A stretch of DNA of 64,000 nt from Thermoplasmata archaeon (GTDB lineage: Archaea > Thermoplasmatota > E2 > DHVEG-1). The notes beneath the pieces are model-generated. The model was given only the letters and a program-made list of their open reading frames with translations, was not told where the DNA came from and ran no database searches. The DNA is taken from the NCBI GenBank assembly GCA_020054495.1, contig JAHWGK010000008.1, positions 1 to 64,000 on the forward strand. Reading direction: 5' to 3'. Of the stretch, positions 1 through 64,000 are shown piece after piece (within the stretch, counting starts at the first letter, position 1; each line of letters starts with the position of its first letter). The position numbers were made by a program, and so were the translations under genes.

Positions 1-68
1 ATATGTCACACCTTGGGGTATCATATATGCTTGTTATGATACTCATAGGAAGCGACATATGTCCTGTC

Positions 69-97
69 CTAACACAAATTGATATAAAATGTGTTAG
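69..97. promoter_or_regulatory. Inverted repeat CTAACACA-N13-TGTGTTAG just upstream of a TATA-like box (TTTATATA, 105-112)
   Basis: Perfect 8-bp arms at 69-76 and 90-97 upstream of the AbrB-ACT/his operon. Confidence 0.6.
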
Positions 98-155
98 CAA
101 AACATTTATATACCACATAATATATATTCCCACAGAATTCCCACGAAGGTATGAA

Positions 156-575
156 ATGAACTCCATTATAAGATTAGATGCAAGAGGTCGTTTGGTCATT
201 CCAAACGAATTTCGAGAAACACTTAATCTTAAAGAAGGAGATGAAGTTTTATTAAGTCTAGACTCAAAAACAGATACACTTACGATAAGTCCAATTTATG
301 GAAAATTAACCGATTTGGTTAAGATAGAAATTGAATTTGGCGACGCACCAGGCTGCTTAGCAAAAATTGCAAAAAAAATTGCGAACATGAAAATAGACTT
401 GATAATGACAGAATCAAAAAGTTCTCAACGAGGAAAAAAAGCTCGATGGGACATAATTGCAGATATTTCAAAATGTTCATACTCAGTTATGCAAATTAAA
501 CAATTATTATTACAATCAGGTTTTGTGGAGTCCACGAGTATCACGAAGATAGCTCGTGGTAGCCTTCATAGTTAA
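156..575 (+). CDS. AbrB/SpoVT-type DNA-binding domain fused to an ACT-like domain; putative amino-acid-responsive regulator of the his operon
   Basis: MNSIIRLDARGRLVIPNEFRETLNLKEGDEVLL is a classic AbrB swapped-hairpin motif; the C-terminus VKIEIEFGDAPGCLAKIAKKIANMKIDLIMTES is ACT-like. ATG at 156 preferred over the ORF-track start at 3. Confidence 0.8.
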   Translation: MNSIIRLDARGRLVIPNEFRETLNLKEGDEVLLSLDSKTDTLTISPIYGKLTDLVKIEIEFGDAPGCLAKIAKKIANMKIDLIMTESKSSQRGKKARWDIIADISKCSYSVMQIKQLLLQSGFVESTSITKIARGSLHS

Positions 576-623
576 ATTAAACTCAACTTTTCAAAATTTA
601 AAAATTTTTAAGGAAAGTATCTT

Positions 624-1463
624 ATGATAAAAATTGCTGTACCAAATAAAGGAAGGATGTTCAAGTCAACAATTGAACTATTAAAAAAATCTGGTTTTGG
701 CCCAAAAGAATTTGATGAAAGAAAACTAAGTGTTGAAACAAGCTGCAACGAGATAAAAATACTTTTCATAAGAAACGATGAAATTGGAGCTTATGTTGAA
801 TCAGGCGTGGTTGATTTAGGAATAACTGGTTTTGATATAATTGTTGAAAAAAATGTATCTGTAGAAAAGATTCTTGACTTGGATTATGGATCATGCAAAT
901 TAGTTCTTGCCGGGCTGAAAAATAAAAAATTAGTGAATGGAGTGAAAATTGCAACAAAATATCAAAATATTACGAAAAAATTTTTGGAGAAAAAAGGAAT
1001 CGGAGCTGAGATCATAGATTCTCCAGGGGCTACAGAAATAAAGCCTCAGCTTGGTATTGCTGATTTTATAATAGATATAACATCAACAGGTGAAACTCTA
1101 AATGTTAATGGTTTGTCAATATATGAAGTCATTCTAACATCAAAGGCAGTGCTTATTGGAAACAAAAAAAGTATGGATGAAAAATCAAAAGAAATATCAG
1201 ATATAAAACTTGCGATCCAAAGTGTAATTTCAGCTGTAAATAAAAGTTATGTGATGTTTAATATATCAAAGAAAACCCTTGAAAATATCATAGATCAAAT
1301 ACCATGCATGAGGGCGCCAACAATTGTCAAAACCAGTGATGAAAAAATCGTTTCCGTGCAAACTGTCGTTCCAAATAATGATATTTCTAACACGATAACC
1401 AAATTGAAGAATTTTGGTACGACAGATATTCTAGTTCTGGATATCAAAAGAGTTGTTGTCTAG
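624..1463 (+). CDS. hisG: ATP phosphoribosyltransferase (long form)
   Basis: MIKIAVPNKGRMFKSTIELLKKSGF N-terminus and regulatory C-terminal domain; his operon context. Confidence 0.95.
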   Translation: MIKIAVPNKGRMFKSTIELLKKSGFGPKEFDERKLSVETSCNEIKILFIRNDEIGAYVESGVVDLGITGFDIIVEKNVSVEKILDLDYGSCKLVLAGLKNKKLVNGVKIATKYQNITKKFLEKKGIGAEIIDSPGATEIKPQLGIADFIIDITSTGETLNVNGLSIYEVILTSKAVLIGNKKSMDEKSKEISDIKLAIQSVISAVNKSYVMFNISKKTLENIIDQIPCMRAPTIVKTSDEKIVSVQTVVPNNDISNTITKLKNFGTTDILVLDIKRVVV

Positions 1464-1474
1464 GTGGACTAATT

Positions 1475-2794
1475 ATGATAAAAATTTATGAACTAAAAAA
1501 CATGCCACAAGAAAAACGTAGTTTTCTTATTAAAAGATCTTCGAGTGATATTGAAAACGTAAAAGATAGAGTAAAATCTATTATTGAAGATGTTTGTGTT
1601 AATGGTGATAATGCAATTAGAAGATACACAGAAATTTTTGATGGAGTAAAATTAGAATCATTTATGGTAACTCGAAAAGAAATTGAAAATGCATGGAAAA
1701 ATATTGATGAAAAGCTCTTTTGCCAGATACAAAAGCAGATTGCCTATTCAAAAAAATTCCACGAAAAACAATTAAGAAAAGAAAGTAAAATTGAAATTGA
1801 AAAAGGTATACTTTTAGGTGAAAAATATACACCTATTGAATCTGTCGGGCTTTATGTTCCCGGTGGGAAAGCTGCGTATCCAACTGTATTACAGATTCTT
1901 GCAGTTCCTGCAAAAATTGCAAATGTTCCAAGAATCGTTGTTTGTACACCTCCAAACAAAGATGGAAGGATCTCGGAATTTGTACTTGTTATAGCAGATA
2001 TTCTAGGAATTAAAGAAATTTATAAAATAGGCGGAGCGCAAGCAATTGGTGCACTTGCTAATGGAACAGAATCGATCAAACCTGTAAAAAAAGTAGTTGG
2101 ACCGGGTAACATTTATGTCAGTTGCGCAAAGATGCTTGTATTTGGAAAAATTGATATTGATATGCCTGCGGGTCCAAGTGAAGTTTTGATTATTGCTGAT
2201 TCATATGCAAATCCTGTATTTGTTGCAGCAGATATTCTTGCAAGATGTGAACATGACCAAAATGCTTCTGCAATTCTCCTGACAGATTCCAAAGAATTAG
2301 CAATAAATGTAAAAAGAGAAATCAAAAGACAATTTTCTAATCTTAAGAGAAAGAAGATTATTAAAAAATCTCTTTCAAAATATTCTGCAATAATAATATC
2401 AACAAAATGGGACGAAATTATAGATTTTGCAAATGAATATGCTGCCGAACACCTTCAATTAATGGTTAAAAGCCCTTGGAATCTGTTTAAAAAAATCAAA
2501 AATGCTGGTTCCATCTTTTTAGGAAATTATGCACCGGTTGCTGTTGGAGATTATGCATCTGGAACAAATCACGTGCTTCCTACTGGTCAATATGCAAAGA
2601 TGTTTTCACCAGTGGGAGTTGAGACCTTTCAGAAGAAATCTGAGTTCCAATATTTAACAAAAAAGGGAATTAAAAAATTAGAACCAATTGTAAAAGAACT
2701 TTCAGCAGTAGAAGGACTAGATGGACACTATAATTCTGTAAAAGTGAGGTTGGAACATGAATTTAGGAATTGCAGTAAAAAGAAAAACAAATGA
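1475..2794 (+). CDS. hisD: Histidinol dehydrogenase
   Basis: VGLYVPGGKAAYPTVLQ, GPGNIYV, DMPAGPSEVL, GDYASGTNHVLPT motifs. Confidence 0.97.
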   Translation: MIKIYELKNMPQEKRSFLIKRSSSDIENVKDRVKSIIEDVCVNGDNAIRRYTEIFDGVKLESFMVTRKEIENAWKNIDEKLFCQIQKQIAYSKKFHEKQLRKESKIEIEKGILLGEKYTPIESVGLYVPGGKAAYPTVLQILAVPAKIANVPRIVVCTPPNKDGRISEFVLVIADILGIKEIYKIGGAQAIGALANGTESIKPVKKVVGPGNIYVSCAKMLVFGKIDIDMPAGPSEVLIIADSYANPVFVAADILARCEHDQNASAILLTDSKELAINVKREIKRQFSNLKRKKIIKKSLSKYSAIIISTKWDEIIDFANEYAAEHLQLMVKSPWNLFKKIKNAGSIFLGNYAPVAVGDYASGTNHVLPTGQYAKMFSPVGVETFQKKSEFQYLTKKGIKKLEPIVKELSAVEGLDGHYNSVKVRLEHEFRNCSKKKNK

Positions 2795-3374
2795 AGTAAG
2801 GGTAACTAGAAATACAAAAGAAACAGTAATTTTAGTTAGTGTAAACTCAGTTAGAGAAAAATTACTTGACGTAGATACTACAATTCCTTTTTTAAATCAT
2901 ATGGTTGAGACGCTTGCCTGGAGAGCAAGTTTAAACATTGGAGTGAAAATTGATTCAAAAGTAAATTTAGAGCACACTATCGCAGAGGATATTGGAATAA
3001 CCCTGGGAAATGCAATTCTAGAGTTATATAAAATAAAATTATCAGAAGGAATAGAGGGTTTTGGATCTGCAAAAGGAGTAATAGATGAAGCTTCGGCAGA
3101 TGCAACAATAAATATTGAAGGTAGAGTAAACTACTTTATTAATGGTCCAGAATTTCAAAATGTCGATGGGATTTCTGGTTGTAGCTTAGTTGCGTTTTTA
3201 GAAGGATTTTGCCAAGGTTGTAAATGTACTTTGAGGTTAGATTATTCTGGAAAAGACCCTCATCACTCATGGGAAGCAGCATTTAGAGCAGTAGGTCATG
3301 CAATTAAAAATGCTTTAAGTAAAAACACGTGGAGAAAAGGAACTATTTCTGCGATGAAAGGAACTTTAGATTAA
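2757..3374 (+). CDS. hisB: Imidazoleglycerol-phosphate dehydratase
   Basis: FLNHMVETLAWRA, LEHTIAEDIGITLG, KDPHHSWEAAFRAVGHAI; overlaps the hisD 3' end by 38 bp. Confidence 0.95.
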   Translation: MNLGIAVKRKTNEVRVTRNTKETVILVSVNSVREKLLDVDTTIPFLNHMVETLAWRASLNIGVKIDSKVNLEHTIAEDIGITLGNAILELYKIKLSEGIEGFGSAKGVIDEASADATINIEGRVNYFINGPEFQNVDGISGCSLVAFLEGFCQGCKCTLRLDYSGKDPHHSWEAAFRAVGHAIKNALSKNTWRKGTISAMKGTLD

Positions 3375-3384
3375 AGGGAATTCA

Positions 3385-3993
3385 ATGAAAATAGGAATTA
3401 TAAATTACGGAATGGGAAACATTCAAAGTGTATACAATGCTTTTAAGTATCTTAAAGTAGAAGTTGAGTTTACAAGACCCGAGAATATTGAAAAATATAA
3501 AGCAGTTGTATTACCTGGTGTTGGAGCTTTTAAAGACACATTAACTTTATTAAATCCTTATAAAAAATATATTCAAGAGTTTATTTCAGGAAGAAGAGCT
3601 TTTTTAGGAATCTGTGTTGGTCTTCAATACCTATTTGAAAAAAGTTATGAAAATGGAGAGTGGGAAGGGCTTGGTTATTTCAAGGGGGAAGTAAAAAAAC
3701 TACCAGAAAAAAAACTTCCACAGATCGGCTGGAACAAAATTGTTATTAAAGAAGAAACGCCTCTTTTAAAAGATATATTATCTGGTAGTTACGTATATTA
3801 TATCAATTCATATGCAGCTGAAAAAGAAAACGCTTTTGCAACAAGCTTTTATGGAATGGAATTTGCAGCTGTCGTTGGAAAAGAAAATGTTTTTGGCACA
3901 CAATTTCACCCTGAAAAAAGTGGAGAAATTGGACTAAAAATTCTAAAAAACTTTGTTGAGGTGACAAAAAATGTTTGTAATTCCAAGTATTGA
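3385..3993 (+). CDS. hisH: Imidazole glycerol phosphate synthase, glutamine amidotransferase subunit
   Basis: MKIGIINYGMGNIQSV, LGICVGLQYLFE, GTQFHPEKSG. Confidence 0.96.
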   Translation: MKIGIINYGMGNIQSVYNAFKYLKVEVEFTRPENIEKYKAVVLPGVGAFKDTLTLLNPYKKYIQEFISGRRAFLGICVGLQYLFEKSYENGEWEGLGYFKGEVKKLPEKKLPQIGWNKIVIKEETPLLKDILSGSYVYYINSYAAEKENAFATSFYGMEFAAVVGKENVFGTQFHPEKSGEIGLKILKNFVEVTKNVCNSKY

Positions 3994-4660
3994 TATATTG
4001 AATGGTAAATGTGTTCAATTAATAAATGGAAAAATTGAAACAGCAACAGTTTACGGAAATCCAAAAGATTACTACAAAAAGTGGGTAGAGAAAGGTGCAG
4101 ATATAATTCATGTGGTTGACTTAGATGCTGCTTTTAATCTTGGCTCTAACAAACAGATAATATTCAATTTACTTGAAAAAGAAGAATTAGATGTTCAAGT
4201 TGGAGGCGGCATACGAGATGAAAAATATGCATATGAACTAATTAAAAACGGCGCAAAAAGAATCATTATTGGGAGTAAATCATTAGATGCAGATTTTCTA
4301 AAAAAATTGAGGAAAAATATCCCAAAAGATAAGATAATGGTCGCTCTTGACACTTGTTTTGGTAATATTGTCTCAAACGCTTGGCAAAATGATACAGGAA
4401 TACCCTACAGTGAAGGAGTTAAAAAAATTAAACTATATGCTGGCTCCATATTATCAACAGATGTAATTAAGGAAGGATTACTAAAGGGGCCTAATTTAAA
4501 AATACTTAAAAAAATTGTTCAGAAGGAAATCCCTACATATATTTCTGGAGGATTTACTACAATTGATGATATAAAACTTGCAGAGAGCTTTGGTTTTTCA
4601 GGTGTGATAATTGGTAGAGCTCTTTACACAAATAAACTTGATTTGGAGGAGTTATGGTAA
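3971..4660 (+). CDS. hisA: 1-(5-phosphoribosyl)-5-[(5-phosphoribosylamino)methylideneamino]imidazole-4-carboxamide isomerase
   Basis: IPSIDILNGKCVQL, QVGGGIRDE, (beta/alpha)8 motifs; overlaps hisH end. Confidence 0.93.
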   Translation: MFVIPSIDILNGKCVQLINGKIETATVYGNPKDYYKKWVEKGADIIHVVDLDAAFNLGSNKQIIFNLLEKEELDVQVGGGIRDEKYAYELIKNGAKRIIIGSKSLDADFLKKLRKNIPKDKIMVALDTCFGNIVSNAWQNDTGIPYSEGVKKIKLYAGSILSTDVIKEGLLKGPNLKILKKIVQKEIPTYISGGFTTIDDIKLAESFGFSGVIIGRALYTNKLDLEELW

Positions 4661-5413
4661 ATGCTTGCAAAAAGAATTATCCCTTGTCTTGATGTTGATA
4701 ATGGTCTTGTTGTGAAGGGGGTAAAATTTCAAACACTTGAAACTGTAGGAGATCCAGTGGAACTTGCTAATTGTTACAATAAGCAAAGTGCAGATGAGCT
4801 CGTGTTTTTAGATATTGGCGCCTCACCAAATAAAAGAAAAACTTTGTTTGAAGTAGTTAAAGGTGTTTCTGAACGGGTGTTTATTCCACTGACTGTCGGA
4901 GGAGGTATAAGATCAATACAGGATGTTCAAATGGCTTTATCAAATGGTGCAGATAAAGTTTCGATTAATACAGCAGGTGTAAAAAATCCTCAACTTATCA
5001 GAAAATCGTCAGAGAAATTTGGATCTCAATGCATTGTTTGTGCAATAGATGCTCGAAAAGATGGTATTTCATGGTCTGTTTTGATTAACGGGGGAAGGAA
5101 GAAAACTGATAACGATGCAATACAATGGGCAAAAAAAGTTGAGAAATATGGTGCTGGTGAAATACTTCTCACCAGCTGGGATGCTGATGGAACAAGAAAA
5201 GGATATGATTTAAAACTGACAAGAAAAATTGCTGGAGCTGTAAATATACCAGTTATTGCATCAGGTGGTGCAGGATCACTAAAAGACATTTTAAATGTTT
5301 TAACAATAGGAAAAGCAGATGCAGCACTAATCGCGAGTCTTTTTCATTTTGGAACCTTCACAGTTCAAGATGTAAAGGAATTTTTAAAAAGAAATGGAGT
5401 TGTTATTAGATGA
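4661..5413 (+). CDS. hisF: Imidazole glycerol phosphate synthase, cyclase subunit
   Basis: [47 protein letters not shown]. Confidence 0.97.
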
Positions 5414-6024
5414 TGATAGATGCGCTTAAATTCAAGAATGATTTGATTCCTGTTATAGCTCAAGATATAGATAGAAATATTTTAATGCTAGCTTATGCAA
5501 ACAAAGCATCTCTCAAAAAAACTCTTGAAACAAAAAAAGCTTGGTATTGGTCAAGGAAACGTAAAAAGCTCTGGATGAAGGGGGAAAAATCTGGTAATAC
5601 ACAGGAAATAATTGGAATTTATACTGACTGCGACAAAGATTCAATTTTGTATATAGTTAAACAAAATGGTGTTGCATGTCACAATGGTACATATTCTTGT
5701 TTTACTGAACCGATCTTACCCAAAAAAGCCATGTCGATTTTAGAAGAAGTATATCAAGTAATAGAAGGGCGGAAAAAGTTCAAACCAAAAAACAGCTACG
5801 TAGCAGGCATAATAGAAGACAATAATAGATTAATTGCTAAGATTCAAGAAGAAAGTGAAGAATTAATCGAGGCTTTCAAAGAAAATGAAAATCTTGTCTG
5901 GGAAGCTGCCGATTTGATATTTCACACATTTTTGCTACTTGCAAATAAAAATGTAGAATGGGAAAAATTGGTCGAAGAATTTAAAAAAAGGAGGAGGAAA
6001 AAAGATGAAAATGCTGAGAAATGA
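5410..6024 (+). CDS. hisIE: Bifunctional phosphoribosyl-AMP cyclohydrolase / phosphoribosyl-ATP pyrophosphatase
   Basis: AYWYWSR-type motif [17 protein letters not shown]-terminal ATP-PPase helices [26 protein letters not shown]. Confidence 0.95.
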
Positions 6025-6181
6025 AAAGTTATATTATATAGGTAAAAAACTTAGATTGAAGAAGAAGGACATAGATCTAGTTATAAATGATACAAATAAC
6101 ATAGAAGAACAATCTTCTTCAGCTGGGCCTCCCTGGTATCCAGGGACTCACTACGGGACAGTAAGCATCGACGAATTCTAA
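6005..6181 (+). CDS. Small ORF, 58 aa ([58 protein letters not shown])
   Basis: Manually translated, below the track length cutoff; ATG after an AGGAGG-like stretch (aaggaggaggaaaaaagatg), overlaps the hisIE 3' end, stop TAA 6179-6181. Confidence 0.5.
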   Translation: MKMLRNEKLYYIGKKLRLKKKDIDLVINDTNNIEEQSSSAGPPWYPGTHYGTVSIDEF

Positions 6182-6221
6182 AATAATATAAATTCTTAGA
6201 AAGCAACAGATCAAAAAACAA

Positions 6222-7583
6222 TTATTGTAATTCATCGTGAATTGCTTTTATAGATTCCCTCAAAAACTTTTCTTTTATGATGAAATAATACGCAGCTTCT
6301 GATGCACCTGCTGAAATCATTTCAATATTAATTCCTTTTTTTGCAATTGAGCTGAATACTCTTGCAGCAATGCCGTGATGTTCAAGTAAACCTTCGCCTA
6401 CTATTGCTATCAAAGCTATATCCTTAATTTTTTCCAGTTTTTCAACAGTTTTAATTTTATTAGTTGCTAGTATTTCATAACTTTTAGTTAAATCTTTATT
6501 TTCCAATAAAAGAGTGATACAAGTTTGTGAGGTAATTACTGATTTAATATTGATTTTATTTGAGCTTATATTTGAAGTAATTTCTGATAAAACACCGGGT
6601 TTATTGCCTATACCCGGACCGTGTATTTTGATACATGCGATATCTTTACTATGAACTATGCTTTTAACCAATTGTTTACTATAGCCATTGTTTCCAATTA
6701 TTGTTCCTATACCTTGGGGTTTATTAGTGTTTTTTATTACCAGTTTAATGTCTTTTTTCGCTAATGGTTCAACTGTTCTTGGATGCAAAATTTTTGCGCC
6801 GAAATATGCCAGTTCTGCAGCCTCTTTGTATGAGAGATGATTCAGTAAGTGAGCTTCATTAATAATACTAGGGTCGACATTCATGAAACCATCAACATCT
6901 TTCCATAGATCCACCTCATCGGCATTAACAGCATTAGCAATCACAGATGCACTATAGTCACTACCATTACGACCGAAAATAGTAGTATGCCCATTATTAT
7001 CACATCCAAAAAAACCTGTAATAATAGGGACTATATTCTTTTTAAGGGTCGGTAAAATCTTTTGATTTATATTATTAGAGGAGAGGTGTAAAATTGCAAT
7101 AGCATTTCCAAAATCACCATTGGTAAGAATACCTAAATTATCAGCTTCAAAAACTTGGGCTTTCACACTCCGATCACAAAGTGTTCCTGCAAGTATTGGT
7201 ACTGAAAGTCTTTCACCGTAACTAAGTATCAAATCTCTGGTTTTATCGGTAAGTTCTCTGACATAATAGACCCCTCGTAACAATCGTTCTAATTTTTCAA
7301 TTTTTTTATTTATTATTTCCTGAACTCTTTTAAATATGGCTTTATCTGTAATTGCTTCTGAAGAGATTTTAAAGTGTAATCTGCGTAAATGTTGAATAAG
7401 CCCTTGTATTGCGATTTCATCAAATTTTTTATAGTTAAGATACTGCTGAATTGTATCTGTAACACCACAAACACCTGACAATATCACAATTTTTTTGTCT
7501 TTTTCATTTTTAATTATTTTTGCGACAGTTCGGAAACCATCTGCATTTTTTAGGCTTGAGCCACCAAATTTCATTACTTTCAT
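6222..7583 (-). CDS. lysC: Aspartate kinase with C-terminal ACT domains
   Basis: MKVMKFGGSSL, FGRNGSDYSASVIANA, tandem ACT repeats. Confidence 0.95.
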   Translation of the reverse strand: MKVMKFGGSSLKNADGFRTVAKIIKNEKDKKIVILSGVCGVTDTIQQYLNYKKFDEIAIQGLIQHLRRLHFKISSEAITDKAIFKRVQEIINKKIEKLERLLRGVYYVRELTDKTRDLILSYGERLSVPILAGTLCDRSVKAQVFEADNLGILTNGDFGNAIAILHLSSNNINQKILPTLKKNIVPIITGFFGCDNNGHTTIFGRNGSDYSASVIANAVNADEVDLWKDVDGFMNVDPSIINEAHLLNHLSYKEAAELAYFGAKILHPRTVEPLAKKDIKLVIKNTNKPQGIGTIIGNNGYSKQLVKSIVHSKDIACIKIHGPGIGNKPGVLSEITSNISSNKINIKSVITSQTCITLLLENKDLTKSYEILATNKIKTVEKLEKIKDIALIAIVGEGLLEHHGIAARVFSSIAKKGINIEMISAGASEAAYYFIIKEKFLRESIKAIHDELQ

Positions 7584-7602
7584 TTTTTATTAATCCCCCT
7601 AT

Positions 7603-8658
7603 TTATCCTAAATATCCTTCTTGCTTTGTATATTCTGCATTCAAAACGGAATTGCCAGCTGCGCCCCTAATCGTGTTATGAACGAGTAGTAAAAATCTAA
7701 CTTGGTTCCCATGCTTTTTAAATCTTCCCACAGATACACTCATGCCTCTTGTTCTTGCAGGTGAACCTGCATTAACATCAAGTATAGGCTGTGGTCTGTT
7801 GTTCTCATTTCTTAAAATGAGGGGTTTGCGTGGAGAAGTTGGCAAATTTCCTATTGAACTAAATTTTCTAATTTCTTTTTTAATATCATCTAAATCAACA
7901 TCATCTTCAAATTCAACAATAACTGACTCAAGATGACCATCTCTAACTGGGACTCTTGCACAAGAAGGGATAATTTCAATTTTTTTATTGTTAATTTTAT
8001 TATTATGAAATTCTCCTAAAATCTTTTTTGTTTCAATTTGAATCCTTTCTTCTTCGCCTCCAATATATGGTATAACATTACCTAAAATGTCAATTGATGA
8101 AACACCCGGGTATCCCGCCCCAGAAAGTGCTTGATAAGTTGTAACAATAACATTGCGGATTTTGTATTTAGTTAATGGTTTTAATGCAATAGCAAGGCCA
8201 GTTGTAGAACAATTTGGGTTTGTCACAATAAAACCCTTGTGTTTTTTCTTCTGAACCTTAATCAATTTTATATGATCGGGATTTACTTCAGGAATCAGAA
8301 TAGGAATGCTTTTGTCAAGTCTATAAGCACGAGAATTTGAAAACACTGCAAATCCATTTTCAGCAAGTGTTTTTTCTATGTTTACCGCAATAATTGGCGG
8401 AAGTGCACTAAACACAACCTTGATACCTTTCTTTTTAAACAATTTAAGATCAAATAATTTGATTTGCAATTTTTTTACATATGAAGGAACCTCTCCGTCT
8501 ATTAACCAATGCACTGCGTTTCCATATTTTTTACCCTCATTTTTTTCAGAGGCTGTTATAATTGTGAGTTCAAAGAACGGATGGTTCTCTAGTAATTTTA
8601 TAAAACGTTGACCAACAATTCCAGTTCCACCTAGTACTGAACACTTTATTTTTGTAAT
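7603..8658 (-). CDS. asd: Aspartate-semialdehyde dehydrogenase; extended 5' beyond the ORF-track start to an apparent ATT start
   Basis: Upstream in-frame translation gives [58 protein letters not shown] (Rossmann motif plus ASADH N-terminus); active site [16 protein letters not shown]. No ATG/GTG/TTG between the upstream stop and this motif. Confidence 0.9.
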
Positions 8659-8659
8659 T

Positions 8660-9415
8660 TTATCGCCCTCTTGTAATTAATTCATAAGGTACATTTGCAG
8701 TAAAAATTTCGGGAACATTCCCCCAAAAACCAATCTTTTCATCGATGATTATTGTTACACCAGATATTTCTTCAATACCCTTTAAAATCTTGAATGCATC
8801 TTTGATATCTCCGCCTTTATTTACTAGATTACCCAGAGCAGTTGCAGCTGCATCAGCAATTGATATATTATTTGATATGACAATGACGGCATCAGTGTTA
8901 CCAAAGCTGAGAGAATGCCCAATCTTACCAGATGACGTGCATAAACCAAGAATTTTATTTTTTGGTGAAATTCTAAAGGCAAGTTTCCCTGTAGATTGAT
9001 TTCCAGTGTATATGCCAATAGTAATTGTCCTATCTGAAAATAGTGCGAGGTCTCCGCCATTATCAACAATTGCATGTTTTGCACCTTTTGAGACCATTGC
9101 TTTTACAGCATACTCTGCAATAATTCCAGCCACTGTTGACATTGGACCAATATTTAACTTCTCAGAAGATCTACACATTTTCTTGATAATTTCAGGTGCA
9201 TTATTGTCAAATTTGTAAGGCTCTAAAGTTATTTTAAAAAACTCGTCTTTTTGAATATATTGCTCTATATCTTTTCTACATTTTTTTATTTCTTCTATAG
9301 CAATTTCAATATAATGATCATTTTCTGCAATAATTGTAACAATTGTTTCATTAAGTTGAAAATGTTTTCTTTTTAGTTTTATATCGCCTTCAAGAATTGT
9401 TTCGTTAACTTTTAT
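8660..9415 (-). CDS. UPF0280/COG2122 (ApbE-like) family protein; apparent ATA start overlapping the stop of the upstream gene
   Basis: Track ORF begins internally at 9178; in-frame upstream sequence encodes (I)KVNETILEGDIKLKRKHFQLNETIVTIIAENDHYIEIAIEEIKKCRKDIEQYIQKDEFFKITLEPYKFDNNAPEIIKKM. No conventional start upstream of 9178. Confidence 0.8.
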   Translation of the reverse strand: MKVNETILEGDIKLKRKHFQLNETIVTIIAENDHYIEIAIEEIKKCRKDIEQYIQKDEFFKITLEPYKFDNNAPEIIKKMCRSSEKLNIGPMSTVAGIIAEYAVKAMVSKGAKHAIVDNGGDLALFSDRTITIGIYTGNQSTGKLAFRISPKNKILGLCTSSGKIGHSLSFGNTDAVIVISNNISIADAAATALGNLVNKGGDIKDAFKILKGIEEISGVTIIIDEKIGFWGNVPEIFTANVPYELITRGR

Positions 9416-10578
9416 GTTTCTCCCCCCTTCTTATTTGAATCCAACGATTTAAGTGATTTATCTAATGAAAAACGTTGGATCGGCTCTTGAATTAAAAACT
9501 GTCCTTTTTCAATCCATAATTTAAGAGTATCAGCAATTTTTTTGGCTTTGTTGTAATTTGATAAGGATCTGGTTGGAACTTCTTTTCCATTTATATTAAT
9601 ATAACCACGTCTCAACTGTTCATAATTAACTTCACCAAATACTGGATGATCTCGTGAACGAGAACTGTAATCATAAATAGTTGTGTAGATATCCTTGTCT
9701 CTAACCAATGTATATTTCAGAATCTCTTCATTTAAAATCGGAATGGGAACACCAATTCCAACTCTCATTGAAACTCCATATTTAGGAAGAGAAATAGCTT
9801 TGATATATTCTGAACTCATTTCCTTTAAATTACCTATTACTCCAAGGCAACCTGCAGGTTGTTTTGGTACGCCTCCCTCAGTCCTTGGAACTTTTGATTT
9901 AAATTGAGTTCCTTCCCATGTGACATATCCTTGTGTACCACCTAGAAAAATTCTAGTTCCGATTCCAATAGTTTTATAATATGGGTCATTTAACAAGGGA
10001 CTTAGCTGTCCAGCAGAGGAATAATTAGCATTACCAAAGTTTGGTAATAGTTTACCCATATACGTGTACAAAGTTTTATTTGAAGGATTTGTTGCAACTC
10101 CATAATTTTGATATGAATTACGAGGGTTGAACATTACTGCTTGATTAATTGATTTTAGTGAGATATATGTATCAATTTCTTTTCTAGGGTAGCAATCTGT
10201 AGGATAGCCAATTGCATGTAAAAGGATTTTTTTTCCTTTAATTAGGTCCTCAATTACATGAGCTCCACCATATTTTAGATTGAGATTTTTGTCAATTTCG
10301 GTAGCTCCTAAGTAAGCATCCACTGCAGCAAGTCCACAATAGACTTGGATGCCGTTTAACCATGCTTTAAGCATTTTAATAGGAGGATCTGCATGTCCAA
10401 AATTTAAATATATACCTGATGAGCACATTGCACCAAATGTACCTGTTGTAACAACGTCTACTTCTTTTGCAACCTTTTTTACTCCATTTTGTCTTACTAA
10501 TTCAATGATTTCTTCAGCATTTACTACGACGCATTCTTTATTAGCAATTTTTTTGTTTATTTCTTTATAGGTTTTCAT
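9412..10578 (-). CDS. DUF39 / homocysteine biosynthesis protein (MA1821-like)
   Basis: MKTYKEINKKIANKECVVVNAEEIIELVRQNG...TTGTFGAMCSSGIYLNFGHADPPIK; operon with asd and COG2122. Confidence 0.87.
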   Translation of the reverse strand: MKTYKEINKKIANKECVVVNAEEIIELVRQNGVKKVAKEVDVVTTGTFGAMCSSGIYLNFGHADPPIKMLKAWLNGIQVYCGLAAVDAYLGATEIDKNLNLKYGGAHVIEDLIKGKKILLHAIGYPTDCYPRKEIDTYISLKSINQAVMFNPRNSYQNYGVATNPSNKTLYTYMGKLLPNFGNANYSSAGQLSPLLNDPYYKTIGIGTRIFLGGTQGYVTWEGTQFKSKVPRTEGGVPKQPAGCLGVIGNLKEMSSEYIKAISLPKYGVSMRVGIGVPIPILNEEILKYTLVRDKDIYTTIYDYSSRSRDHPVFGEVNYEQLRRGYININGKEVPTRSLSNYNKAKKIADTLKLWIEKGQFLIQEPIQRFSLDKSLKSLDSNKKGGET

Positions 10579-10640
10579 ATTTTTAATACCAACCCTATAT
10601 TAAGATTGTATTAGGCATATAATAATATTTTTTGTTAAAA

Positions 10641-10658
10641 TTATTCCAATAGGAATAA
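10641..10658. promoter_or_regulatory. Palindrome TTATTCC-AATA-GGAATAA in the divergent promoter region between DUF39 and the XRE-CBS regulator
   Basis: Perfect 7-bp arms overlapping an ATAAATAC TATA-like sequence of the XRE-CBS gene. Confidence 0.6.
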
Positions 10659-10687
10659 ATACTAGTAATGCAATAATACATATTATT

Positions 10688-11239
10688 ATGTTATACGAAC
10701 TGAGAAGAGTAAAACAAATGAGGCAGAAACTTGGACTTACTCAGACTCAACTTGCGAAATTAGCAAATGTTAGTCAGTCTATTATTACAAAGATTGAAAG
10801 AGGAACAATAGAACCTTCATATTCAATTGCAAAAAGATTATTTGAAGTAATGGAAGAACAATTAGCAGATACCCAAGAACAAATAATTGCAAAAAATATT
10901 TGTACAAAAAACATTACCTTTGTAAAATCCAGTGAGACTCTTGATAAAGCCATACAACTGATGAAAAAGCATTCAATCTCCCAGATGCCTGTAATTGATA
11001 ATTCAGATATCATTGTGGGAAGTATCTCTGAGGAAACATTTATTAAAAATTATGACAAAATAAAAAATAAAGAAATGAACGTTGAACAAATTATGGATGA
11101 CCCTTTTCCAACTATTCCTGAAAAATCACAAATAGCATTAATTAGAGATATACTAAAAAGATATCCAGCTGTAATTTTAACAAAGAAAGGTAAACCAACT
11201 GGCATCATTTCAAAAGCAGATTTACTTAAAAAACTTTAA
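10688..11239 (+). CDS. XRE-family HTH + CBS-pair transcriptional regulator
   Basis: LGLTQTQLAKLANVSQSIITKIERGTIEPSY HTH; two CBS motifs (SQMPVIDNSDIIVGSISE, KKGKPTGIISKADLLK). Confidence 0.9.
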   Translation: MLYELRRVKQMRQKLGLTQTQLAKLANVSQSIITKIERGTIEPSYSIAKRLFEVMEEQLADTQEQIIAKNICTKNITFVKSSETLDKAIQLMKKHSISQMPVIDNSDIIVGSISEETFIKNYDKIKNKEMNVEQIMDDPFPTIPEKSQIALIRDILKRYPAVILTKKGKPTGIISKADLLKKL

Positions 11240-12003
11240 AACGCATTCACAATTTTGATATTTTTTCCTTTAGCAATCATAAATATGTTCTTTTTTATCA
11301 AATCATAATTAGCAATGTTTTTTGAGATATCAGATTTCAATATTTTTTCAACATTTTCTTTAATACCTGGTTTTAAATTTAGTTTATCAACCATTATTTC
11401 TGTTGCACCGTTTTCGATAAAAGCATCTATAATTATTGGCAAATCCTCAAGCTTTATGGTTGGATAAACAGGACCAAAAAATATACTTGTTTTAATTCCT
11501 CTGTCAGAACACTTTTTCAAAGCTATGAATCTTTCTTTAATGGTTGATGAATATGGCTCCAGAAGTTTTCTTTTAGAATCATCTAGAGTTGCAATACTAA
11601 ACATGACTTCGGCCTTTGAAAATTTTGAAATCAAATCAATATCCCTTATTATCAAATCTGATTTTGTTTGAATGCAAACTGGAAAATCACGTAACAGAAG
11701 TTGCTCTAAACAATATCTAGTAAGCTTGTATTTTTTTTCAATAGGTTGGTAAGGATCAGTAACTGTTGAAATTGCAACAACACCAGGTTTTTTTGATTTA
11801 AGCTCTTTTGAGAGAATAATAGGAATGTTTGTTTTGACATCAACAAAACTACCCCATGTGCTTCTTTTAATTCTTAAGACATTTGGGACATAACAATAAG
11901 CACATGTATGTTGGCATCCCCTGTATGGATTTAAAGAATAATCTAAGCCTGGAAGTAAAGATTTTGAAAGTGCAGTCTTACATTTTATTTCATTAGTTTT
12001 CAT
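11236..12003 (-). CDS. Radical SAM protein, spore photoproduct lyase (SplB)-like family
   Basis: NPYRGCQHTCAYCYVPNV (CxxxCxxC). Confidence 0.85.
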   Translation of the reverse strand: MKTNEIKCKTALSKSLLPGLDYSLNPYRGCQHTCAYCYVPNVLRIKRSTWGSFVDVKTNIPIILSKELKSKKPGVVAISTVTDPYQPIEKKYKLTRYCLEQLLLRDFPVCIQTKSDLIIRDIDLISKFSKAEVMFSIATLDDSKRKLLEPYSSTIKERFIALKKCSDRGIKTSIFFGPVYPTIKLEDLPIIIDAFIENGATEIMVDKLNLKPGIKENVEKILKSDISKNIANYDLIKKNIFMIAKGKNIKIVNAF

Positions 12004-12011
12004 TTAATCTC

Positions 12012-13295
12012 CTAAAAATCTTCAAGTCTTTTTTGATATAGTTGATTTTTAAGAATCGCACTATTTCGTATCCATCGCTGGAGAGGTATATCCATTTTTT
12101 CAGAAACGAATACTAGGGCTTGATTTAAAGTATCGAATTTTCGATAGGGTTCTTTTAGTGCTTTTCTTACACTTTCACGGACATTCCAAACACCGATGGG
12201 CATTATATACCCAGGATGCGCTTCTCTAAGAATTACGGCTCCTGCTTGTCTTCTTTCCTTATTCAATACTTCATTTACAGCAAGGCGGGCAGCATAATAA
12301 CAACCACCAATTTCTGCATAAGTAGTTCTGCCCTTGTAAAACTCATAACTATTAAAAATCGAAATGGAACTACCATATGGGTTCCATGTTGTATTTGGAT
12401 ACCATGCTTCAATTAGCTCATACTGCCACTCAGATGGTGTCATAAGTACTGCCCATCTGTTATCAAATTGATTATGATAGTAAACCCTAAATTCATTAAT
12501 CCAAGGATATGTCTTTGTATTTTTCATTAAGTTTTCACCAATATTAGAGTCAACAGCAGTGATACTCCAACGAGTTGGAACAAAACGTCTTAGTTTTTTA
12601 ACTCCGAAAGCACCTACACTAAAAGCACGTTGAATTTTTGATATTCTAACTCCATCATTATACAAATTAAAAATTGCATCTTTAGATTTTAAATCAGTGT
12701 CATAAAACGCTTTTTCAATATGTTGTTCATATTTTGGATTTGAAATATCAAATTTCCTTATTGGTGCGGATGGCCCATGAGGTTGTGCATCATCATAAAA
12801 GGCAATGCTCCCACGGGGCTTCTTTGAAAAAATTGCATCAGTAAAAACACTGTTTTTAGCTAGAGCAAGCTCTCTAGTATATTCAACAATTTTATTTGAG
12901 CTTTCAACATTATATACATCAACAGTGTGTTTACCTCGGATAAGCATTGAACGAAAATCTACAATATCGTCAATACTTTTATTTAGCCACAGTTCTGGAG
13001 TATCAATAATTGATGTATCACCCATAATTGGTGGAATCATAGGACCAATCGATACTTTTGGATAACCAATTCTGCCGATAAAAACGCTAGGTGGAGATGA
13101 CCCACCTATTCTAACAGTGTCAATTAAAGATTTCACTTTATCTCGTGAATGATATTTTACAATAACAGGGCACCTTGATTTACCACATAAAAATTTTGTA
13201 CCACGACATAGAGCACATAAACTAGTAGATTCTTGCTTTGTAATTGGTAGAAGTTTCTCTTGGTTATTTGAATAAAATTTAGTATTTTGCAACAT
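12012..13295 (-). CDS. nreA: NreA-family archaeal DNA repair protein
   Basis: Zn-finger CALCRGTKFLCGKSRCP, SPPSVFIGRIGYPKVSIGPM; C-terminal QKRLEDF resembles a PCNA-interacting peptide. Confidence 0.85.
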   Translation of the reverse strand: MLQNTKFYSNNQEKLLPITKQESTSLCALCRGTKFLCGKSRCPVIVKYHSRDKVKSLIDTVRIGGSSPPSVFIGRIGYPKVSIGPMIPPIMGDTSIIDTPELWLNKSIDDIVDFRSMLIRGKHTVDVYNVESSNKIVEYTRELALAKNSVFTDAIFSKKPRGSIAFYDDAQPHGPSAPIRKFDISNPKYEQHIEKAFYDTDLKSKDAIFNLYNDGVRISKIQRAFSVGAFGVKKLRRFVPTRWSITAVDSNIGENLMKNTKTYPWINEFRVYYHNQFDNRWAVLMTPSEWQYELIEAWYPNTTWNPYGSSISIFNSYEFYKGRTTYAEIGGCYYAARLAVNEVLNKERRQAGAVILREAHPGYIMPIGVWNVRESVRKALKEPYRKFDTLNQALVFVSEKMDIPLQRWIRNSAILKNQLYQKRLEDF

Positions 13296-13405
13296 TGTAT
13301 CATTGGATTGTTTGTTTTAAATAATTTTCCTTGAGTTGATTAAAAGTATAACATTTTTTACTCCAAATACTTATTTATTAGATATTGCATTTCGGCGTGA
13401 TAATT

Positions 13406-14104
13406 ATGTCAGCTAAAAAAATAACAAGTGAAAGAAAGAGATCTCGTCCTGTTGAAAAACGAAGTAAACTGATTAAGTTTAAAAAATACAAACTGTTGTT
13501 TGGCTTTATTTTATTAATAATTACAGTAGCTGCAATAGCTACAGTATATGTTTATACTGGAAACGATACAAACAATACTGATAACAGTGACAATCCAATT
13601 AATACTGATAACAGTGACAATCCAATTGCAGTTTTTGATACAACAATGGGAACTATAAAAATTGAGCTTTATGAGGATAAATTACCAATAACTGCAGGTA
13701 ATTTTATAAAACTTGTAAATGATGGGTTTTATAATGGAATGACTTTCTATAGAATTAGCGATGACTTTATGATACAAGCAGGGAGACACTTCCCAGATGG
13801 TTCAGAAAACCAGAGCCCTTATGGAACAATAGAGTTTGAAACTCATGATGATGTGAAACATGTTGATGGTGCTATTTCGATGGCAAGCACTGCTGCAGGA
13901 ACTGGTGGAAGTGGAGAATTTTTTATCTGTGATGGTGAACAGTCTTTTTTAGATGGCAACTATGCCCCTTTCGGTGTTGTTATTGAAGGAATTGAAGTGG
14001 TTAGAGATATAGCAGCTCAACCACATGATAATAGCAATCCTGCAGGTGGGGGGGTTCCTCTAGAAGATATAATAATTAACAGCATAATTATTGAAAGTTC
14101 ATAA
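13406..14104 (+). CDS. Membrane-anchored cyclophilin-type peptidyl-prolyl isomerase
   Basis: N-terminal TM segment, low-complexity linker, cyclophilin domain GTIKIELYEDKLPITAGNFIKLVNDGFYNGMTFYRI. Confidence 0.9.
   Translation: MSAKKITSERKRSRPVEKRSKLIKFKKYKLLFGFILLIITVAAIATVYVYTGNDTNNTDNSDNPINTDNSDNPIAVFDTTMGTIKIELYEDKLPITAGNFIKLVNDGFYNGMTFYRISDDFMIQAGRHFPDGSENQSPYGTIEFETHDDVKHVDGAISMASTAAGTGGSGEFFICDGEQSFLDGNYAPFGVVIEGIEVVRDIAAQPHDNSNPAGGGVPLEDIIINSIIIESS
13574..13627 (+). repeat. Perfect 2x27-bp tandem repeat encoding the linker (NTDNSDNPI)x2
   Basis: AATACTGATAACAGTGACAATCCAATT repeated at 13574-13600 and 13601-13627. Confidence 0.9.
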
Positions 14105-14119
14105 AAGGAATGATATAAA

Positions 14120-14584
14120 ATGGCAAATAAAATAGTGGAATTTAATACAAATAAAGGCAGTTTTAAAATCGAACTCTTTAATGACAAAGCACCTCTTACA
14201 ACCGGGAATTTTATGAAATTAGTAAACAAAGGATTTTACAATGGACTAATTTTTCATAGAGCAATTCCAAATTTTATGATACAAGGTGGATGCCCGCACG
14301 GAACTGGAAAAGGAGGCCCAGGGTATACAATCAAGGATGAATTTCATCCTGATTTAAAACATGAATCTAAAGGAATACTTTCAATGGCAAACGCAGGTCC
14401 TAATACAGGAGGCAGTCAATTTTTCATAACAGTTGCACCAACTTCATGGCTTGATAAACATCATTCTATCTTTGGAAAAGTAATTGAAGGCATGGATGTT
14501 GTAGAAAACATATCTAAAGTTGATAAAGATAGAAATGATAAACCACTTAAAGACGTTGTTATAAACAATATTACCATACGTTAA
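14120..14584 (+). CDS. Cytosolic cyclophilin-type peptidyl-prolyl cis-trans isomerase
   Basis: [46 protein letters not shown]. Confidence 0.95.
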
Positions 14585-14592
14585 AAATTGAA

Positions 14593-15078
14593 GTGAATTA
14601 TATGACCATTCTTTCGGACATTGATATTAAAAATTCAATAGAAAAAAATGATCTTGGAATAGAGCCTTTTAATGATAAGAATCTCACACCAAATGGCTAT
14701 GACTTATCAATTGATGAAATATACATTAAGAAATCAGATCAACACATCAAAGATGGAATTGCTAAAATTCCACCATTGACATGGTTTGCAATTAGTACAA
14801 AAGAATTTGTCAAAATGGGCCCGAGAATTACTTCTCAATTATGGATAAGATCGAGTTACGCACGAAAAGGTGTTATGGCAAGTTTTGGAAAGGTAGATGC
14901 CGGTTTCCATGGAACACTTACAATTAGTTGTTTTAATTCAAATGATGAACCATTAGAACTCCCAATCGGTGATAGATTTTGCCAGATTGTTTTTGAAAAT
15001 ATGGAATCAATTCCATCAGAGCTTTATAATGAAAAATCAGGTAACTATCAAAATCAGCGTGGATTGAAACTACGGTGA
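14593..15078 (+). CDS. dcd: dCTP deaminase
   Basis: PNGYDLSIDEIYI, RSSYARKGVMASFGKVDAGFHGTLT. Confidence 0.9.
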   Translation: MNYMTILSDIDIKNSIEKNDLGIEPFNDKNLTPNGYDLSIDEIYIKKSDQHIKDGIAKIPPLTWFAISTKEFVKMGPRITSQLWIRSSYARKGVMASFGKVDAGFHGTLTISCFNSNDEPLELPIGDRFCQIVFENMESIPSELYNEKSGNYQNQRGLKLR

Positions 15079-15247
15079 AACTTACTGGCTTTTTTCTTAT
15101 TTTTGAAATGAAATGTAGAATAACCATTAATTTGGGTTAATATACTTATAATTTGAATTTAGCTTATATTATAAAAGTTTAGTAATGGCAATAATTTAAT
15201 TAAGGATTATCTTATAAGAAATATTACGTACGTGGAGGCGATATTAA

Positions 15248-17185
15248 ATGGAGAAAATAAATAAAATTAATACTTTTTTAAAAGCGAGCTTACTAGCATT
15301 TGTTCTAATTTTGACTTCCTGCACAAATTTAACACTAGCAACTTCATCAATTTCAAATGTCGAAGAAGCAGCAAGTTTTATAGTTGAGCAACTATCAATT
15401 AATGAAAATGAAGTTCTTATTTATGTTTGGGGACCTGTTTCTGAAGGTGAAGAAGTATTCAGTACTAAGAATCATATTTTGGACTCCCCCGATAAAGGAT
15501 ACGTAATTTATATTGATCTTTATCCCCAAGCTAATTTATTTCACCCTGTAAAATATATTTTCTTATCAGAAACCACAAAGGAACTTATTGTCAAAGATGC
15601 AATTAGTCCACCTAGTAACTTTGCAGATTATCAAATGATCGAAACAGCAATGAGTGAAATATTTACATCAGCTGAAAATAGAATAGCATCTATTCCTGAA
15701 GGTAAAATCCTCTCTTCTATGAAAAGCTCATCTGATTCAAGGTGGGCTGTACTTATGAATGGTGGATATAATTCTGGTAATAATCATGTTCGGTATTGGA
15801 ATGATTTATCAAATATCTATATTACCTTAACTTATGTGTATGGCTATCAAGATGAAAACATCATTGTTCTCTGTTCTGATGGATTAGATCCATCTCCAGA
15901 TCAATCAAATGGTCAAAATTCAAATCCAGATTTAGATGGTGATGGAGATGATGATATAATGTATTCTTGCGTTCTATCAAATGTCGACATGGTTTTTGCA
16001 GAGCTTGCTAATATTTTATCTGACGGAAGCGAGTTGTTTATTTTCCAAACTGACCATGGTAGCAACAGCGGTGGGTGGAGTACTCTATTTAATCTTTGGA
16101 ATATGGAAGAATTAACAGATACTCATTTTGCATCTCTATTAGATGCATTACCAAATTGTGAAATTGTCTGCACCTTTGAACCATGTTTCTCAGGAGGATT
16201 TTTAGATGATGTAGTATTACCCCCAGGTCCAATTGTTGCATCTTCTGCTTGTCGTCATGATGAATATTCGTGGGCAATGCCCCCCGATTACGTCTATGAC
16301 GAATATGTATTTCATTGGACTGCTGCAGTCAATGGTGAGGATGCCTATGGAGTTCCTGTAGATGCTGATTATAATCAAGATGGAATGATTACCATGGATG
16401 AAGCTTTTATTTATGCAGAAACAAATGATGCTCAGCCTGAGAGTCCACAATATGGAGATTACCCAGAAGATATTGGCACTCTAATTTCTCTTTGGCCGGG
16501 CAGCGAACCACCGGAAACGCCAACTACACCAAATGGACCAGATGAATGGATTCCATATGTTGAAGCTACGTTTTCAAGTACCACAACAGATCCAGAAGGA
16601 GAAAGTATCTATTATATGTTTGACTGGGGCGACGGAAACATGAGTGGATGGGTCGGACCATATGCATCAGGACAAACTGGAAAGGCATCTCATGATTGGA
16701 CTGAACTTGGAGAATACGAGATAAAAGTAGTTGCAAAAGATGAAAACGGTATTGAAAGTAATTGGTCAGAACCAGCAGTTCTTTCAATCGTCGCAAATAA
16801 ACCACCTGAAAAACCAACAATCACTGGACCTACCTCTGGTAAAGTTGGAGTACCCCTAGACTTCAATGTTGTTGCAACAGATCCCGAGGGACACGATGTA
16901 TACTATATGGTTTTATGGGGAGACGGGAGCTATGTGGATTATACAGGGCCATATGCATCAGGCGAAGAAGCAACATTTAGTCATACATGGACTTCAGCTG
17001 GAGAATTTAATATTGTAGTAAAAGCACAAGATCATTTCGGAGCAAAAAGCCCACAGAACAACCTCGAATTAAGTATAACCAAGAACAAAGCAGTAACTAA
17101 TCTGGTATTACTTAGATATCTAGAGTATCTGACAAATAATTATCCAAATGTGTTTCCAATTCTAAGGCAGCTATTGGGATTATAA
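15248..17185 (+). CDS. Secreted C13/legumain- or caspase-like cysteine peptidase with PKD-like domains and shared C-terminal module
   Basis: Signal/lipobox-like N-terminus (LILTSCTNL); YVYGYQDENIIVLCSDG, QTDHGSNSGG (His), FEPCFSGGF (Cys); C-terminal PPEKPTITGPTSGKVGVPLDF module. Confidence 0.8.
   Translation: MEKINKINTFLKASLLAFVLILTSCTNLTLATSSISNVEEAASFIVEQLSINENEVLIYVWGPVSEGEEVFSTKNHILDSPDKGYVIYIDLYPQANLFHPVKYIFLSETTKELIVKDAISPPSNFADYQMIETAMSEIFTSAENRIASIPEGKILSSMKSSSDSRWAVLMNGGYNSGNNHVRYWNDLSNIYITLTYVYGYQDENIIVLCSDGLDPSPDQSNGQNSNPDLDGDGDDDIMYSCVLSNVDMVFAELANILSDGSELFIFQTDHGSNSGGWSTLFNLWNMEELTDTHFASLLDALPNCEIVCTFEPCFSGGFLDDVVLPPGPIVASSACRHDEYSWAMPPDYVYDEYVFHWTAAVNGEDAYGVPVDADYNQDGMITMDEAFIYAETNDAQPESPQYGDYPEDIGTLISLWPGSEPPETPTTPNGPDEWIPYVEATFSSTTTDPEGESIYYMFDWGDGNMSGWVGPYASGQTGKASHDWTELGEYEIKVVAKDENGIESNWSEPAVLSIVANKPPEKPTITGPTSGKVGVPLDFNVVATDPEGHDVYYMVLWGDGSYVDYTGPYASGEEATFSHTWTSAGEFNIVVKAQDHFGAKSPQNNLELSITKNKAVTNLVLLRYLEYLTNNYPNVFPILRQLLGL
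16802..17182 (+). repeat. Copy 1 of the shared 3' module
   Basis: Near-identical to 3' ends of the genes at 39769, 42344, 44865 and 47757. Confidence 0.9.
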
Positions 17186-17264
17186 ATCCACATTAATATA
17201 TGCAAATTCAAAGGCTATTAATCAAAGTGGTAGTTTACTACCTAGATTGTTTCAATTATTTTAA

Positions 17265-18032
17265 TTACAAAACTTTCCTTGCAAATGTTAAATATCCTGT
17301 GTGACCGAGCATGTTAAAACTGGGTCTAGTACCACGATCAGATACTACCATCTCTCGCTGAATGTTTTCAATTGTTTTTACTTCTATAAAACTGTGTTTT
17401 TCAATTTCTTTAACAGTCTTTTCCACCTGCGATATAAGCGGAGAGTAAGAACACAAGTAACCACCAGGTTTAAGCGCTTTCCACACATGAGTAACAGCGT
17501 TCCATGGATCAGGAATATCAAGGACCACGGCATCTAATTGTTTTTCTTCTATTCCTTTTGTAATATCCTTTATTTTTGCTGTAACATAGTTGTCCAGTTT
17601 CGCTGTTTTTAGGTTTTTCATAGCATGCTCAATAAAATCCTCACGAATATCATATGAAACAATTTTTCCACTTGGCATTATAGCAGTTACAAGTGCAATG
17701 GTAAGGGAACCTGAGCCGATACCTGCCTCTAACACTTTTTGACCAGATTCAACAGAACAATTCATAATAATATGTGCAGCATCTCTAGGAAGAATAATCT
17801 GTGCACGGCGTTTCAAACCTTGGAGTTTATCCTGTAAAGAGGGGCGAAGAACCCAAAATTGTTTATTTCCAATCTCAATTTGTTCTCCATACTTTTTTCC
17901 AACGAGAATTGATGGATCTATAACGCCAACACCTTTGATTTTATCAGTTTTACCACCTGTGTCAACTAAGAATTTTCTAAAAGCAATGTCAATGAGAACC
18001 ACGGTGTCCTTTTTTTTCACTTTTATTACCAT
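17265..18032 (-). CDS. trmI: tRNA (adenine-57/58-N1)-methyltransferase
   Basis: VLEAGIGSGSLTIAL, YDIREDFIEHAMKNL, DIPDPWNAVTHVWKALKPGGYLCSYSP. Confidence 0.9.
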   Translation of the reverse strand: MVIKVKKKDTVVLIDIAFRKFLVDTGGKTDKIKGVGVIDPSILVGKKYGEQIEIGNKQFWVLRPSLQDKLQGLKRRAQIILPRDAAHIIMNCSVESGQKVLEAGIGSGSLTIALVTAIMPSGKIVSYDIREDFIEHAMKNLKTAKLDNYVTAKIKDITKGIEEKQLDAVVLDIPDPWNAVTHVWKALKPGGYLCSYSPLISQVEKTVKEIEKHSFIEVKTIENIQREMVVSDRGTRPSFNMLGHTGYLTFARKVL

Positions 18033-18045
18033 ATTTATCTTGTCC

Positions 18046-19077
18046 TTACATGTTCACAAGAGAACCAAAACCAAGATCTTCTATATCGAGTTGATCGAGC
18101 CATTTTTCTTTACAATTACAATCAAGCTCCTTAAACACATTTATATTTTGCGAAAGAGAAAACTCATATACTGCATCAAGAAATCTACGATCACATAATT
18201 TACAGTTATGTGCACCTCTGATACTTCCACCACCTGCTATATCACATTTAATTCTAACACTTCCAGCAGTTTTTTTACTTTCTTTAAGTATTTTAACAAC
18301 ACTAAAAAGCCATGCTGGCCGGTACTGTTTTCGATTCCATAAATAATTCACTAACGTATTTCGCTGTACGTTAGTTGGATTAAATGAAACAGTATCGGTA
18401 ATTGTTTTAATTTTATCAACGGTATTTATTGCATCTTCGATTGATTCTTTTTCTGTTAAAAATGGAGGTTTAATCAAAACGTACGTTTTCAACTTAACAT
18501 CTTGTTTTTTTAGTATTTTTGTAGCTTTTTTATATTCTTCAAATGTAAATCCCTTGTTTAAACAGTGTTCACGCACAAAATTACTAGCAGATTCAAGGCC
18601 AATTCCAATTTCAAAGGTTTTAGATTTGAAATAATCTTTGATTTCTGAGAGTTTTTCATCTGTAATAAATTCTGGCCTTGATTCTACAGATACTTTATCA
18701 GCTGTTTCTACAAGTTTACCTAGGATTTTTTTTCTAACTATAGGTTTTATTTCTTTATCATCTAAAAAACTGCCAGATGTAAAAATTTTAATAAAATTTT
18801 GCCCAGAATAATTATTCATTGCTGTATCAAACTGTGCTAACAGGTCACTATCAGATACATTCTCCCACATACTGTCGTTGAAATATCCACACATACTGCA
18901 TCCAGAGTTTAGAGCCCAAGAGCACCCCTTCGTTCTAAAAATAATTACAAAAGCATCAATTATTTTGTCATCTAAAACATCTTTTTCAGACCAACAACTC
19001 ACTGGTTTTTTAGCATCTTTAGATTTTGGCGTGAAATCTTTCTTTAGATTTCTACAGAATTGTGCTATTTCGTTCAT
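18046..19077 (-). CDS. Archaeosine biosynthesis radical SAM protein RaSEA
   Basis: FRTKGCSWALNSGCSMCGYFND (radical SAM Cys motif) and TIGR01210-like organisation. Confidence 0.85.
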   Translation of the reverse strand: MNEIAQFCRNLKKDFTPKSKDAKKPVSCWSEKDVLDDKIIDAFVIIFRTKGCSWALNSGCSMCGYFNDSMWENVSDSDLLAQFDTAMNNYSGQNFIKIFTSGSFLDDKEIKPIVRKKILGKLVETADKVSVESRPEFITDEKLSEIKDYFKSKTFEIGIGLESASNFVREHCLNKGFTFEEYKKATKILKKQDVKLKTYVLIKPPFLTEKESIEDAINTVDKIKTITDTVSFNPTNVQRNTLVNYLWNRKQYRPAWLFSVVKILKESKKTAGSVRIKCDIAGGGSIRGAHNCKLCDRRFLDAVYEFSLSQNINVFKELDCNCKEKWLDQLDIEDLGFGSLVNM

Positions 19078-20243
19078 TTCTGGTTTCTTCTATCTTTCTT
19101 CCGGTATTTAAAGATTAGAACAACGACAACAAGAGAGATAAGAAATACTAATATCTCAAAACCTGGTGCCATAACATAACGTGGACCCGGAAGTTTTATT
19201 TCTGGCGAAGGCTCTGTTCCAACGTTTGGATCATCAACTACACTAAAATAATATGGGACGGTGTCAATTATTGTATTGTTAAACTCCACAAATTTACCAT
19301 CAACTATGTGATTTTCGAAATAATAGATTATTTCAGCTGATATGTTGACTGTAGCGTTCTCGTTTTCTAACCAACCATTTTTCTTTGGAGTAGATAGATA
19401 ATAATCGTCTTGTTCAGATTTTGTTGCATTAATTTCCATACCATCATTAACAGAATAGTAAACTCTGCTAACATCGGTGTTTATACCAAATTTAAGTGTA
19501 GTAGCATGTCCTATTCTGGGACCTGGCGAAACATCTGCATCTAGAGGTTCAGGACAAGTTATTGTGCTATTACTATATGCAAAAGAACCTTCTCTTACTG
19601 TAGCATGACCACTAGAGTCCTCAATTGTTATTTTAAAATTGTATGTGTCTGTATTCTCTGTTAAATTGTCTGGGCTCTGATAAGTATAGCTGAAAATATT
19701 ATTATTAAAATCAAAATTGGGAGATTCTGTTGTTCCATCTGGATAAGTCAAATCAAATTTGATATTTTGTTTTTCAATCCCTACGTTATCTGTTATCTTT
19801 CCCACAATTAATACTGTACCGCCTAACTCCTGCATACCTGGCAAAACCGCAACTTCTACACGTGGTGCTTCATCATCATAAAACGGCGGGTTGACAAGCA
19901 CTATAACCACTATTAGCCAAGAGAAGAAATAAACAGCATAAGAGCCGAACCAATTTTTCCGTCCAAAATCAGTTAGATCAAGATTTAATCGTATGAAAAT
20001 AGATTTCAAAAATGCTGCGTTAACAACTACAACAAGTAAAACCAGCTCCCATCGAAGATAATGTTTACCCATAAGAGCCCAAAAACCAAAACATACAAGG
20101 CCCATAAAACAGCCGAATAAGAATGAAATAAACGTGGATTTGATGTTTCGTCTTTCTCTTTTAAAAAATGATTCTTCATCAAATTTTGGTAACTTAAAGG
20201 GTTTATCTTCCTCCTCGTCTTTTTCTTTCCTTCGTTTTGCCAT
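19074..20243 (-). CDS. Membrane protein with extracellular Ig-like region, unknown function
   Basis: Multiple TM segments at both ends and a beta-rich middle. Confidence 0.6.
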   Translation of the reverse strand: MAKRRKEKDEEEDKPFKLPKFDEESFFKRERRNIKSTFISFLFGCFMGLVCFGFWALMGKHYLRWELVLLVVVVNAAFLKSIFIRLNLDLTDFGRKNWFGSYAVYFFSWLIVVIVLVNPPFYDDEAPRVEVAVLPGMQELGGTVLIVGKITDNVGIEKQNIKFDLTYPDGTTESPNFDFNNNIFSYTYQSPDNLTENTDTYNFKITIEDSSGHATVREGSFAYSNSTITCPEPLDADVSPGPRIGHATTLKFGINTDVSRVYYSVNDGMEINATKSEQDDYYLSTPKKNGWLENENATVNISAEIIYYFENHIVDGKFVEFNNTIIDTVPYYFSVVDDPNVGTEPSPEIKLPGPRYVMAPGFEILVFLISLVVVVLIFKYRKKDRRNQK

Positions 20244-20284
20244 TAGTGGGGGGATAGAATTCTTATTTAAAGGCTTTTCTCATA

Positions 20285-20650
20285 TTATTTTTTTGCCTTT
20301 TTTGATTTCTTAGTTTCGGTTTTTGCCTTTTTCTTCTCGAGTTTTAATCGCTCTTTTTCAACCTCGGTTTTCAGTTTTTCCGTCTCCAGCTCAACTGAAG
20401 GATGAACCTTTACAACTTCTTCTGTTGTAGATAAGCCTGCGCGATATTTATATGTAAAGAACAAAGAAATTATTATGTATATGACTAAAATAACAACCAA
20501 AATAATAATAATTGGAGTCGGAAATTCTAATTGTTCAAAAAAAATGAGTCTAATTGCAAGAAATACTGAAAGAAGAACAGTACCCGCCCAAGCATGATGA
20601 CGAAATGCTTGATATTTCCTCTTACTCTCTGGTAAACTCTTATTATTCAT
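20285..20650 (-). CDS. Small membrane protein with Lys/Glu-rich C-terminus
   Basis: Two TM segments then KLEKKKAKTETKKSKKAKK tail. Confidence 0.6.
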   Translation of the reverse strand: MNNKSLPESKRKYQAFRHHAWAGTVLLSVFLAIRLIFFEQLEFPTPIIIILVVILVIYIIISLFFTYKYRAGLSTTEEVVKVHPSVELETEKLKTEVEKERLKLEKKKAKTETKKSKKAKK

Positions 20651-22143
20651 AGGAATTCAGTGCCTTCAGGCAATTCCTTCAAATATTTTCTAAAACCAGT
20701 TGGCCATTTATCAGGATCAAGACCTTTTTGAGCTAAAAATGCTGTTGTCCAACGTTCAAGACCAATACCGGAGCATCCGCTCCAAAGCTCACTTTTTTGA
20801 GCTTTTATATTAAATGCTTTTATGTACTTATCCCCAAGGATACTTAGGTTTTGGAATTCAAGCCACTCTGATTTTTTACGATCACCTCGATATGGCATAT
20901 AGGCTTCAAAATCAATGGTTCCGGTATCCTGATTACCAGCGTCGCCAATTTTTCCTGCTTGAGCCAGATACCATGGAGTAACCCATGCCATACGCCATTC
21001 AAGCTTAAAAATTTCGTTAAAAACATGCTTATACCTCTCAAGTAGTTTTTCACGAAGATTGAGAAGCTGCTCTTTGGTTCCAATGTAAACTGGTTCAATA
21101 CGATGAAACTCATCAACACGCTCTATACCATGTCTTCCACCTGATTCATATCTACCTGAAACAGCAGTTTTATCATATATTAACACAGGAAGCGATTTTT
21201 CAGAAATAGTTTTTCCCGTGAAAGACCAATAAATCACAGGGCATTGAGCATAACAAATACCTGCAGTAGGAATTGAAACATTCTTCTGCAATTCATCAAA
21301 AGGAACTTCTTTTGTGATCTTTGTAAGATCAACAAATCTTTCCCATTTTTCAGTATCTCTAGTTGCAGGTTCAGTGATATAGTAAAACTCACCAGGCATT
21401 CCCTCGAGATGACCAGTCTTTAGCCATATATCAAATGGAACCATACTAGACTCAATAATTTCTTGAAAACCGAGCGGCTTTAATACTTCATCAATTGCAA
21501 TTTTTTCCATTGTTTTTAAAATAGCAGCGGCTTGAGGACGATAAAACCATTTACCCTTTGTAGGGCCTTGTTTCAACCAACTAAGTTTTACCATTTCCTC
21601 AGTTGGATCCTTTAACCATACCTGTTTTTTCTCACCAGATTCCCAGATTAATTTCCAGAATTCTCCTTTGCCTTCATAATATTGATTTTCAACTTTTTCT
21701 TTTACAAGGGTGATCATTCTGTCTATGTAATTCCTTTGTAAAAATTCTTCATCAACATCCTTTAACATAATAGTTGCTTGTTTTTCTTCAAGTTTTACAT
21801 CTGCAAAAGGTATTGTAATTTTTTTCAATGGTTTTTTAACAAGTTCAAATCCTATTTTGTATTTCTCAATATTTATTTCTCTTACGCCAAGATGATGCTT
21901 TTTACCAAACTCTTTACTTATAGCATTTTTCATTTGAAGAAGTACATTATGCGGACGGAAACTTCCTTCAGAAACAATGTCAAAAGAAAGCGAGTTTTTT
22001 TGAATTTTCAAACTTTTAATTTTGGCACTTTTGTCTTGTCTAATTAGACTTTTACTATAGCTTGAAATAAAAGCCTCAATTTCCCTTTTAATTGAAGAAA
22101 CATCACCGCTGAACGTAAAATCTACCTTTAAATCAAATTTCAT
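20647..22143 (-). CDS. serS: Seryl-tRNA synthetase, methanogen-type (SerRS2)
   Basis: HHLGVREINIEKYKIGFEL N-terminal domain of SerS2; AGICYAQCPVIYWSF; WSGCSGIGLERWTTAFLAQKG motif 3. Confidence 0.88.
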   Translation of the reverse strand: MKFDLKVDFTFSGDVSSIKREIEAFISSYSKSLIRQDKSAKIKSLKIQKNSLSFDIVSEGSFRPHNVLLQMKNAISKEFGKKHHLGVREINIEKYKIGFELVKKPLKKITIPFADVKLEEKQATIMLKDVDEEFLQRNYIDRMITLVKEKVENQYYEGKGEFWKLIWESGEKKQVWLKDPTEEMVKLSWLKQGPTKGKWFYRPQAAAILKTMEKIAIDEVLKPLGFQEIIESSMVPFDIWLKTGHLEGMPGEFYYITEPATRDTEKWERFVDLTKITKEVPFDELQKNVSIPTAGICYAQCPVIYWSFTGKTISEKSLPVLIYDKTAVSGRYESGGRHGIERVDEFHRIEPVYIGTKEQLLNLREKLLERYKHVFNEIFKLEWRMAWVTPWYLAQAGKIGDAGNQDTGTIDFEAYMPYRGDRKKSEWLEFQNLSILGDKYIKAFNIKAQKSELWSGCSGIGLERWTTAFLAQKGLDPDKWPTGFRKYLKELPEGTEFL

Positions 22144-22170
22144 ATTAAAACCAACATTACATATAGATTA

Positions 22171-22395
22171 TTAATCTTTATCGACCACTTTTATTGCAAC
22201 AGAAACACATGCAAGATAATCGTCAAGAGTATGAAGAAGCGAAGATATAGAATTAGTTTTTATCTGTGCTTCTAATCTTTTACCATTAACTTTTGATTTA
22301 ACAAAATGAAAGTTGTCAACTGCTATAGATTTCAGAACAGTTTTTGCTTTTTCAACATCATCAAGTTCTATAACAACATCACAGGCTACATTCAT
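22171..22395 (-). CDS. KEOPS complex Pcc1-like subunit
   Basis: Small alpha/beta protein adjacent to the DHH gene; pattern typical of archaeal Pcc1. Confidence 0.65.
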   Translation of the reverse strand: MNVACDVVIELDDVEKAKTVLKSIAVDNFHFVKSKVNGKRLEAQIKTNSISSLLHTLDDYLACVSVAIKVVDKD

Positions 22396-22399
22396 ACTA

Positions 22400-23740
22400 T
22401 CACTTCAGTTGATTAATAATAATTGCATCAACCATATCTAAAAATTCTTCTTCTTTTTCATAACTAATTGTTGCACCGGCAGCAATACTATGTCCGCCGC
22501 CAAGGCCATCTAATTTTTCTGCAGCCTCTTTCATTGCAAGTCCCAAATCTAGACCCTTACTTACAAGATATTGATTTCCACGACTAGAAACATGGAGCTC
22601 ATTATTTTTCCTTACAAGAGATAAGAGTGGTTTTTCGCTATCTATAATAAAGTTAGTTGCAATTCCACCTATAACGCCACCAAGTGAAGAATTTTTACTA
22701 TAGAAAAAACGCATGCTTTTCTTTTCTTTAAAACCATCTTTTTCAAGCTTTAAAAGTTCATCAAGAATTTTTTGTTTATACTCTTTTTCAAGTTTTAATG
22801 CGTCATTAAAAGCTTTTTCGTCACCCATACAGAAAGCAAGACCTAGTCCACGATTACCACCTTTGCCACAAGAATCTAGAAGATCAGCCAACCGCTCAAG
22901 CTCACAATTAAAAATGTTAGATTTATAGCGAGGTCTAATAACTGTATCAAGAATGTTTTTCTCACAACCTTTTTCAATTAATTTCAACATAAGGTAAGAT
23001 TGTAACTGCTTTTTTGCTTCTAAACTAAGACTACTAAATTTTGTATCTTTTTTAAGTTTTAATTTATTTAATAATTTAAAAGTTCCTTTTTCATTTCCAG
23101 ATATACCAGAATAATATGGATCAACAGAGTAATATAATCCATCAAAAAGAGAATTTCCATAGAGTTTAATATCCACACATTCCTCAATAAATCCTTTTTT
23201 TAATGCTTCACCAACAATATCTTTGTTATAACCACGGAAACCACCAATGTATTGTTTATCACCAGTGGCACCTGCAAGAGATAAACCAACAAGATCCATA
23301 TTATTTGAGCTCAGTGCTTTTGAAAGCGAAAAAGCAAGTGTAGCACCACAAGCTTCATAATTACCATTAATTCCACAAAGGTTTGCATTAATCTGAAAGA
23401 CATTCTCGGCTGTTTTTTCTTTAAGATATTGATGATGGTCGATAATGATTGTCTTACAACCCATTTTTTCTATAGTTTCAATTTGACCACTTCCCATATC
23501 TGAAAAGATAATAAGTTCATTGTCTTCCTTTGACACTCGTTCTAATCCTTTGTCAAAAGGGTTTCTCATCAAAGTTGAATGAAAATCATAACCTGCACGG
23601 TGAAGAGCTTCACAAATGATTGCAGCAGAAGTAATGCCATCTGCATCATAATGAGAGATAACTCGTATCCTTGTTGACTTTTCAAATGAAAGAATTATTT
23701 CTGCTGCTTTTTTACAAAGCTCCAAAATATTCTTGGACAT
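22400..23740 (-). CDS. DHH-family phosphoesterase (archaeal RecJ-like)
   Basis: ISHYDADGITSAAIICEAL, IIIDHHQY, C-terminal DHHA1 GLGGGHSIAAGATI. Confidence 0.92.
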   Translation of the reverse strand: MSKNILELCKKAAEIILSFEKSTRIRVISHYDADGITSAAIICEALHRAGYDFHSTLMRNPFDKGLERVSKEDNELIIFSDMGSGQIETIEKMGCKTIIIDHHQYLKEKTAENVFQINANLCGINGNYEACGATLAFSLSKALSSNNMDLVGLSLAGATGDKQYIGGFRGYNKDIVGEALKKGFIEECVDIKLYGNSLFDGLYYSVDPYYSGISGNEKGTFKLLNKLKLKKDTKFSSLSLEAKKQLQSYLMLKLIEKGCEKNILDTVIRPRYKSNIFNCELERLADLLDSCGKGGNRGLGLAFCMGDEKAFNDALKLEKEYKQKILDELLKLEKDGFKEKKSMRFFYSKNSSLGGVIGGIATNFIIDSEKPLLSLVRKNNELHVSSRGNQYLVSKGLDLGLAMKEAAEKLDGLGGGHSIAAGATISYEKEEEFLDMVDAIIINQLK

Positions 23741-23816
23741 AAGGAATATAAGAAATAGACACTATCTAAAAAAATTAACCCATTAAAAAAAGAAAAAAAA
23801 GAGAAGCGTTTGGTTA

Positions 23817-24968
23817 TTATCCAAAGATTATTTTCAATATTGGATACTCCGCTATATATTCCTCTAACCAAGGATACTTCATTTTTATTAACCTTACCAA
23901 AGGTCTTGTGTTTTCTGTTTCAACGATTGTTTCTGCCTCCTTTGAGTCATATATAGTATTTGCTGATTTTGTTTCTAAACCTAATGGGCCTAATGTTCTG
24001 AACTCTTTTATTTCTCCCTTATGTTCACAAACACCGTTATTAGCAACAGCTCTTACCCAATATGTTGTTTCAGGTGTAAGTCCATCTTCATCTATGAAAA
24101 ACGCCCCTGTACTATCCAGCAAAATTGAATCGGTTGTTTCATCTAATTGATTTGGATTTTCATCTCCATATTCAAACCAAACATCACAGGTTGAAGTTCC
24201 TCCTAATTTGAATAATTGCCCTCGGAATTTCGCAGATGTTGTTGTAACTTCATGTGGTAAATATGTTTCAACAGTTGGCATGCCTGGAGTTACCTGAAGT
24301 CTCCAAACGCTCGCCCATGTATCTGCATCATTTGTTGCATACGCCTTAAAATGATAAGTTTGACAACTTGTAAGACCAGTAATATCTGCATGAAATGTTC
24401 CTGTGGAGGTCATTATTTCAACAGGCGTTTCCATGTTTAAATTATCAGGATCTGCACCATATTTAAATGATACATTACAAGATTGTGCACCACCCATATG
24501 AGTTAATTCACCTTCAAGTCTAGCTGAAGTAACTCCAATTGAAGAAGCATTATATACAACAACTCTTGGACCTCCAGGTATAAATGTGAAATCTAATCCT
24601 GGTTGCACCGGACTTCCTGCTGATTTATACTCCCCCATTGCCCGATAATGATATTCAGTTAAACGATCAAGACCATAAATATCAACGGAAAAGAAATTCC
24701 AGTTATCATAATTATCTGCTTCAATTGTATATTCATACATCTCCCAGTCATCATGATATTCTGTATCGTATACAAAGAATCCATCCCAATTATGGAAATT
24801 TTCACCTAATCTTAAAAATCCCCAAAGCTTAACACCTGTTCCTTCAGAATTTATATGGTCCCAATGTTTTGTCTGTATTGAATTTGGTGCAACACAGCCT
24901 GATAGTGCCGAAACAATCATTAAAAGTGGCACTAAAATTAAAATCACTTTAACTTTCTTTTTATCCAT
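23817..24968 (-). CDS. Secreted lipoprotein with Ig/FnIII-like repeats
   Basis: MDKKKVKVILILVPLLMIVSALSGCVAPN lipobox; repeats VTTTSAKFRGQL..GGTSTCDVWFEYG; short C-terminal tail KYPWLEEYIAEYPILKIIFG. Confidence 0.75.
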   Translation of the reverse strand: MDKKKVKVILILVPLLMIVSALSGCVAPNSIQTKHWDHINSEGTGVKLWGFLRLGENFHNWDGFFVYDTEYHDDWEMYEYTIEADNYDNWNFFSVDIYGLDRLTEYHYRAMGEYKSAGSPVQPGLDFTFIPGGPRVVVYNASSIGVTSARLEGELTHMGGAQSCNVSFKYGADPDNLNMETPVEIMTSTGTFHADITGLTSCQTYHFKAYATNDADTWASVWRLQVTPGMPTVETYLPHEVTTTSAKFRGQLFKLGGTSTCDVWFEYGDENPNQLDETTDSILLDSTGAFFIDEDGLTPETTYWVRAVANNGVCEHKGEIKEFRTLGPLGLETKSANTIYDSKEAETIVETENTRPLVRLIKMKYPWLEEYIAEYPILKIIFG

Positions 24969-24982
24969 ATTTTCACCTCCAA

Positions 24983-24996
24983 CATCTTTAAAGATG
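24983..24996. promoter_or_regulatory. 14-bp perfect palindrome CATCTTTAAAGATG just upstream of the RBS of the 23817-24968 gene
   Basis: Self-complementary sequence read directly. Confidence 0.45.
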
Positions 24997-25275
24997 GGAT
25001 TTAATATTAATTTTTGTATTTATAATAGTTGTGATATTATCATAGGCAAATGTCGAATAAATTCACAAAATTACCTCATTAATAACAATTTTTTTTATCC
25101 TAAATATGAACGTTATTATTACAAAAGGAAAAAAAGACCAATTCTTAATTTATTAAAAGTATATCCAATTGTTTATAAATCTTAGCTTTATTTTTTACAG
25201 TTTGGGTTAGTCAGTTGTATAGAAAAAATTTTTATCTGGTAGGATATTATTATTTTTAAAAGTTTAAAGTTTTTA

Positions 25276-26922
25276 GTGGGGAAAATGAAGAAATACTTTA
25301 AGAATAAACTTTCACAAAAAATATTACTAACTATATTTATGGTATGTATCCTTCTCATATCAATAACAAGCAATGTATCAGGCTTATTTTTTACCAATTT
25401 GGACGGTATAGAATTAAATAGTTATGATTATATCAAAAACCCAATAGGAGGTCCTAAAGGGGTAAAACCCGGTCGAGTAGTCTGGGTTTGGAATCCAGAT
25501 GCTACAAAAAAGAATTTGACTGGCTATTGGTGGGAACCTGAAAATAACAATCAAACAATAATTGATCAGATGTTTTCACAAGCTCTAAGAAATCTAACTG
25601 ATACAAATAATTGTAATGAGGTTTGGGAACAGATATTTAGATATTTTAATAGAGTCCATGATAATGGAGATCGCGGTTATCAACAAGGTGAAAGTATATC
25701 TATTAAATTAAACCTGGCAAATAACCAGAATGAACCTTATGATAATTTGGATAACGATTTTGATGCAAACCCATATGTTGTAATAGCTCTTTTAAAACAG
25801 TTAATAAATAACGCAGGAATTCCTGAAGACTTTATCACAATTTTTGATGCCTCTACAGTCATGCAAGACTGGTTTTACAATCTAGTTGCTTCAGAGTTTC
25901 CAGAGATTCACTATATAGATGTATTTGGTGAAGCAGAGGGTCGTGAGAAAGTAGTAAGCAGTGAAACTCTTGTTTACTTTGCTTGGGGTCAATGTAAATA
26001 TAGAACACTCCCAAAATGTGTTGCTAACGCAGATTATATTATAAACATGCCACTTCTTAAAAGACATCCCATTATGAATGGAATTACTCTTGCAGGAAAA
26101 AACTTTTTTGGATGTTTTATGGAGGAAGTAACTCCTCTTCATCAGTATATGCAATGGGGATCCATTATGGGAAACCCTGCTCCACAAACTGATCTGTTAG
26201 GACATAAGGATCTAGGGAAGAAAACTTTATTGCTGGTGGGAGATGGAACATTTGCAACTCGGCAAAATATTAAAACAATCGAAAAATTTTATATGTATCC
26301 TTTTGACGATGATTGGACAAATAGTCTTTTTTTCTCACGGGACTCAGTGGCTTTAGATTCTGTTATGTATGATTTTTTAAAAGTTGAAGGGACTCATCCT
26401 AGTAGAGGATCACATAATTATCTTCATCAAGCAACTCGTCCACCTAAAAATCGTTATGATCCTGAAAATGATGGTGTGTTTCTTACTGAAAGTTTAGGTG
26501 TGCATGAACATTGTGATCCAGAGGTTGATGTTTTTTCTTTCGATAGATATTCTGGCCCTGATAAAAATGGAATTGACTACATTGCTCTTGGTGAAGAATA
26601 TGCATTGTTTTCTGTTGATATCTTAAAACCTATGCGTAAGTCTTTATGCATATTTGAAAACTTGCAAATACCGCTGCGAAAATTAAATACAACATTAATT
26701 ATAGGAAAAATCAATGTAAAAGCACAAGTAAATGGTATATTGGGAAACCCTGATCGGGTAGAATTTTATGTTGATGATGTCTTAGAAAACACTGATTTTG
26801 ATTATCCATATGAATGGCTATGGGATAACCCATCATTTATAAAATTATCTGAAATAACGGTGAAAGCCTACAGCAATAGCAGTATCGTCATTGATAAAAT
26901 CATGGTCTGGAAGTTCTTTTAA
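25276..26922 (+). CDS. Secreted DUF362-domain protein
   Basis: Signal peptide; NADYIINMPLLKRHPIMNGITLAGKNFFGC is DUF362-like; C-terminal Ig-like segment. Confidence 0.7.
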   Translation: MGKMKKYFKNKLSQKILLTIFMVCILLISITSNVSGLFFTNLDGIELNSYDYIKNPIGGPKGVKPGRVVWVWNPDATKKNLTGYWWEPENNNQTIIDQMFSQALRNLTDTNNCNEVWEQIFRYFNRVHDNGDRGYQQGESISIKLNLANNQNEPYDNLDNDFDANPYVVIALLKQLINNAGIPEDFITIFDASTVMQDWFYNLVASEFPEIHYIDVFGEAEGREKVVSSETLVYFAWGQCKYRTLPKCVANADYIINMPLLKRHPIMNGITLAGKNFFGCFMEEVTPLHQYMQWGSIMGNPAPQTDLLGHKDLGKKTLLLVGDGTFATRQNIKTIEKFYMYPFDDDWTNSLFFSRDSVALDSVMYDFLKVEGTHPSRGSHNYLHQATRPPKNRYDPENDGVFLTESLGVHEHCDPEVDVFSFDRYSGPDKNGIDYIALGEEYALFSVDILKPMRKSLCIFENLQIPLRKLNTTLIIGKINVKAQVNGILGNPDRVEFYVDDVLENTDFDYPYEWLWDNPSFIKLSEITVKAYSNSSIVIDKIMVWKFF

Positions 26923-26934
26923 GAATAATAGTTT

Positions 26935-27408
26935 TTATTCAAACATCAATTTTGCTTGGTCAAGACTGTATTTCCAACCAGCTGGAAGTCTATTTTGGCT
27001 ATGATAGTATTTTGTAAGACGTCTTATCTTAGCCTCAGTAAGATGCAAATTCCTTTTGTTTTCCAAATCCTTTTTATTAATATCCAGATGTTTTTTCAAC
27101 TGAAGAGCAGTTTGTATGAGATTCCTTAAATCCTCTGGGATCTCTGGTTTAATGTTATTTCCTTCAAGTATTTTCGATATTTTTTTCCCAGTTGCAAGTT
27201 TTACATCAGGAACAGCATATTGATCTCTTAAAATTAGTCCTATTTCACTAGTAGATTTGCCAGTTTTAGCAAGTTCTAAAACTCTGGATTCAACCTCCCT
27301 AGGATTTAATGAACTCCATTCAGGATGTTTTTTTCTATCAACAGGATAAGTTGAACCGGATTGCCCCTTTCGTCTTGCATGCATTCTTGCCATTGTATTA
27401 TACTCCAA
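26935..27408 (-). CDS. rpsO: 30S ribosomal protein S15
   Basis: MARMHARRKGQSGSTYPVDRKKHPEW; probable start is the second ATG of the ORF. Confidence 0.95.
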   Translation of the reverse strand: MEYNTMARMHARRKGQSGSTYPVDRKKHPEWSSLNPREVESRVLELAKTGKSTSEIGLILRDQYAVPDVKLATGKKISKILEGNNIKPEIPEDLRNLIQTALQLKKHLDINKKDLENKRNLHLTEAKIRRLTKYYHSQNRLPAGWKYSLDQAKLMFE

Positions 27409-27442
27409 GATTTAAAGTAACTCCAGAATAAGATTATAATAT

Positions 27443-28132
27443 TTATCCTTTACCCTTAGAAATTTTACTTTTTTTCCATGCATCTCTTATCACAGGGTTT
27501 CTTTTCATATATTCATCCACTAAATCTTTTGGAACTTTATTAAACTGACAGGAGAAATTAATACATTTTGGACAGAATTTTAAAAGAAATAAAGATATAA
27601 AAACTAAGTATGAAATTATTGTAGTTATAAGGATAACTAAAGAACCTAAAATTTTATAAATATTTGAATTTGGATCTATTGATAATATAAACCAAATACA
27701 ATAAAGCTCAGATGCAATAGGAAAGCATCCAAGAAATGCAAAACCTAAAAAAGACCCAAATTTTTCAATAGGACTAATAGGTTTAGGATTATATTTCCAA
27801 ATTTTTGGGAAAAAATTATTACCTGGGCAGTTTAAAAATTTTTTATTTTCTGCATAATATGGACAATGACTACAATTTAATTTTATCTCAATTATAAAGA
27901 AAAATAACACAATAAATATGATGTAAATCAACAGAAGCCACCAAAAATTAGTAATTTTTCCAGTAATAATTAAGCCAAATGTTGCAATAATTATAAATGA
28001 AAAAACAGTTTTCATTGAAATTTTTTGTTGATTTTTATCCAACTTACAATCTAGCTTACCTTTGTTTTTACATTTATTACAGTTTGAATTTGGATCAAGA
28101 GTACAAATATTGTATGGATTTCTGTTCATCAT
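27443..28132 (-). CDS. Cys-rich membrane protein, unknown function
   Basis: Cys clusters CTLDPNSNCNKCKNKGKLDC, CSHCPYYAENKKFLNCPG plus TM segments. Confidence 0.55.
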   Translation of the reverse strand: MMNRNPYNICTLDPNSNCNKCKNKGKLDCKLDKNQQKISMKTVFSFIIIATFGLIITGKITNFWWLLLIYIIFIVLFFFIIEIKLNCSHCPYYAENKKFLNCPGNNFFPKIWKYNPKPISPIEKFGSFLGFAFLGCFPIASELYCIWFILSIDPNSNIYKILGSLVILITTIISYLVFISLFLLKFCPKCINFSCQFNKVPKDLVDEYMKRNPVIRDAWKKSKISKGKG

Positions 28133-28236
28133 TTCAAGTTAATAAACCATCTAATTTAATTATTTATGGTTTATAGAAAACATTTAAGAGGAATAATTCT
28201 ATGACGGAAGCTTTACTATCAACGATTGGGGGTAAA

Positions 28237-30198
28237 ATGACATTAGATAAAGTGTTATCAACGGAAAAAGCAGAATTAGAAGAGGCTGTAAAAATTGCCA
28301 ATAAAGGAACACATTGTGGTATGTGTAAGGTTGATTTTTTAGAATCAGGTTTATGCCCAGCTGGTAAAAAACATGGATTTGCTGCATATTGGCCTGAAGG
28401 AAGAATGGAAATTGTAAAAGCTCTTTATTCTGATAAAATAAAACCTACAAAGGAATTATTGGAAATTGCCAATTCCTGTACAATTTGTGGTATTTGCGAC
28501 AAACAATGCAACTTTATTACACATCTTAGACCAGAAAAAGTTAGCAAGGCTTTGAAGGAATATGTCAATAAATTAGACGATAAAGATATTGTAACTATTC
28601 CTGAAAATCAAACATTAAAGGACATTCGATCAATAGTTGGAGAGAGATGGGCATCTAATGACCCAGCAGTTATTGTATCTTATACAAAGACAATCATTAC
28701 TGAGGATGCTGGAGTGAATTTTTACGTTGTTATGCCTGAAACAACAGAAGAAGTAGCTGAAGTTGTTAAATATGCAGATAAAAACAATATTCCATATCTT
28801 CCACGTGGAAATGGAACATTACTATCGATGTTTATAGAAACACTTCTTGCAAAAGCTGTTGGTCTAGAGAAAGGAATAATATTTGATTTTAGAAGACTGA
28901 GAAAACTTGAAATCGATATAGATAATAAAACAGCAACAATTGGTGTTGGAATAACAGCATTCGAGCTTCAAAAAGAAGCCTATAAACATGAAATGCGCGC
29001 TCTTGTTGCTGAAGCAGAGGCTCATTTGTGTGTAAATATTGCATCAGTTGGAATTATTTCTACTTGGGGTAATACTTACGGATGGGGGTCTGACAATTTT
29101 ATTGATGCAACTCTAGTTAATTCAAAAGGTAATATTGTCCGTCATAGCGATGAGGAAGTATCCAATCCTTATTCAACTAACAATAAATTCACAAATCTTA
29201 CATTAACTCCATCAAAAATCATTACTGAGGCAACTGTAAAACTCCATCCTATATTTGAAGATGAAGAAGCACTTTTAATTCCATTTGAAAAACTTGATGA
29301 TACACTTGACCTTGCGATGACACTTGCAAAAAGAAATATTGGACTTTCTCTTGCTGTAATATCAAGTAAATATCTATCTGAGTTCATCTGTCCAACAAAT
29401 GAAATCGCAGAGGATTTTGACTTTATTGCACAAAATTATCTAAAAATGAACTATTTATTAGATGTTATATGTGATAAGTACGATAAGAAGACAGTGCAAG
29501 ATCTAGCTGATGTTTTTATTGATGAAAATATGATGAAATCCTTGATTCTTGGATCACCTAGGCTTGCTTCACTTAAAGAAAGTGAATTTCTAAAAATTCT
29601 ATCTGAGGAAAAGGATCCCCTCAAAGCAATATTTACAGGACCGATGAGAAAACATTTGGAAAAAGCATTAGATCCATCGCCAGAACAAATATCAAAGGTT
29701 TTTGATGAAGATTTACAGGATTTTTTCAAAAAAGTATATTCAAAACCAGAAATGACAGATGTTGTTTGGCTTCATTCATTTAGGATTCTACCTAGCAGAC
29801 TAATGAGACAGAGAATGTTCATGTTGAGAGGTGGATATATTGTTGCAGATAAAGAGAAAATATTGAACCTAAACAAAATGCTCAAAGAAACAGGTGATAA
29901 ATACAAATTATCAAACGCCCTTGGATTTATTAGTTTCATTGAGAATGGTAAATTTGCATTTGTAGAATATGATTACTACTTTGATCATTTGGATCCTGAC
30001 TCTCATAATCGTTTGAACCAGGCAATTGTTGAAACATTACAATTGGAACTCAAAATTAAAGGTTTGTTACCAATTGAATATGTTTTTCATAAGGGTTTAC
30101 ATCGAAAGGAGCATTTATTTTATCCAATGCCCGAGGGTCTATCAGACGATGAATTAAAAATATTAGGAGAAATGGTTCAATCTGTCGTTGGAGGATAA
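28237..30198 (+). CDS. FeS-FAD oxidoreductase A: N-terminal [4Fe-4S] motifs + VAO/PCMH-type FAD-binding domain
   Basis: CGMCKVDFLESGLCPAG and CTICGICDKQC; FAD_binding_4-like region PYLPRGNGTLLSMFIETLL..GIIFDFRRLRKLEID; gggggtaaaATG start. Confidence 0.8.
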   Translation: MTLDKVLSTEKAELEEAVKIANKGTHCGMCKVDFLESGLCPAGKKHGFAAYWPEGRMEIVKALYSDKIKPTKELLEIANSCTICGICDKQCNFITHLRPEKVSKALKEYVNKLDDKDIVTIPENQTLKDIRSIVGERWASNDPAVIVSYTKTIITEDAGVNFYVVMPETTEEVAEVVKYADKNNIPYLPRGNGTLLSMFIETLLAKAVGLEKGIIFDFRRLRKLEIDIDNKTATIGVGITAFELQKEAYKHEMRALVAEAEAHLCVNIASVGIISTWGNTYGWGSDNFIDATLVNSKGNIVRHSDEEVSNPYSTNNKFTNLTLTPSKIITEATVKLHPIFEDEEALLIPFEKLDDTLDLAMTLAKRNIGLSLAVISSKYLSEFICPTNEIAEDFDFIAQNYLKMNYLLDVICDKYDKKTVQDLADVFIDENMMKSLILGSPRLASLKESEFLKILSEEKDPLKAIFTGPMRKHLEKALDPSPEQISKVFDEDLQDFFKKVYSKPEMTDVVWLHSFRILPSRLMRQRMFMLRGGYIVADKEKILNLNKMLKETGDKYKLSNALGFISFIENGKFAFVEYDYYFDHLDPDSHNRLNQAIVETLQLELKIKGLLPIEYVFHKGLHRKEHLFYPMPEGLSDDELKILGEMVQSVVGG

Positions 30199-30206
30199 TA
30201 AAGTTT

Positions 30207-30611
30207 ATGAAGTTCTTATCTGAAGAGTGGATTGAAAAAGCTAAAAAAATAGCTACTGAAAAATTAGACCCAGAAAAAGACCTAAAAAAGGCAACAACTT
30301 CGCTATTGAATATAATTGAAAACATACCTCCTGATGGCAAAACTGTTTATTTCTACCTATCAGTAAAAGAAGGTAATCTTCAAGAAATGCTAATAAATCA
30401 GTCTGGATCACTGCTTGATAAAAATGCAGAATTTGTAGTAACTGGTAATTACGACACTTTTGGTCAAATCTTTAAAGGAGAAATGAGTACACTCATTGCT
30501 TTAATAAAAAATAGAGTAAAAATTAAAGGAGATAAAGTAAAAGCCCTTAAATTTGTAAAGCCAATTGATAAAATTAATGATTGTTTAAGAGAGCTAGAAA
30601 CTGAATTTTAA
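30207..30611 (+). CDS. SCP2-like (sterol carrier-like) small protein
   Basis: MKFLSEEWIEKAKKIATEKLD...YLSVKEGNLQEMLINQ...VTGNYDTFGQIFKGEMSTLIALIKNRVKIKGDKVKALKFVKPI. Confidence 0.7.
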   Translation: MKFLSEEWIEKAKKIATEKLDPEKDLKKATTSLLNIIENIPPDGKTVYFYLSVKEGNLQEMLINQSGSLLDKNAEFVVTGNYDTFGQIFKGEMSTLIALIKNRVKIKGDKVKALKFVKPIDKINDCLRELETEF

Positions 30612-30752
30612 ACATATTTAATTTTAAATTATGAAAAAATTGATGCGATATTATCCTTTATTTATTTTTTTATATATTTTCCAATAAAAACCTTTAATAA
30701 TATGAGTTGTTATCATTTCTATTGTATATATTATTATTTTGGGGGAAAAAAC

Positions 30753-32723
30753 ATGACATCAGATAATGTTTTGGTTATGGAGAAAACATCATTTAAAGAC
30801 GCAGTTACTATTGCAAAAAAAGGTACCCATTGTGGCATGTGCAGATTTGATTTTCTTGGAAGTGGCGTGTGCCCAGCGGGTAGAAAACATGGATTTTTAG
30901 CATATTGGCCACAAGGGCGCATGGAAATCGTGAAACAATTGGATTCAGGCCGAGTTAAACCTACAGAGAAGCTAAAAGATATTGTTAATTCGTGTAATCT
31001 TTGTGGTATTTGTGATAAACAATGTAATTTTATTACACAATTACGACCCGAAAAGGTTGCAGGCGCATTAAAAGAATATGTTGATAGTCTAGATGAAAGT
31101 GAAATTCAGCATGTTCCTGAGGACGATATTCTTCACGGATTACGTGAAATTGTCGGTGATGATTGGGCAACAAATGATCCTATTATAATCTCCGCCTATA
31201 CAATGACAATTCTTCCCCCAGATAATAAACTAAATTATTATGTTGTAATGCCAGAAAATACAGAGCAAATATCAAAGATTGTAAAATTTGCTAATAAAAA
31301 CAATGTCCCATATTTACCGCGAAGTGGTGGAACAGCATTTTCAGCAGCTGCACCAACTGTTTTGGTAAAAGGTCTTAGTCTTGAACAAGGAATTATTATC
31401 GATCTTTATAGATTAAGAAATCTCGAGATTCATCCTGATAGTCAAACTGCAACAATAGGCGCAGGTATTACTATGTTTGAACTGCAAAAAGAAGCACTTA
31501 ATCATAAATTAAGAGCATTGGCGGCAGAAGCTGGAGCACATGTATGCTCTAATATTTTGACAACAGGAATTATCTCTACTTGGGGAAACAAATACGGAGC
31601 TTTTGCAGATAATTTTATTGATTTAACAACAGTAGATGATGAAGGCAATATTAAAAAACATAGTGATTGGGAGAGAAACAATCCTTATTCCACAGAACCT
31701 GGTTTTACAAATCTATCTCTCACTCCATCTGTAATTGTAACTGAAGCCGTGGTTAAACTACATCCAGTTTTTGATGATGAAGAAGCTGTTCTTGTGCCAT
31801 TTGATAACATTAGAGATGCCTTTAGACTTTTAATTAAGTTAGGAAAACGTGATGTAGGTTTATCACTTGCTGTTCTCTCACGTAAATATCTTGCTGAGTT
31901 TCTAAGTCCAACCATCCAAATCTCTAAAGACTTTGATTATGTTTGTAAAAACTATCTTAAACTAAACTATGTAGTAGCTGTCATCTGCGATCAAAATGAC
32001 AAAAAAATTGTAGAAGATATGGTAAATTGTACAATTGATCAATCTTTAATGAAGAGTCTGATATTAGGTGCTCCTAGATTTTCAAAACTTAGAGATAGTG
32101 AATTTTTAAAGATACTTTCAGAGGAAGAAGACCCTCTGAAAGCAATATTTGCTGGCCCAATGAGAAAACATTTGGAAAAAGCATTAGATCCATCACCTGA
32201 ACAAGTTTCGAAAGTTTTTGATGAAGATTTGCAGGATTTTTTCAAAAAAGTTTATTCCAAACCAGAAATGACCGATATTGTTTGGCTACATGCATTTCGA
32301 ATACTTCCTACAAGAATGATGAGACAGCAAATGTTTATGGGGCCTGGAGGAGCTATGTGGACTGGAGATGAAGACCATTATTTGAATTGGATCCAAATGT
32401 TTGCAGACATGGGAGATAAATTAGATGTTGAACATTCACTTGGTTTCATTAGCCCACTGGATCATGGTAAGTTTGCATATATGGAATATGACTATTATTA
32501 TGATCATAATGATCCTGAGGAACGCAATAAAATAAGTAAGATTACTGTTGACTCAATGGAACAATCATTAGTAATGGGGAAAGTACTCACAATTCTAAAT
32601 TATTTATACAAAGGTATATACCGTAAAGAACATGTTCTATATCCAATAGCTAAGGGAATTTCAGAGGAAGAGCAAGAACTGTTCAAAGAATTGCTAGGAA
32701 CAGTTCTAGGGGAGGAAATATAA
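30753..32723 (+). CDS. FeS-FAD oxidoreductase B, paralogue of the preceding oxidoreductase
   Basis: CGMCRFDFLGSGVCPAG, CNLCGICDKQC; PYLPRSGGTAFSAAAPTVL. Confidence 0.82.
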   Translation: MTSDNVLVMEKTSFKDAVTIAKKGTHCGMCRFDFLGSGVCPAGRKHGFLAYWPQGRMEIVKQLDSGRVKPTEKLKDIVNSCNLCGICDKQCNFITQLRPEKVAGALKEYVDSLDESEIQHVPEDDILHGLREIVGDDWATNDPIIISAYTMTILPPDNKLNYYVVMPENTEQISKIVKFANKNNVPYLPRSGGTAFSAAAPTVLVKGLSLEQGIIIDLYRLRNLEIHPDSQTATIGAGITMFELQKEALNHKLRALAAEAGAHVCSNILTTGIISTWGNKYGAFADNFIDLTTVDDEGNIKKHSDWERNNPYSTEPGFTNLSLTPSVIVTEAVVKLHPVFDDEEAVLVPFDNIRDAFRLLIKLGKRDVGLSLAVLSRKYLAEFLSPTIQISKDFDYVCKNYLKLNYVVAVICDQNDKKIVEDMVNCTIDQSLMKSLILGAPRFSKLRDSEFLKILSEEEDPLKAIFAGPMRKHLEKALDPSPEQVSKVFDEDLQDFFKKVYSKPEMTDIVWLHAFRILPTRMMRQQMFMGPGGAMWTGDEDHYLNWIQMFADMGDKLDVEHSLGFISPLDHGKFAYMEYDYYYDHNDPEERNKISKITVDSMEQSLVMGKVLTILNYLYKGIYRKEHVLYPIAKGISEEEQELFKELLGTVLGEEI

Positions 32724-33136
32724 TGGTAAAATTTCTTTCAGAAGAATGGATTGAGATTGGTAAAAAATATATGATTGAAAAGCTCGATCCAGTAAAAGAT
32801 TTGAAAAGTATAACCACATCTTTACTTGGCGTTGTAGAGCATATTCCACCAGATGACTCAACAATGAATTTCTATCTAGAACTTGAAGGTGGAAAATTAA
32901 AGGATTTTATCGTTAACACTGGGTACACTTTTGAAGAAAAAGAAGCTGCTTATGAAATTAAAGGTAACTACGGTACATATAAAAGCGTTCTTAAAGGAGA
33001 GATGAGTCTGGGTATTGCTGTTTTAAAAAACAGATTAAAAGTAAAGGGAAGTAAAATGGCAGCTCTTAAGCTAATTAAACCGCTTGATGGAGTAATTGTA
33101 TCGCTGCAAGAAATCACAGATGAATTTGAAGAATAA
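32723..33136 (+). CDS. SCP2-like small protein
   Basis: Paralogous to 30207-30611; start overlaps the upstream stop (taATG). Confidence 0.7.
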   Translation: MVKFLSEEWIEIGKKYMIEKLDPVKDLKSITTSLLGVVEHIPPDDSTMNFYLELEGGKLKDFIVNTGYTFEEKEAAYEIKGNYGTYKSVLKGEMSLGIAVLKNRLKVKGSKMAALKLIKPLDGVIVSLQEITDEFEE

Positions 33137-33177
33137 TTAAAAGTCAATTTGAAAGAATTAATTGAAGAGGGTTGAAT

Positions 33178-34539
33178 ATGGCAGTGTCAAATCAATATGC
33201 TGAAATAAAAAAGCTATTAGATAAGTTTATTACTCCTAGCGAGTCTTGGACTCCTGTAGAAAAAGCACTTTTTACTCCTGAGATGTTTTTTACAAATTAT
33301 AAGAAGAATCAGGAGTTGCTTTTACCTGCGATAAAACATAGCTTCAAACATCACTATGAAAACAATGTTCTTTTCAAAAGATTATGTGAAGTAGACAATG
33401 TCACAGTTGATAATATCAAAACATTAGATGACGTAAAAAAGATACCACTACTCCCTGATAGTTTTTTCAAAGATTATCCTGAAGGTAAAGGCTTTTTGAC
33501 ATGGTTGGATAACATATATACAGGCTCAACTCCAATGCCAAATTTCAGAACTGAAGCACCAGATCATGATGAGGTTATCGAGCAGTTTAACCAAAAAGGT
33601 GTTTCCATCATGTTTACAAGTGGTACATCTGGTAGATTCAGTTTTATTCCAAGAAATACAGGCTCATGGGATCGTCTTAGATACAATGCAATTAGATCTA
33701 TTGTCGAATTAATGGATTATGATCCAAATGACTCTGTAGTTTTACTAATACCGGATCCAAGGCAGACCAATCTTACAATTGCTGGTCTTTTTGGTATAGC
33801 TTATGATTTATACAAACCAGAAAACATTCATGTTGCACTTGAAGACACAAAAATTACCACCCAGTTTTTACGTATGCAAAGAGCAGATACAATCGGGCTT
33901 AAAGAAAAAATAAAAGCAAAAGCAATGGCGAAATTAAGCCCAATTGTCCAGAAGAAATCAGACCTCAGAATGATTGCTCTTTTTGAAAAATTCGAAAAAG
34001 AAGGAAAAAGAGCAAATATTGCAGGTCCTCCTTTTTGGCTTAATAGAGTTATGGAAAGAATGATAAAAGAAGATAGAAAAGTAAAATTACCTGACAGTCA
34101 AGTTCTAACAGGAGGCGGCTGGAAAGCCGAAGAAGATAAAAGGGCGCCAGAGGAAGCCTTCCGGGAGAAAGTTGAAGATATTCTCGGTATTCCTCAAAAT
34201 CGTTATCATGATGTTTATGCTATGTCCGAATGCAGCTCTGTTTTTTTAAGCTGTGAAGGACATTACAAACATGTTCCACCAACAATTATACCGCTTGTTT
34301 TAGACGAAGAGCTTAAACCAATTGGCTATAATAAATTTGGTCGTTTTGCATTTATTGACCCAATACCTGACAGCTACCCAGGTTTTATTATAACAGGTGA
34401 CAAAGTAAAACTGTTTGAAAAATGCCCAGTGTGTAATCATGAGGGGCCAGTACTTGACATTGAAGTTGCTCGCCTGCCAGGAGTTGAAGGGCGAGGTTGT
34501 GCAGCTGTAATGGCTGAGCTAATGGAATCGGAGGAATAA
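33178..34539 (+). CDS. LuxE-like acyl-protein synthetase / adenylate-forming enzyme
   Basis: MFTSGTSGRFSFIPR (P-loop-like motif of the ANL superfamily), GLFGIAYDLY, LTGGGWKAEED, YAMSECSSVFLSCE. Confidence 0.8.
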   Translation: MAVSNQYAEIKKLLDKFITPSESWTPVEKALFTPEMFFTNYKKNQELLLPAIKHSFKHHYENNVLFKRLCEVDNVTVDNIKTLDDVKKIPLLPDSFFKDYPEGKGFLTWLDNIYTGSTPMPNFRTEAPDHDEVIEQFNQKGVSIMFTSGTSGRFSFIPRNTGSWDRLRYNAIRSIVELMDYDPNDSVVLLIPDPRQTNLTIAGLFGIAYDLYKPENIHVALEDTKITTQFLRMQRADTIGLKEKIKAKAMAKLSPIVQKKSDLRMIALFEKFEKEGKRANIAGPPFWLNRVMERMIKEDRKVKLPDSQVLTGGGWKAEEDKRAPEEAFREKVEDILGIPQNRYHDVYAMSECSSVFLSCEGHYKHVPPTIIPLVLDEELKPIGYNKFGRFAFIDPIPDSYPGFIITGDKVKLFEKCPVCNHEGPVLDIEVARLPGVEGRGCAAVMAELMESEE

Positions 34540-34543
34540 GACA

Positions 34544-34945
34544 ATGGTTCGTTTCCCATCCGATGAATGGATTAAAATATTTAAAGAAGAGCTGAATAAA
34601 AATAAATCATATGAAGAAGCCGCTAAAACATGGGAGGGAGACTTTCTCTTTGTGGTTACCCCTGATGAAGAATTAAAAGAAGAAGTTACTTTTTATGTTG
34701 ATCTCTGGCATGGAAAATGTAAAGATGCATATCTTGTAAATGATAATAAAACAGCAGCATTCATTTTTAAAGGACCATATTCTAACTGGAAGAAAGTAAT
34801 AAACAAAGAGCTTGACCCAATTCGTGGATTAATCAGGGGAATGTTCACTATTGAAGGAGATTCAAAGGTAATTCTTGACCAATCTAAAGCAGCCCAAGAG
34901 CTTGTAAATACTGCAAGTACCATTCCAGTCGAATTTGAGGTATAA
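34544..34945 (+). CDS. SCP2-like small protein, divergent third copy
   Basis: MVRFPSDEWIKIFKEELNKNK...FVVTPDEELKEEVTFYVDLWHGKCKDAYLVND...FIFKGPYSNWKKVINKELDPIRGLIRGMFTIEGD. Confidence 0.6.
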   Translation: MVRFPSDEWIKIFKEELNKNKSYEEAAKTWEGDFLFVVTPDEELKEEVTFYVDLWHGKCKDAYLVNDNKTAAFIFKGPYSNWKKVINKELDPIRGLIRGMFTIEGDSKVILDQSKAAQELVNTASTIPVEFEV

Positions 34946-34950
34946 CTTAT

Positions 34951-36504
34951 ATGGGGAAAACAATAAACACTTATTTCTGGAACCCTAAACTGGGTATCGA
35001 TGATAATTTAGAGTTTAGTTATGAAGATGTTGGAAATGGAATTGAACTGAAAAAACCAATTTTTACTAAAGAATCTCTCAATATAATAATTAGCAGCTTA
35101 AAACAATCAAGACAAAATTACCTCCTCAATATTAACATTCCAGTTGTCTTTGATGTTATTGAAAAAGTAACAGAACTTTGGGCGAATCCAAATTATAAAG
35201 GTAGAAAAATTGCAAGAGAAGTTCTACCAACAGTCACTGGTTTTTCAGAACAAATGATTGACTCCTGGGGTTTTGATCATTTTATGAAAATCCTAAAAAA
35301 AGAAAACCTTCCTTTATTTGGAAAGTTAAAACCTGAAAATTATCAGAAATTTTCTGATCTTCAAGATGGACTTGTTAAAGCCTATGGCAAAGTAGATGTA
35401 AGTCATTCAAATTTTGAACCTGAAATAATAGGTCATATTTGTGCTGGAAACATCCTTGGCATTGCTGCTTTTGAAATGATTATTGATAAACTAGTTGATG
35501 CAGCAACATGGATAAAGGTTCCAACAGAAGAACCTGTTTTTGGCGCTCTCTATGCTAAATCAATTGAAGAAATAGATCCAAAACTAGCATACTCAATTGC
35601 AATTCTACCATTTGGAAGTAAGGATAAATTTGTTCAAGATTTTCTCTTTTCAAAATCTGATATCGTTCGTGCAACAGGTGGTGAACAAGCCCGAATAAGT
35701 TTAACAAATCTTGCAGAAAAACATAATATACCTATTTCTGGCCACTGGCATAAATTTAGTTTTATTACAATTGCAAAAGATTACATGAATGAGCAAGCCA
35801 GTCAAATTGCAGAACTTGTTTCACTTGATGTAACTGCCTGGGATCAACAGGGTTGTTTTTCGCCACAAGAAATATTTGTTGAAAAAGGTGGAGAAGTTGA
35901 TCCTTTAAAATTTGCTGAACTGCTTTCTGAAGAAATGGAAACAACTTCAATAGCACTCCCAAAAGGTACAAATTCTGGGAAGATGCAGGTTTTAGATGGC
36001 TATCACCAATACTTCAAGAAAGAGATGATGGGGGAACCTGTGAAAATATTTCCTTCAGCGACACATCAATGGCTTGTAATTTATGATGGAACAACTACAC
36101 GTTTTGAACCGTCTCCATTATTTCGAGTAATTAGAGTAAAACCTGTGGATGATATAATGGAGATTCCTAAACTTGTAAAGCCACTAGGAAGCTTCTTGCA
36201 AACTGTTGGTGTTGCAATTCCTAATAATCGTTTGATTCCTTTTGCAGATGCAATTGGCGAAGCAGGCGCAACAAACATACGTGCAATTAGCAGTATGACA
36301 CTTCAAAAACCTTGGGAACCATGGGATGGAAGATTTCCATTGCATGAACTTTTTGAACATGATAATATCCGTTGGGTGAGTATTAGCACAAGAGATATCG
36401 ACAAAGAAATAGAAATAGCACTTGAACGAAAACGGTCAATTGTTAATCAACGTATTGATACTATCCAGCAAAAAGAACAGTCTACTTTGCATTTACCTGA
36501 ATAA
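34951..36504 (+). CDS. LuxC-like acyl-CoA reductase
   Basis: GHICAGNILGIAAFEMIIDKLVDAATWIKVP, SLDVTAWDQQGCFSPQEIFVE (catalytic Cys region), ALDH-like fold. Confidence 0.82.
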   Translation: MGKTINTYFWNPKLGIDDNLEFSYEDVGNGIELKKPIFTKESLNIIISSLKQSRQNYLLNINIPVVFDVIEKVTELWANPNYKGRKIAREVLPTVTGFSEQMIDSWGFDHFMKILKKENLPLFGKLKPENYQKFSDLQDGLVKAYGKVDVSHSNFEPEIIGHICAGNILGIAAFEMIIDKLVDAATWIKVPTEEPVFGALYAKSIEEIDPKLAYSIAILPFGSKDKFVQDFLFSKSDIVRATGGEQARISLTNLAEKHNIPISGHWHKFSFITIAKDYMNEQASQIAELVSLDVTAWDQQGCFSPQEIFVEKGGEVDPLKFAELLSEEMETTSIALPKGTNSGKMQVLDGYHQYFKKEMMGEPVKIFPSATHQWLVIYDGTTTRFEPSPLFRVIRVKPVDDIMEIPKLVKPLGSFLQTVGVAIPNNRLIPFADAIGEAGATNIRAISSMTLQKPWEPWDGRFPLHELFEHDNIRWVSISTRDIDKEIEIALERKRSIVNQRIDTIQQKEQSTLHLPE

Positions 36505-36509
36505 GGATT

Positions 36510-37622
36510 TTATTTAACCTTTTTGAACCTTGAACCTAGCTTTTTCATTACCTTTGGAAGAGTTGTATATTCCATATCAGCCATTGGAAGACGATGTGGT
36601 TCAAAAGGACCATGTCTTCTCATATAATCAGTTATATGCTGTGCTTCTTTTCTTGTGATATCAAATGCAGGATCATCAAACAAATCAACTGGTTCTGTAA
36701 TTTTTCCTTCCTTAAGTTGGAAACCAAGTGCAGTAACTCTAGGTGGGCCATCAAACCTTGTACATTTCGCATCTTTTACAGAAACTGGCATCAAAGGACC
36801 ATTATGAGACCCTCTCATCCAGCCTGAGACAAGATGCCCAAGTGAAAAACCTTCAAGTACCTCTCCAACTGCAGGTAGTCCAGATTGCGCACGAACGATA
36901 CCCGCGGGATCATCCTTTCCAACATACTCCCCAGCTATCTCATAAAGTTTTTCAGTTGATATTGCAGAAACTGGTTCATCTGATGGTAACTTTGAAGTCT
37001 TTTTTGGAAATACTCGTTTTATTACAAAACGAGATTTTGCGCCAATTAATGCTAAAAGATCATACATTTCCTCAGGTGTTTCTAAAAATACATTTTTGTG
37101 TTCTTGGATATCCCATACTTCAAAAATAAAACCGTCGTGAATAGAAGGATCAATTATAAGCCCAGCCGTGTTAAATGGATCTGCAAAGATTTTGAAAATT
37201 GGCAAATTAAACGCTCCAGGCTCTGTTTTATCCATCATAAAGACAATAACCGGCTCGGCTTTTCTCTCTGTAAATTCTATTTCTGCTATACCTGGCCCCA
37301 TTCCCTTTATATTACCTGAAAAAGCATCAGATAGAAGATCTTGACCTGCTCCATATAAACCAAGATCGCTTGCCCTATCGGTTGCTTCACAAAAAGTATC
37401 CCAGGCTAGACCGTGAATTTCTTTACTATCAACACCTTTTTTATGAGTCATAATAAGTTCGAGATCATCTCCGCAGTGTGTGACATGAAAATCCATCAAT
37501 AATTTATCTTTTTTAGCTTTCGATAATTTTTTCCTTGCAATGTCTTCAAGATCTGGATGAACTAAAGCATGTCCCGGCCATCCACCGACGTCTGCTTTAA
37601 TTACACTAAAGGTAGTTTTCAT
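36510..37622 (-). CDS. fbp: Bifunctional fructose-1,6-bisphosphate aldolase/phosphatase
   Basis: MKTTFSVIKADVGGWPGHALVHPDL, HCGDDLELIMTHKKG, GPGIAEIEFTERKAEP. Confidence 0.96.
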   Translation of the reverse strand: MKTTFSVIKADVGGWPGHALVHPDLEDIARKKLSKAKKDKLLMDFHVTHCGDDLELIMTHKKGVDSKEIHGLAWDTFCEATDRASDLGLYGAGQDLLSDAFSGNIKGMGPGIAEIEFTERKAEPVIVFMMDKTEPGAFNLPIFKIFADPFNTAGLIIDPSIHDGFIFEVWDIQEHKNVFLETPEEMYDLLALIGAKSRFVIKRVFPKKTSKLPSDEPVSAISTEKLYEIAGEYVGKDDPAGIVRAQSGLPAVGEVLEGFSLGHLVSGWMRGSHNGPLMPVSVKDAKCTRFDGPPRVTALGFQLKEGKITEPVDLFDDPAFDITRKEAQHITDYMRRHGPFEPHRLPMADMEYTTLPKVMKKLGSRFKKVK

Positions 37623-37737
37623 AGTTTTAAACCTCCTGTTTCCAGGGTATACAAACCATATTTATAAATGATTTGGAAGCCCTATTAGTAAAGTATATAT
37701 TTTTCCCCCTATTTGGGATAAAAGGTTGATTGTTAAA

Positions 37738-39243
37738 ATGACGTTGAAAATATACAACACACTATCTAGAAAAAAAGAAGATTTCATTCCAGTTGAAAAA
37801 GGAAAAGTAAAGATGTATGTATGTGGTATGACAGTATATAGCGACGCGCATATTGGTCATGCTCGTACCTATTTTGCTTTTGATGTTATACGAAGATACT
37901 TTGAGTATAAAGGATACAATGTGACATATGTTCAAAATATTACTGATGTAGATGATAAAATAATTGCAGCAGCAAATCAAGAAGGTGTAGATGCTCTTGA
38001 ATATTCGCAACGTTTTACTGATCGATGCCTTAGTGATCTTGACAAACTTGGCATTAGAAGAGCAGATATTTATCCAAAGGCTTCTGAGACCATACCTGAC
38101 ATGATAAAGCTGACTCAACAAATAATAGAAAAAGGATATGGATATGAGTCTGGCGGAGATGTATATTTTTCTGTTGAGAAATTTAAGGATTATGGTGTAC
38201 TATCAGGCCAGAAGCTTGATGATTTGAAGAGTGGTGCTCGTATACAACCTGGCGAAAACAAAAGTAGTCCACTTGATTTCGCCCTTTGGAAAAAAGCAAA
38301 ACCTGGTGAACCATCTTGGAATAGCCCATGGGGGGAGGGCAGACCTGGTTGGCATATTGAGTGCTCTACTATGAGCAGTAAATATCTAGGTCTTCCTTTT
38401 GATATTCATGGTGGTGGGATGGACCTTCGATTTCCTCATCATGAAAATGAAATTGCACAAGCAGAAGCTGCAACAGGTAAAGTTTTTGCAAAATATTGGA
38501 TGCACATAGGGCTACTCACTATTAACGGTGAGAAGATGTCTAAATCACTTGGAAATATTACTAATGTAAAGGATCTTCTGGTAAAGTGGGATCCAGAAGT
38601 TATTAGATTATTCCTTGTCCAGACACACTATCGCAGTCCACCTGATTTTAATGAAAAAGGTTTAAAAAACGCTGAGAAAGGGCTTATTAGAATACATAGA
38701 CTTAAAGAAAAATTAGAAAGTTTGTCAAATGACACTATTATTGACAAATTAGATGAAAAAAGTTTGAACCCTGAAGAAAAAACCTACCTTAAAATCATAG
38801 ATGATTTTAAAACAGAGTTTGAAACAGCAATAGATGATGATTTTAATACGCCGCAAGCAGTGTCTGTGATTTTTGAATTTGTAAACAAAAGTAATAGATA
38901 TCTTGAGGAACACCCAAATCTAAATAAAATGTTATGTGGCTATGCGCTTGGTTCATTAAAAAAACTAGGTAATATTTTGACTTTATTTCAGCCTAGTATT
39001 GTTAAAAGTGAGGTCTCAGATGAAAAAATTCTTTTAGAAAAAGTGCAAAGGATTGTACACAAATATCAGGAAGATATAAAAGAGAAAAATATTGAAAAAC
39101 TAGTAGATCTACTATTAGAAGTTAGAGAAAACGCGCGTAAGAAGAAAGATTGGGATACTGCTGATAATATTAGAAAAGAACTAGATGAAATTGGTTTTGA
39201 AATTCAGGATACAATTGATGGTCCTGTTTGGAGAAAAAAATAG
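37738..39243 (+). CDS. cysS: Cysteinyl-tRNA synthetase
   Basis: KMYVCGMTVYSDAHIGHARTY, GWHIECSTMSSKYLG, HGGGMDLRFPHHENEIAQAEA, KMSKSLGN. Confidence 0.97.
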   Translation: MTLKIYNTLSRKKEDFIPVEKGKVKMYVCGMTVYSDAHIGHARTYFAFDVIRRYFEYKGYNVTYVQNITDVDDKIIAAANQEGVDALEYSQRFTDRCLSDLDKLGIRRADIYPKASETIPDMIKLTQQIIEKGYGYESGGDVYFSVEKFKDYGVLSGQKLDDLKSGARIQPGENKSSPLDFALWKKAKPGEPSWNSPWGEGRPGWHIECSTMSSKYLGLPFDIHGGGMDLRFPHHENEIAQAEAATGKVFAKYWMHIGLLTINGEKMSKSLGNITNVKDLLVKWDPEVIRLFLVQTHYRSPPDFNEKGLKNAEKGLIRIHRLKEKLESLSNDTIIDKLDEKSLNPEEKTYLKIIDDFKTEFETAIDDDFNTPQAVSVIFEFVNKSNRYLEEHPNLNKMLCGYALGSLKKLGNILTLFQPSIVKSEVSDEKILLEKVQRIVHKYQEDIKEKNIEKLVDLLLEVRENARKKKDWDTADNIRKELDEIGFEIQDTIDGPVWRKK

Positions 39244-39246
39244 ATT

Positions 39247-39654
39247 ATGAAAAAAATTCTTTTGGGTTTTGATGGGTCAGAGGGATCTGAACAGGCTTTG
39301 AATAGAGCTATGATGATGATTGATGAATATGAAGAGTTAATAATATTAGCAGTTATCCCAAGTTTAGCAGATAAAGCATTTGTTGATGAAGAAATGTATA
39401 AGAAAATGAAGAAAAAAGCAGAGAACCTAATTCATGATGTTATCGAGGACATTGGAGACCATGAATTTACTATTACCGGCATGGTTGAAGAGGGTGATCC
39501 TGCTGCAATAATTATCGATGTATCAAATAGGTTAAAAGTTGATTTAATTGTTCTTGGCAGTAAGGGCACAAGCGAGCTTGGACAATATCTTATTGGTAGC
39601 GTTGCAAATAAAGTTGTACAGTATGCACATAAACCAGTTATGGTTGTAAGATAA
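39247..39654 (+). CDS. Universal stress protein (UspA family)
   Basis: ILLGFDGSEGSEQALNRA; LIVLGSKGTSELGQYLIGSVANKVVQYAHKPVMVVR. Confidence 0.93.
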   Translation: MKKILLGFDGSEGSEQALNRAMMMIDEYEELIILAVIPSLADKAFVDEEMYKKMKKKAENLIHDVIEDIGDHEFTITGMVEEGDPAAIIIDVSNRLKVDLIVLGSKGTSELGQYLIGSVANKVVQYAHKPVMVVR

Positions 39655-39750
39655 GGGTTTTATAATAAAAGGATAAAAATTTTTTTTATAAAATTTTTTA
39701 ATATATTAAAAAGTTTTAAATCTTACAAAAGTATTATAACTTATAAAGTG

Positions 39751-39766
39751 ATTAACACTTGTTAAT
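39751..39766. promoter_or_regulatory. Palindrome ATTAACA-CT-TGTTAAT upstream of the first C25 peptidase RBS
   Basis: 7-bp arms, 2-bp spacer; related to TTAACA-GA-TGTTAA at 44828-44841. Confidence 0.55.
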
Positions 39767-39768
39767 TA

Positions 39769-42333
39769 GTGGAGGTAGTGTATATGAGAAAGACAATGTT
39801 GGGAATTTTAGTGAGTATGTTAATGATTGGAAGTGTCTTAGCTAGTGCTACAGTAATTGAAAACAAAGAGTATCTAAAAAATGAAAAAACAAGTTTTTTT
39901 GAAATTGAAGATGGTGAAATAAGTGTTACAACGCCTATAGGAAGCTACGAAATTAAACAAACTGATCAAGGCGACTATGTTTCTGTTGAAGATTTTGGTC
40001 GGCTTTTAATTCCAGGAAAACCTGAACTTCCAACAAAGATTTATGCAATTGCTATTCCACCCGCCGCTGAATTTGATGATGTAACTTATGAAATTGGTGA
40101 AGGAATCGAACTTCCTGGAGAATATAACGTAATACCAACTCCTCTCCCAAAGGTAATTGGGGTTGAAGACCCAGAAGTTCGTGAAAAAGAAGAGCAAATT
40201 TATAATGAAAATTATGAAAATACATATAACAGCGATGATCAGTATCCTACTTCAGTAGTAGAATTTGAGCGAACTGCAGGTTTTAGAAAATATAATCTAG
40301 TTGATGTGAAAGTAACTCCTTTTTCGTATAAACCATTATCTGGCAAACTTACTTTTTATCCAGATATAACCATCCATGTAAGTTATACATTTCCCGAGGG
40401 TACAGACCCCACTGAAATCATGTTTGATGAAGTAGAAAGCTTTGAACAAAGAGCAAGTGAGTTCATACTAAATCATGAAACAGCGAAAGGTTGGTATACG
40501 CCAGGAAAGAGCGGAAGAGAAACCTATGATTATATAATTATTACCCTTGATTCTCTGACCTCATCTGTAGACCCATTAGTTGATTGGGAAGAAGTAAAAG
40601 GACGGAGTGTAAAAGTTGTCACAACTTCTTGGATCAATTCAAATTATGATGGATATGATTTAGCAGAAAAGATAAGGAATTTTTTAATAGACAAATATCC
40701 TTCAAGTGAATGGGGAATTGAGTATGTATGTTTAATTGGTGATTATGATGATGTATCAATTCGTCGTACGGCACAGAATACAGGTTACGGAAGGCCTGAA
40801 ACTGATTTCTATCATGCCGAGCTTACATTACCTGACAGTCAATCATGGGATGCGGATGGAGATCATCAATATGGTGAAAACTCTGATCCCGTTGATTTCT
40901 ATGCAGAAGTTTATGTCGGTAGAATTCCATGGAGCACCCCGTCAATCGTAGAAAGTATTTGCGAAAAGACAGCTGCCTATGAAGGGGAGATTGATCCTTC
41001 ATTTAAGAAAAATATACTTCTTTTAGGTGCGTATTTCTGGCCTGATACAGATAACGCGGTATTAATGGAATACAAAACAGATGACAGTATACATCCATGG
41101 ATGTCTGATTGGACAATGACAAAAATGTATGAACAAGGTCAATCTTCATATCCAATGGATTACAACCTGGACTACAATAACGTTAAATCTGTCTGGTCGT
41201 CAGGAACTTTTGCTTTTGTAAACTGGGCTGGACATGGTTCACCAACTGCATGTTATGAATATTATCCCTCACAAGCTTTTGTTGATACAAACACCTGTAA
41301 TTATCTGAATGATGATTACCCGGCAATCGTTTTTGCAGATGCGTGTAGTAACTCTGATACCGATGAAGACAACATTGGCCAGATGATGCTGAAACAAGGC
41401 GCAGTAGGCTTTCTTGGAGCAACTAAAGTAGCATATGGAATGCCTGCATGGAGCAATCCATTGAGTGGTTCCAGCCAATCTATGGATTATTTCTTTACAA
41501 CAGGTTGTACAGAGGGGATTTTAACTCAAGGTGAATCCCATCAATTAGCTTTACAAGAAATGTATGAAAATGATTTATGGTACTATCAGAAATATGAGCA
41601 TTTTCAATGGGGCGCACTATGGGGTAATCCAGATCTAACAATGGGTGAAGTTGTAACAACTGAACCGCCAAGCATTCCAATTATAGATGGTCCAACTGCG
41701 GGTGTACCTCATGACCAGTTGACATTTACAGTCGAATCAATTGATCCTGATGGAGATATGATTTATTATAAGTGGGATTTGGGTAATGGCGAAGTGACTT
41801 TCTGGTATGGACCTTATAATTCTGGAGAAACTATAGAGTTTACTTATGAATATTTGGAGGTTGGAATATATGAGGTTAAGGCATATGCAAAAGATATAAA
41901 CCAAAGAACTAGTGAAGACTGGTCAGATCCGATTACGGTAACAATTGGCGATAATCGTGCTCCAGAAAAACCAACAATCACTGGACCAACCTCTGGAAAA
42001 GTTGGAGTACCCCTAGATTTCACATTTGTATCAACTGATCCCGATGGGCACGATATATATTATATGGTTCTATGGGGAGACGGCAATATGGAAGACTATA
42101 CAGGACCATATGCATCAGGTGAAGAAGCAACATTTAGCCATGTATGGAGCTCAGTAGGTGAATTTAATATTATTGTAAAAGCAAAAGATCAATACGAAGC
42201 GAAAAGCCCACAGAACAATCTCAAATTAAGGATACAACTGAGCAGAGCCATAACTAACCCAGTATTATTTCGGATTCTTGAAAATCTAATGAGTCATTTT
42301 CCACTGTTAAATCATCTACTTTTAAACATATAG
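39769..42333 (+). CDS. Secreted C25 (gingipain-like) cysteine peptidase, PKD-like domains, shared C-terminal module; likely ATG at 39784
   Basis: VNWAGHGSP (His), VFADACSNSD (Cys); signal peptide; C-terminal module. Confidence 0.85.
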   Translation: MEVVYMRKTMLGILVSMLMIGSVLASATVIENKEYLKNEKTSFFEIEDGEISVTTPIGSYEIKQTDQGDYVSVEDFGRLLIPGKPELPTKIYAIAIPPAAEFDDVTYEIGEGIELPGEYNVIPTPLPKVIGVEDPEVREKEEQIYNENYENTYNSDDQYPTSVVEFERTAGFRKYNLVDVKVTPFSYKPLSGKLTFYPDITIHVSYTFPEGTDPTEIMFDEVESFEQRASEFILNHETAKGWYTPGKSGRETYDYIIITLDSLTSSVDPLVDWEEVKGRSVKVVTTSWINSNYDGYDLAEKIRNFLIDKYPSSEWGIEYVCLIGDYDDVSIRRTAQNTGYGRPETDFYHAELTLPDSQSWDADGDHQYGENSDPVDFYAEVYVGRIPWSTPSIVESICEKTAAYEGEIDPSFKKNILLLGAYFWPDTDNAVLMEYKTDDSIHPWMSDWTMTKMYEQGQSSYPMDYNLDYNNVKSVWSSGTFAFVNWAGHGSPTACYEYYPSQAFVDTNTCNYLNDDYPAIVFADACSNSDTDEDNIGQMMLKQGAVGFLGATKVAYGMPAWSNPLSGSSQSMDYFFTTGCTEGILTQGESHQLALQEMYENDLWYYQKYEHFQWGALWGNPDLTMGEVVTTEPPSIPIIDGPTAGVPHDQLTFTVESIDPDGDMIYYKWDLGNGEVTFWYGPYNSGETIEFTYEYLEVGIYEVKAYAKDINQRTSEDWSDPITVTIGDNRAPEKPTITGPTSGKVGVPLDFTFVSTDPDGHDIYYMVLWGDGNMEDYTGPYASGEEATFSHVWSSVGEFNIIVKAKDQYEAKSPQNNLKLRIQLSRAITNPVLFRILENLMSHFPLLNHLLLNI
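41961..42330 (+). repeat. Copy 2 of the shared 3' module
   Basis: ccagaaaaaccaacaatcactggaccaacctctgg... near-identical to other copies. Confidence 0.9.
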
Positions 42334-42343
42334 AGGCATTAAA

Positions 42344-44782
42344 ATGATTAAAAATACAAAAAAAATAAAAATCATTGGAGCTGCATTTTTACTTGTTTTG
42401 GCATCTTTACCAACTGTTTTTGGAATGGCAACTAATACAACTGCACTAGATGGTGTTAGTGGACAAGTTGGATTTGAGGTTAAAAATATTGATGAAACAA
42501 CAATTGAAATAAATGTGAATCCTCAAGATTTTGTTTTTAAAAGTGTAAAAACCGAAGATGGCATATTTGCAACTATTTCATTACCAAGTTATGGATTTAC
42601 TTATGTTAAGGGCGAAGCAAAATTACCAATCATTAGAAGGATGATTGAAATACCCCAAGAATCAAATCCAGAAATACTTGTTACGTCAATTTCTTGGGAT
42701 GATACTACACTTGATGAATTGAACCTTCCAAATAGGATCATTCCTGCTCAACAATCAGTTGAAAAGATACCAGAACCAATAGATGATTTTGTAGTAGATG
42801 AAAAATATTATTCAACTGATACATTTATGCCGGAAACAATTGCAAAAATTGTTGAAACCGGAGAAATACGTTCCAGACGTTTTGCACTGGTTGAAGTTTC
42901 ACCTATACAATACAAACCTGCGACTGGTGAATTAAAAATCATAAATTCTTGTGAAATAGCAATAAATCTACCAAATAGTGATATGACTAAAACATATGAA
43001 AAAATAAATCGTTATTCTTCTCCAAGTTTTGAAAAAATGTTTGAGGTCGCCTTTCAAAATTATGGTTTTTATGAAAGCGGCATTGAAAATAGAGACCAAG
43101 AGGGCATCTTAATTATTGTTTATGATAGCTTTTATGAGGAAATTCAACCGCTTGTAAATTTGAAAACAAGCAAGGGATATGATGTTACTGTTACAAAAAC
43201 ATCACAAATACCTGGTGGTCCAACAAAAGAAAATATATATGACTATATTGAGGATGCTTACAATACTTGGACGATTCCTCCAACATATGTTTTACTTGTT
43301 GGAGACACACCACAGATACCAACATATTCTGGAACAACAGGACCATCTGCTGTTGATCTTTATTATGTTACAGTTGATGGATCTGATTATTTTCCAGATA
43401 TCTACATAGGAAGATTCCCAGGATCTCAAGAGTCTCAAATTGAAGCTATGGTCGAAAAATCTGTTTATTATGAAACGGGTAATTTTCCATTGAATGAATG
43501 GATTAAAAAAGCAGCATTTTTAGCTTCGACTGATAATTATCAAATTTCTGAAGGAACACATAACTATGTAATTGATAATTTTCTTAATCCAAATGGTTAC
43601 ACTTGTGATAAACTTTATACTGTTTCATATGGTGCGACAACTCAAGATGTTCATGATTCAATAAATGACGGGCGAAGCCTTGTTGCCTTCTCAGGTCATG
43701 GCAGTCCAAGCGGATGGGGAGATGGTCCGTCCTTCTACCAATCAGATGTACAGGCTCTAATGAATGAAGATATGTATCCATTTGTTTGTAGCCATTCTTG
43801 TTCAACAAATACATTTGACGATTCAGAATGTTTTGGAGAAACCTGGCTTCGTGAGGCTGACAAAGGAGGAATTGGCTTTTGGGGAGCATCTGCCAGTACC
43901 TATTGGGATGAGGACGATATTCTTGAGAAAGCAATGTTTCAAGCCTGGTGGGAAGACGACCTCGAATGGCTTGGCGGCATGACTGACATGGGGCTAATTT
44001 ATCTATATGAAAACTACAGCGGCGGCGGTTCCACAAAATACTACTTCGAAGCTTACAATCTTAATGGTGATCCATCCTTAAGATTATGGAGTGATGACCC
44101 AAATAGTCCACCAGAGATTCCTGAGAAACCAGATGGACCATCAGAAGGAGTTCAATATGGGGAATTAACATTTTCTACAAGCACAACAGACCCTGAAGGA
44201 GAACAAATTAGATACGGATGGGACTTTGATGAAGATGATGTAGTGGATAAGTGGACAAATTTCTATAACTCAGGAGAAACAGTTTATGCATCCCACATCT
44301 GGGAAGTACCTGGAGTATATGATATTAAGGTAATGGCTGAAGATTTAAACAATCGTCAAAGTGGATGGTCAGAACCATTAACTGTAACAATTGGTGAAAA
44401 TAGTGCTCCAGAAAAACCAACAATAACTGGTCCAACTTCTGGAAAAGTTGGAGTACCCCTAGATTTCAATGTTGTAACAACAGATCCCGAAGGACACGAT
44501 ATATATTACATGGTTCTATGGGGAGACGGCAATATGGAAGACTATACAGGACCATATGCATCAGGTGAAGAAGCAACATTTAGCCATGTATGGAGCTCAG
44601 TAGGTGAATTTAATATTATTGTAAAAGCACAAGATCATTTCGGAGCAAAAAGCCCACAGAACAACCTCGAATTAAGTATAACCAAGAACAAAGCAGTAAC
44701 TAACCCAGTATTTCTTCAGCTTCTCGAGAAATTAATGGATCGTTTTCCATTTATCGAGCGGCTTCTACTAAATCTTTGTTAA
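42344..44782 (+). CDS. Secreted C25 (gingipain-like) cysteine peptidase, shared C-terminal module
   Basis: VAFSGHGSPSGWGDGPSF (His), FVCSHSCSTNTF (Cys); 10 bp after the previous stop. Confidence 0.87.
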   Translation: MIKNTKKIKIIGAAFLLVLASLPTVFGMATNTTALDGVSGQVGFEVKNIDETTIEINVNPQDFVFKSVKTEDGIFATISLPSYGFTYVKGEAKLPIIRRMIEIPQESNPEILVTSISWDDTTLDELNLPNRIIPAQQSVEKIPEPIDDFVVDEKYYSTDTFMPETIAKIVETGEIRSRRFALVEVSPIQYKPATGELKIINSCEIAINLPNSDMTKTYEKINRYSSPSFEKMFEVAFQNYGFYESGIENRDQEGILIIVYDSFYEEIQPLVNLKTSKGYDVTVTKTSQIPGGPTKENIYDYIEDAYNTWTIPPTYVLLVGDTPQIPTYSGTTGPSAVDLYYVTVDGSDYFPDIYIGRFPGSQESQIEAMVEKSVYYETGNFPLNEWIKKAAFLASTDNYQISEGTHNYVIDNFLNPNGYTCDKLYTVSYGATTQDVHDSINDGRSLVAFSGHGSPSGWGDGPSFYQSDVQALMNEDMYPFVCSHSCSTNTFDDSECFGETWLREADKGGIGFWGASASTYWDEDDILEKAMFQAWWEDDLEWLGGMTDMGLIYLYENYSGGGSTKYYFEAYNLNGDPSLRLWSDDPNSPPEIPEKPDGPSEGVQYGELTFSTSTTDPEGEQIRYGWDFDEDDVVDKWTNFYNSGETVYASHIWEVPGVYDIKVMAEDLNNRQSGWSEPLTVTIGENSAPEKPTITGPTSGKVGVPLDFNVVTTDPEGHDIYYMVLWGDGNMEDYTGPYASGEEATFSHVWSSVGEFNIIVKAQDHFGAKSPQNNLELSITKNKAVTNPVFLQLLEKLMDRFPFIERLLLNLC
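44408..44779 (+). repeat. Copy 3 of the shared 3' module
   Basis: DNA-level near-identity with other copies. Confidence 0.9.
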
Positions 44783-44827
44783 TTTTCAATAAATTTTTTT
44801 TCCCAAAGATTTAAAACCTTCAATTGG

Positions 44828-44841
44828 TTAACAGATGTTAA
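44828..44841. promoter_or_regulatory. Palindrome TTAACA-GA-TGTTAA upstream of the third C25-like gene RBS
   Basis: 6-bp arms, same half-sites as at 39751-39766. Confidence 0.55.
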
Positions 44842-44864
44842 TCATATATATGTGGAGGTAAAAT

Positions 44865-47606
44865 ATGAGAGACTATACTTTTAAGGAGATAAAAAGAAGT
44901 AGAAGCGGTATTGGTGTAATTTTTTGTGTTTTTTTACTCATTGCATCCATCGCTACAGCAATTGATATACCAAAAGAGTTAGATGAAAAAGATGGCAGCA
45001 AAACGGATAGCTTGAGTTATACGTTTCTTTTTGAAGAGCCTAGTTTTCAAATAACAGAAGCAAATGATCAAGAATTTTCATTAATAGAAATGGGCGGATG
45101 TATTGCAATAGGAAAAAATGCTGGTCATCCCATGATGCCAGTTAAACCTGTTACTTTACTTCTTCCACCGAAAAAAACAGTTTCAAATGTAGAAATTAAT
45201 GGAATTCCTGCAAATGTCGATCTAGCAGGTATTGATTTGGTGGAAAAACCAGTTTTTCCATATCAAAATCCAGTACCATTTGGACATTCTCCTGGCGATT
45301 TTGAATATGATAATGGCCTTTATTCTACTGATGCTTTTTATCCAAGTGTTTTACAAGACGAGTATCATATCGGCTATTCCCGAGGGTATGCAATATTTGA
45401 TATATCGCTTAATCCAATAAAATTTAATCCTGTAGATGGAAACTTATTATATTACTCTGAGATGACAATTAATATCGAACTTGAAGAAACAGAAGCAAAT
45501 CCGCTTTTTAGAAATAATCCAGAAGACAAAGCATGGGTTGAAAAACTTGTTTATAATCCAGATGCAACAAAATATTATACACCGGATTTAGCAGCTTTTA
45601 GTTATGATGGTGGCCTTTGTGATCCAGGTGATGATTATGATTATGTCATTATAACTACAACCTATAATAGTCTTGATTACTGGAGTACAGGTGGCTCTAC
45701 ACCATATAATTGGGAGAGTCTTATGGATAAACATGAATCTGAAGATGGCATGAGTTGTACACTTGTTACAGTTCAGGATATTGAGGCCTGTTCTGATTAT
45801 GGAAATTCAAATCCATTGTTTGACGATCAAGAGGCACATATTCGAGAATTTGCCAAAGATGCATATCAAGACTGGGGAACTTCATATATACTTATTGGCG
45901 GTGATGATGAGTGGATAAACGCGCGTCATATGGATACAAATTACGAAGGCAACATTGATTCAGATATTTACTGGAGCAATCTTGATAGTACGTTTAATGA
46001 GGATGGAGATTATGATTGGGGTGAAGAAGGCGACAATGGTTTTGATCTTTATGCCGAGATCTTTATTGGTCGTGTTACTTGCGATACGCCACAAGATGTA
46101 TCAAATTGGTTGACTAAGAGCTTTTACTATGCTGATAGTATGGATGACGTCTATTTGGATAATGCAGCATTTTATGGTGGAAATACTGGTTGGAATTGTC
46201 AGGGTGATGATTTCATGGACTACAGTGCCATTAAGGGAACTAATGATTGGCTTGGCCCGAATCCTGGTGCTGATGGACCGTTTCCTACATGGGCCGGTTT
46301 CCAATTTGGCTTTGAAACTTGGAATGCTGAAAACCCTGATGATCAATATGATATTTCAGTCCAGTGGACTGCAGAACCGCCAAATCCTGGTTGGCAAGGC
46401 GGATCAGAATCTGCAGCTATAAACGGACTGAAAAATGACATTAACAACGATCAAGTGACAATTTTGAGCGGCATGGCCCATGCAAATTCTCAGATGTCGC
46501 TAGATGTTTCTTCAAGCAACTGGGAATCTGATTACCATAACACGAAACCTTTCTTCATCCATGACTATGGATGCCATTGTGGTGACATGGATGCATCAGA
46601 TGATGGCGTCCTTCACTCAATGTTATTCCACAGTGATACAGAACTTGCTTTTGCAGCTGTATACAATACATGTTACGGATGGGGTAATTTTGATACAACA
46701 AATTCAAGCAGTGCGTTCCAGACAAAAGAGTTCTGGTCATACTTCCTTGATATGAAAAACAAATCTGGAGATTTTAATAGTTGGCAACTTGGAAAAGCAC
46801 ATGCCTTTTCCAAAGATAGAATGGCTCCAACAATTAACTGGGATTATTCAACTGGCACATGGCGGGCTATTATCCAAGGCTGTCTATTATTTGGAGATCC
46901 TGCACAACAACTCAAAACACCACACCAAAGCGAACCTCCAGCAAACCCAGATGCACCAGATGGGCCAGATGACTGGATTCCTAACGTAGAATGCACGTTT
47001 TCTGCAGTCACAACTGATCCTGAAGGGGAACAAATTTTTTATATGTTTGACTGGGGCGACGGAACCTTTAGTAATTGGCTAGGACCCTATTCTTCCGGGC
47101 AAACTATAGATGAATCTCATATCTGGACAGAATTGGGAAACTATGAAATAAGTGTAAAAGCAAGAGACATATGGGGCGTATCAAGCGATTGGTCAGAACC
47201 AGCAGTTCTTTCAATTATTCCGAATAAACCACCTGAAAAACCAACAATCACTGGACCTACCTCTGGAAAAGTTGGAGTACCCCTAGACTTCAATGTTGTA
47301 ACAACAGATCCCGAAGGACACGATATATATTACATGGTTCTGTGGGGAGATGGAAGCTATGTGGATTATACAGGCCCATATGCATCAGGTGAAGAGGCAA
47401 CATTTAGCCATACATGGACTTCAGCTGGAGAATTTAATATTGTAGTAAAAGCACAAGATCATTTCGGAGCAAAAAGCCCACAGAACAACCTCGAATTAAG
47501 TATAACCAAGAATAAGGCTGTTACTAATTCGGTATTACTTCAATTTCTTGAAAAACTAATGGATCTTTTCCCACTGTTAGAACAAATACTGCAAAATATA
47601 GTCTGA
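44865..47606 (+). CDS. Secreted C25-like peptidase with altered catalytic motifs, shared C-terminal module
   Basis: Gingipain-like layout; His region ILSGMAHANSQ and Cys region IHDYGCHCGDM; C-terminal module. Confidence 0.75.
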   Translation: MRDYTFKEIKRSRSGIGVIFCVFLLIASIATAIDIPKELDEKDGSKTDSLSYTFLFEEPSFQITEANDQEFSLIEMGGCIAIGKNAGHPMMPVKPVTLLLPPKKTVSNVEINGIPANVDLAGIDLVEKPVFPYQNPVPFGHSPGDFEYDNGLYSTDAFYPSVLQDEYHIGYSRGYAIFDISLNPIKFNPVDGNLLYYSEMTINIELEETEANPLFRNNPEDKAWVEKLVYNPDATKYYTPDLAAFSYDGGLCDPGDDYDYVIITTTYNSLDYWSTGGSTPYNWESLMDKHESEDGMSCTLVTVQDIEACSDYGNSNPLFDDQEAHIREFAKDAYQDWGTSYILIGGDDEWINARHMDTNYEGNIDSDIYWSNLDSTFNEDGDYDWGEEGDNGFDLYAEIFIGRVTCDTPQDVSNWLTKSFYYADSMDDVYLDNAAFYGGNTGWNCQGDDFMDYSAIKGTNDWLGPNPGADGPFPTWAGFQFGFETWNAENPDDQYDISVQWTAEPPNPGWQGGSESAAINGLKNDINNDQVTILSGMAHANSQMSLDVSSSNWESDYHNTKPFFIHDYGCHCGDMDASDDGVLHSMLFHSDTELAFAAVYNTCYGWGNFDTTNSSSAFQTKEFWSYFLDMKNKSGDFNSWQLGKAHAFSKDRMAPTINWDYSTGTWRAIIQGCLLFGDPAQQLKTPHQSEPPANPDAPDGPDDWIPNVECTFSAVTTDPEGEQIFYMFDWGDGTFSNWLGPYSSGQTIDESHIWTELGNYEISVKARDIWGVSSDWSEPAVLSIIPNKPPEKPTITGPTSGKVGVPLDFNVVTTDPEGHDIYYMVLWGDGSYVDYTGPYASGEEATFSHTWTSAGEFNIVVKAQDHFGAKSPQNNLELSITKNKAVTNSVLLQFLEKLMDLFPLLEQILQNIV
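47229..47603 (+). repeat. Copy 4 of the shared 3' module
   Basis: DNA-level near-identity with other copies. Confidence 0.9.
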
Positions 47607-47756
47607 TAAACCACCAATCTCTATCTAAATCACTAAAACCCTTTTTTTCTTTATATATTAAAGTTAGAAAGGAGATCAGTATTGGTCATAACTATTGGAA
47701 TTTTATGTAAGATTTAAATATACTATTAACGATGATATTATTGGTGGAGGTAAAAA

Positions 47757-49916
47757 ATGAAAATAAAAAAACAAATTTTTTTAACAGCAATTTTCGTAAT
47801 TATTGGGCTGGTAATATCTAATGCAACTGGTAGTATTATGTTGATGCCTTTGACTGATAACACTCTTAAAGATATCGCGTCTTTATCTGGTGATATATTT
47901 GAAGGGAACGATGAAGAAGTTGTTTCAGTATTAGTTTATTTAAAAGATCAGGTTGACCTTGATGCCATCAATGGGCAGATGGATGAGCAGCGAGCAACAC
48001 TACAAGATCGCCATGAGACAACAGTTGTTACACTTCAAAATACTGCATATGCAACGCAACCTCAACTAGTTGAATATCTAAATGAACTTCAGAGTCAAAA
48101 ATTTGTAAAAGAATTTAAGTCTTTTTGGATTAGAAATATTATTCGAGTTGATACCTATCAAAGTGTTGTTGATGAAATCGCTAAACGTGATGATGTTTTA
48201 AGGGTGTATCCAAACTATAATATTGAATTAATTGAACCAACAGGCGAAAGATTTGATGGTAAATCTGGTAATAAAGATGACATTGAAATTGGTGTTATAG
48301 CTGTTAGAGCACCAGAGGTCTGGGATATGGGCATCACAGGTGAAGGTGTCCTTGTTGCAACAATTGATACTGGAGTAGATGGTAACCACCCTGCACTTGC
48401 TGATAGATGGGCAGGTGTAGCAGATCCCAGATATGAAGGACATCCAGAGTGGGCATGGTTTGACCCATATGCAGGTCAGAACGATTTTCCTTATGATAGC
48501 AATGGTCATGGCACTCATACAATGGGTACTGTATGTGGTGGTACACCAGGGGATCAAATTGGTGTTGCACCAGGTGCCCTGTGGATATCAGCAGGAGCTA
48601 TCGACAGAGGCGGGGGCATTTCTCAAACTGTTTCAGATGCAATAGAATCATTCGAATGGATGATTGATCCTGATGGTGATCCATCAACAAATTGGGATGT
48701 CCCAGCAGTTTGTTCAAATTCATGGAGGTTAACTACGGGGCATGGATATCCGCCCTGCGATGAAACATTTTGGACTTTTCTTGATGCTTGTGAATCTGCA
48801 GGAACTGTTATAATCTTCTCAGCTGGCAACGAGGGTTATTCGGGTTTAGGTAGACCTTCTGACCGAGCAACTGATGATTATCGAACCTTTGCAGTTGCAG
48901 CAGTTGATGCAAATAATCCAAGCTGGCCAATTGCAGGTTTTTCATCTAGAGGTCCAACATATTGTACTCCAACTGGCGGTGCAGCAATTAAACCAGATAT
49001 CGCAGCACCCGGTGTTGATGTACGTTCATCAGTGCCAGGTGGCGGTTATGGATACAAAGATGGTACTTCGATGGCTTCACCACATATCAATGGTGTTGTC
49101 GCACTAATGCGTGAAGTTAATCCAAATATAAGTGTTGAGGAAATAAAAGAAATCATATATCAAGCAGCATATGACTTAGGTAGTCCAGGTGAAGATAACG
49201 ATTATGGCTGGGGAATGGTTGATGCCTATGAAGCAGTTTTGCTTACCAATCAACATCCAGATACGCCTGTTATTGATGGCCCAACAAATGGAAACGCAGA
49301 TGCCTCTTATGATTTTACATTCAAATCAGTAGACCCAGAAGGTGATGATGTTTATTACTGGATTGACTGGGGAGATGGTACCTCCAGTGAATGGATAGGA
49401 CCTTACAATACAGGTGAAGAGATAATTGTGAACCACACATGGAATAATCCAGATACATATGAAATCAGAGCGAAAGCCAAGGATGATAATGGTGAGAGTG
49501 ACTGGTCAGAACCGCATATTATTTCAATTGTTAATCAACCACCAGAAAAACCAACAATCACTGGACCAACCTCTGGTAAAGTTGGAGTATCCCTAGATTT
49601 CACTGTTGTTACAACAGACCCCGAGGGCCACGATGTATACTACCGGTTTGTATGGGGAGACGGCAGCTATATAGACTATACAGGTCCATATGCATCAGGT
49701 GAAGAAGCAACATTTAGCCATACATGGACTTCAGCTGGAGAATTTAATATTGTAGTAAAAGCACAAGATCATTTAGGAGCAAAAAGCCCCCAGAACAACC
49801 TCGAATTAAGTATAACCAAGAACAAAGCATTAACTAATTCGGTACTACTTCAATTTCTTGAAAAACTAATGGATCTTTTCCCACTGTTAGAACAAATATT
49901 ACTAAACTTGCGTTGA
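47757..49916 (+). CDS. Secreted subtilisin-like S8 peptidase, shared C-terminal module
   Basis: VATIDTGVDGNHPAL (Asp), DSNGHGTHTMGTVCG (His), DGTSMASPHINGVVALM (Ser). Confidence 0.95.
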   Translation: MKIKKQIFLTAIFVIIGLVISNATGSIMLMPLTDNTLKDIASLSGDIFEGNDEEVVSVLVYLKDQVDLDAINGQMDEQRATLQDRHETTVVTLQNTAYATQPQLVEYLNELQSQKFVKEFKSFWIRNIIRVDTYQSVVDEIAKRDDVLRVYPNYNIELIEPTGERFDGKSGNKDDIEIGVIAVRAPEVWDMGITGEGVLVATIDTGVDGNHPALADRWAGVADPRYEGHPEWAWFDPYAGQNDFPYDSNGHGTHTMGTVCGGTPGDQIGVAPGALWISAGAIDRGGGISQTVSDAIESFEWMIDPDGDPSTNWDVPAVCSNSWRLTTGHGYPPCDETFWTFLDACESAGTVIIFSAGNEGYSGLGRPSDRATDDYRTFAVAAVDANNPSWPIAGFSSRGPTYCTPTGGAAIKPDIAAPGVDVRSSVPGGGYGYKDGTSMASPHINGVVALMREVNPNISVEEIKEIIYQAAYDLGSPGEDNDYGWGMVDAYEAVLLTNQHPDTPVIDGPTNGNADASYDFTFKSVDPEGDDVYYWIDWGDGTSSEWIGPYNTGEEIIVNHTWNNPDTYEIRAKAKDDNGESDWSEPHIISIVNQPPEKPTITGPTSGKVGVSLDFTVVTTDPEGHDVYYRFVWGDGSYIDYTGPYASGEEATFSHTWTSAGEFNIVVKAQDHLGAKSPQNNLELSITKNKALTNSVLLQFLEKLMDLFPLLEQILLNLR
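49541..49913 (+). repeat. Copy 5 of the shared 3' module
   Basis: DNA-level near-identity with other copies. Confidence 0.9.
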
Positions 49917-49965
49917 GAAGTAAAACAATTTCTTCTCTTCTTTTTCTATTTTAAAGTATATTGTG

Positions 49966-50466
49966 TTAATAGATAACTACAGCTTTAACTCCATTTATCT
50001 TCCTTATTTTTGGAATTAGCATTCCTGGAACTTGATTTTCTGTTACGATAAAAAGTCTTGGTTCTTCGGAAAGCTCAAAGTCATCAACAATTGCTTGTCT
50101 TATACTTATCTTTGCATCTGCAACAACCATTGCAACATTTGCAAGAATTCCAGGCATACTAGGATCTTCGGGAATTATTTCTATTACGCCCCAGTTCATA
50201 TCTGTAGCTACGTCTTTTAGGTGACAAGTCGGCTTCAATCTGGAAAAAACCTTTTGTAAATCTTTTTGCTCCATTATTGTTTTTATAGTACTAGTAATAA
50301 TTCTTCTATCCAAATCAAAGGCTCGTGCTATCTTTGAATCCGAAAGTTCTATTTCTCCACAATAAATCTTATTATTACTTACTTTAAGTCCATATTCAAG
50401 TAGTTTTTGCGTAAGTTTTTTCCTCTTAGGATATTGATTAAAATATTTTGCCAATTGTCGCCACAT
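49966..50466 (-). CDS. COG2150-like ACT-domain regulator of amino-acid metabolism
   Basis: N-terminal HTH-like region (DSKIARAFDLDRRIITSTIKTI), C-terminal ACT (EDPSMPGILANVAMVVADAKISIRQAIVDD). Confidence 0.8.
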   Translation of the reverse strand: MWRQLAKYFNQYPKRKKLTQKLLEYGLKVSNNKIYCGEIELSDSKIARAFDLDRRIITSTIKTIMEQKDLQKVFSRLKPTCHLKDVATDMNWGVIEIIPEDPSMPGILANVAMVVADAKISIRQAIVDDFELSEEPRLFIVTENQVPGMLIPKIRKINGVKAVVIY

Positions 50467-50520
50467 ATGAAAATCATTAATAACCTATCATTATTTAACA
50501 ATTACATTTATGTCAAAAAT

Positions 50521-50540
50521 TGTACATTAATGTACATTAA
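50521..50540. promoter_or_regulatory. Tandem TGTACATTAA x2 containing the 14-bp palindrome TTAATGTACATTAA (50527-50540), just upstream of TATA (TTTATATA 50550-50557)
   Basis: Direct read; lies between the COG2150 regulator and trpB2. Confidence 0.7.
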
Positions 50541-50587
50541 TGCTCAATATTTATATAGTATTGAAGACATAATAGTATGTGATAAGT

Positions 50588-51949
50588 ATGACAAAAACTA
50601 AAATACTGCTTGATGAAAATGACATTCCAAAAAAATGGTATAATATTCAGGCTGATTTAAAAACACCATTAGATCCTCCATTAAATCCTAAAACTAAAAA
50701 GCCAATAGGTCCAAATGATCTAAAAGCAATATTTCCAATGGAGCTGATAAAACAAGAAGTAAGTACTGAAAGATACATTTCAATTCCAGAGGAAATAAGG
50801 GAAATCTACCGTATATGGAGACCTACACCGCTATACAGAGCGAAAAACCTTGAGAAGGCTTTGAAGACACCGGCGAAAATATATTACAAATGGGAGGGAG
50901 TAAGTCCACCAGGGAGCCACAAACCAAACTCTGCTGTAGCACAAGCTTATTTTAATATGAAAGCTGGAATTACCCGAGTTGTAACAGAAACAGGAGCTGG
51001 ACAATGGGGATCCGCTCTTGCTTTTGCAAGTAGCAAATTCAATCTCAAATGTAGAGTATATATGGTTAAATGCAGCTATGAACAGAAACCTTACAGAAGA
51101 ATACTCATGGAAAACTGGGGTGCAAAAGTATTTTCTAGTCCAACAAATCTCACAAAAAGTGGAAAAGAAATCCTTAAAAAAGATCCAAATACACCAGGAA
51201 GCTTAGGAATATCAATAAGTGAAGCAGTCGAAGATGCAGCAACACATGAAGATACAAACTATTGCCTTGGCTCAGTATTAAACCACGTTGTATTGCATCA
51301 GACAGTTATCGGTCTAGAATTAAAAAAACAGTTTGAACTCCTTGACGAATACCCAGATATAATTTGCGGATGCGTCGGTGGTGGAAGTAACTTTGCTGGA
51401 ACAAGTTTTCCATTCATTAGAGATAAAATTATAGGAAAAAAACCAGATCTAAAAATTGTATCTGTTGAACCACTGGTTTGTCCAACACTGACAAAGGGGG
51501 AATACCGGTACGACTTTGGAGATAGTGTTGGTCTTACACCCCTTCTTAAGATGTATACATTAGGACATGGTTTTGTACCCCCTGCAATTCACGCAGGCGG
51601 TTTGAGATATCACGGTGGTTCACCCCTGCTGTGTAAATTAACAAAAGAAAGGTACATGGAAGCACTTGCATATTATCAAAATGAGGTATTTGAAGCAGCT
51701 ACTCTTTTTGCAAAAACAGAAGGATTTGTTGTAGCACCAGAAGCTGCACATGCAGTAAAAGCAGCAATAGATTTTGCAAGAATTTGTAAAAATGAAAACA
51801 AGAAAAAGATAATTGTTTTTGGAAACAGCGGACATGGACATTTTGATCTTTCAGCTTATGATGCATATAATAACAAGCAAATGCAGAATTATGCTTATCC
51901 AGAAAAACTAATTACAAATAATCTAGAAAAATTACCCTTAATAAATTAA
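50588..51949 (+). CDS. trpB2: TrpB2-type tryptophan synthase beta chain-like PLP enzyme
   Basis: GRPTPLYRA-type motif [30 protein letters not shown] (PLP Lys), [22 protein letters not shown]. Confidence 0.93.
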
Positions 51950-51996
51950 ACAACTTAGTTGCCAAAGAACCAAATAAAATACCTTAAAAAAAGAAT

Positions 51997-52584
51997 CTAC
52001 TTGCCTCTATTAAGGTTAGCACGAATACTAGGTCTAATCTTTTCAGCACCACGACCCTTATACATAAGACCTCTACCCTTTTGGCCAGCACTAGTTTTTC
52101 CTCTGAGAACTCTTCTTTTGTTGGAAGTGCTGGTGATCCAATTAATTTTTGGATCGTTCATAACTGCAGGATGAACTGGATCAACTAGAATTACTTCATA
52201 GTAATGATGCTTACCGTCTTCCCCAACCCAGTAAGAATTTAAAACCTCCATATTTGGATAACGTTTTGCGGTACGTTCTTCAGCAATTCTTTGTATACTC
52301 TTAGCTGCAGTAATTTTCGTAATACCTTTTGCAGATGGTTTCCTTCCACCTTTTATAGTTGGTTTTCTTAAACCCCCTCTTCTAACATATGAACGTACAA
52401 CAATGTAACCTTGTTTTGCTTTATAACCAAGTGATCTTGCTCTATCGATTCTTAACGGTTTATCTACTCTTACAAAATTTTCTTCTTTTCTCCACTGAAT
52501 GAGGCGCTGTTGCTGCGGTGACTTGTATGAAATATCAGGTTTCTTCCATTGATTCCCAACGTAATCATACATACTTTTTACCAT
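51997..52584 (-). CDS. rpl15e: 50S ribosomal protein L15e
   Basis: MYDYVGNQWKKPD...LQWRKE-type RLIQWRKEENFVRVDKPLRIDRARSLGYKAKQGYIVVRSYVRRGG. Confidence 0.95.
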   Translation of the reverse strand: MVKSMYDYVGNQWKKPDISYKSPQQQRLIQWRKEENFVRVDKPLRIDRARSLGYKAKQGYIVVRSYVRRGGLRKPTIKGGRKPSAKGITKITAAKSIQRIAEERTAKRYPNMEVLNSYWVGEDGKHHYYEVILVDPVHPAVMNDPKINWITSTSNKRRVLRGKTSAGQKGRGLMYKGRGAEKIRPSIRANLNRGK

Positions 52585-52819
52585 GATTAATACACCTAAC
52601 CTTAAGAATTGGTAGGAGCATAGGAAGGAAATTGTTTATTTAAAACTTTTGTTAGGAAATAATTATTTCTCATAACTGTTTTTTTTATAACATTTTTTTG
52701 AAATTTGTTATTTTTTCGTATACTAATTCATCAAAGATAACAATTTAACCATTTTTATTTTTAAAAAAACATAAATCTTAAGTATTTTGCTTACCAAACA
52801 TTAAGATAAGGGGGTAGAA

Positions 52820-54157
52820 ATGAGAGGGAAAATAATAGGAGTAGTTTTGACGCTGGTTATTGTCGGTATAATCCTTCTTTCTATATTTGTTGTCACAACA
52901 CAAAACGAAATAAAAGAAATAAATGAAGAATTTGAAGAAATAAAAAACAAGCCTATATCATTAAAAATTCTTGCAGATACTAGTTCTGGAATAAGTCCAC
53001 TGACTGTAAATTTCAAGAGCTTATTGTTAAATAACAAAAACCAGGTAAAATATAATTGGGATTTTGGTGATGGAAATACATCAAATGAAAAAGAACCGAC
53101 AAACATCTATAAAAAAAGCGGTAGTTATAATTGCATATTAACTGTTCAAGATGGGGATATAACAGTATCTGATTTTTACAACATAACTGTCTTTCAAAAT
53201 AATCCACCAAAAGTCAAAATTTTATGTAATACGATTGCTTATAGACCTGAACGAGTATATTTTGACGCAGAGGTTTTTGACCCTGAAGGAGATGAGCTGG
53301 AATATAAATGGAAATTAGTACTACCACCGATTATGAGTGCTATTAAATTAGATCAATCTTTTAACACTAAAAATTTTTCAAAGCTCTTCATAAGATGTGG
53401 TCGTTATGTTGCTGAATTAACTGTTACTGATGAAGCAGGAAACCAAGTAACTGATTATGAAATCGTTCAGGTACGACCAAACCAAATTGGTGGTGGCGGT
53501 CTCGCGCTTATAACTCTTTTAGGTACACAGATACCAAATGGGTTAAATCTTATTTGGACTCTTTCAAATTTGATTTTTAAATATGAAGAAAACCTTGATA
53601 AAAATTGGTTTGATAAATCGGATATGTTTAGGTTTTTTATTAATATATACATAGCATTAGGTAATGTCAATTATGAACCACCTATTCCAAAAGCTGATTT
53701 AAGAGTTTCTGAGATTCAAGATCTAAATCTATCTTACTATGTAAATGATACAACTAGAATAGTTGAAAATGATGCAACTGTAAATAGCTCTTTTACTATT
53801 ACAAATATTGATAATTCAAACATATCAAAAAACATATACATAACATTAGACCATCCTTTAAATAAAGATGAAGGATTAATTGATGATATTGAAATAGAAG
53901 ATCTATATGTTGGATTAGATGTAGGAGTTTTATCAAATAAACTTTTTTTCAATAGAGTTTACACAAGATGGCAAGATTGCTATGATGTCGAAAAACTTGT
54001 TCCAGGTGAATTTATCTCAATGGATCTATTTGTCACGTTAAAGAAAGGTGCAACAATACAAAAGGGATCATATGATTGTAAATTATTCATGTATCAGGAA
54101 AAATCTCTGAAAATCGAAAAATATGTTGATGAAATCCCATTTACGATTATACTTTAG
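52820..54157 (+). CDS. Membrane-anchored PKD-domain protein
   Basis: N-terminal TM; PKD signature YNWDFGDGNTSNEKEPTNIYKKSGSYNCILTVQDGD. Confidence 0.75.
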   Translation: MRGKIIGVVLTLVIVGIILLSIFVVTTQNEIKEINEEFEEIKNKPISLKILADTSSGISPLTVNFKSLLLNNKNQVKYNWDFGDGNTSNEKEPTNIYKKSGSYNCILTVQDGDITVSDFYNITVFQNNPPKVKILCNTIAYRPERVYFDAEVFDPEGDELEYKWKLVLPPIMSAIKLDQSFNTKNFSKLFIRCGRYVAELTVTDEAGNQVTDYEIVQVRPNQIGGGGLALITLLGTQIPNGLNLIWTLSNLIFKYEENLDKNWFDKSDMFRFFINIYIALGNVNYEPPIPKADLRVSEIQDLNLSYYVNDTTRIVENDATVNSSFTITNIDNSNISKNIYITLDHPLNKDEGLIDDIEIEDLYVGLDVGVLSNKLFFNRVYTRWQDCYDVEKLVPGEFISMDLFVTLKKGATIQKGSYDCKLFMYQEKSLKIEKYVDEIPFTIIL

Positions 54158-54277
54158 AGAAAAATCAGAAAAAAAATGATGTATAATTAACCTTTTCACC
54201 TCTCTTTTTTTCTTTATTTGTTTAGTCACCAAACTATTATAATGGGTATTCTATTTCCTTCGGCCGGAGAATCCAAA

Positions 54278-55579
54278 ATGGATAATCTTTTTAATCTCAA
54301 AATAGAAAAATTACCTCGAACAAAAATTAAGGAACTGCAGCTTAAACAATTGAAAAAAACAGTAAAACTTGTTTATGATAATGTTCCTTTTTATAAGAAA
54401 AAGTTCCAGGAACTAAAGATAAAGCCAGATGATATTAAAACATTAGAAGATGTGCAAAAGTTGCCAGTTACAACAAAAGATGACCTAAGAGATAATGCAC
54501 CATTCAATATGATGGCCACTTCACTTGATAATTGTATCGAACTACATGCTTCATCTGGTACAACGGGCATCCCAGTTACTGTATGCTACACTCCAAACGA
54601 TATTGAAGTATGGTCTGAAGTTATGGCACGTTGTCTATCCATGTCTGGTCTAACTAAAAAAGATGTCTTTCAAAATCCAATACCATATGGAACGTTTACT
54701 GGTGCCTTTGGATTTCATTATGGCGCTCACAAGATTGGTGCCCTAGTTATTCCCTCAGGTATGGGACAATCTGAAAGACAGATAAAGCTTATGGACTATT
54801 ATGGCACTACCTTTATCTCAGGCGTTGCATCATATGCAATGCGTCTATCTCAAGTTGCTCTTGACATGAAGATAGATCCGAAAAAACTGAAGGTTAGAAA
54901 TGGACTTTTTGGTGCTGAAACATTTTCCCCTGGCTTGAAAAAACGCATTATGGACATCTGGGAGATGGACGTACATGATATTTATGGTTTAACAGAGATG
55001 TGCGGGCCGGGTGTCTCAACAGATTGTGATCAACACAATGGTCTTCATTTATGGGAGGATCATTTTCTGGTAGAATGTCTAGATCCAGTTACACTAGAAC
55101 CTGTGGGACCTGAAGAAGAAGGAGAAATCGTCATAACTACACTGACAAAAGAAGGTATGCCCTTACTGAGATATAGAACAAGGGATATAGCAAAACTTTA
55201 TGATGAAAAAATTTGTGAATGTGGAAGAACTCATATCAAACATACTCCAGTAAAAGGACGTAGTGATGATATGGTGATTATACATGGGACAAATATCTAT
55301 CCTGGTCAAATTGAATCTGTATTAATGAAAAACAAAGATGTTGGTAATAACTGGAGAATGGTACTCAAGACAGTTGATGATGTTGACATGCTCACTGTTG
55401 AGGTGGAAAGTAAAAATCAATTGAGTCAAGTTGAGTCTATGGACCTTGAAGAGATTTTAAAAACTGATATAAAATCAGTAATTGTGTTTACACCAAGAGT
55501 AACTGTTTTACCTCCAAAGAGTATTCCTCAAGAGGGTTTAAAAGCAAAACGTGTCATCGATGAAAGGAAAAAGGTATAA
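54278..55579 (+). CDS. Phenylacetate-CoA ligase-like (PaaK family)
   Basis: LHASSGTTGIPVTVCYT, YGLTEMCGPGVSTDC, RTRDIAKLY, KGRSDDMVIIHGTNIYPGQIE. Confidence 0.92.
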   Translation: MDNLFNLKIEKLPRTKIKELQLKQLKKTVKLVYDNVPFYKKKFQELKIKPDDIKTLEDVQKLPVTTKDDLRDNAPFNMMATSLDNCIELHASSGTTGIPVTVCYTPNDIEVWSEVMARCLSMSGLTKKDVFQNPIPYGTFTGAFGFHYGAHKIGALVIPSGMGQSERQIKLMDYYGTTFISGVASYAMRLSQVALDMKIDPKKLKVRNGLFGAETFSPGLKKRIMDIWEMDVHDIYGLTEMCGPGVSTDCDQHNGLHLWEDHFLVECLDPVTLEPVGPEEEGEIVITTLTKEGMPLLRYRTRDIAKLYDEKICECGRTHIKHTPVKGRSDDMVIIHGTNIYPGQIESVLMKNKDVGNNWRMVLKTVDDVDMLTVEVESKNQLSQVESMDLEEILKTDIKSVIVFTPRVTVLPPKSIPQEGLKAKRVIDERKKV

Positions 55580-55581
55580 TC

Positions 55582-56238
55582 ATGAAAGCAAGCATTAAAA
55601 AATTGATAGAAAAAAAGGGACCTCTTGCTGAAAATGAAGTAAAGGATTTATTGAAAGAATATGGAATAGGAACAACAAAATACAAATTGGTAAATAAGAT
55701 TGAAGATTTAGAAAATCTAGAATTGAAGTTTCCAGTGGCCCTCAAAGTTTGTTCAAGTAAAATTCTACATAAAACAGATGTTGGAGGTGTAAAACTAGAT
55801 ATCAAAGACATGGATGAACTCAAAAAAACATTCAAGGACTTCAGGAAAAAATTCCCTAAAGAAAATCTTTTAGTTGACCAGATGGCAGAAAAAGGCGTCG
55901 AAATTATCATTGGTCTTATTCAAGACCCAACATTTGGTCTATCTATTATGTGTGGAATCGGTGGTATTTTTACCGAACTTTATAAGGACGTAACATTCCG
56001 TGTTGTACCAATTGTAAAATTTGATGCAGAACAAATGGTTGAAGAGATAAAAGGAAAAAAACTATTAGAAGGATTTAGAAACATCCCTGCAAATAAACAA
56101 TTAGTTATTGATTTACTTATAAGGGTATCAAAAATTGGAGAAGAATTAAAGGATCATATTGATGAAATGGATTTGAATCCAGTTTTTGTTTATAAGGATA
56201 ACATTTGTGTTGTAGATGCTAAGCTAATATTAAAATAA
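55582..56238 (+). CDS. ADP-forming acyl/acetyl-CoA synthetase beta (ATP-grasp) subunit
   Basis: FPVALKVCSSKILHKTDVGGVKLDI, GLIQDPTFGLSIMCGIGGIFTELYKDVTFRVVPI. Confidence 0.9.
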   Translation: MKASIKKLIEKKGPLAENEVKDLLKEYGIGTTKYKLVNKIEDLENLELKFPVALKVCSSKILHKTDVGGVKLDIKDMDELKKTFKDFRKKFPKENLLVDQMAEKGVEIIIGLIQDPTFGLSIMCGIGGIFTELYKDVTFRVVPIVKFDAEQMVEEIKGKKLLEGFRNIPANKQLVIDLLIRVSKIGEELKDHIDEMDLNPVFVYKDNICVVDAKLILK

Positions 56239-56255
56239 TATAAGGTGTTGTAATG

Positions 56256-57671
56256 ATGGAGTCAAATATGGAAGATTATAAAATCAAAGATATCAATCTA
56301 GCAGATTTCGGACGAAAAGAAATCGAGATTGCCGAAAAAGAAATGCCAGGTCTTATGGCTATTCGTGATAAATATGGGGCTCAAAAACCTTTAGAGGGTG
56401 CTCGTATAATGGGCAGTTTACATATGACTATCCAGACAGCTGTTCTAATTGAAACACTTGCTGAGTTAGGTGCTTCTGTTAGATGGGCTAGTTGTAATAT
56501 TTTTTCAACTCAGGACCATGCGGCCGCGACCATTGCTAATACTGGTGTTCCTGTTTTTGCATGGAAAGGCGAGAGCCTTAAAGAGTATTGGTGGTGTGCT
56601 CAAAAAGCTCTTGATTTTGGCAATGGTATGGGACCAAACTTAATAGTTGATGACGGTGGAGATGCAACCCTTATGGTTCATAAGGGTTATGAAGTTGAAC
56701 AAAATCCGTCCTTACTTGATAAGGATTATAGCTCTGAGGGCGAGGATTTCAAGGAACTTATGGCCTGTTTAAAAGAAATCTATGAAAAAGATCCGCAAAG
56801 ATGGACCAGAGTTTCAAAAGATATCAAAGGTATCTCCGAGGAAACTACAACTGGAGTTCACCGCTTGTATCAAAGATTGGAAGAGGGAACACTTCTTTTC
56901 CCCGCGTTTAACGTGAATGATTCAGTTACAAAATCTAAGTTTGATAATTTGTATGGTTGCAGAGAAAGCCTTGCTGATGGTATAAAGAGGGCAACTGATG
57001 TTATGGTTGCTGGAAAAACTGTTGTTGTCTGTGGCTATGGTGATGTTGGAAAAGGATGTTGCCAGTCAATGCGTGGTTTTGGTGCAAGAGTAATTGTTAC
57101 TGAAATCGATCCGATTTGTGCACTTCAGGCAGTTATGGAGGGTTATGAAGTAAAAACTGTCGAAGGTACTCTTGGCGAAGGAAATATTTATGTCACTGCA
57201 ACAGGTAATAGGGACATTATCACTGCAGAACATATGGAAAAAATGAAGGATCAAGCTATTGTTTGTAACATTGGTCATTTTGATAATGAAATCCAAGTAA
57301 CTGAACTTGAAAATATTCCAGGGATTAAAAAAGTAAATATTAAACCGCAGGTGGATAAATATATTTTTCCAGATGGACATGAAATATTTATGCTTGCCGA
57401 AGGACGCCTTGTGAATCTAGGATGCGCGACAGGCCATCCTAGTTTCGTTATGAGCAATTCATTCACGAATCAGTGTCTTGCACAAATTGAACTTTGGAAT
57501 AAAGATCACAAAATAGGAGTATATATGCTTCCTAAAAATCTTGATGAAGAAGTTGCCAGGCTTCATCTTGAAAAGCTTGGTGTTATACTTTCAAAACTTA
57601 CAAAAGAGCAAGCTGACTACATTGGTGTTAAAGTAGAAGGTCCTTACAAATCTAAACATTATAGATATTAG
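56256..57671 (+). CDS. ahcY: S-adenosyl-L-homocysteine hydrolase
   Basis: [63 protein letters not shown]-terminal YKSKHYRY. Confidence 0.97.
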
Positions 57672-57682
57672 GATAAAATAAA

Positions 57683-58417
57683 ATGATTACCTTAATTGGA
57701 ACTGGACATGTTTTTGATCTATCTCAAGCGTTACTTAACATTTTTGAGGAAAAACAACCTGAAATTCTATGTGTAGAGCTTGATAAGCAAAGATTCAATG
57801 CACTTATGCTTAAACAAACCAATCCGGAGGCTTATAAAAATTACGAAAAAAATGTCCCAGTTCTTTATAGATTGTTAGCCAGATTTCAAGATGGAATGGC
57901 AAAACAATATGGAGTAACCGCTGGAGAAGAAATGCTAACGACAATTAACTTTGCTAAAAGCCATCAGCTTCCAATTGCATTTATTGATATGAATGCACAA
58001 AACCTATTTTCTAAAATGCTAAAAAAAATGTCTTGGTCTGAAAAATTTAAATTAGCATTTACAGGCCTTGGAGGTTTTTTTGTTAGCAAAAAAAGAGTTG
58101 ATAGTGAAATCAAAAAACTCGAGGGGGACTTAGAAAAATATATTGAAGAAGTTGGTGAAAAATTTCCGACAATTAAAAAGATTTTGATTGATGATCGAAA
58201 TCAATATATGGTGAAGCAACTAGCAAGTGCAAATGAACAATATGAAAAAGTTGCAGCGGTTATTGGTGATGGTCATGTTCCTGGGATATCTGAACTTTTA
58301 ACAAAAAAAGATATCAAGTTTGAAACAATAAGACTTAGCGAACTGCGAAGTCATAAAACAGATAAAACAGATTCATCGACAGCATCATTTAGCATGGAAT
58401 ATAAAGATTTACAGTAG
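57683..58417 (+). CDS. TraB-family (TraB/PrgY-like) protein
   Basis: ITLIGTGHVFDLSQ..PEILCVELDKQRFNAL, VIGDGHVPGISELL. Confidence 0.8.
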   Translation: MITLIGTGHVFDLSQALLNIFEEKQPEILCVELDKQRFNALMLKQTNPEAYKNYEKNVPVLYRLLARFQDGMAKQYGVTAGEEMLTTINFAKSHQLPIAFIDMNAQNLFSKMLKKMSWSEKFKLAFTGLGGFFVSKKRVDSEIKKLEGDLEKYIEEVGEKFPTIKKILIDDRNQYMVKQLASANEQYEKVAAVIGDGHVPGISELLTKKDIKFETIRLSELRSHKTDKTDSSTASFSMEYKDLQ

Positions 58418-58467
58418 TATTTTTCCTACGAGGTTTTAAAAAACATTTTTCTTTGTTGTATTTTGTT

Positions 58468-58542
58468 GGGCCTGTAGCCTAGTCTGGACAGGGCGATAGC
58501 CTCCTAAGCTATAGATCGCGGGTTCGAATCCCGCCAGGTCCG
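58468..58542 (+). tRNA. tRNA-Arg (anticodon CCT)
   Basis: Acceptor GGGCCTG/CAGGTCC, anticodon stem ATAGC-CTCCTAA-GCTAT, T-arm GCGGGTTCGAATCCCGC; no encoded CCA, no intron. Confidence 0.95.
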
Positions 58543-58606
58543 CTTCACTCTCTCGGAGGGAATTTGGTCGAAAGATGCTATTTTTTGCGTTTTTTGAATT
58601 CTCGTG

Positions 58607-59812
58607 TTATCCCCACCCATTACTTGGAGCTTTAAGGACACGATGAACCCAATCATAAGGAGCAAGTAGATAGTAGTGCTTTGCATCTTTGATGTATCCC
58701 ATAGTTGTTTCTATTTTGGTGTGACCTAGCCAGTCTCTTACTTCGTATTCATCGAATGCTTTGTATTGTAGTTTGGTTCTGATTAGTCTTGATACTGCTG
58801 CAAAATGTCTTGAGCAGTAGTTGTAGTATTCTGGAAAAACAGTTTGTATTACCGGTTTTGCTTTTCTGTTAAGTAGTTGTCTTAGTTGATCTCTTGAGTA
58901 TGGATGTCCATCGGATCGAAGATACAGGTAGTCTTTGCTATGTTGGTTTTCTACCTTTGGCCTCCATGCATCTACCCAGTTTTTAAATGACTTTCTTCGT
59001 CTGTTTGACATTATTTCTTCTGGTGATAGATTTCTTGTGCTACTGTGCTTCTTTGGTTCTGTTATTGTTATATATCCTCGTTCTACGTGAACATCTGTTG
59101 TTTTCATTTCTGTTGGTTCACTTGGAAATCTCCATCCTATGATGAAGTTGTGTGTGAGTAGGTATTGTATTAGTACGTTTTCGTAGGAATCCTTTGAGTA
59201 GGTTAGGTTTAGTATTTTGTATACTTGGTCTGGAAACGGCATTACTCTTACTCTGTAGATTGGTGTTGATGGTGGTTTGTAGGTCCAGAGTTTCAGTCCA
59301 TATGCTTTTAGAAACATCCTCATGGTTTTCCATTCGTTTTGAAGCGCGCATGGTCCTGTGTTTTCTATTTGTTCTCTGTAGTCCATGTGTGCCATGAAGT
59401 TTTCATATGTTGGGTTTCTGAAGTCTACTGGTTGTGGATGTGTTTCCATGAATCTTGCTGTTGATAGTCGTTTTTCTATTGTGTTTTGACTTAGTCTTTG
59501 TCTTAAGTAACAGTGTATTGCTACATCGTTAAAAGACGCAGTTTTTGGGTCCAATATTATTGGAAAATCGGTTCTTTTAATTTTTTTTAGATCATAGTTT
59601 ATTTTCACTTTTTTCTCCCTAAATATTGGAGAAGTTAGTTCTTTTGATCTTTGGCTTATTATTTTGTTTATTATTTTCCATTCTTTGTTTCTACCTCCAT
59701 CTAACACATCATTGAGTGAGTTAGTTGAATCTGAATATTTTGAATTGTATATCTGATTTTGGTGTTCAAATTTCAATTTGATTTCCACCTTTTTCATTTG
59801 TATTACTTGCAT
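58607..59812 (-). CDS. Tyrosine recombinase/integrase
   Basis: IGWRFPSEPTEMK (Arg), CSRHFAAVSRL box II region, VRDWLGHTKIETTMGYIKDA (Tyr). Start plausibly 59812 or 59797 (MKKVEIKLKFEHQ), not the track start. Confidence 0.88.
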   Translation of the reverse strand: MQVIQMKKVEIKLKFEHQNQIYNSKYSDSTNSLNDVLDGGRNKEWKIINKIISQRSKELTSPIFREKKVKINYDLKKIKRTDFPIILDPKTASFNDVAIHCYLRQRLSQNTIEKRLSTARFMETHPQPVDFRNPTYENFMAHMDYREQIENTGPCALQNEWKTMRMFLKAYGLKLWTYKPPSTPIYRVRVMPFPDQVYKILNLTYSKDSYENVLIQYLLTHNFIIGWRFPSEPTEMKTTDVHVERGYITITEPKKHSSTRNLSPEEIMSNRRRKSFKNWVDAWRPKVENQHSKDYLYLRSDGHPYSRDQLRQLLNRKAKPVIQTVFPEYYNYCSRHFAAVSRLIRTKLQYKAFDEYEVRDWLGHTKIETTMGYIKDAKHYYLLAPYDWVHRVLKAPSNGWG

Positions 59813-59826
59813 TATTTGTAATACAA
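59798..59826. promoter_or_regulatory. Inverted repeat TTGTATTAC-N11-GTAATACAA plus additional GTAAT/ATTAC half-sites up to 59880
   Basis: 9-bp perfect arms in the intergenic region between divergent integrase and RHH-like genes. Confidence 0.6.
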
Positions 59827-59878
59827 TATATGTAATGTAAACGTAATATTTATATCTTTCTGTGTTATTTGCATTACA

Positions 59879-60043
59879 ATGCCTTCGAAGAAAGACAAAG
59901 GTGGAACACATTCATTTCGTGTATCAAAAGACATGGAAAAATGGATAGAATCAAAAATAAAATCACATGAACTTGGATCCTGGACTCATGCCCTAGAATG
60001 GGGTTTGGATTTACTAAAAGAGAAATTAGACTCTAAAAAATAA
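59879..60043 (+). CDS. Small ribbon-helix-helix-like protein, 54 aa (MPSKKDKGGTHSFRVSKDMEKWIESKIKSHELGSWTHALEWGLDLLKEKLDSKK)
   Basis: Manual translation; HSFRVSKDMEKWIESKI resembles an RHH strand-helix start; TATA-like TTTATATC about 30 bp upstream. Confidence 0.65.
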   Translation: MPSKKDKGGTHSFRVSKDMEKWIESKIKSHELGSWTHALEWGLDLLKEKLDSKK

Positions 60044-60047
60044 TTTT

Positions 60048-63000
60048 TTAAAATTTATTTAAAAATTCATCAATTATTTTGATATCACTATTTTTTATTT
60101 TATAAAGTTTGTAAACGAGTTTGTCGAGTTCTTCTTCAAGATCTTCGATTTTAGTTGTCTTTTCAAGTTTCTTAATATCTTTCTTATGCATATCAATAAT
60201 TTTTTCTGTTTTTTTATCTTCAATAGGAATTCTTAAGAGTATCTCTTGATCTTTAGAAACCTTAGAATTTTTAATCGATCTTATTACATATTCTAATTTT
60301 TTATCTGAATCCAATTTATAGTTATCAATAATATCATTTTTTCCAAGTTGAATCTTTTTAGTTCCTTGTAAATCTTCTTGAATTTCAGGCAAAATATTTG
60401 AGTAATTCCTTTTTACTACATGTCTAATTTCAAAAAATTCTTCAATTTCATTTTCTTTTCTTAGTTGAGAAAAATATGGCGTTGGAAACATCTCGATTTT
60501 TCTTTTCAGTTCTTCAATAAACATTAATTTTTTAGCTATTGCTGTTGTTTTTTTAGATATTTCTTTTTCTGCTGATGTTTCTGGTTCTTTAATTGGTAAT
60601 AATTTTATGAATTGGTCTCCATATGAGTAAAATTTACCTGAAAAAATATTACTAATATGCTTATGGTAATATTCTAACAATTTACTATTAAGTATAGATA
60701 ACAAAAACCATGGATCTTTAGTCTCCTTTGGCAATATGCCAAAAACATTTGATCCTCCTGCCCCTGCGAAAACATAATTATCGCTTTCATCATAGACAAA
60801 ATTTGAGCTATTAGCGAGAGTTTGAACTAATAATTTTTTACTATCATATTTTTCAATATTTCGTGGGTATGTAATACCGTACCATCGGTGGTCGTTTGCT
60901 TTATCTTTTTTATACAATCCATTTTCTCTATTTCTTAATATTTCCTCATTATTTTTAAAATAATTCCAAGCTGAAGGATACAAATTTTCAATATACTCAT
61001 TACTATACTCAAATTTATCTTCATCTTCTTTAGAAGGAATCAATAGATATTTTTCGTTCCCATTAAGTTCAAATTTTTTATATGGGAAAAAAACATACCA
61101 TCCTTTCCAATCTATTTTCCAGCGATGAACATCTTTGCCAAATAGAAATGGTCTAATTATGTCCTTCTCAACTTCTATTAAGTCTCCTCCACCCTTTGGA
61201 ATTGCTACAATAGAATTTTTTTTATCTTCAATTAATTTTAGAATATATACATCGTCTTTACTAGTGGAAATCCCTTGAAAACCTCCACTTTGTGTTTTTG
61301 TAAATTTTTCTAATACATCGGTTGATTCTTTTTCAATTTTTGAAAATATCGCCCTTTCGTTATGAGGCATTAAGTACCAACCTTGAGATCGGAGATTTTT
61401 ATATTTGAAGTAAAAAACATCAGAATATTGACCCACTAAATGATCTTTTGGTGTTTTTAACTTTCCAAAATTATTTTCAACTTCTGAGAGTAAATCTTTT
61501 CCATTATTCGGATCCTTAAAAACTCTTGCAACAGGAAAATAATCTCTTTCTTTTTTTCCTTTTGAAAAAACAAAAATCGATGGATAATTAAGCGCATCCT
61601 CAAATACACGACTATCTTTTAAATCTAAAAATTTATTGATATTTACAGTTTCTAATAACCCTTCCCGCATTTTTTTACCATAATTTGTAAGGAGGAATCT
61701 ATTAGAAACAATGTAACTTAGTTTTCCTCTATTACCATCTTTAATCCATTCTAAACCACGTTCAATGAAAGGAATATAGATATCAAAGTTCCCTTCAACC
61801 CATTTATAACTACCTAACCATTTATTTTTCTGTTTTTCAGGTAGGTCCTGGACTCTTACATATGGTGGATTACCTACAACATAATCATAATCAACAAAAT
61901 TCTTCAATAAAGCAGCAAGCATAACATCTTCAATTGATTTTACTAACCTGCCATCATCAAATTCCGTTTTTAATGTCTTAATATGTATTAATAAACGATT
62001 TGCATGATCTTCAAAAAAATCTGCTAAAATATCCCATTTTTTATCACTAAGATATTTCTGAAGATTTTTTTCCATCAAAGATTTATCAATTTCATACTTG
62101 CCTTTATCAGCAGTTTGTTTAACAGTATCAAAAACAGCTTGCAAAGCACCAAAATACTGTTGTATATCATTGATATCAGTTTGATTAAGAACAGTTTTTT
62201 CATCAGGAATGTTAAATGTATCCTCAAAAAATGATTCTCCTTCCTCTTTTTGAACAGGAAGTTCTATCTTCATCGAAAAAACTTTTCCCGCATCCCATTC
62301 TTCTATATTCATACGTCCAACTTGAGTCTCTTTAGTTAACGAATCTGTTCTAAAAATTGGAAGCCTATTTAAAACAAAACCAGGTGATTCATCCTTAGCT
62401 ATTTTATATTGAGGTAAAAGCGCAAGAGTAAACTGAACTTGAGCCATAATCGTTGCGAATGGATGAATATCAAAACCAACGATATGATATTTATTGCATA
62501 GATCAGCAAGTACTTTACTCCATCCCTCTTGCTTTGCTTTTCTTTTAGCATTATTCAGATATCTTTTTAATGCACCAACTAAAAAAGTTCCAGAACCGCA
62601 TGCTGGATCTAAAAGTCTCTTGTTAATAACTCCCGAATTATTATATCCTACAGCATCGAGAATGTATTCAACTACTTCAATTGGAGTATAAAATTCACCT
62701 AAAGCTTTTCTTGTTTCAGTATCAAAATATTTTTGATAGAGTATCCCAAGTGGGTCACCTTCAATACGTGAGAAATTGAACTTGTAAACTGCTAAAAGTA
62801 TCTTTGCAACATTTCGACCAAAACGACTCATTGGCAAAGTAGTATCTCGGAAAAACTCCTGATAACCTCTATTATCAAATTCCTCAGTCCACCAATAAAA
62901 AATATCCTCCTCAAAAACAGATGCAATAAGTTTCTCCTGCATATCCCTAACTATTTCCATAGCAATTTTTGGATATGAAGACTGAGCGATGTCCTTATTT

Positions 63001-63923
63001 GATCGGGATGCTTTTTTAATTTCATTTTCTAAAAAATCAGAAAAACTCGCATCAGGGAAACCAAAATCTTCACAAGCTTTAGTAAGAATAAGTCTCATAA
63101 ATAATGCAAAAGCAGTCTCAAGACAGAATGATACAATATATCTATCTTCTTCTTTGCTTATCAACAAACCAGTTTCTTTAAAAATCGGTCTCCAATTATT
63201 TGGAACCTGATCCTTTGTTAATGATTTTGCATAAGATTTCTTCCAAAAATTATAAGCACTCTCAGTAAAAGTTAATTTTTCTCTTTCATCTTTGAATAAA
63301 TCGATAATCGAACAAACGAGTGAAGAAAAAATAGATCCTTCACAAAGTCTGAAACTTTCATAAAAATGCTCTCGAGAAATTTCCTCTTCTAAAGCTAATC
63401 TTTCATCCGGATCTGTAAATTTTTCAAGATAATTCTTTACGTTCTTAATTAAAGTGGTACCATAATCTGGTTTTTTAAGATGTATTAATAGATCAGAAAT
63501 TAAAATTTCATGAAAATTTTCAACAGAGTTAGAAAGTTTATTATTTCGTATCAAACTATTTCTTTGCCGTTCATAAAAAATAAGATCTTTACCATTGTAT
63601 AATAAACCATATTTTGCCTTTAGTGGTTTAACATATTTTTCCAATAAATCATTTTCAAAACTATCTAAATTTTCAACTGAAGGTTTTTTGAACTCTATTA
63701 CAAAAATTACATCCCCAAATTCATCAGTACAGTGAATATCAGTTCTTTTACCGGTGACTAATCTTTCTTCATAAAATACTTCATTTTTTAGATATCCAAG
63801 TGTTTTTAGAATATTAGTTTGAGCGAAATTTATTCTGAGAGTCGATTCATTCATTGATGGTTTTTTCTTAACATCCTTTAATACTATTTCAAAACCTTTT
63901 TTTATTTCATGTAAATCAGTCAT
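60048..63923 (-). CDS. Type IIG (Eco57I-like) restriction endonuclease/N6-adenine methyltransferase
   Basis: N-terminal PD-(D/E)xK-like TDIHCTDEFGDVIFVIEFKKP; LLDPACGSGTFLVGAL; DYVVGNPPYVRV; start likely MTDLHEIKKG at 63923. Confidence 0.9.
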   Translation of the reverse strand: MTDLHEIKKGFEIVLKDVKKKPSMNESTLRINFAQTNILKTLGYLKNEVFYEERLVTGKRTDIHCTDEFGDVIFVIEFKKPSVENLDSFENDLLEKYVKPLKAKYGLLYNGKDLIFYERQRNSLIRNNKLSNSVENFHEILISDLLIHLKKPDYGTTLIKNVKNYLEKFTDPDERLALEEEISREHFYESFRLCEGSIFSSLVCSIIDLFKDEREKLTFTESAYNFWKKSYAKSLTKDQVPNNWRPIFKETGLLISKEEDRYIVSFCLETAFALFMRLILTKACEDFGFPDASFSDFLENEIKKASRSNKDIAQSSYPKIAMEIVRDMQEKLIASVFEEDIFYWWTEEFDNRGYQEFFRDTTLPMSRFGRNVAKILLAVYKFNFSRIEGDPLGILYQKYFDTETRKALGEFYTPIEVVEYILDAVGYNNSGVINKRLLDPACGSGTFLVGALKRYLNNAKRKAKQEGWSKVLADLCNKYHIVGFDIHPFATIMAQVQFTLALLPQYKIAKDESPGFVLNRLPIFRTDSLTKETQVGRMNIEEWDAGKVFSMKIELPVQKEEGESFFEDTFNIPDEKTVLNQTDINDIQQYFGALQAVFDTVKQTADKGKYEIDKSLMEKNLQKYLSDKKWDILADFFEDHANRLLIHIKTLKTEFDDGRLVKSIEDVMLAALLKNFVDYDYVVGNPPYVRVQDLPEKQKNKWLGSYKWVEGNFDIYIPFIERGLEWIKDGNRGKLSYIVSNRFLLTNYGKKMREGLLETVNINKFLDLKDSRVFEDALNYPSIFVFSKGKKERDYFPVARVFKDPNNGKDLLSEVENNFGKLKTPKDHLVGQYSDVFYFKYKNLRSQGWYLMPHNERAIFSKIEKESTDVLEKFTKTQSGGFQGISTSKDDVYILKLIEDKKNSIVAIPKGGGDLIEVEKDIIRPFLFGKDVHRWKIDWKGWYVFFPYKKFELNGNEKYLLIPSKEDEDKFEYSNEYIENLYPSAWNYFKNNEEILRNRENGLYKKDKANDHRWYGITYPRNIEKYDSKKLLVQTLANSSNFVYDESDNYVFAGAGGSNVFGILPKETKDPWFLLSILNSKLLEYYHKHISNIFSGKFYSYGDQFIKLLPIKEPETSAEKEISKKTTAIAKKLMFIEELKRKIEMFPTPYFSQLRKENEIEEFFEIRHVVKRNYSNILPEIQEDLQGTKKIQLGKNDIIDNYKLDSDKKLEYVIRSIKNSKVSKDQEILLRIPIEDKKTEKIIDMHKKDIKKLEKTTKIEDLEEELDKLVYKLYKIKNSDIKIIDEFLNKF

Positions 63924-64000
63924 CCTGACCCTCAACTTGCTCAAAATCTTCAATTATAAAGTTGTTTTCAAATTCTCTACCTTTAAAAGAATATTTTTTA
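63916..64000 (-). CDS. C-terminus of a further minus-strand gene (partial)
   Basis: In-frame ...KKYSFKGREFENNFIIEDFEQVEGQDD* overlapping the R-M start by 8 bp (ATGACTGA). Confidence 0.5.
   Translation of the reverse strand, partial: KKYSFKGREFENNFIIEDFEQVEGQDD

Follow-up and report, generated by a model that had tools for sequence, protein, structure and literature searches.

What do homologues of LuxE and LuxC do in an archaeon, in a single gene cluster with three SCP2-type proteins and two Fe-S flavoproteins? The question is raised by a locus in a 64,000-nucleotide stretch of a Thermoplasmata archaeon (contig JAHWGK010000008.1, hereafter the window). Its lineage, the Thermoprofundales (MBG-D), is counted among the most frequently found sediment archaea (PMC6461988). 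These archaea are uncultured, and their metabolism is known through sequence data.

Layout of the locus

The list of open reading frames gives seven genes at 28237-36504 on the plus strand, in the order OxA-SCP2-OxB-SCP2-LuxE-SCP2-LuxC:

OxA, 28237..30198, plus strand: FeS-FAD oxidoreductase; seven conserved Cys in an Fe-S region at the N-terminus, followed by a VAO/PCMH-type FAD_binding_4 domain
SCP2-1, 30207..30611, plus strand: SCP2-fold protein, 3' of OxA
OxB, 30753..32723, plus strand: another FeS-FAD oxidoreductase, with 59% identity to OxA
SCP2-2, 32723..33136, plus strand: SCP2-fold protein whose gene shares 1 bp with that of OxB
LuxE, 33178..34539, plus strand: acyl-protein synthetase of LuxE type in its long archaeal form; the acyl-acceptor Cys is kept (C443, numbered from TTG 33172)
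SCP2-3, 34544..34945, plus strand: Thermus TT1886-type protein with the SCP2 fold, encoded between LuxE and LuxC
LuxC, 34951..36504, plus strand: LuxC-like acyl-thioester reductase, catalytic Cys302 within DQQGCFSPQ

OxA has a further in-frame ATG at 28201. The start of OxB was taken as ATG 30753, which is preceded by a purine-rich stretch (mechanical start of the reading frame: 30702), and that of LuxE as ATG 33178 (mechanical start: TTG 33172).

Strand and gene order are as the first-pass annotation had given them, all seven reading frames being present. Its description "nearly gapless" holds for most joints, which measure 4-8 bp or overlap, but not for the spaces ahead of OxB and LuxE: the successive gaps are 8, 141, -1, 35, 4 and 5 bp, the one before LuxE measured to TTG 33172. 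The 141 bp upstream of OxB are AT-rich and could hold a second promoter. A search against RNA families gave no match. As had been noticed, the first three large genes each have an SCP2-family gene close behind them (at 8, -1 and 4 bp). The N-terminal motif ascribed to the small proteins, [FS]-[DE]-EWI, likewise exists, but its form here is S-[DE]-E-W-I.

Conservation and distribution

The core [Ox-SCP2]-LuxE-SCP2-LuxC is shared by 12 genomes from at least four genera of one Thermoplasmatota family (MBG-D/Thermoprofundales), which bears out both the archaeal host and the conserved co-occurrence; one genome (L025) is missing the first SCP2 gene, SCP2-1. Purifying selection acts on the whole set of seven, with dN/dS of 0.03-0.10 against a related genome (G010). 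Because these values extend over seven genes and the order is conserved in 12 genomes, the cluster is not a chance arrangement. LuxC is present in 14 of the 45 family genomes, and each of these 14 also has Ox.

One might nevertheless regard the locus as two unrelated units, Ox-SCP2 and LuxE-SCP2-LuxC, adjacent by placement only: Ox and Ox-SCP2 occur alone elsewhere, the 141-bp gap lies ahead of OxB, and SCP2-1/2 and SCP2-3 form separate subfamilies with 18-27% identity. However, across several genera the flanking genes change but the order Ox-SCP2-LuxE-SCP2-LuxC stays, Ox is found in every LuxC-bearing family member, and OxB overlaps SCP2-2 with LuxE following some 35 bp further on, so that we consider mere adjacency highly improbable. 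The flavoproteins may still have a separate job, since several genomes hold extra copies of Ox or Ox-SCP2 away from LuxE/LuxC, and the 141-bp gap allows that OxA-SCP2-1 may be a separate unit. Among the neighbours of the lone Ox-SCP2 copies (peptidases, a histidine kinase, PQQ proteins) no shared partner was found.

Spread into bacteria was considered and rejected: the sole "Peregrinibacteria" locus is a 7.3-kb contig (L066) with 88% identity to archaeal Ox, which we read as a misbinned archaeal contig. LuxE/LuxC/SCP2 trios beyond Thermoplasmatota were examined on plasmids, and a literature search for the combination of these genes found no description of it.

The LuxE and LuxC homologues

LuxE matches Pfam LuxE (PF04443, E 6e-25) and LuxC matches Pfam LuxC (PF05893, E 9e-58), and in the PDB each has a single sequence match, to a subunit of one bacterial complex: 7xc6_E (LuxE subunit) and 7xc6_A respectively. 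C443 aligns with the LuxE cysteine near the C-terminus, and this acyl-acceptor position is invariant across 16 diverse LuxE homologues; DQQGCFSPQ of LuxC aligns with DQQACFSTQ, i.e. the DQQxCFS motif. Both proteins thus genuinely belong to the Lux acid-reductase families, and the identity first proposed for them is supported down to the catalytic cysteines. Both miss the NCBIfam equivalog cut-offs by a wide margin (LuxE 90.1 vs 550 bits, LuxC 59.1 vs 750 bits).

Compared with luminescence LuxC, the LuxC of uncharacterised bacterial ligase-LuxC-SDR cassettes is much closer to that of the window. The window LuxE branches off a larger archaeal LuxE family, whose members are mostly paired with transglutaminase-fold proteins, not LuxC. 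With these affiliations the label "Lux-like cluster" is not supported. The absence of luciferase was correctly noted: PF00296 has no match in the genome, which is about 90% complete, and the controls gave matches. A genome search with PF02273 (LuxD) gave no match, here or in the control genomes, and there is no LuxD among the cluster's reading frames.

The SCP2 proteins and the flavoproteins

Pfam SCP2 (PF02036) matches all three small proteins, SCP2-1 (E 2e-6) and SCP2-3 (E 4e-9) above its cut-off and SCP2-2 (E 5e-4) at 20.9 vs 21.3 bits. For SCP2-3 the fold, for which structure prediction had been suggested as a check, is confirmed by a predicted model (pLDDT 92.9) whose best matches are the Thermus SCP2 structures 2cx7/1wfr (TM 0.85-0.88). 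The first-pass annotation had named three observations that would speak against its reading, namely a neighbourhood that is not conserved, small proteins lacking the SCP2 fold, and LuxC/LuxE homologues from an unrelated family; none of these was found.

OxA and OxB match Pfam FAD_binding_4 (E 6.6e-19 and 8e-22) and Fer4_8, the latter under its curated cut-off in OxA. The assignment to the VAO/PCMH flavoproteins is borne out by FAD_binding_4 and by PDB sequence and fold matches, with the FAD domain C-terminal to the seven conserved cysteines. The AlphaFold2 model of OxB has a mean pLDDT of 79.8, and the match of the Ox model to PDB folds is moderate (TM 0.42-0.49 by query, rmsd 8.7-11.4 Å), the nearest being alcohol- and phenol-oxidising VAO-family enzymes and D-lactate dehydrogenases. 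A GlcD-type glycolate oxidase was rejected: GHxGDGN occurs in 0 of 24 Ox sequences and FAD-oxidase_C has no match. An AGPS-type ether-lipid synthase was rejected as well, an HHG/HHH-like pattern being present in 1 of the 24. The OxA/OxB family was found only in the Thermoprofundales-type archaeal family; a search of plasmids for relatives returned just partial GlcD-type FAD domains.

Could the cluster tailor a membrane lipid or a prenylated quinone? LuxE/LuxC would then act as reductase of a lipid acid, isoprenoid or other, and Ox/SCP2 would carry out an O2-independent redox step on the lipid with a logic like that of UbiT/UbiU-UbiV or AGPS. The three SCP2-fold proteins, exactly the ones of this family that the genome has and all within the cluster, agree with this idea, as does the weak similarity of the Ox FAD domain to AGPS (E 2e-8). 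There is also a precedent in ubiquinone synthesis, in which the SCP2 proteins UbiJ and UbiT serve redox enzymes acting on hydrophobic intermediates, UbiT together with the Fe-S proteins UbiU-UbiV (PMC6747719). However, the AGPS-like pattern is confined to that single sequence, no lipid-biosynthesis gene lies within or beside the cluster, and the operon is patchy (14 of 45 genomes) and therefore not a core membrane function. We regard lipid or quinone tailoring as improbable.

A proposed pathway

In our best explanation, which on balance we hold to be somewhat probable as a whole, the module is a reductase leading from an acid through a protein thioester to an aldehyde, the FeS-flavin enzymes work on that hydrophobic compound too, with dedicated SCP2 subunits holding it, and the operon is specific to Thermoprofundales (MBG-D) archaea. 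LuxE would adenylate a hydrophobic carboxylic acid and bind the acyl group through a thioester to its C-terminal Cys, from which LuxC would accept it onto its own Cys and, by NAD(P)H reduction, release the aldehyde. SCP2-3, whose gene lies between those of LuxE and LuxC, may bind the substrate or the product as a hydrophobic ligand. OxA and OxB, both paired with an SCP2 subunit of their own, would be anaerobic flavin dehydrogenases acting up- or downstream on the same compound, with electrons leaving through the Fe-S region to a cellular carrier. Gene families with their folds and catalytic cysteines, gene order and its conservation are observed, and the route from acid to aldehyde is inferred from family chemistry. 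It is a further supposition that the SCP2 proteins hand substrate to the enzymes, for which UbiJ and UbiT offer a precedent, and that Ox works on this compound as well.

Chain type, direction and end product are left unset in this proposal, so that fatty, isoprenoid and aromatic acids are all candidates. The "long-chain" substrate and the "ether-lipid route" of the first reading were guesses, the former not supported and the latter at odds with the Ox motif counts. A link to long-chain beta-oxidation was rejected too: almost every family member searched has 1-4 copies of acyl-CoA dehydrogenase (PF00441), whether it carries the cluster or not. The extra Ox copies, the genome lacking SCP2-1, the moderate fold match of Ox and the 141-bp gap count against the proposed pathway. 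Moreover, the bacterial LuxC genes nearest to that of the window have small ligases and SDRs as neighbours instead of SCP2/Ox, and the host lineage is described as using peptides and amino acids, not fatty acids (PMC6461988).

The cluster might also run in the catabolic direction: OxA/OxB would start from an alcohol, either hydrophobic or aromatic, or from a hydroxy acid and oxidise it, LuxC would convert the aldehyde to the protein thioester, and LuxE would pass the acyl group on or free the acid, the electrons feeding fermentative metabolism. The characterised LuxC-LuxE complex works towards aldehyde, LuxE chemistry consumes ATP, and the cluster is without a transporter or downstream degradation gene, all of which make us think catabolism unlikely. 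It would suit the alcohol-oxidising enzymes and lactate dehydrogenases nearest to Ox in fold, and a host described as an amino-acid degrader (PMC6461988). A Novosphingobium plasmid, on which LuxC-LuxE adjoins GlcD-GlcE-GlcF and an FAD-oxidoreductase/cytochrome c pair, also looks catabolic; we read it as an independent bacterial parallel to the window cluster.

More tentatively, and with some doubt on our side, the protein-thioester acid reductase and the lineage-specific Fe-S/FAD enzymes may form a single complex, in which each enzyme's own SCP2 would pass one hydrophobic intermediate between active sites, in an undescribed archaeal pathway. If this is true, sediment archaea perform lipid-type aldehyde chemistry of a kind not known in Archaea. 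Apart from that, the conserved operon predicts an aldehyde from a hydrophobic acid, with a lineage-only flavin/Fe-S family and dedicated SCP2 proteins, and thus offers a testable reaction in an abundant archaeon; Lux-type acyl-protein chemistry in Archaea extends well past luminescence.

Comparison with known systems

LuxC-LuxE of luminous bacteria (7xc6) likewise combine a ligase having a C-terminal acyl-carrying Cys with a DQQxCFS reductase, but the archaeal cluster lacks LuxA/B and adds three SCP2 proteins and two FeS-FAD enzymes, and its LuxE is about 80 aa longer. The closest bacterial LuxC relatives found belong to cassettes of a small ligase, a LuxC-like "acyl-CoA reductase" and an SDR on plasmids of Lactiplantibacillus, Priestia, Pantoea and Azospirillum (199-236 bits with the profile of archaeal LuxC). 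Their adjacent carboxylate ligase, weakly similar to LuxE, is a further likeness; the cassettes differ in having no SCP2 and no FeS-FAD enzyme, with SDR or ABC-transporter genes alongside instead.

Ox has FAD_binding_4 and the overall fold in common with the VAO/PCMH flavoproteins (eugenol and vanillyl-alcohol oxidase, LDHD, GlcD, AGPS), from which it differs by the seven-Cys Fe-S region at the N-terminus of the same chain, by a C-terminal part without Pfam match and by the absence of GlcD/AGPS motifs. UbiJ and UbiT/UbiU-UbiV resemble the cluster in that an SCP2 protein is dedicated to redox enzymes, with Fe-S in the O2-independent branch (PMC6747719); their enzyme families are others, UbiU-UbiV do not belong to this kind of flavoprotein and LuxC/LuxE are missing, so the likeness is one of analogy. 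SCP2-3, finally, is alike from end to end, including the WEG(D/S)...DLWHG(K/A)C region, to Thermus thermophilus TT1886 (2cx7, 1wfr), a protein entered merely as a possible sterol carrier protein.

Organisation and conservation of the cluster

The first-pass annotation had listed seven open reading frames on the plus strand in a given order, and our reading of the frames found all seven as listed.

Genes of the cluster (starts set from start codons and upstream sequence)
28237-30198, +, OxA, FeS-FAD oxidoreductase
30207-30611, +, SCP2-1, small SCP2-fold protein
30753-32723, +, OxB, FeS-FAD oxidoreductase
32723-33136, +, SCP2-2, small SCP2-fold protein
33178-34539, +, LuxE, acyl-protein synthetase-like (alternative TTG start at 33172)
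34544-34945, +, SCP2-3, small SCP2-fold protein
34951-36504, +, LuxC, acyl-thioester reductase-like

From OxA to LuxC the genes are separated by 8, 141, -1, 35, 4 and 5 bp (the LuxE gap measured to the TTG at 33172), and no RNA family matched in the cluster region. A gene for a 229-aa protein and one for fructose-1,6-bisphosphate aldolase/phosphatase flank the cluster on either side; both lie on the minus strand and are not members of it.

Among 45 members of the family searched, LuxC is present in 14 and Ox in 18, including all 14 LuxC genomes (hypergeometric P 1.8e-8, with genomes counted as independent despite their shared ancestry). When larger regions were fetched, the order Ox-SCP2-LuxE-SCP2-LuxC was found on a single contig in 12 genomes from at least four genera (G000, which is the window's own, G005, G010, G013, G030, G035, G038 and G040-G044), with some flaws: LuxC runs off the contig in G013, one gene is split in G005 and in G044, and G041 is without the first SCP2. 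In two further genomes, G007 and G027, the cluster is broken by runs of N. The genes flanking the cluster vary between genera, and dN/dS against G010 is 0.03-0.10 across all seven genes, indicating purifying selection. Only the window's genome and G010, of those examined, have two Ox-SCP2 pairs inside the cluster; since OxA and OxB are 59% identical, this doubling looks like a tandem duplication.

Oxidoreductases and SCP2 proteins

Both Ox proteins match FAD_binding_4 and, weakly, Fer4_8 in Pfam. Their N-terminal region has seven conserved cysteines (C27, C30, C40, C81, C84, C87 and C91; C27 is absent solely in one sequence with a truncated start), which suggests that Ox likely holds two Fe-S clusters, one of them with a non-cysteine or otherwise unusual fourth ligand. 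In a model of OxB (pLDDT 79.8), most of the chain resembles enzymes of the VAO/PCMH type, with modest TM scores by query of 0.42-0.49; the GlcD signature motif occurs in none of 24 Ox sequences and the AGPS motif in one. A scan of the genomes of 84,980 species with the Ox alignment, working through two short peptide patterns that distant relatives could escape, returned 29 Ox loci, all but one in archaeal genomes of the window's group. The exception (JAUVDZ010000058.1, L066), binned as Candidatus Peregrinibacteria, carries the archaeal cluster with an 88% identical Ox; most probably this public genome contains an archaeal contig that was binned wrongly. Away from LuxE, many Ox genes adjoin an SCP2 and others do not.

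For the SCP2-3 model (mean pLDDT 92.9) the best fold matches are SCP2 structures from Thermus (TM 0.85-0.88), followed at weaker scores by SCP2 domains of eukaryotes and of UbiJ. SCP2-1 groups with SCP2-2, and SCP2-3 belongs to a separate subfamily; the window's genome has only these three SCP2 proteins of this family, all in the cluster. On plasmid pHME132 of Haloferax mediterranei (L092:4083-9342), an SCP2-3-related protein has an aldehyde dehydrogenase/alcohol dehydrogenase pair on one side and a long-chain acyl-CoA ligase on the other, so that the SCP2-3 type accompanies aldehyde chemistry in this archaeon too.

Identity of LuxE and LuxC and probable origin of LuxE

The LuxE profile and LuxC each have a single sequence match in the PDB, namely the counterpart in the LuxC-LuxE structure 7xc6. 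The alignment of LuxE with chain E extends through the C-terminal GC motif, where C443 (numbered from the TTG at 33172) falls on the LuxE cysteine, the established acyl carrier of LuxE; C443 is invariant across 16 diverse homologues. In LuxC, DQQGCFSPQ stands opposite DQQACFSTQ of chain A. Against the NCBIfam models of luminescence LuxE and LuxC, both proteins fall far short of the cut-off.

Among 390 Thermoplasmatota genomes, intact LuxE of the cluster type (>540 bits) is confined to the window's family, and a second LuxE family (mostly ~320-445 bits) is widespread. In the twelve regions fetched, 16 LuxE copies are accompanied by 14 genes of a single family encoding proteins of ~325 aa, which directly follow most of the LuxE copies and have a transglutaminase core in all three scanned; none of these regions has LuxC near the pair.

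LuxE-transglutaminase pairs
L136:7761-10134, pair in the window's own genome (LuxE at G000:C55:23799-25106)
L134, L135 and L137-L145, further loci with the pair

The acyl cysteine is kept in the paired LuxE, and the pair may pass an activated acid via a cysteine-peptidase fold; no description of it was found in the open-licence literature. Three loci (L134, L135 and L137) have two or three LuxE copies beside the transglutaminase-core protein. In L137 and L138 the pairs are adjoined by a relative of window gene 20647-22143 (minus strand), a tRNA_bind_4 domain protein and apparently a rare archaeal-type seryl-tRNA synthetase.

In a maximum-likelihood tree, midpoint-rooted and with some long outgroup branches, cluster LuxE forms one clade (100/100) that falls inside the archaeal set and joins, with support 86/92, the principal clade of transglutaminase-paired copies. 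From this position, cluster LuxE most likely branched from this mostly transglutaminase-paired archaeal family.

Host lineage

The window's genome (2.7 Mb, 248 contigs, completeness ~90%) has its nearest relatives with the same genes in Thermoplasmatales archaeon SG8-52-3, SM1-50, bin14, bin45 and bin50 and in Thermoplasmata archaeon M9B1D and 3300003432D. Thermoprofundales (MBG-D) include SG8-52-3, SM1-50, M9B1D and 3300003432D (PMC6461988), and through these relatives we infer that the window's genome belongs there too. The lineage is described as degrading proteins and amino acids (PMC6461988), so it would be unsafe to take for granted that the cluster acts on a fatty acid. Three peptidase-like proteins of the window fit this life style; they carry PKD domains and end in almost the same C-terminal sequence, two being of the C25 (gingipain) type, at 39769-42333 and at 44865-47606, and one of the C13 type, at 15248-17185. 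At 54218-56238 an AMP-dependent ligase of the PaaK type stands immediately before an ATP-grasp subunit of acyl-CoA synthetase type, a pair that would suit amino-acid fermentation.

Possible function and comparison with known systems

Every part of the cluster is a member of a known superfamily; the open-licence literature searched yielded no description of the gene combination, of an Ox family specific to this lineage or of enzymes paired with SCP2 subunits. The evidence best supports a carboxylate reductase module, in which LuxE would load a carboxylic acid onto itself and LuxC would reduce the LuxE-borne acyl group to an aldehyde. SCP2 subunits would hold the hydrophobic compound on which the module works, and the Ox enzymes would run a flavin/Fe-S redox step on it. 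There is precedent for SCP2 proteins that assist redox enzymes with hydrophobic intermediates: UbiJ, and UbiT together with UbiU-UbiV, which are Fe-S proteins (PMC6747719).

Among bacteria, the nearest LuxC relatives found, at 199-236 bits against the archaeal LuxC profile, are LuxC-like proteins on plasmids of Lactiplantibacillus, Priestia, Pantoea and Azospirillum (L099-L102); those of Streptomyces and Novosphingobium reach 40-56 bits and the PDB LuxC 56. The four plasmid cassettes comprise a small carboxylate ligase, the LuxC-like reductase and an SDR dehydrogenase, with an ABC transporter in two, a make-up that would be expected for an acid-to-aldehyde-to-alcohol route. On plasmid pLA3 of Novosphingobium pentaromativorans US6-1 (L098:7407-14394), LuxC-LuxE is followed by GlcD, GlcE, GlcF and a heme-binding protein. 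The ATP cost of LuxE would suit a reductive direction for the archaeal cluster; the fold matches of Ox together with the Novosphingobium context would fit a pathway in which alcohols or hydroxy acids are oxidised. The pLA3 locus parallels the cluster as an independent bacterial pairing of LuxC/LuxE with FAD/Fe-S oxidases.
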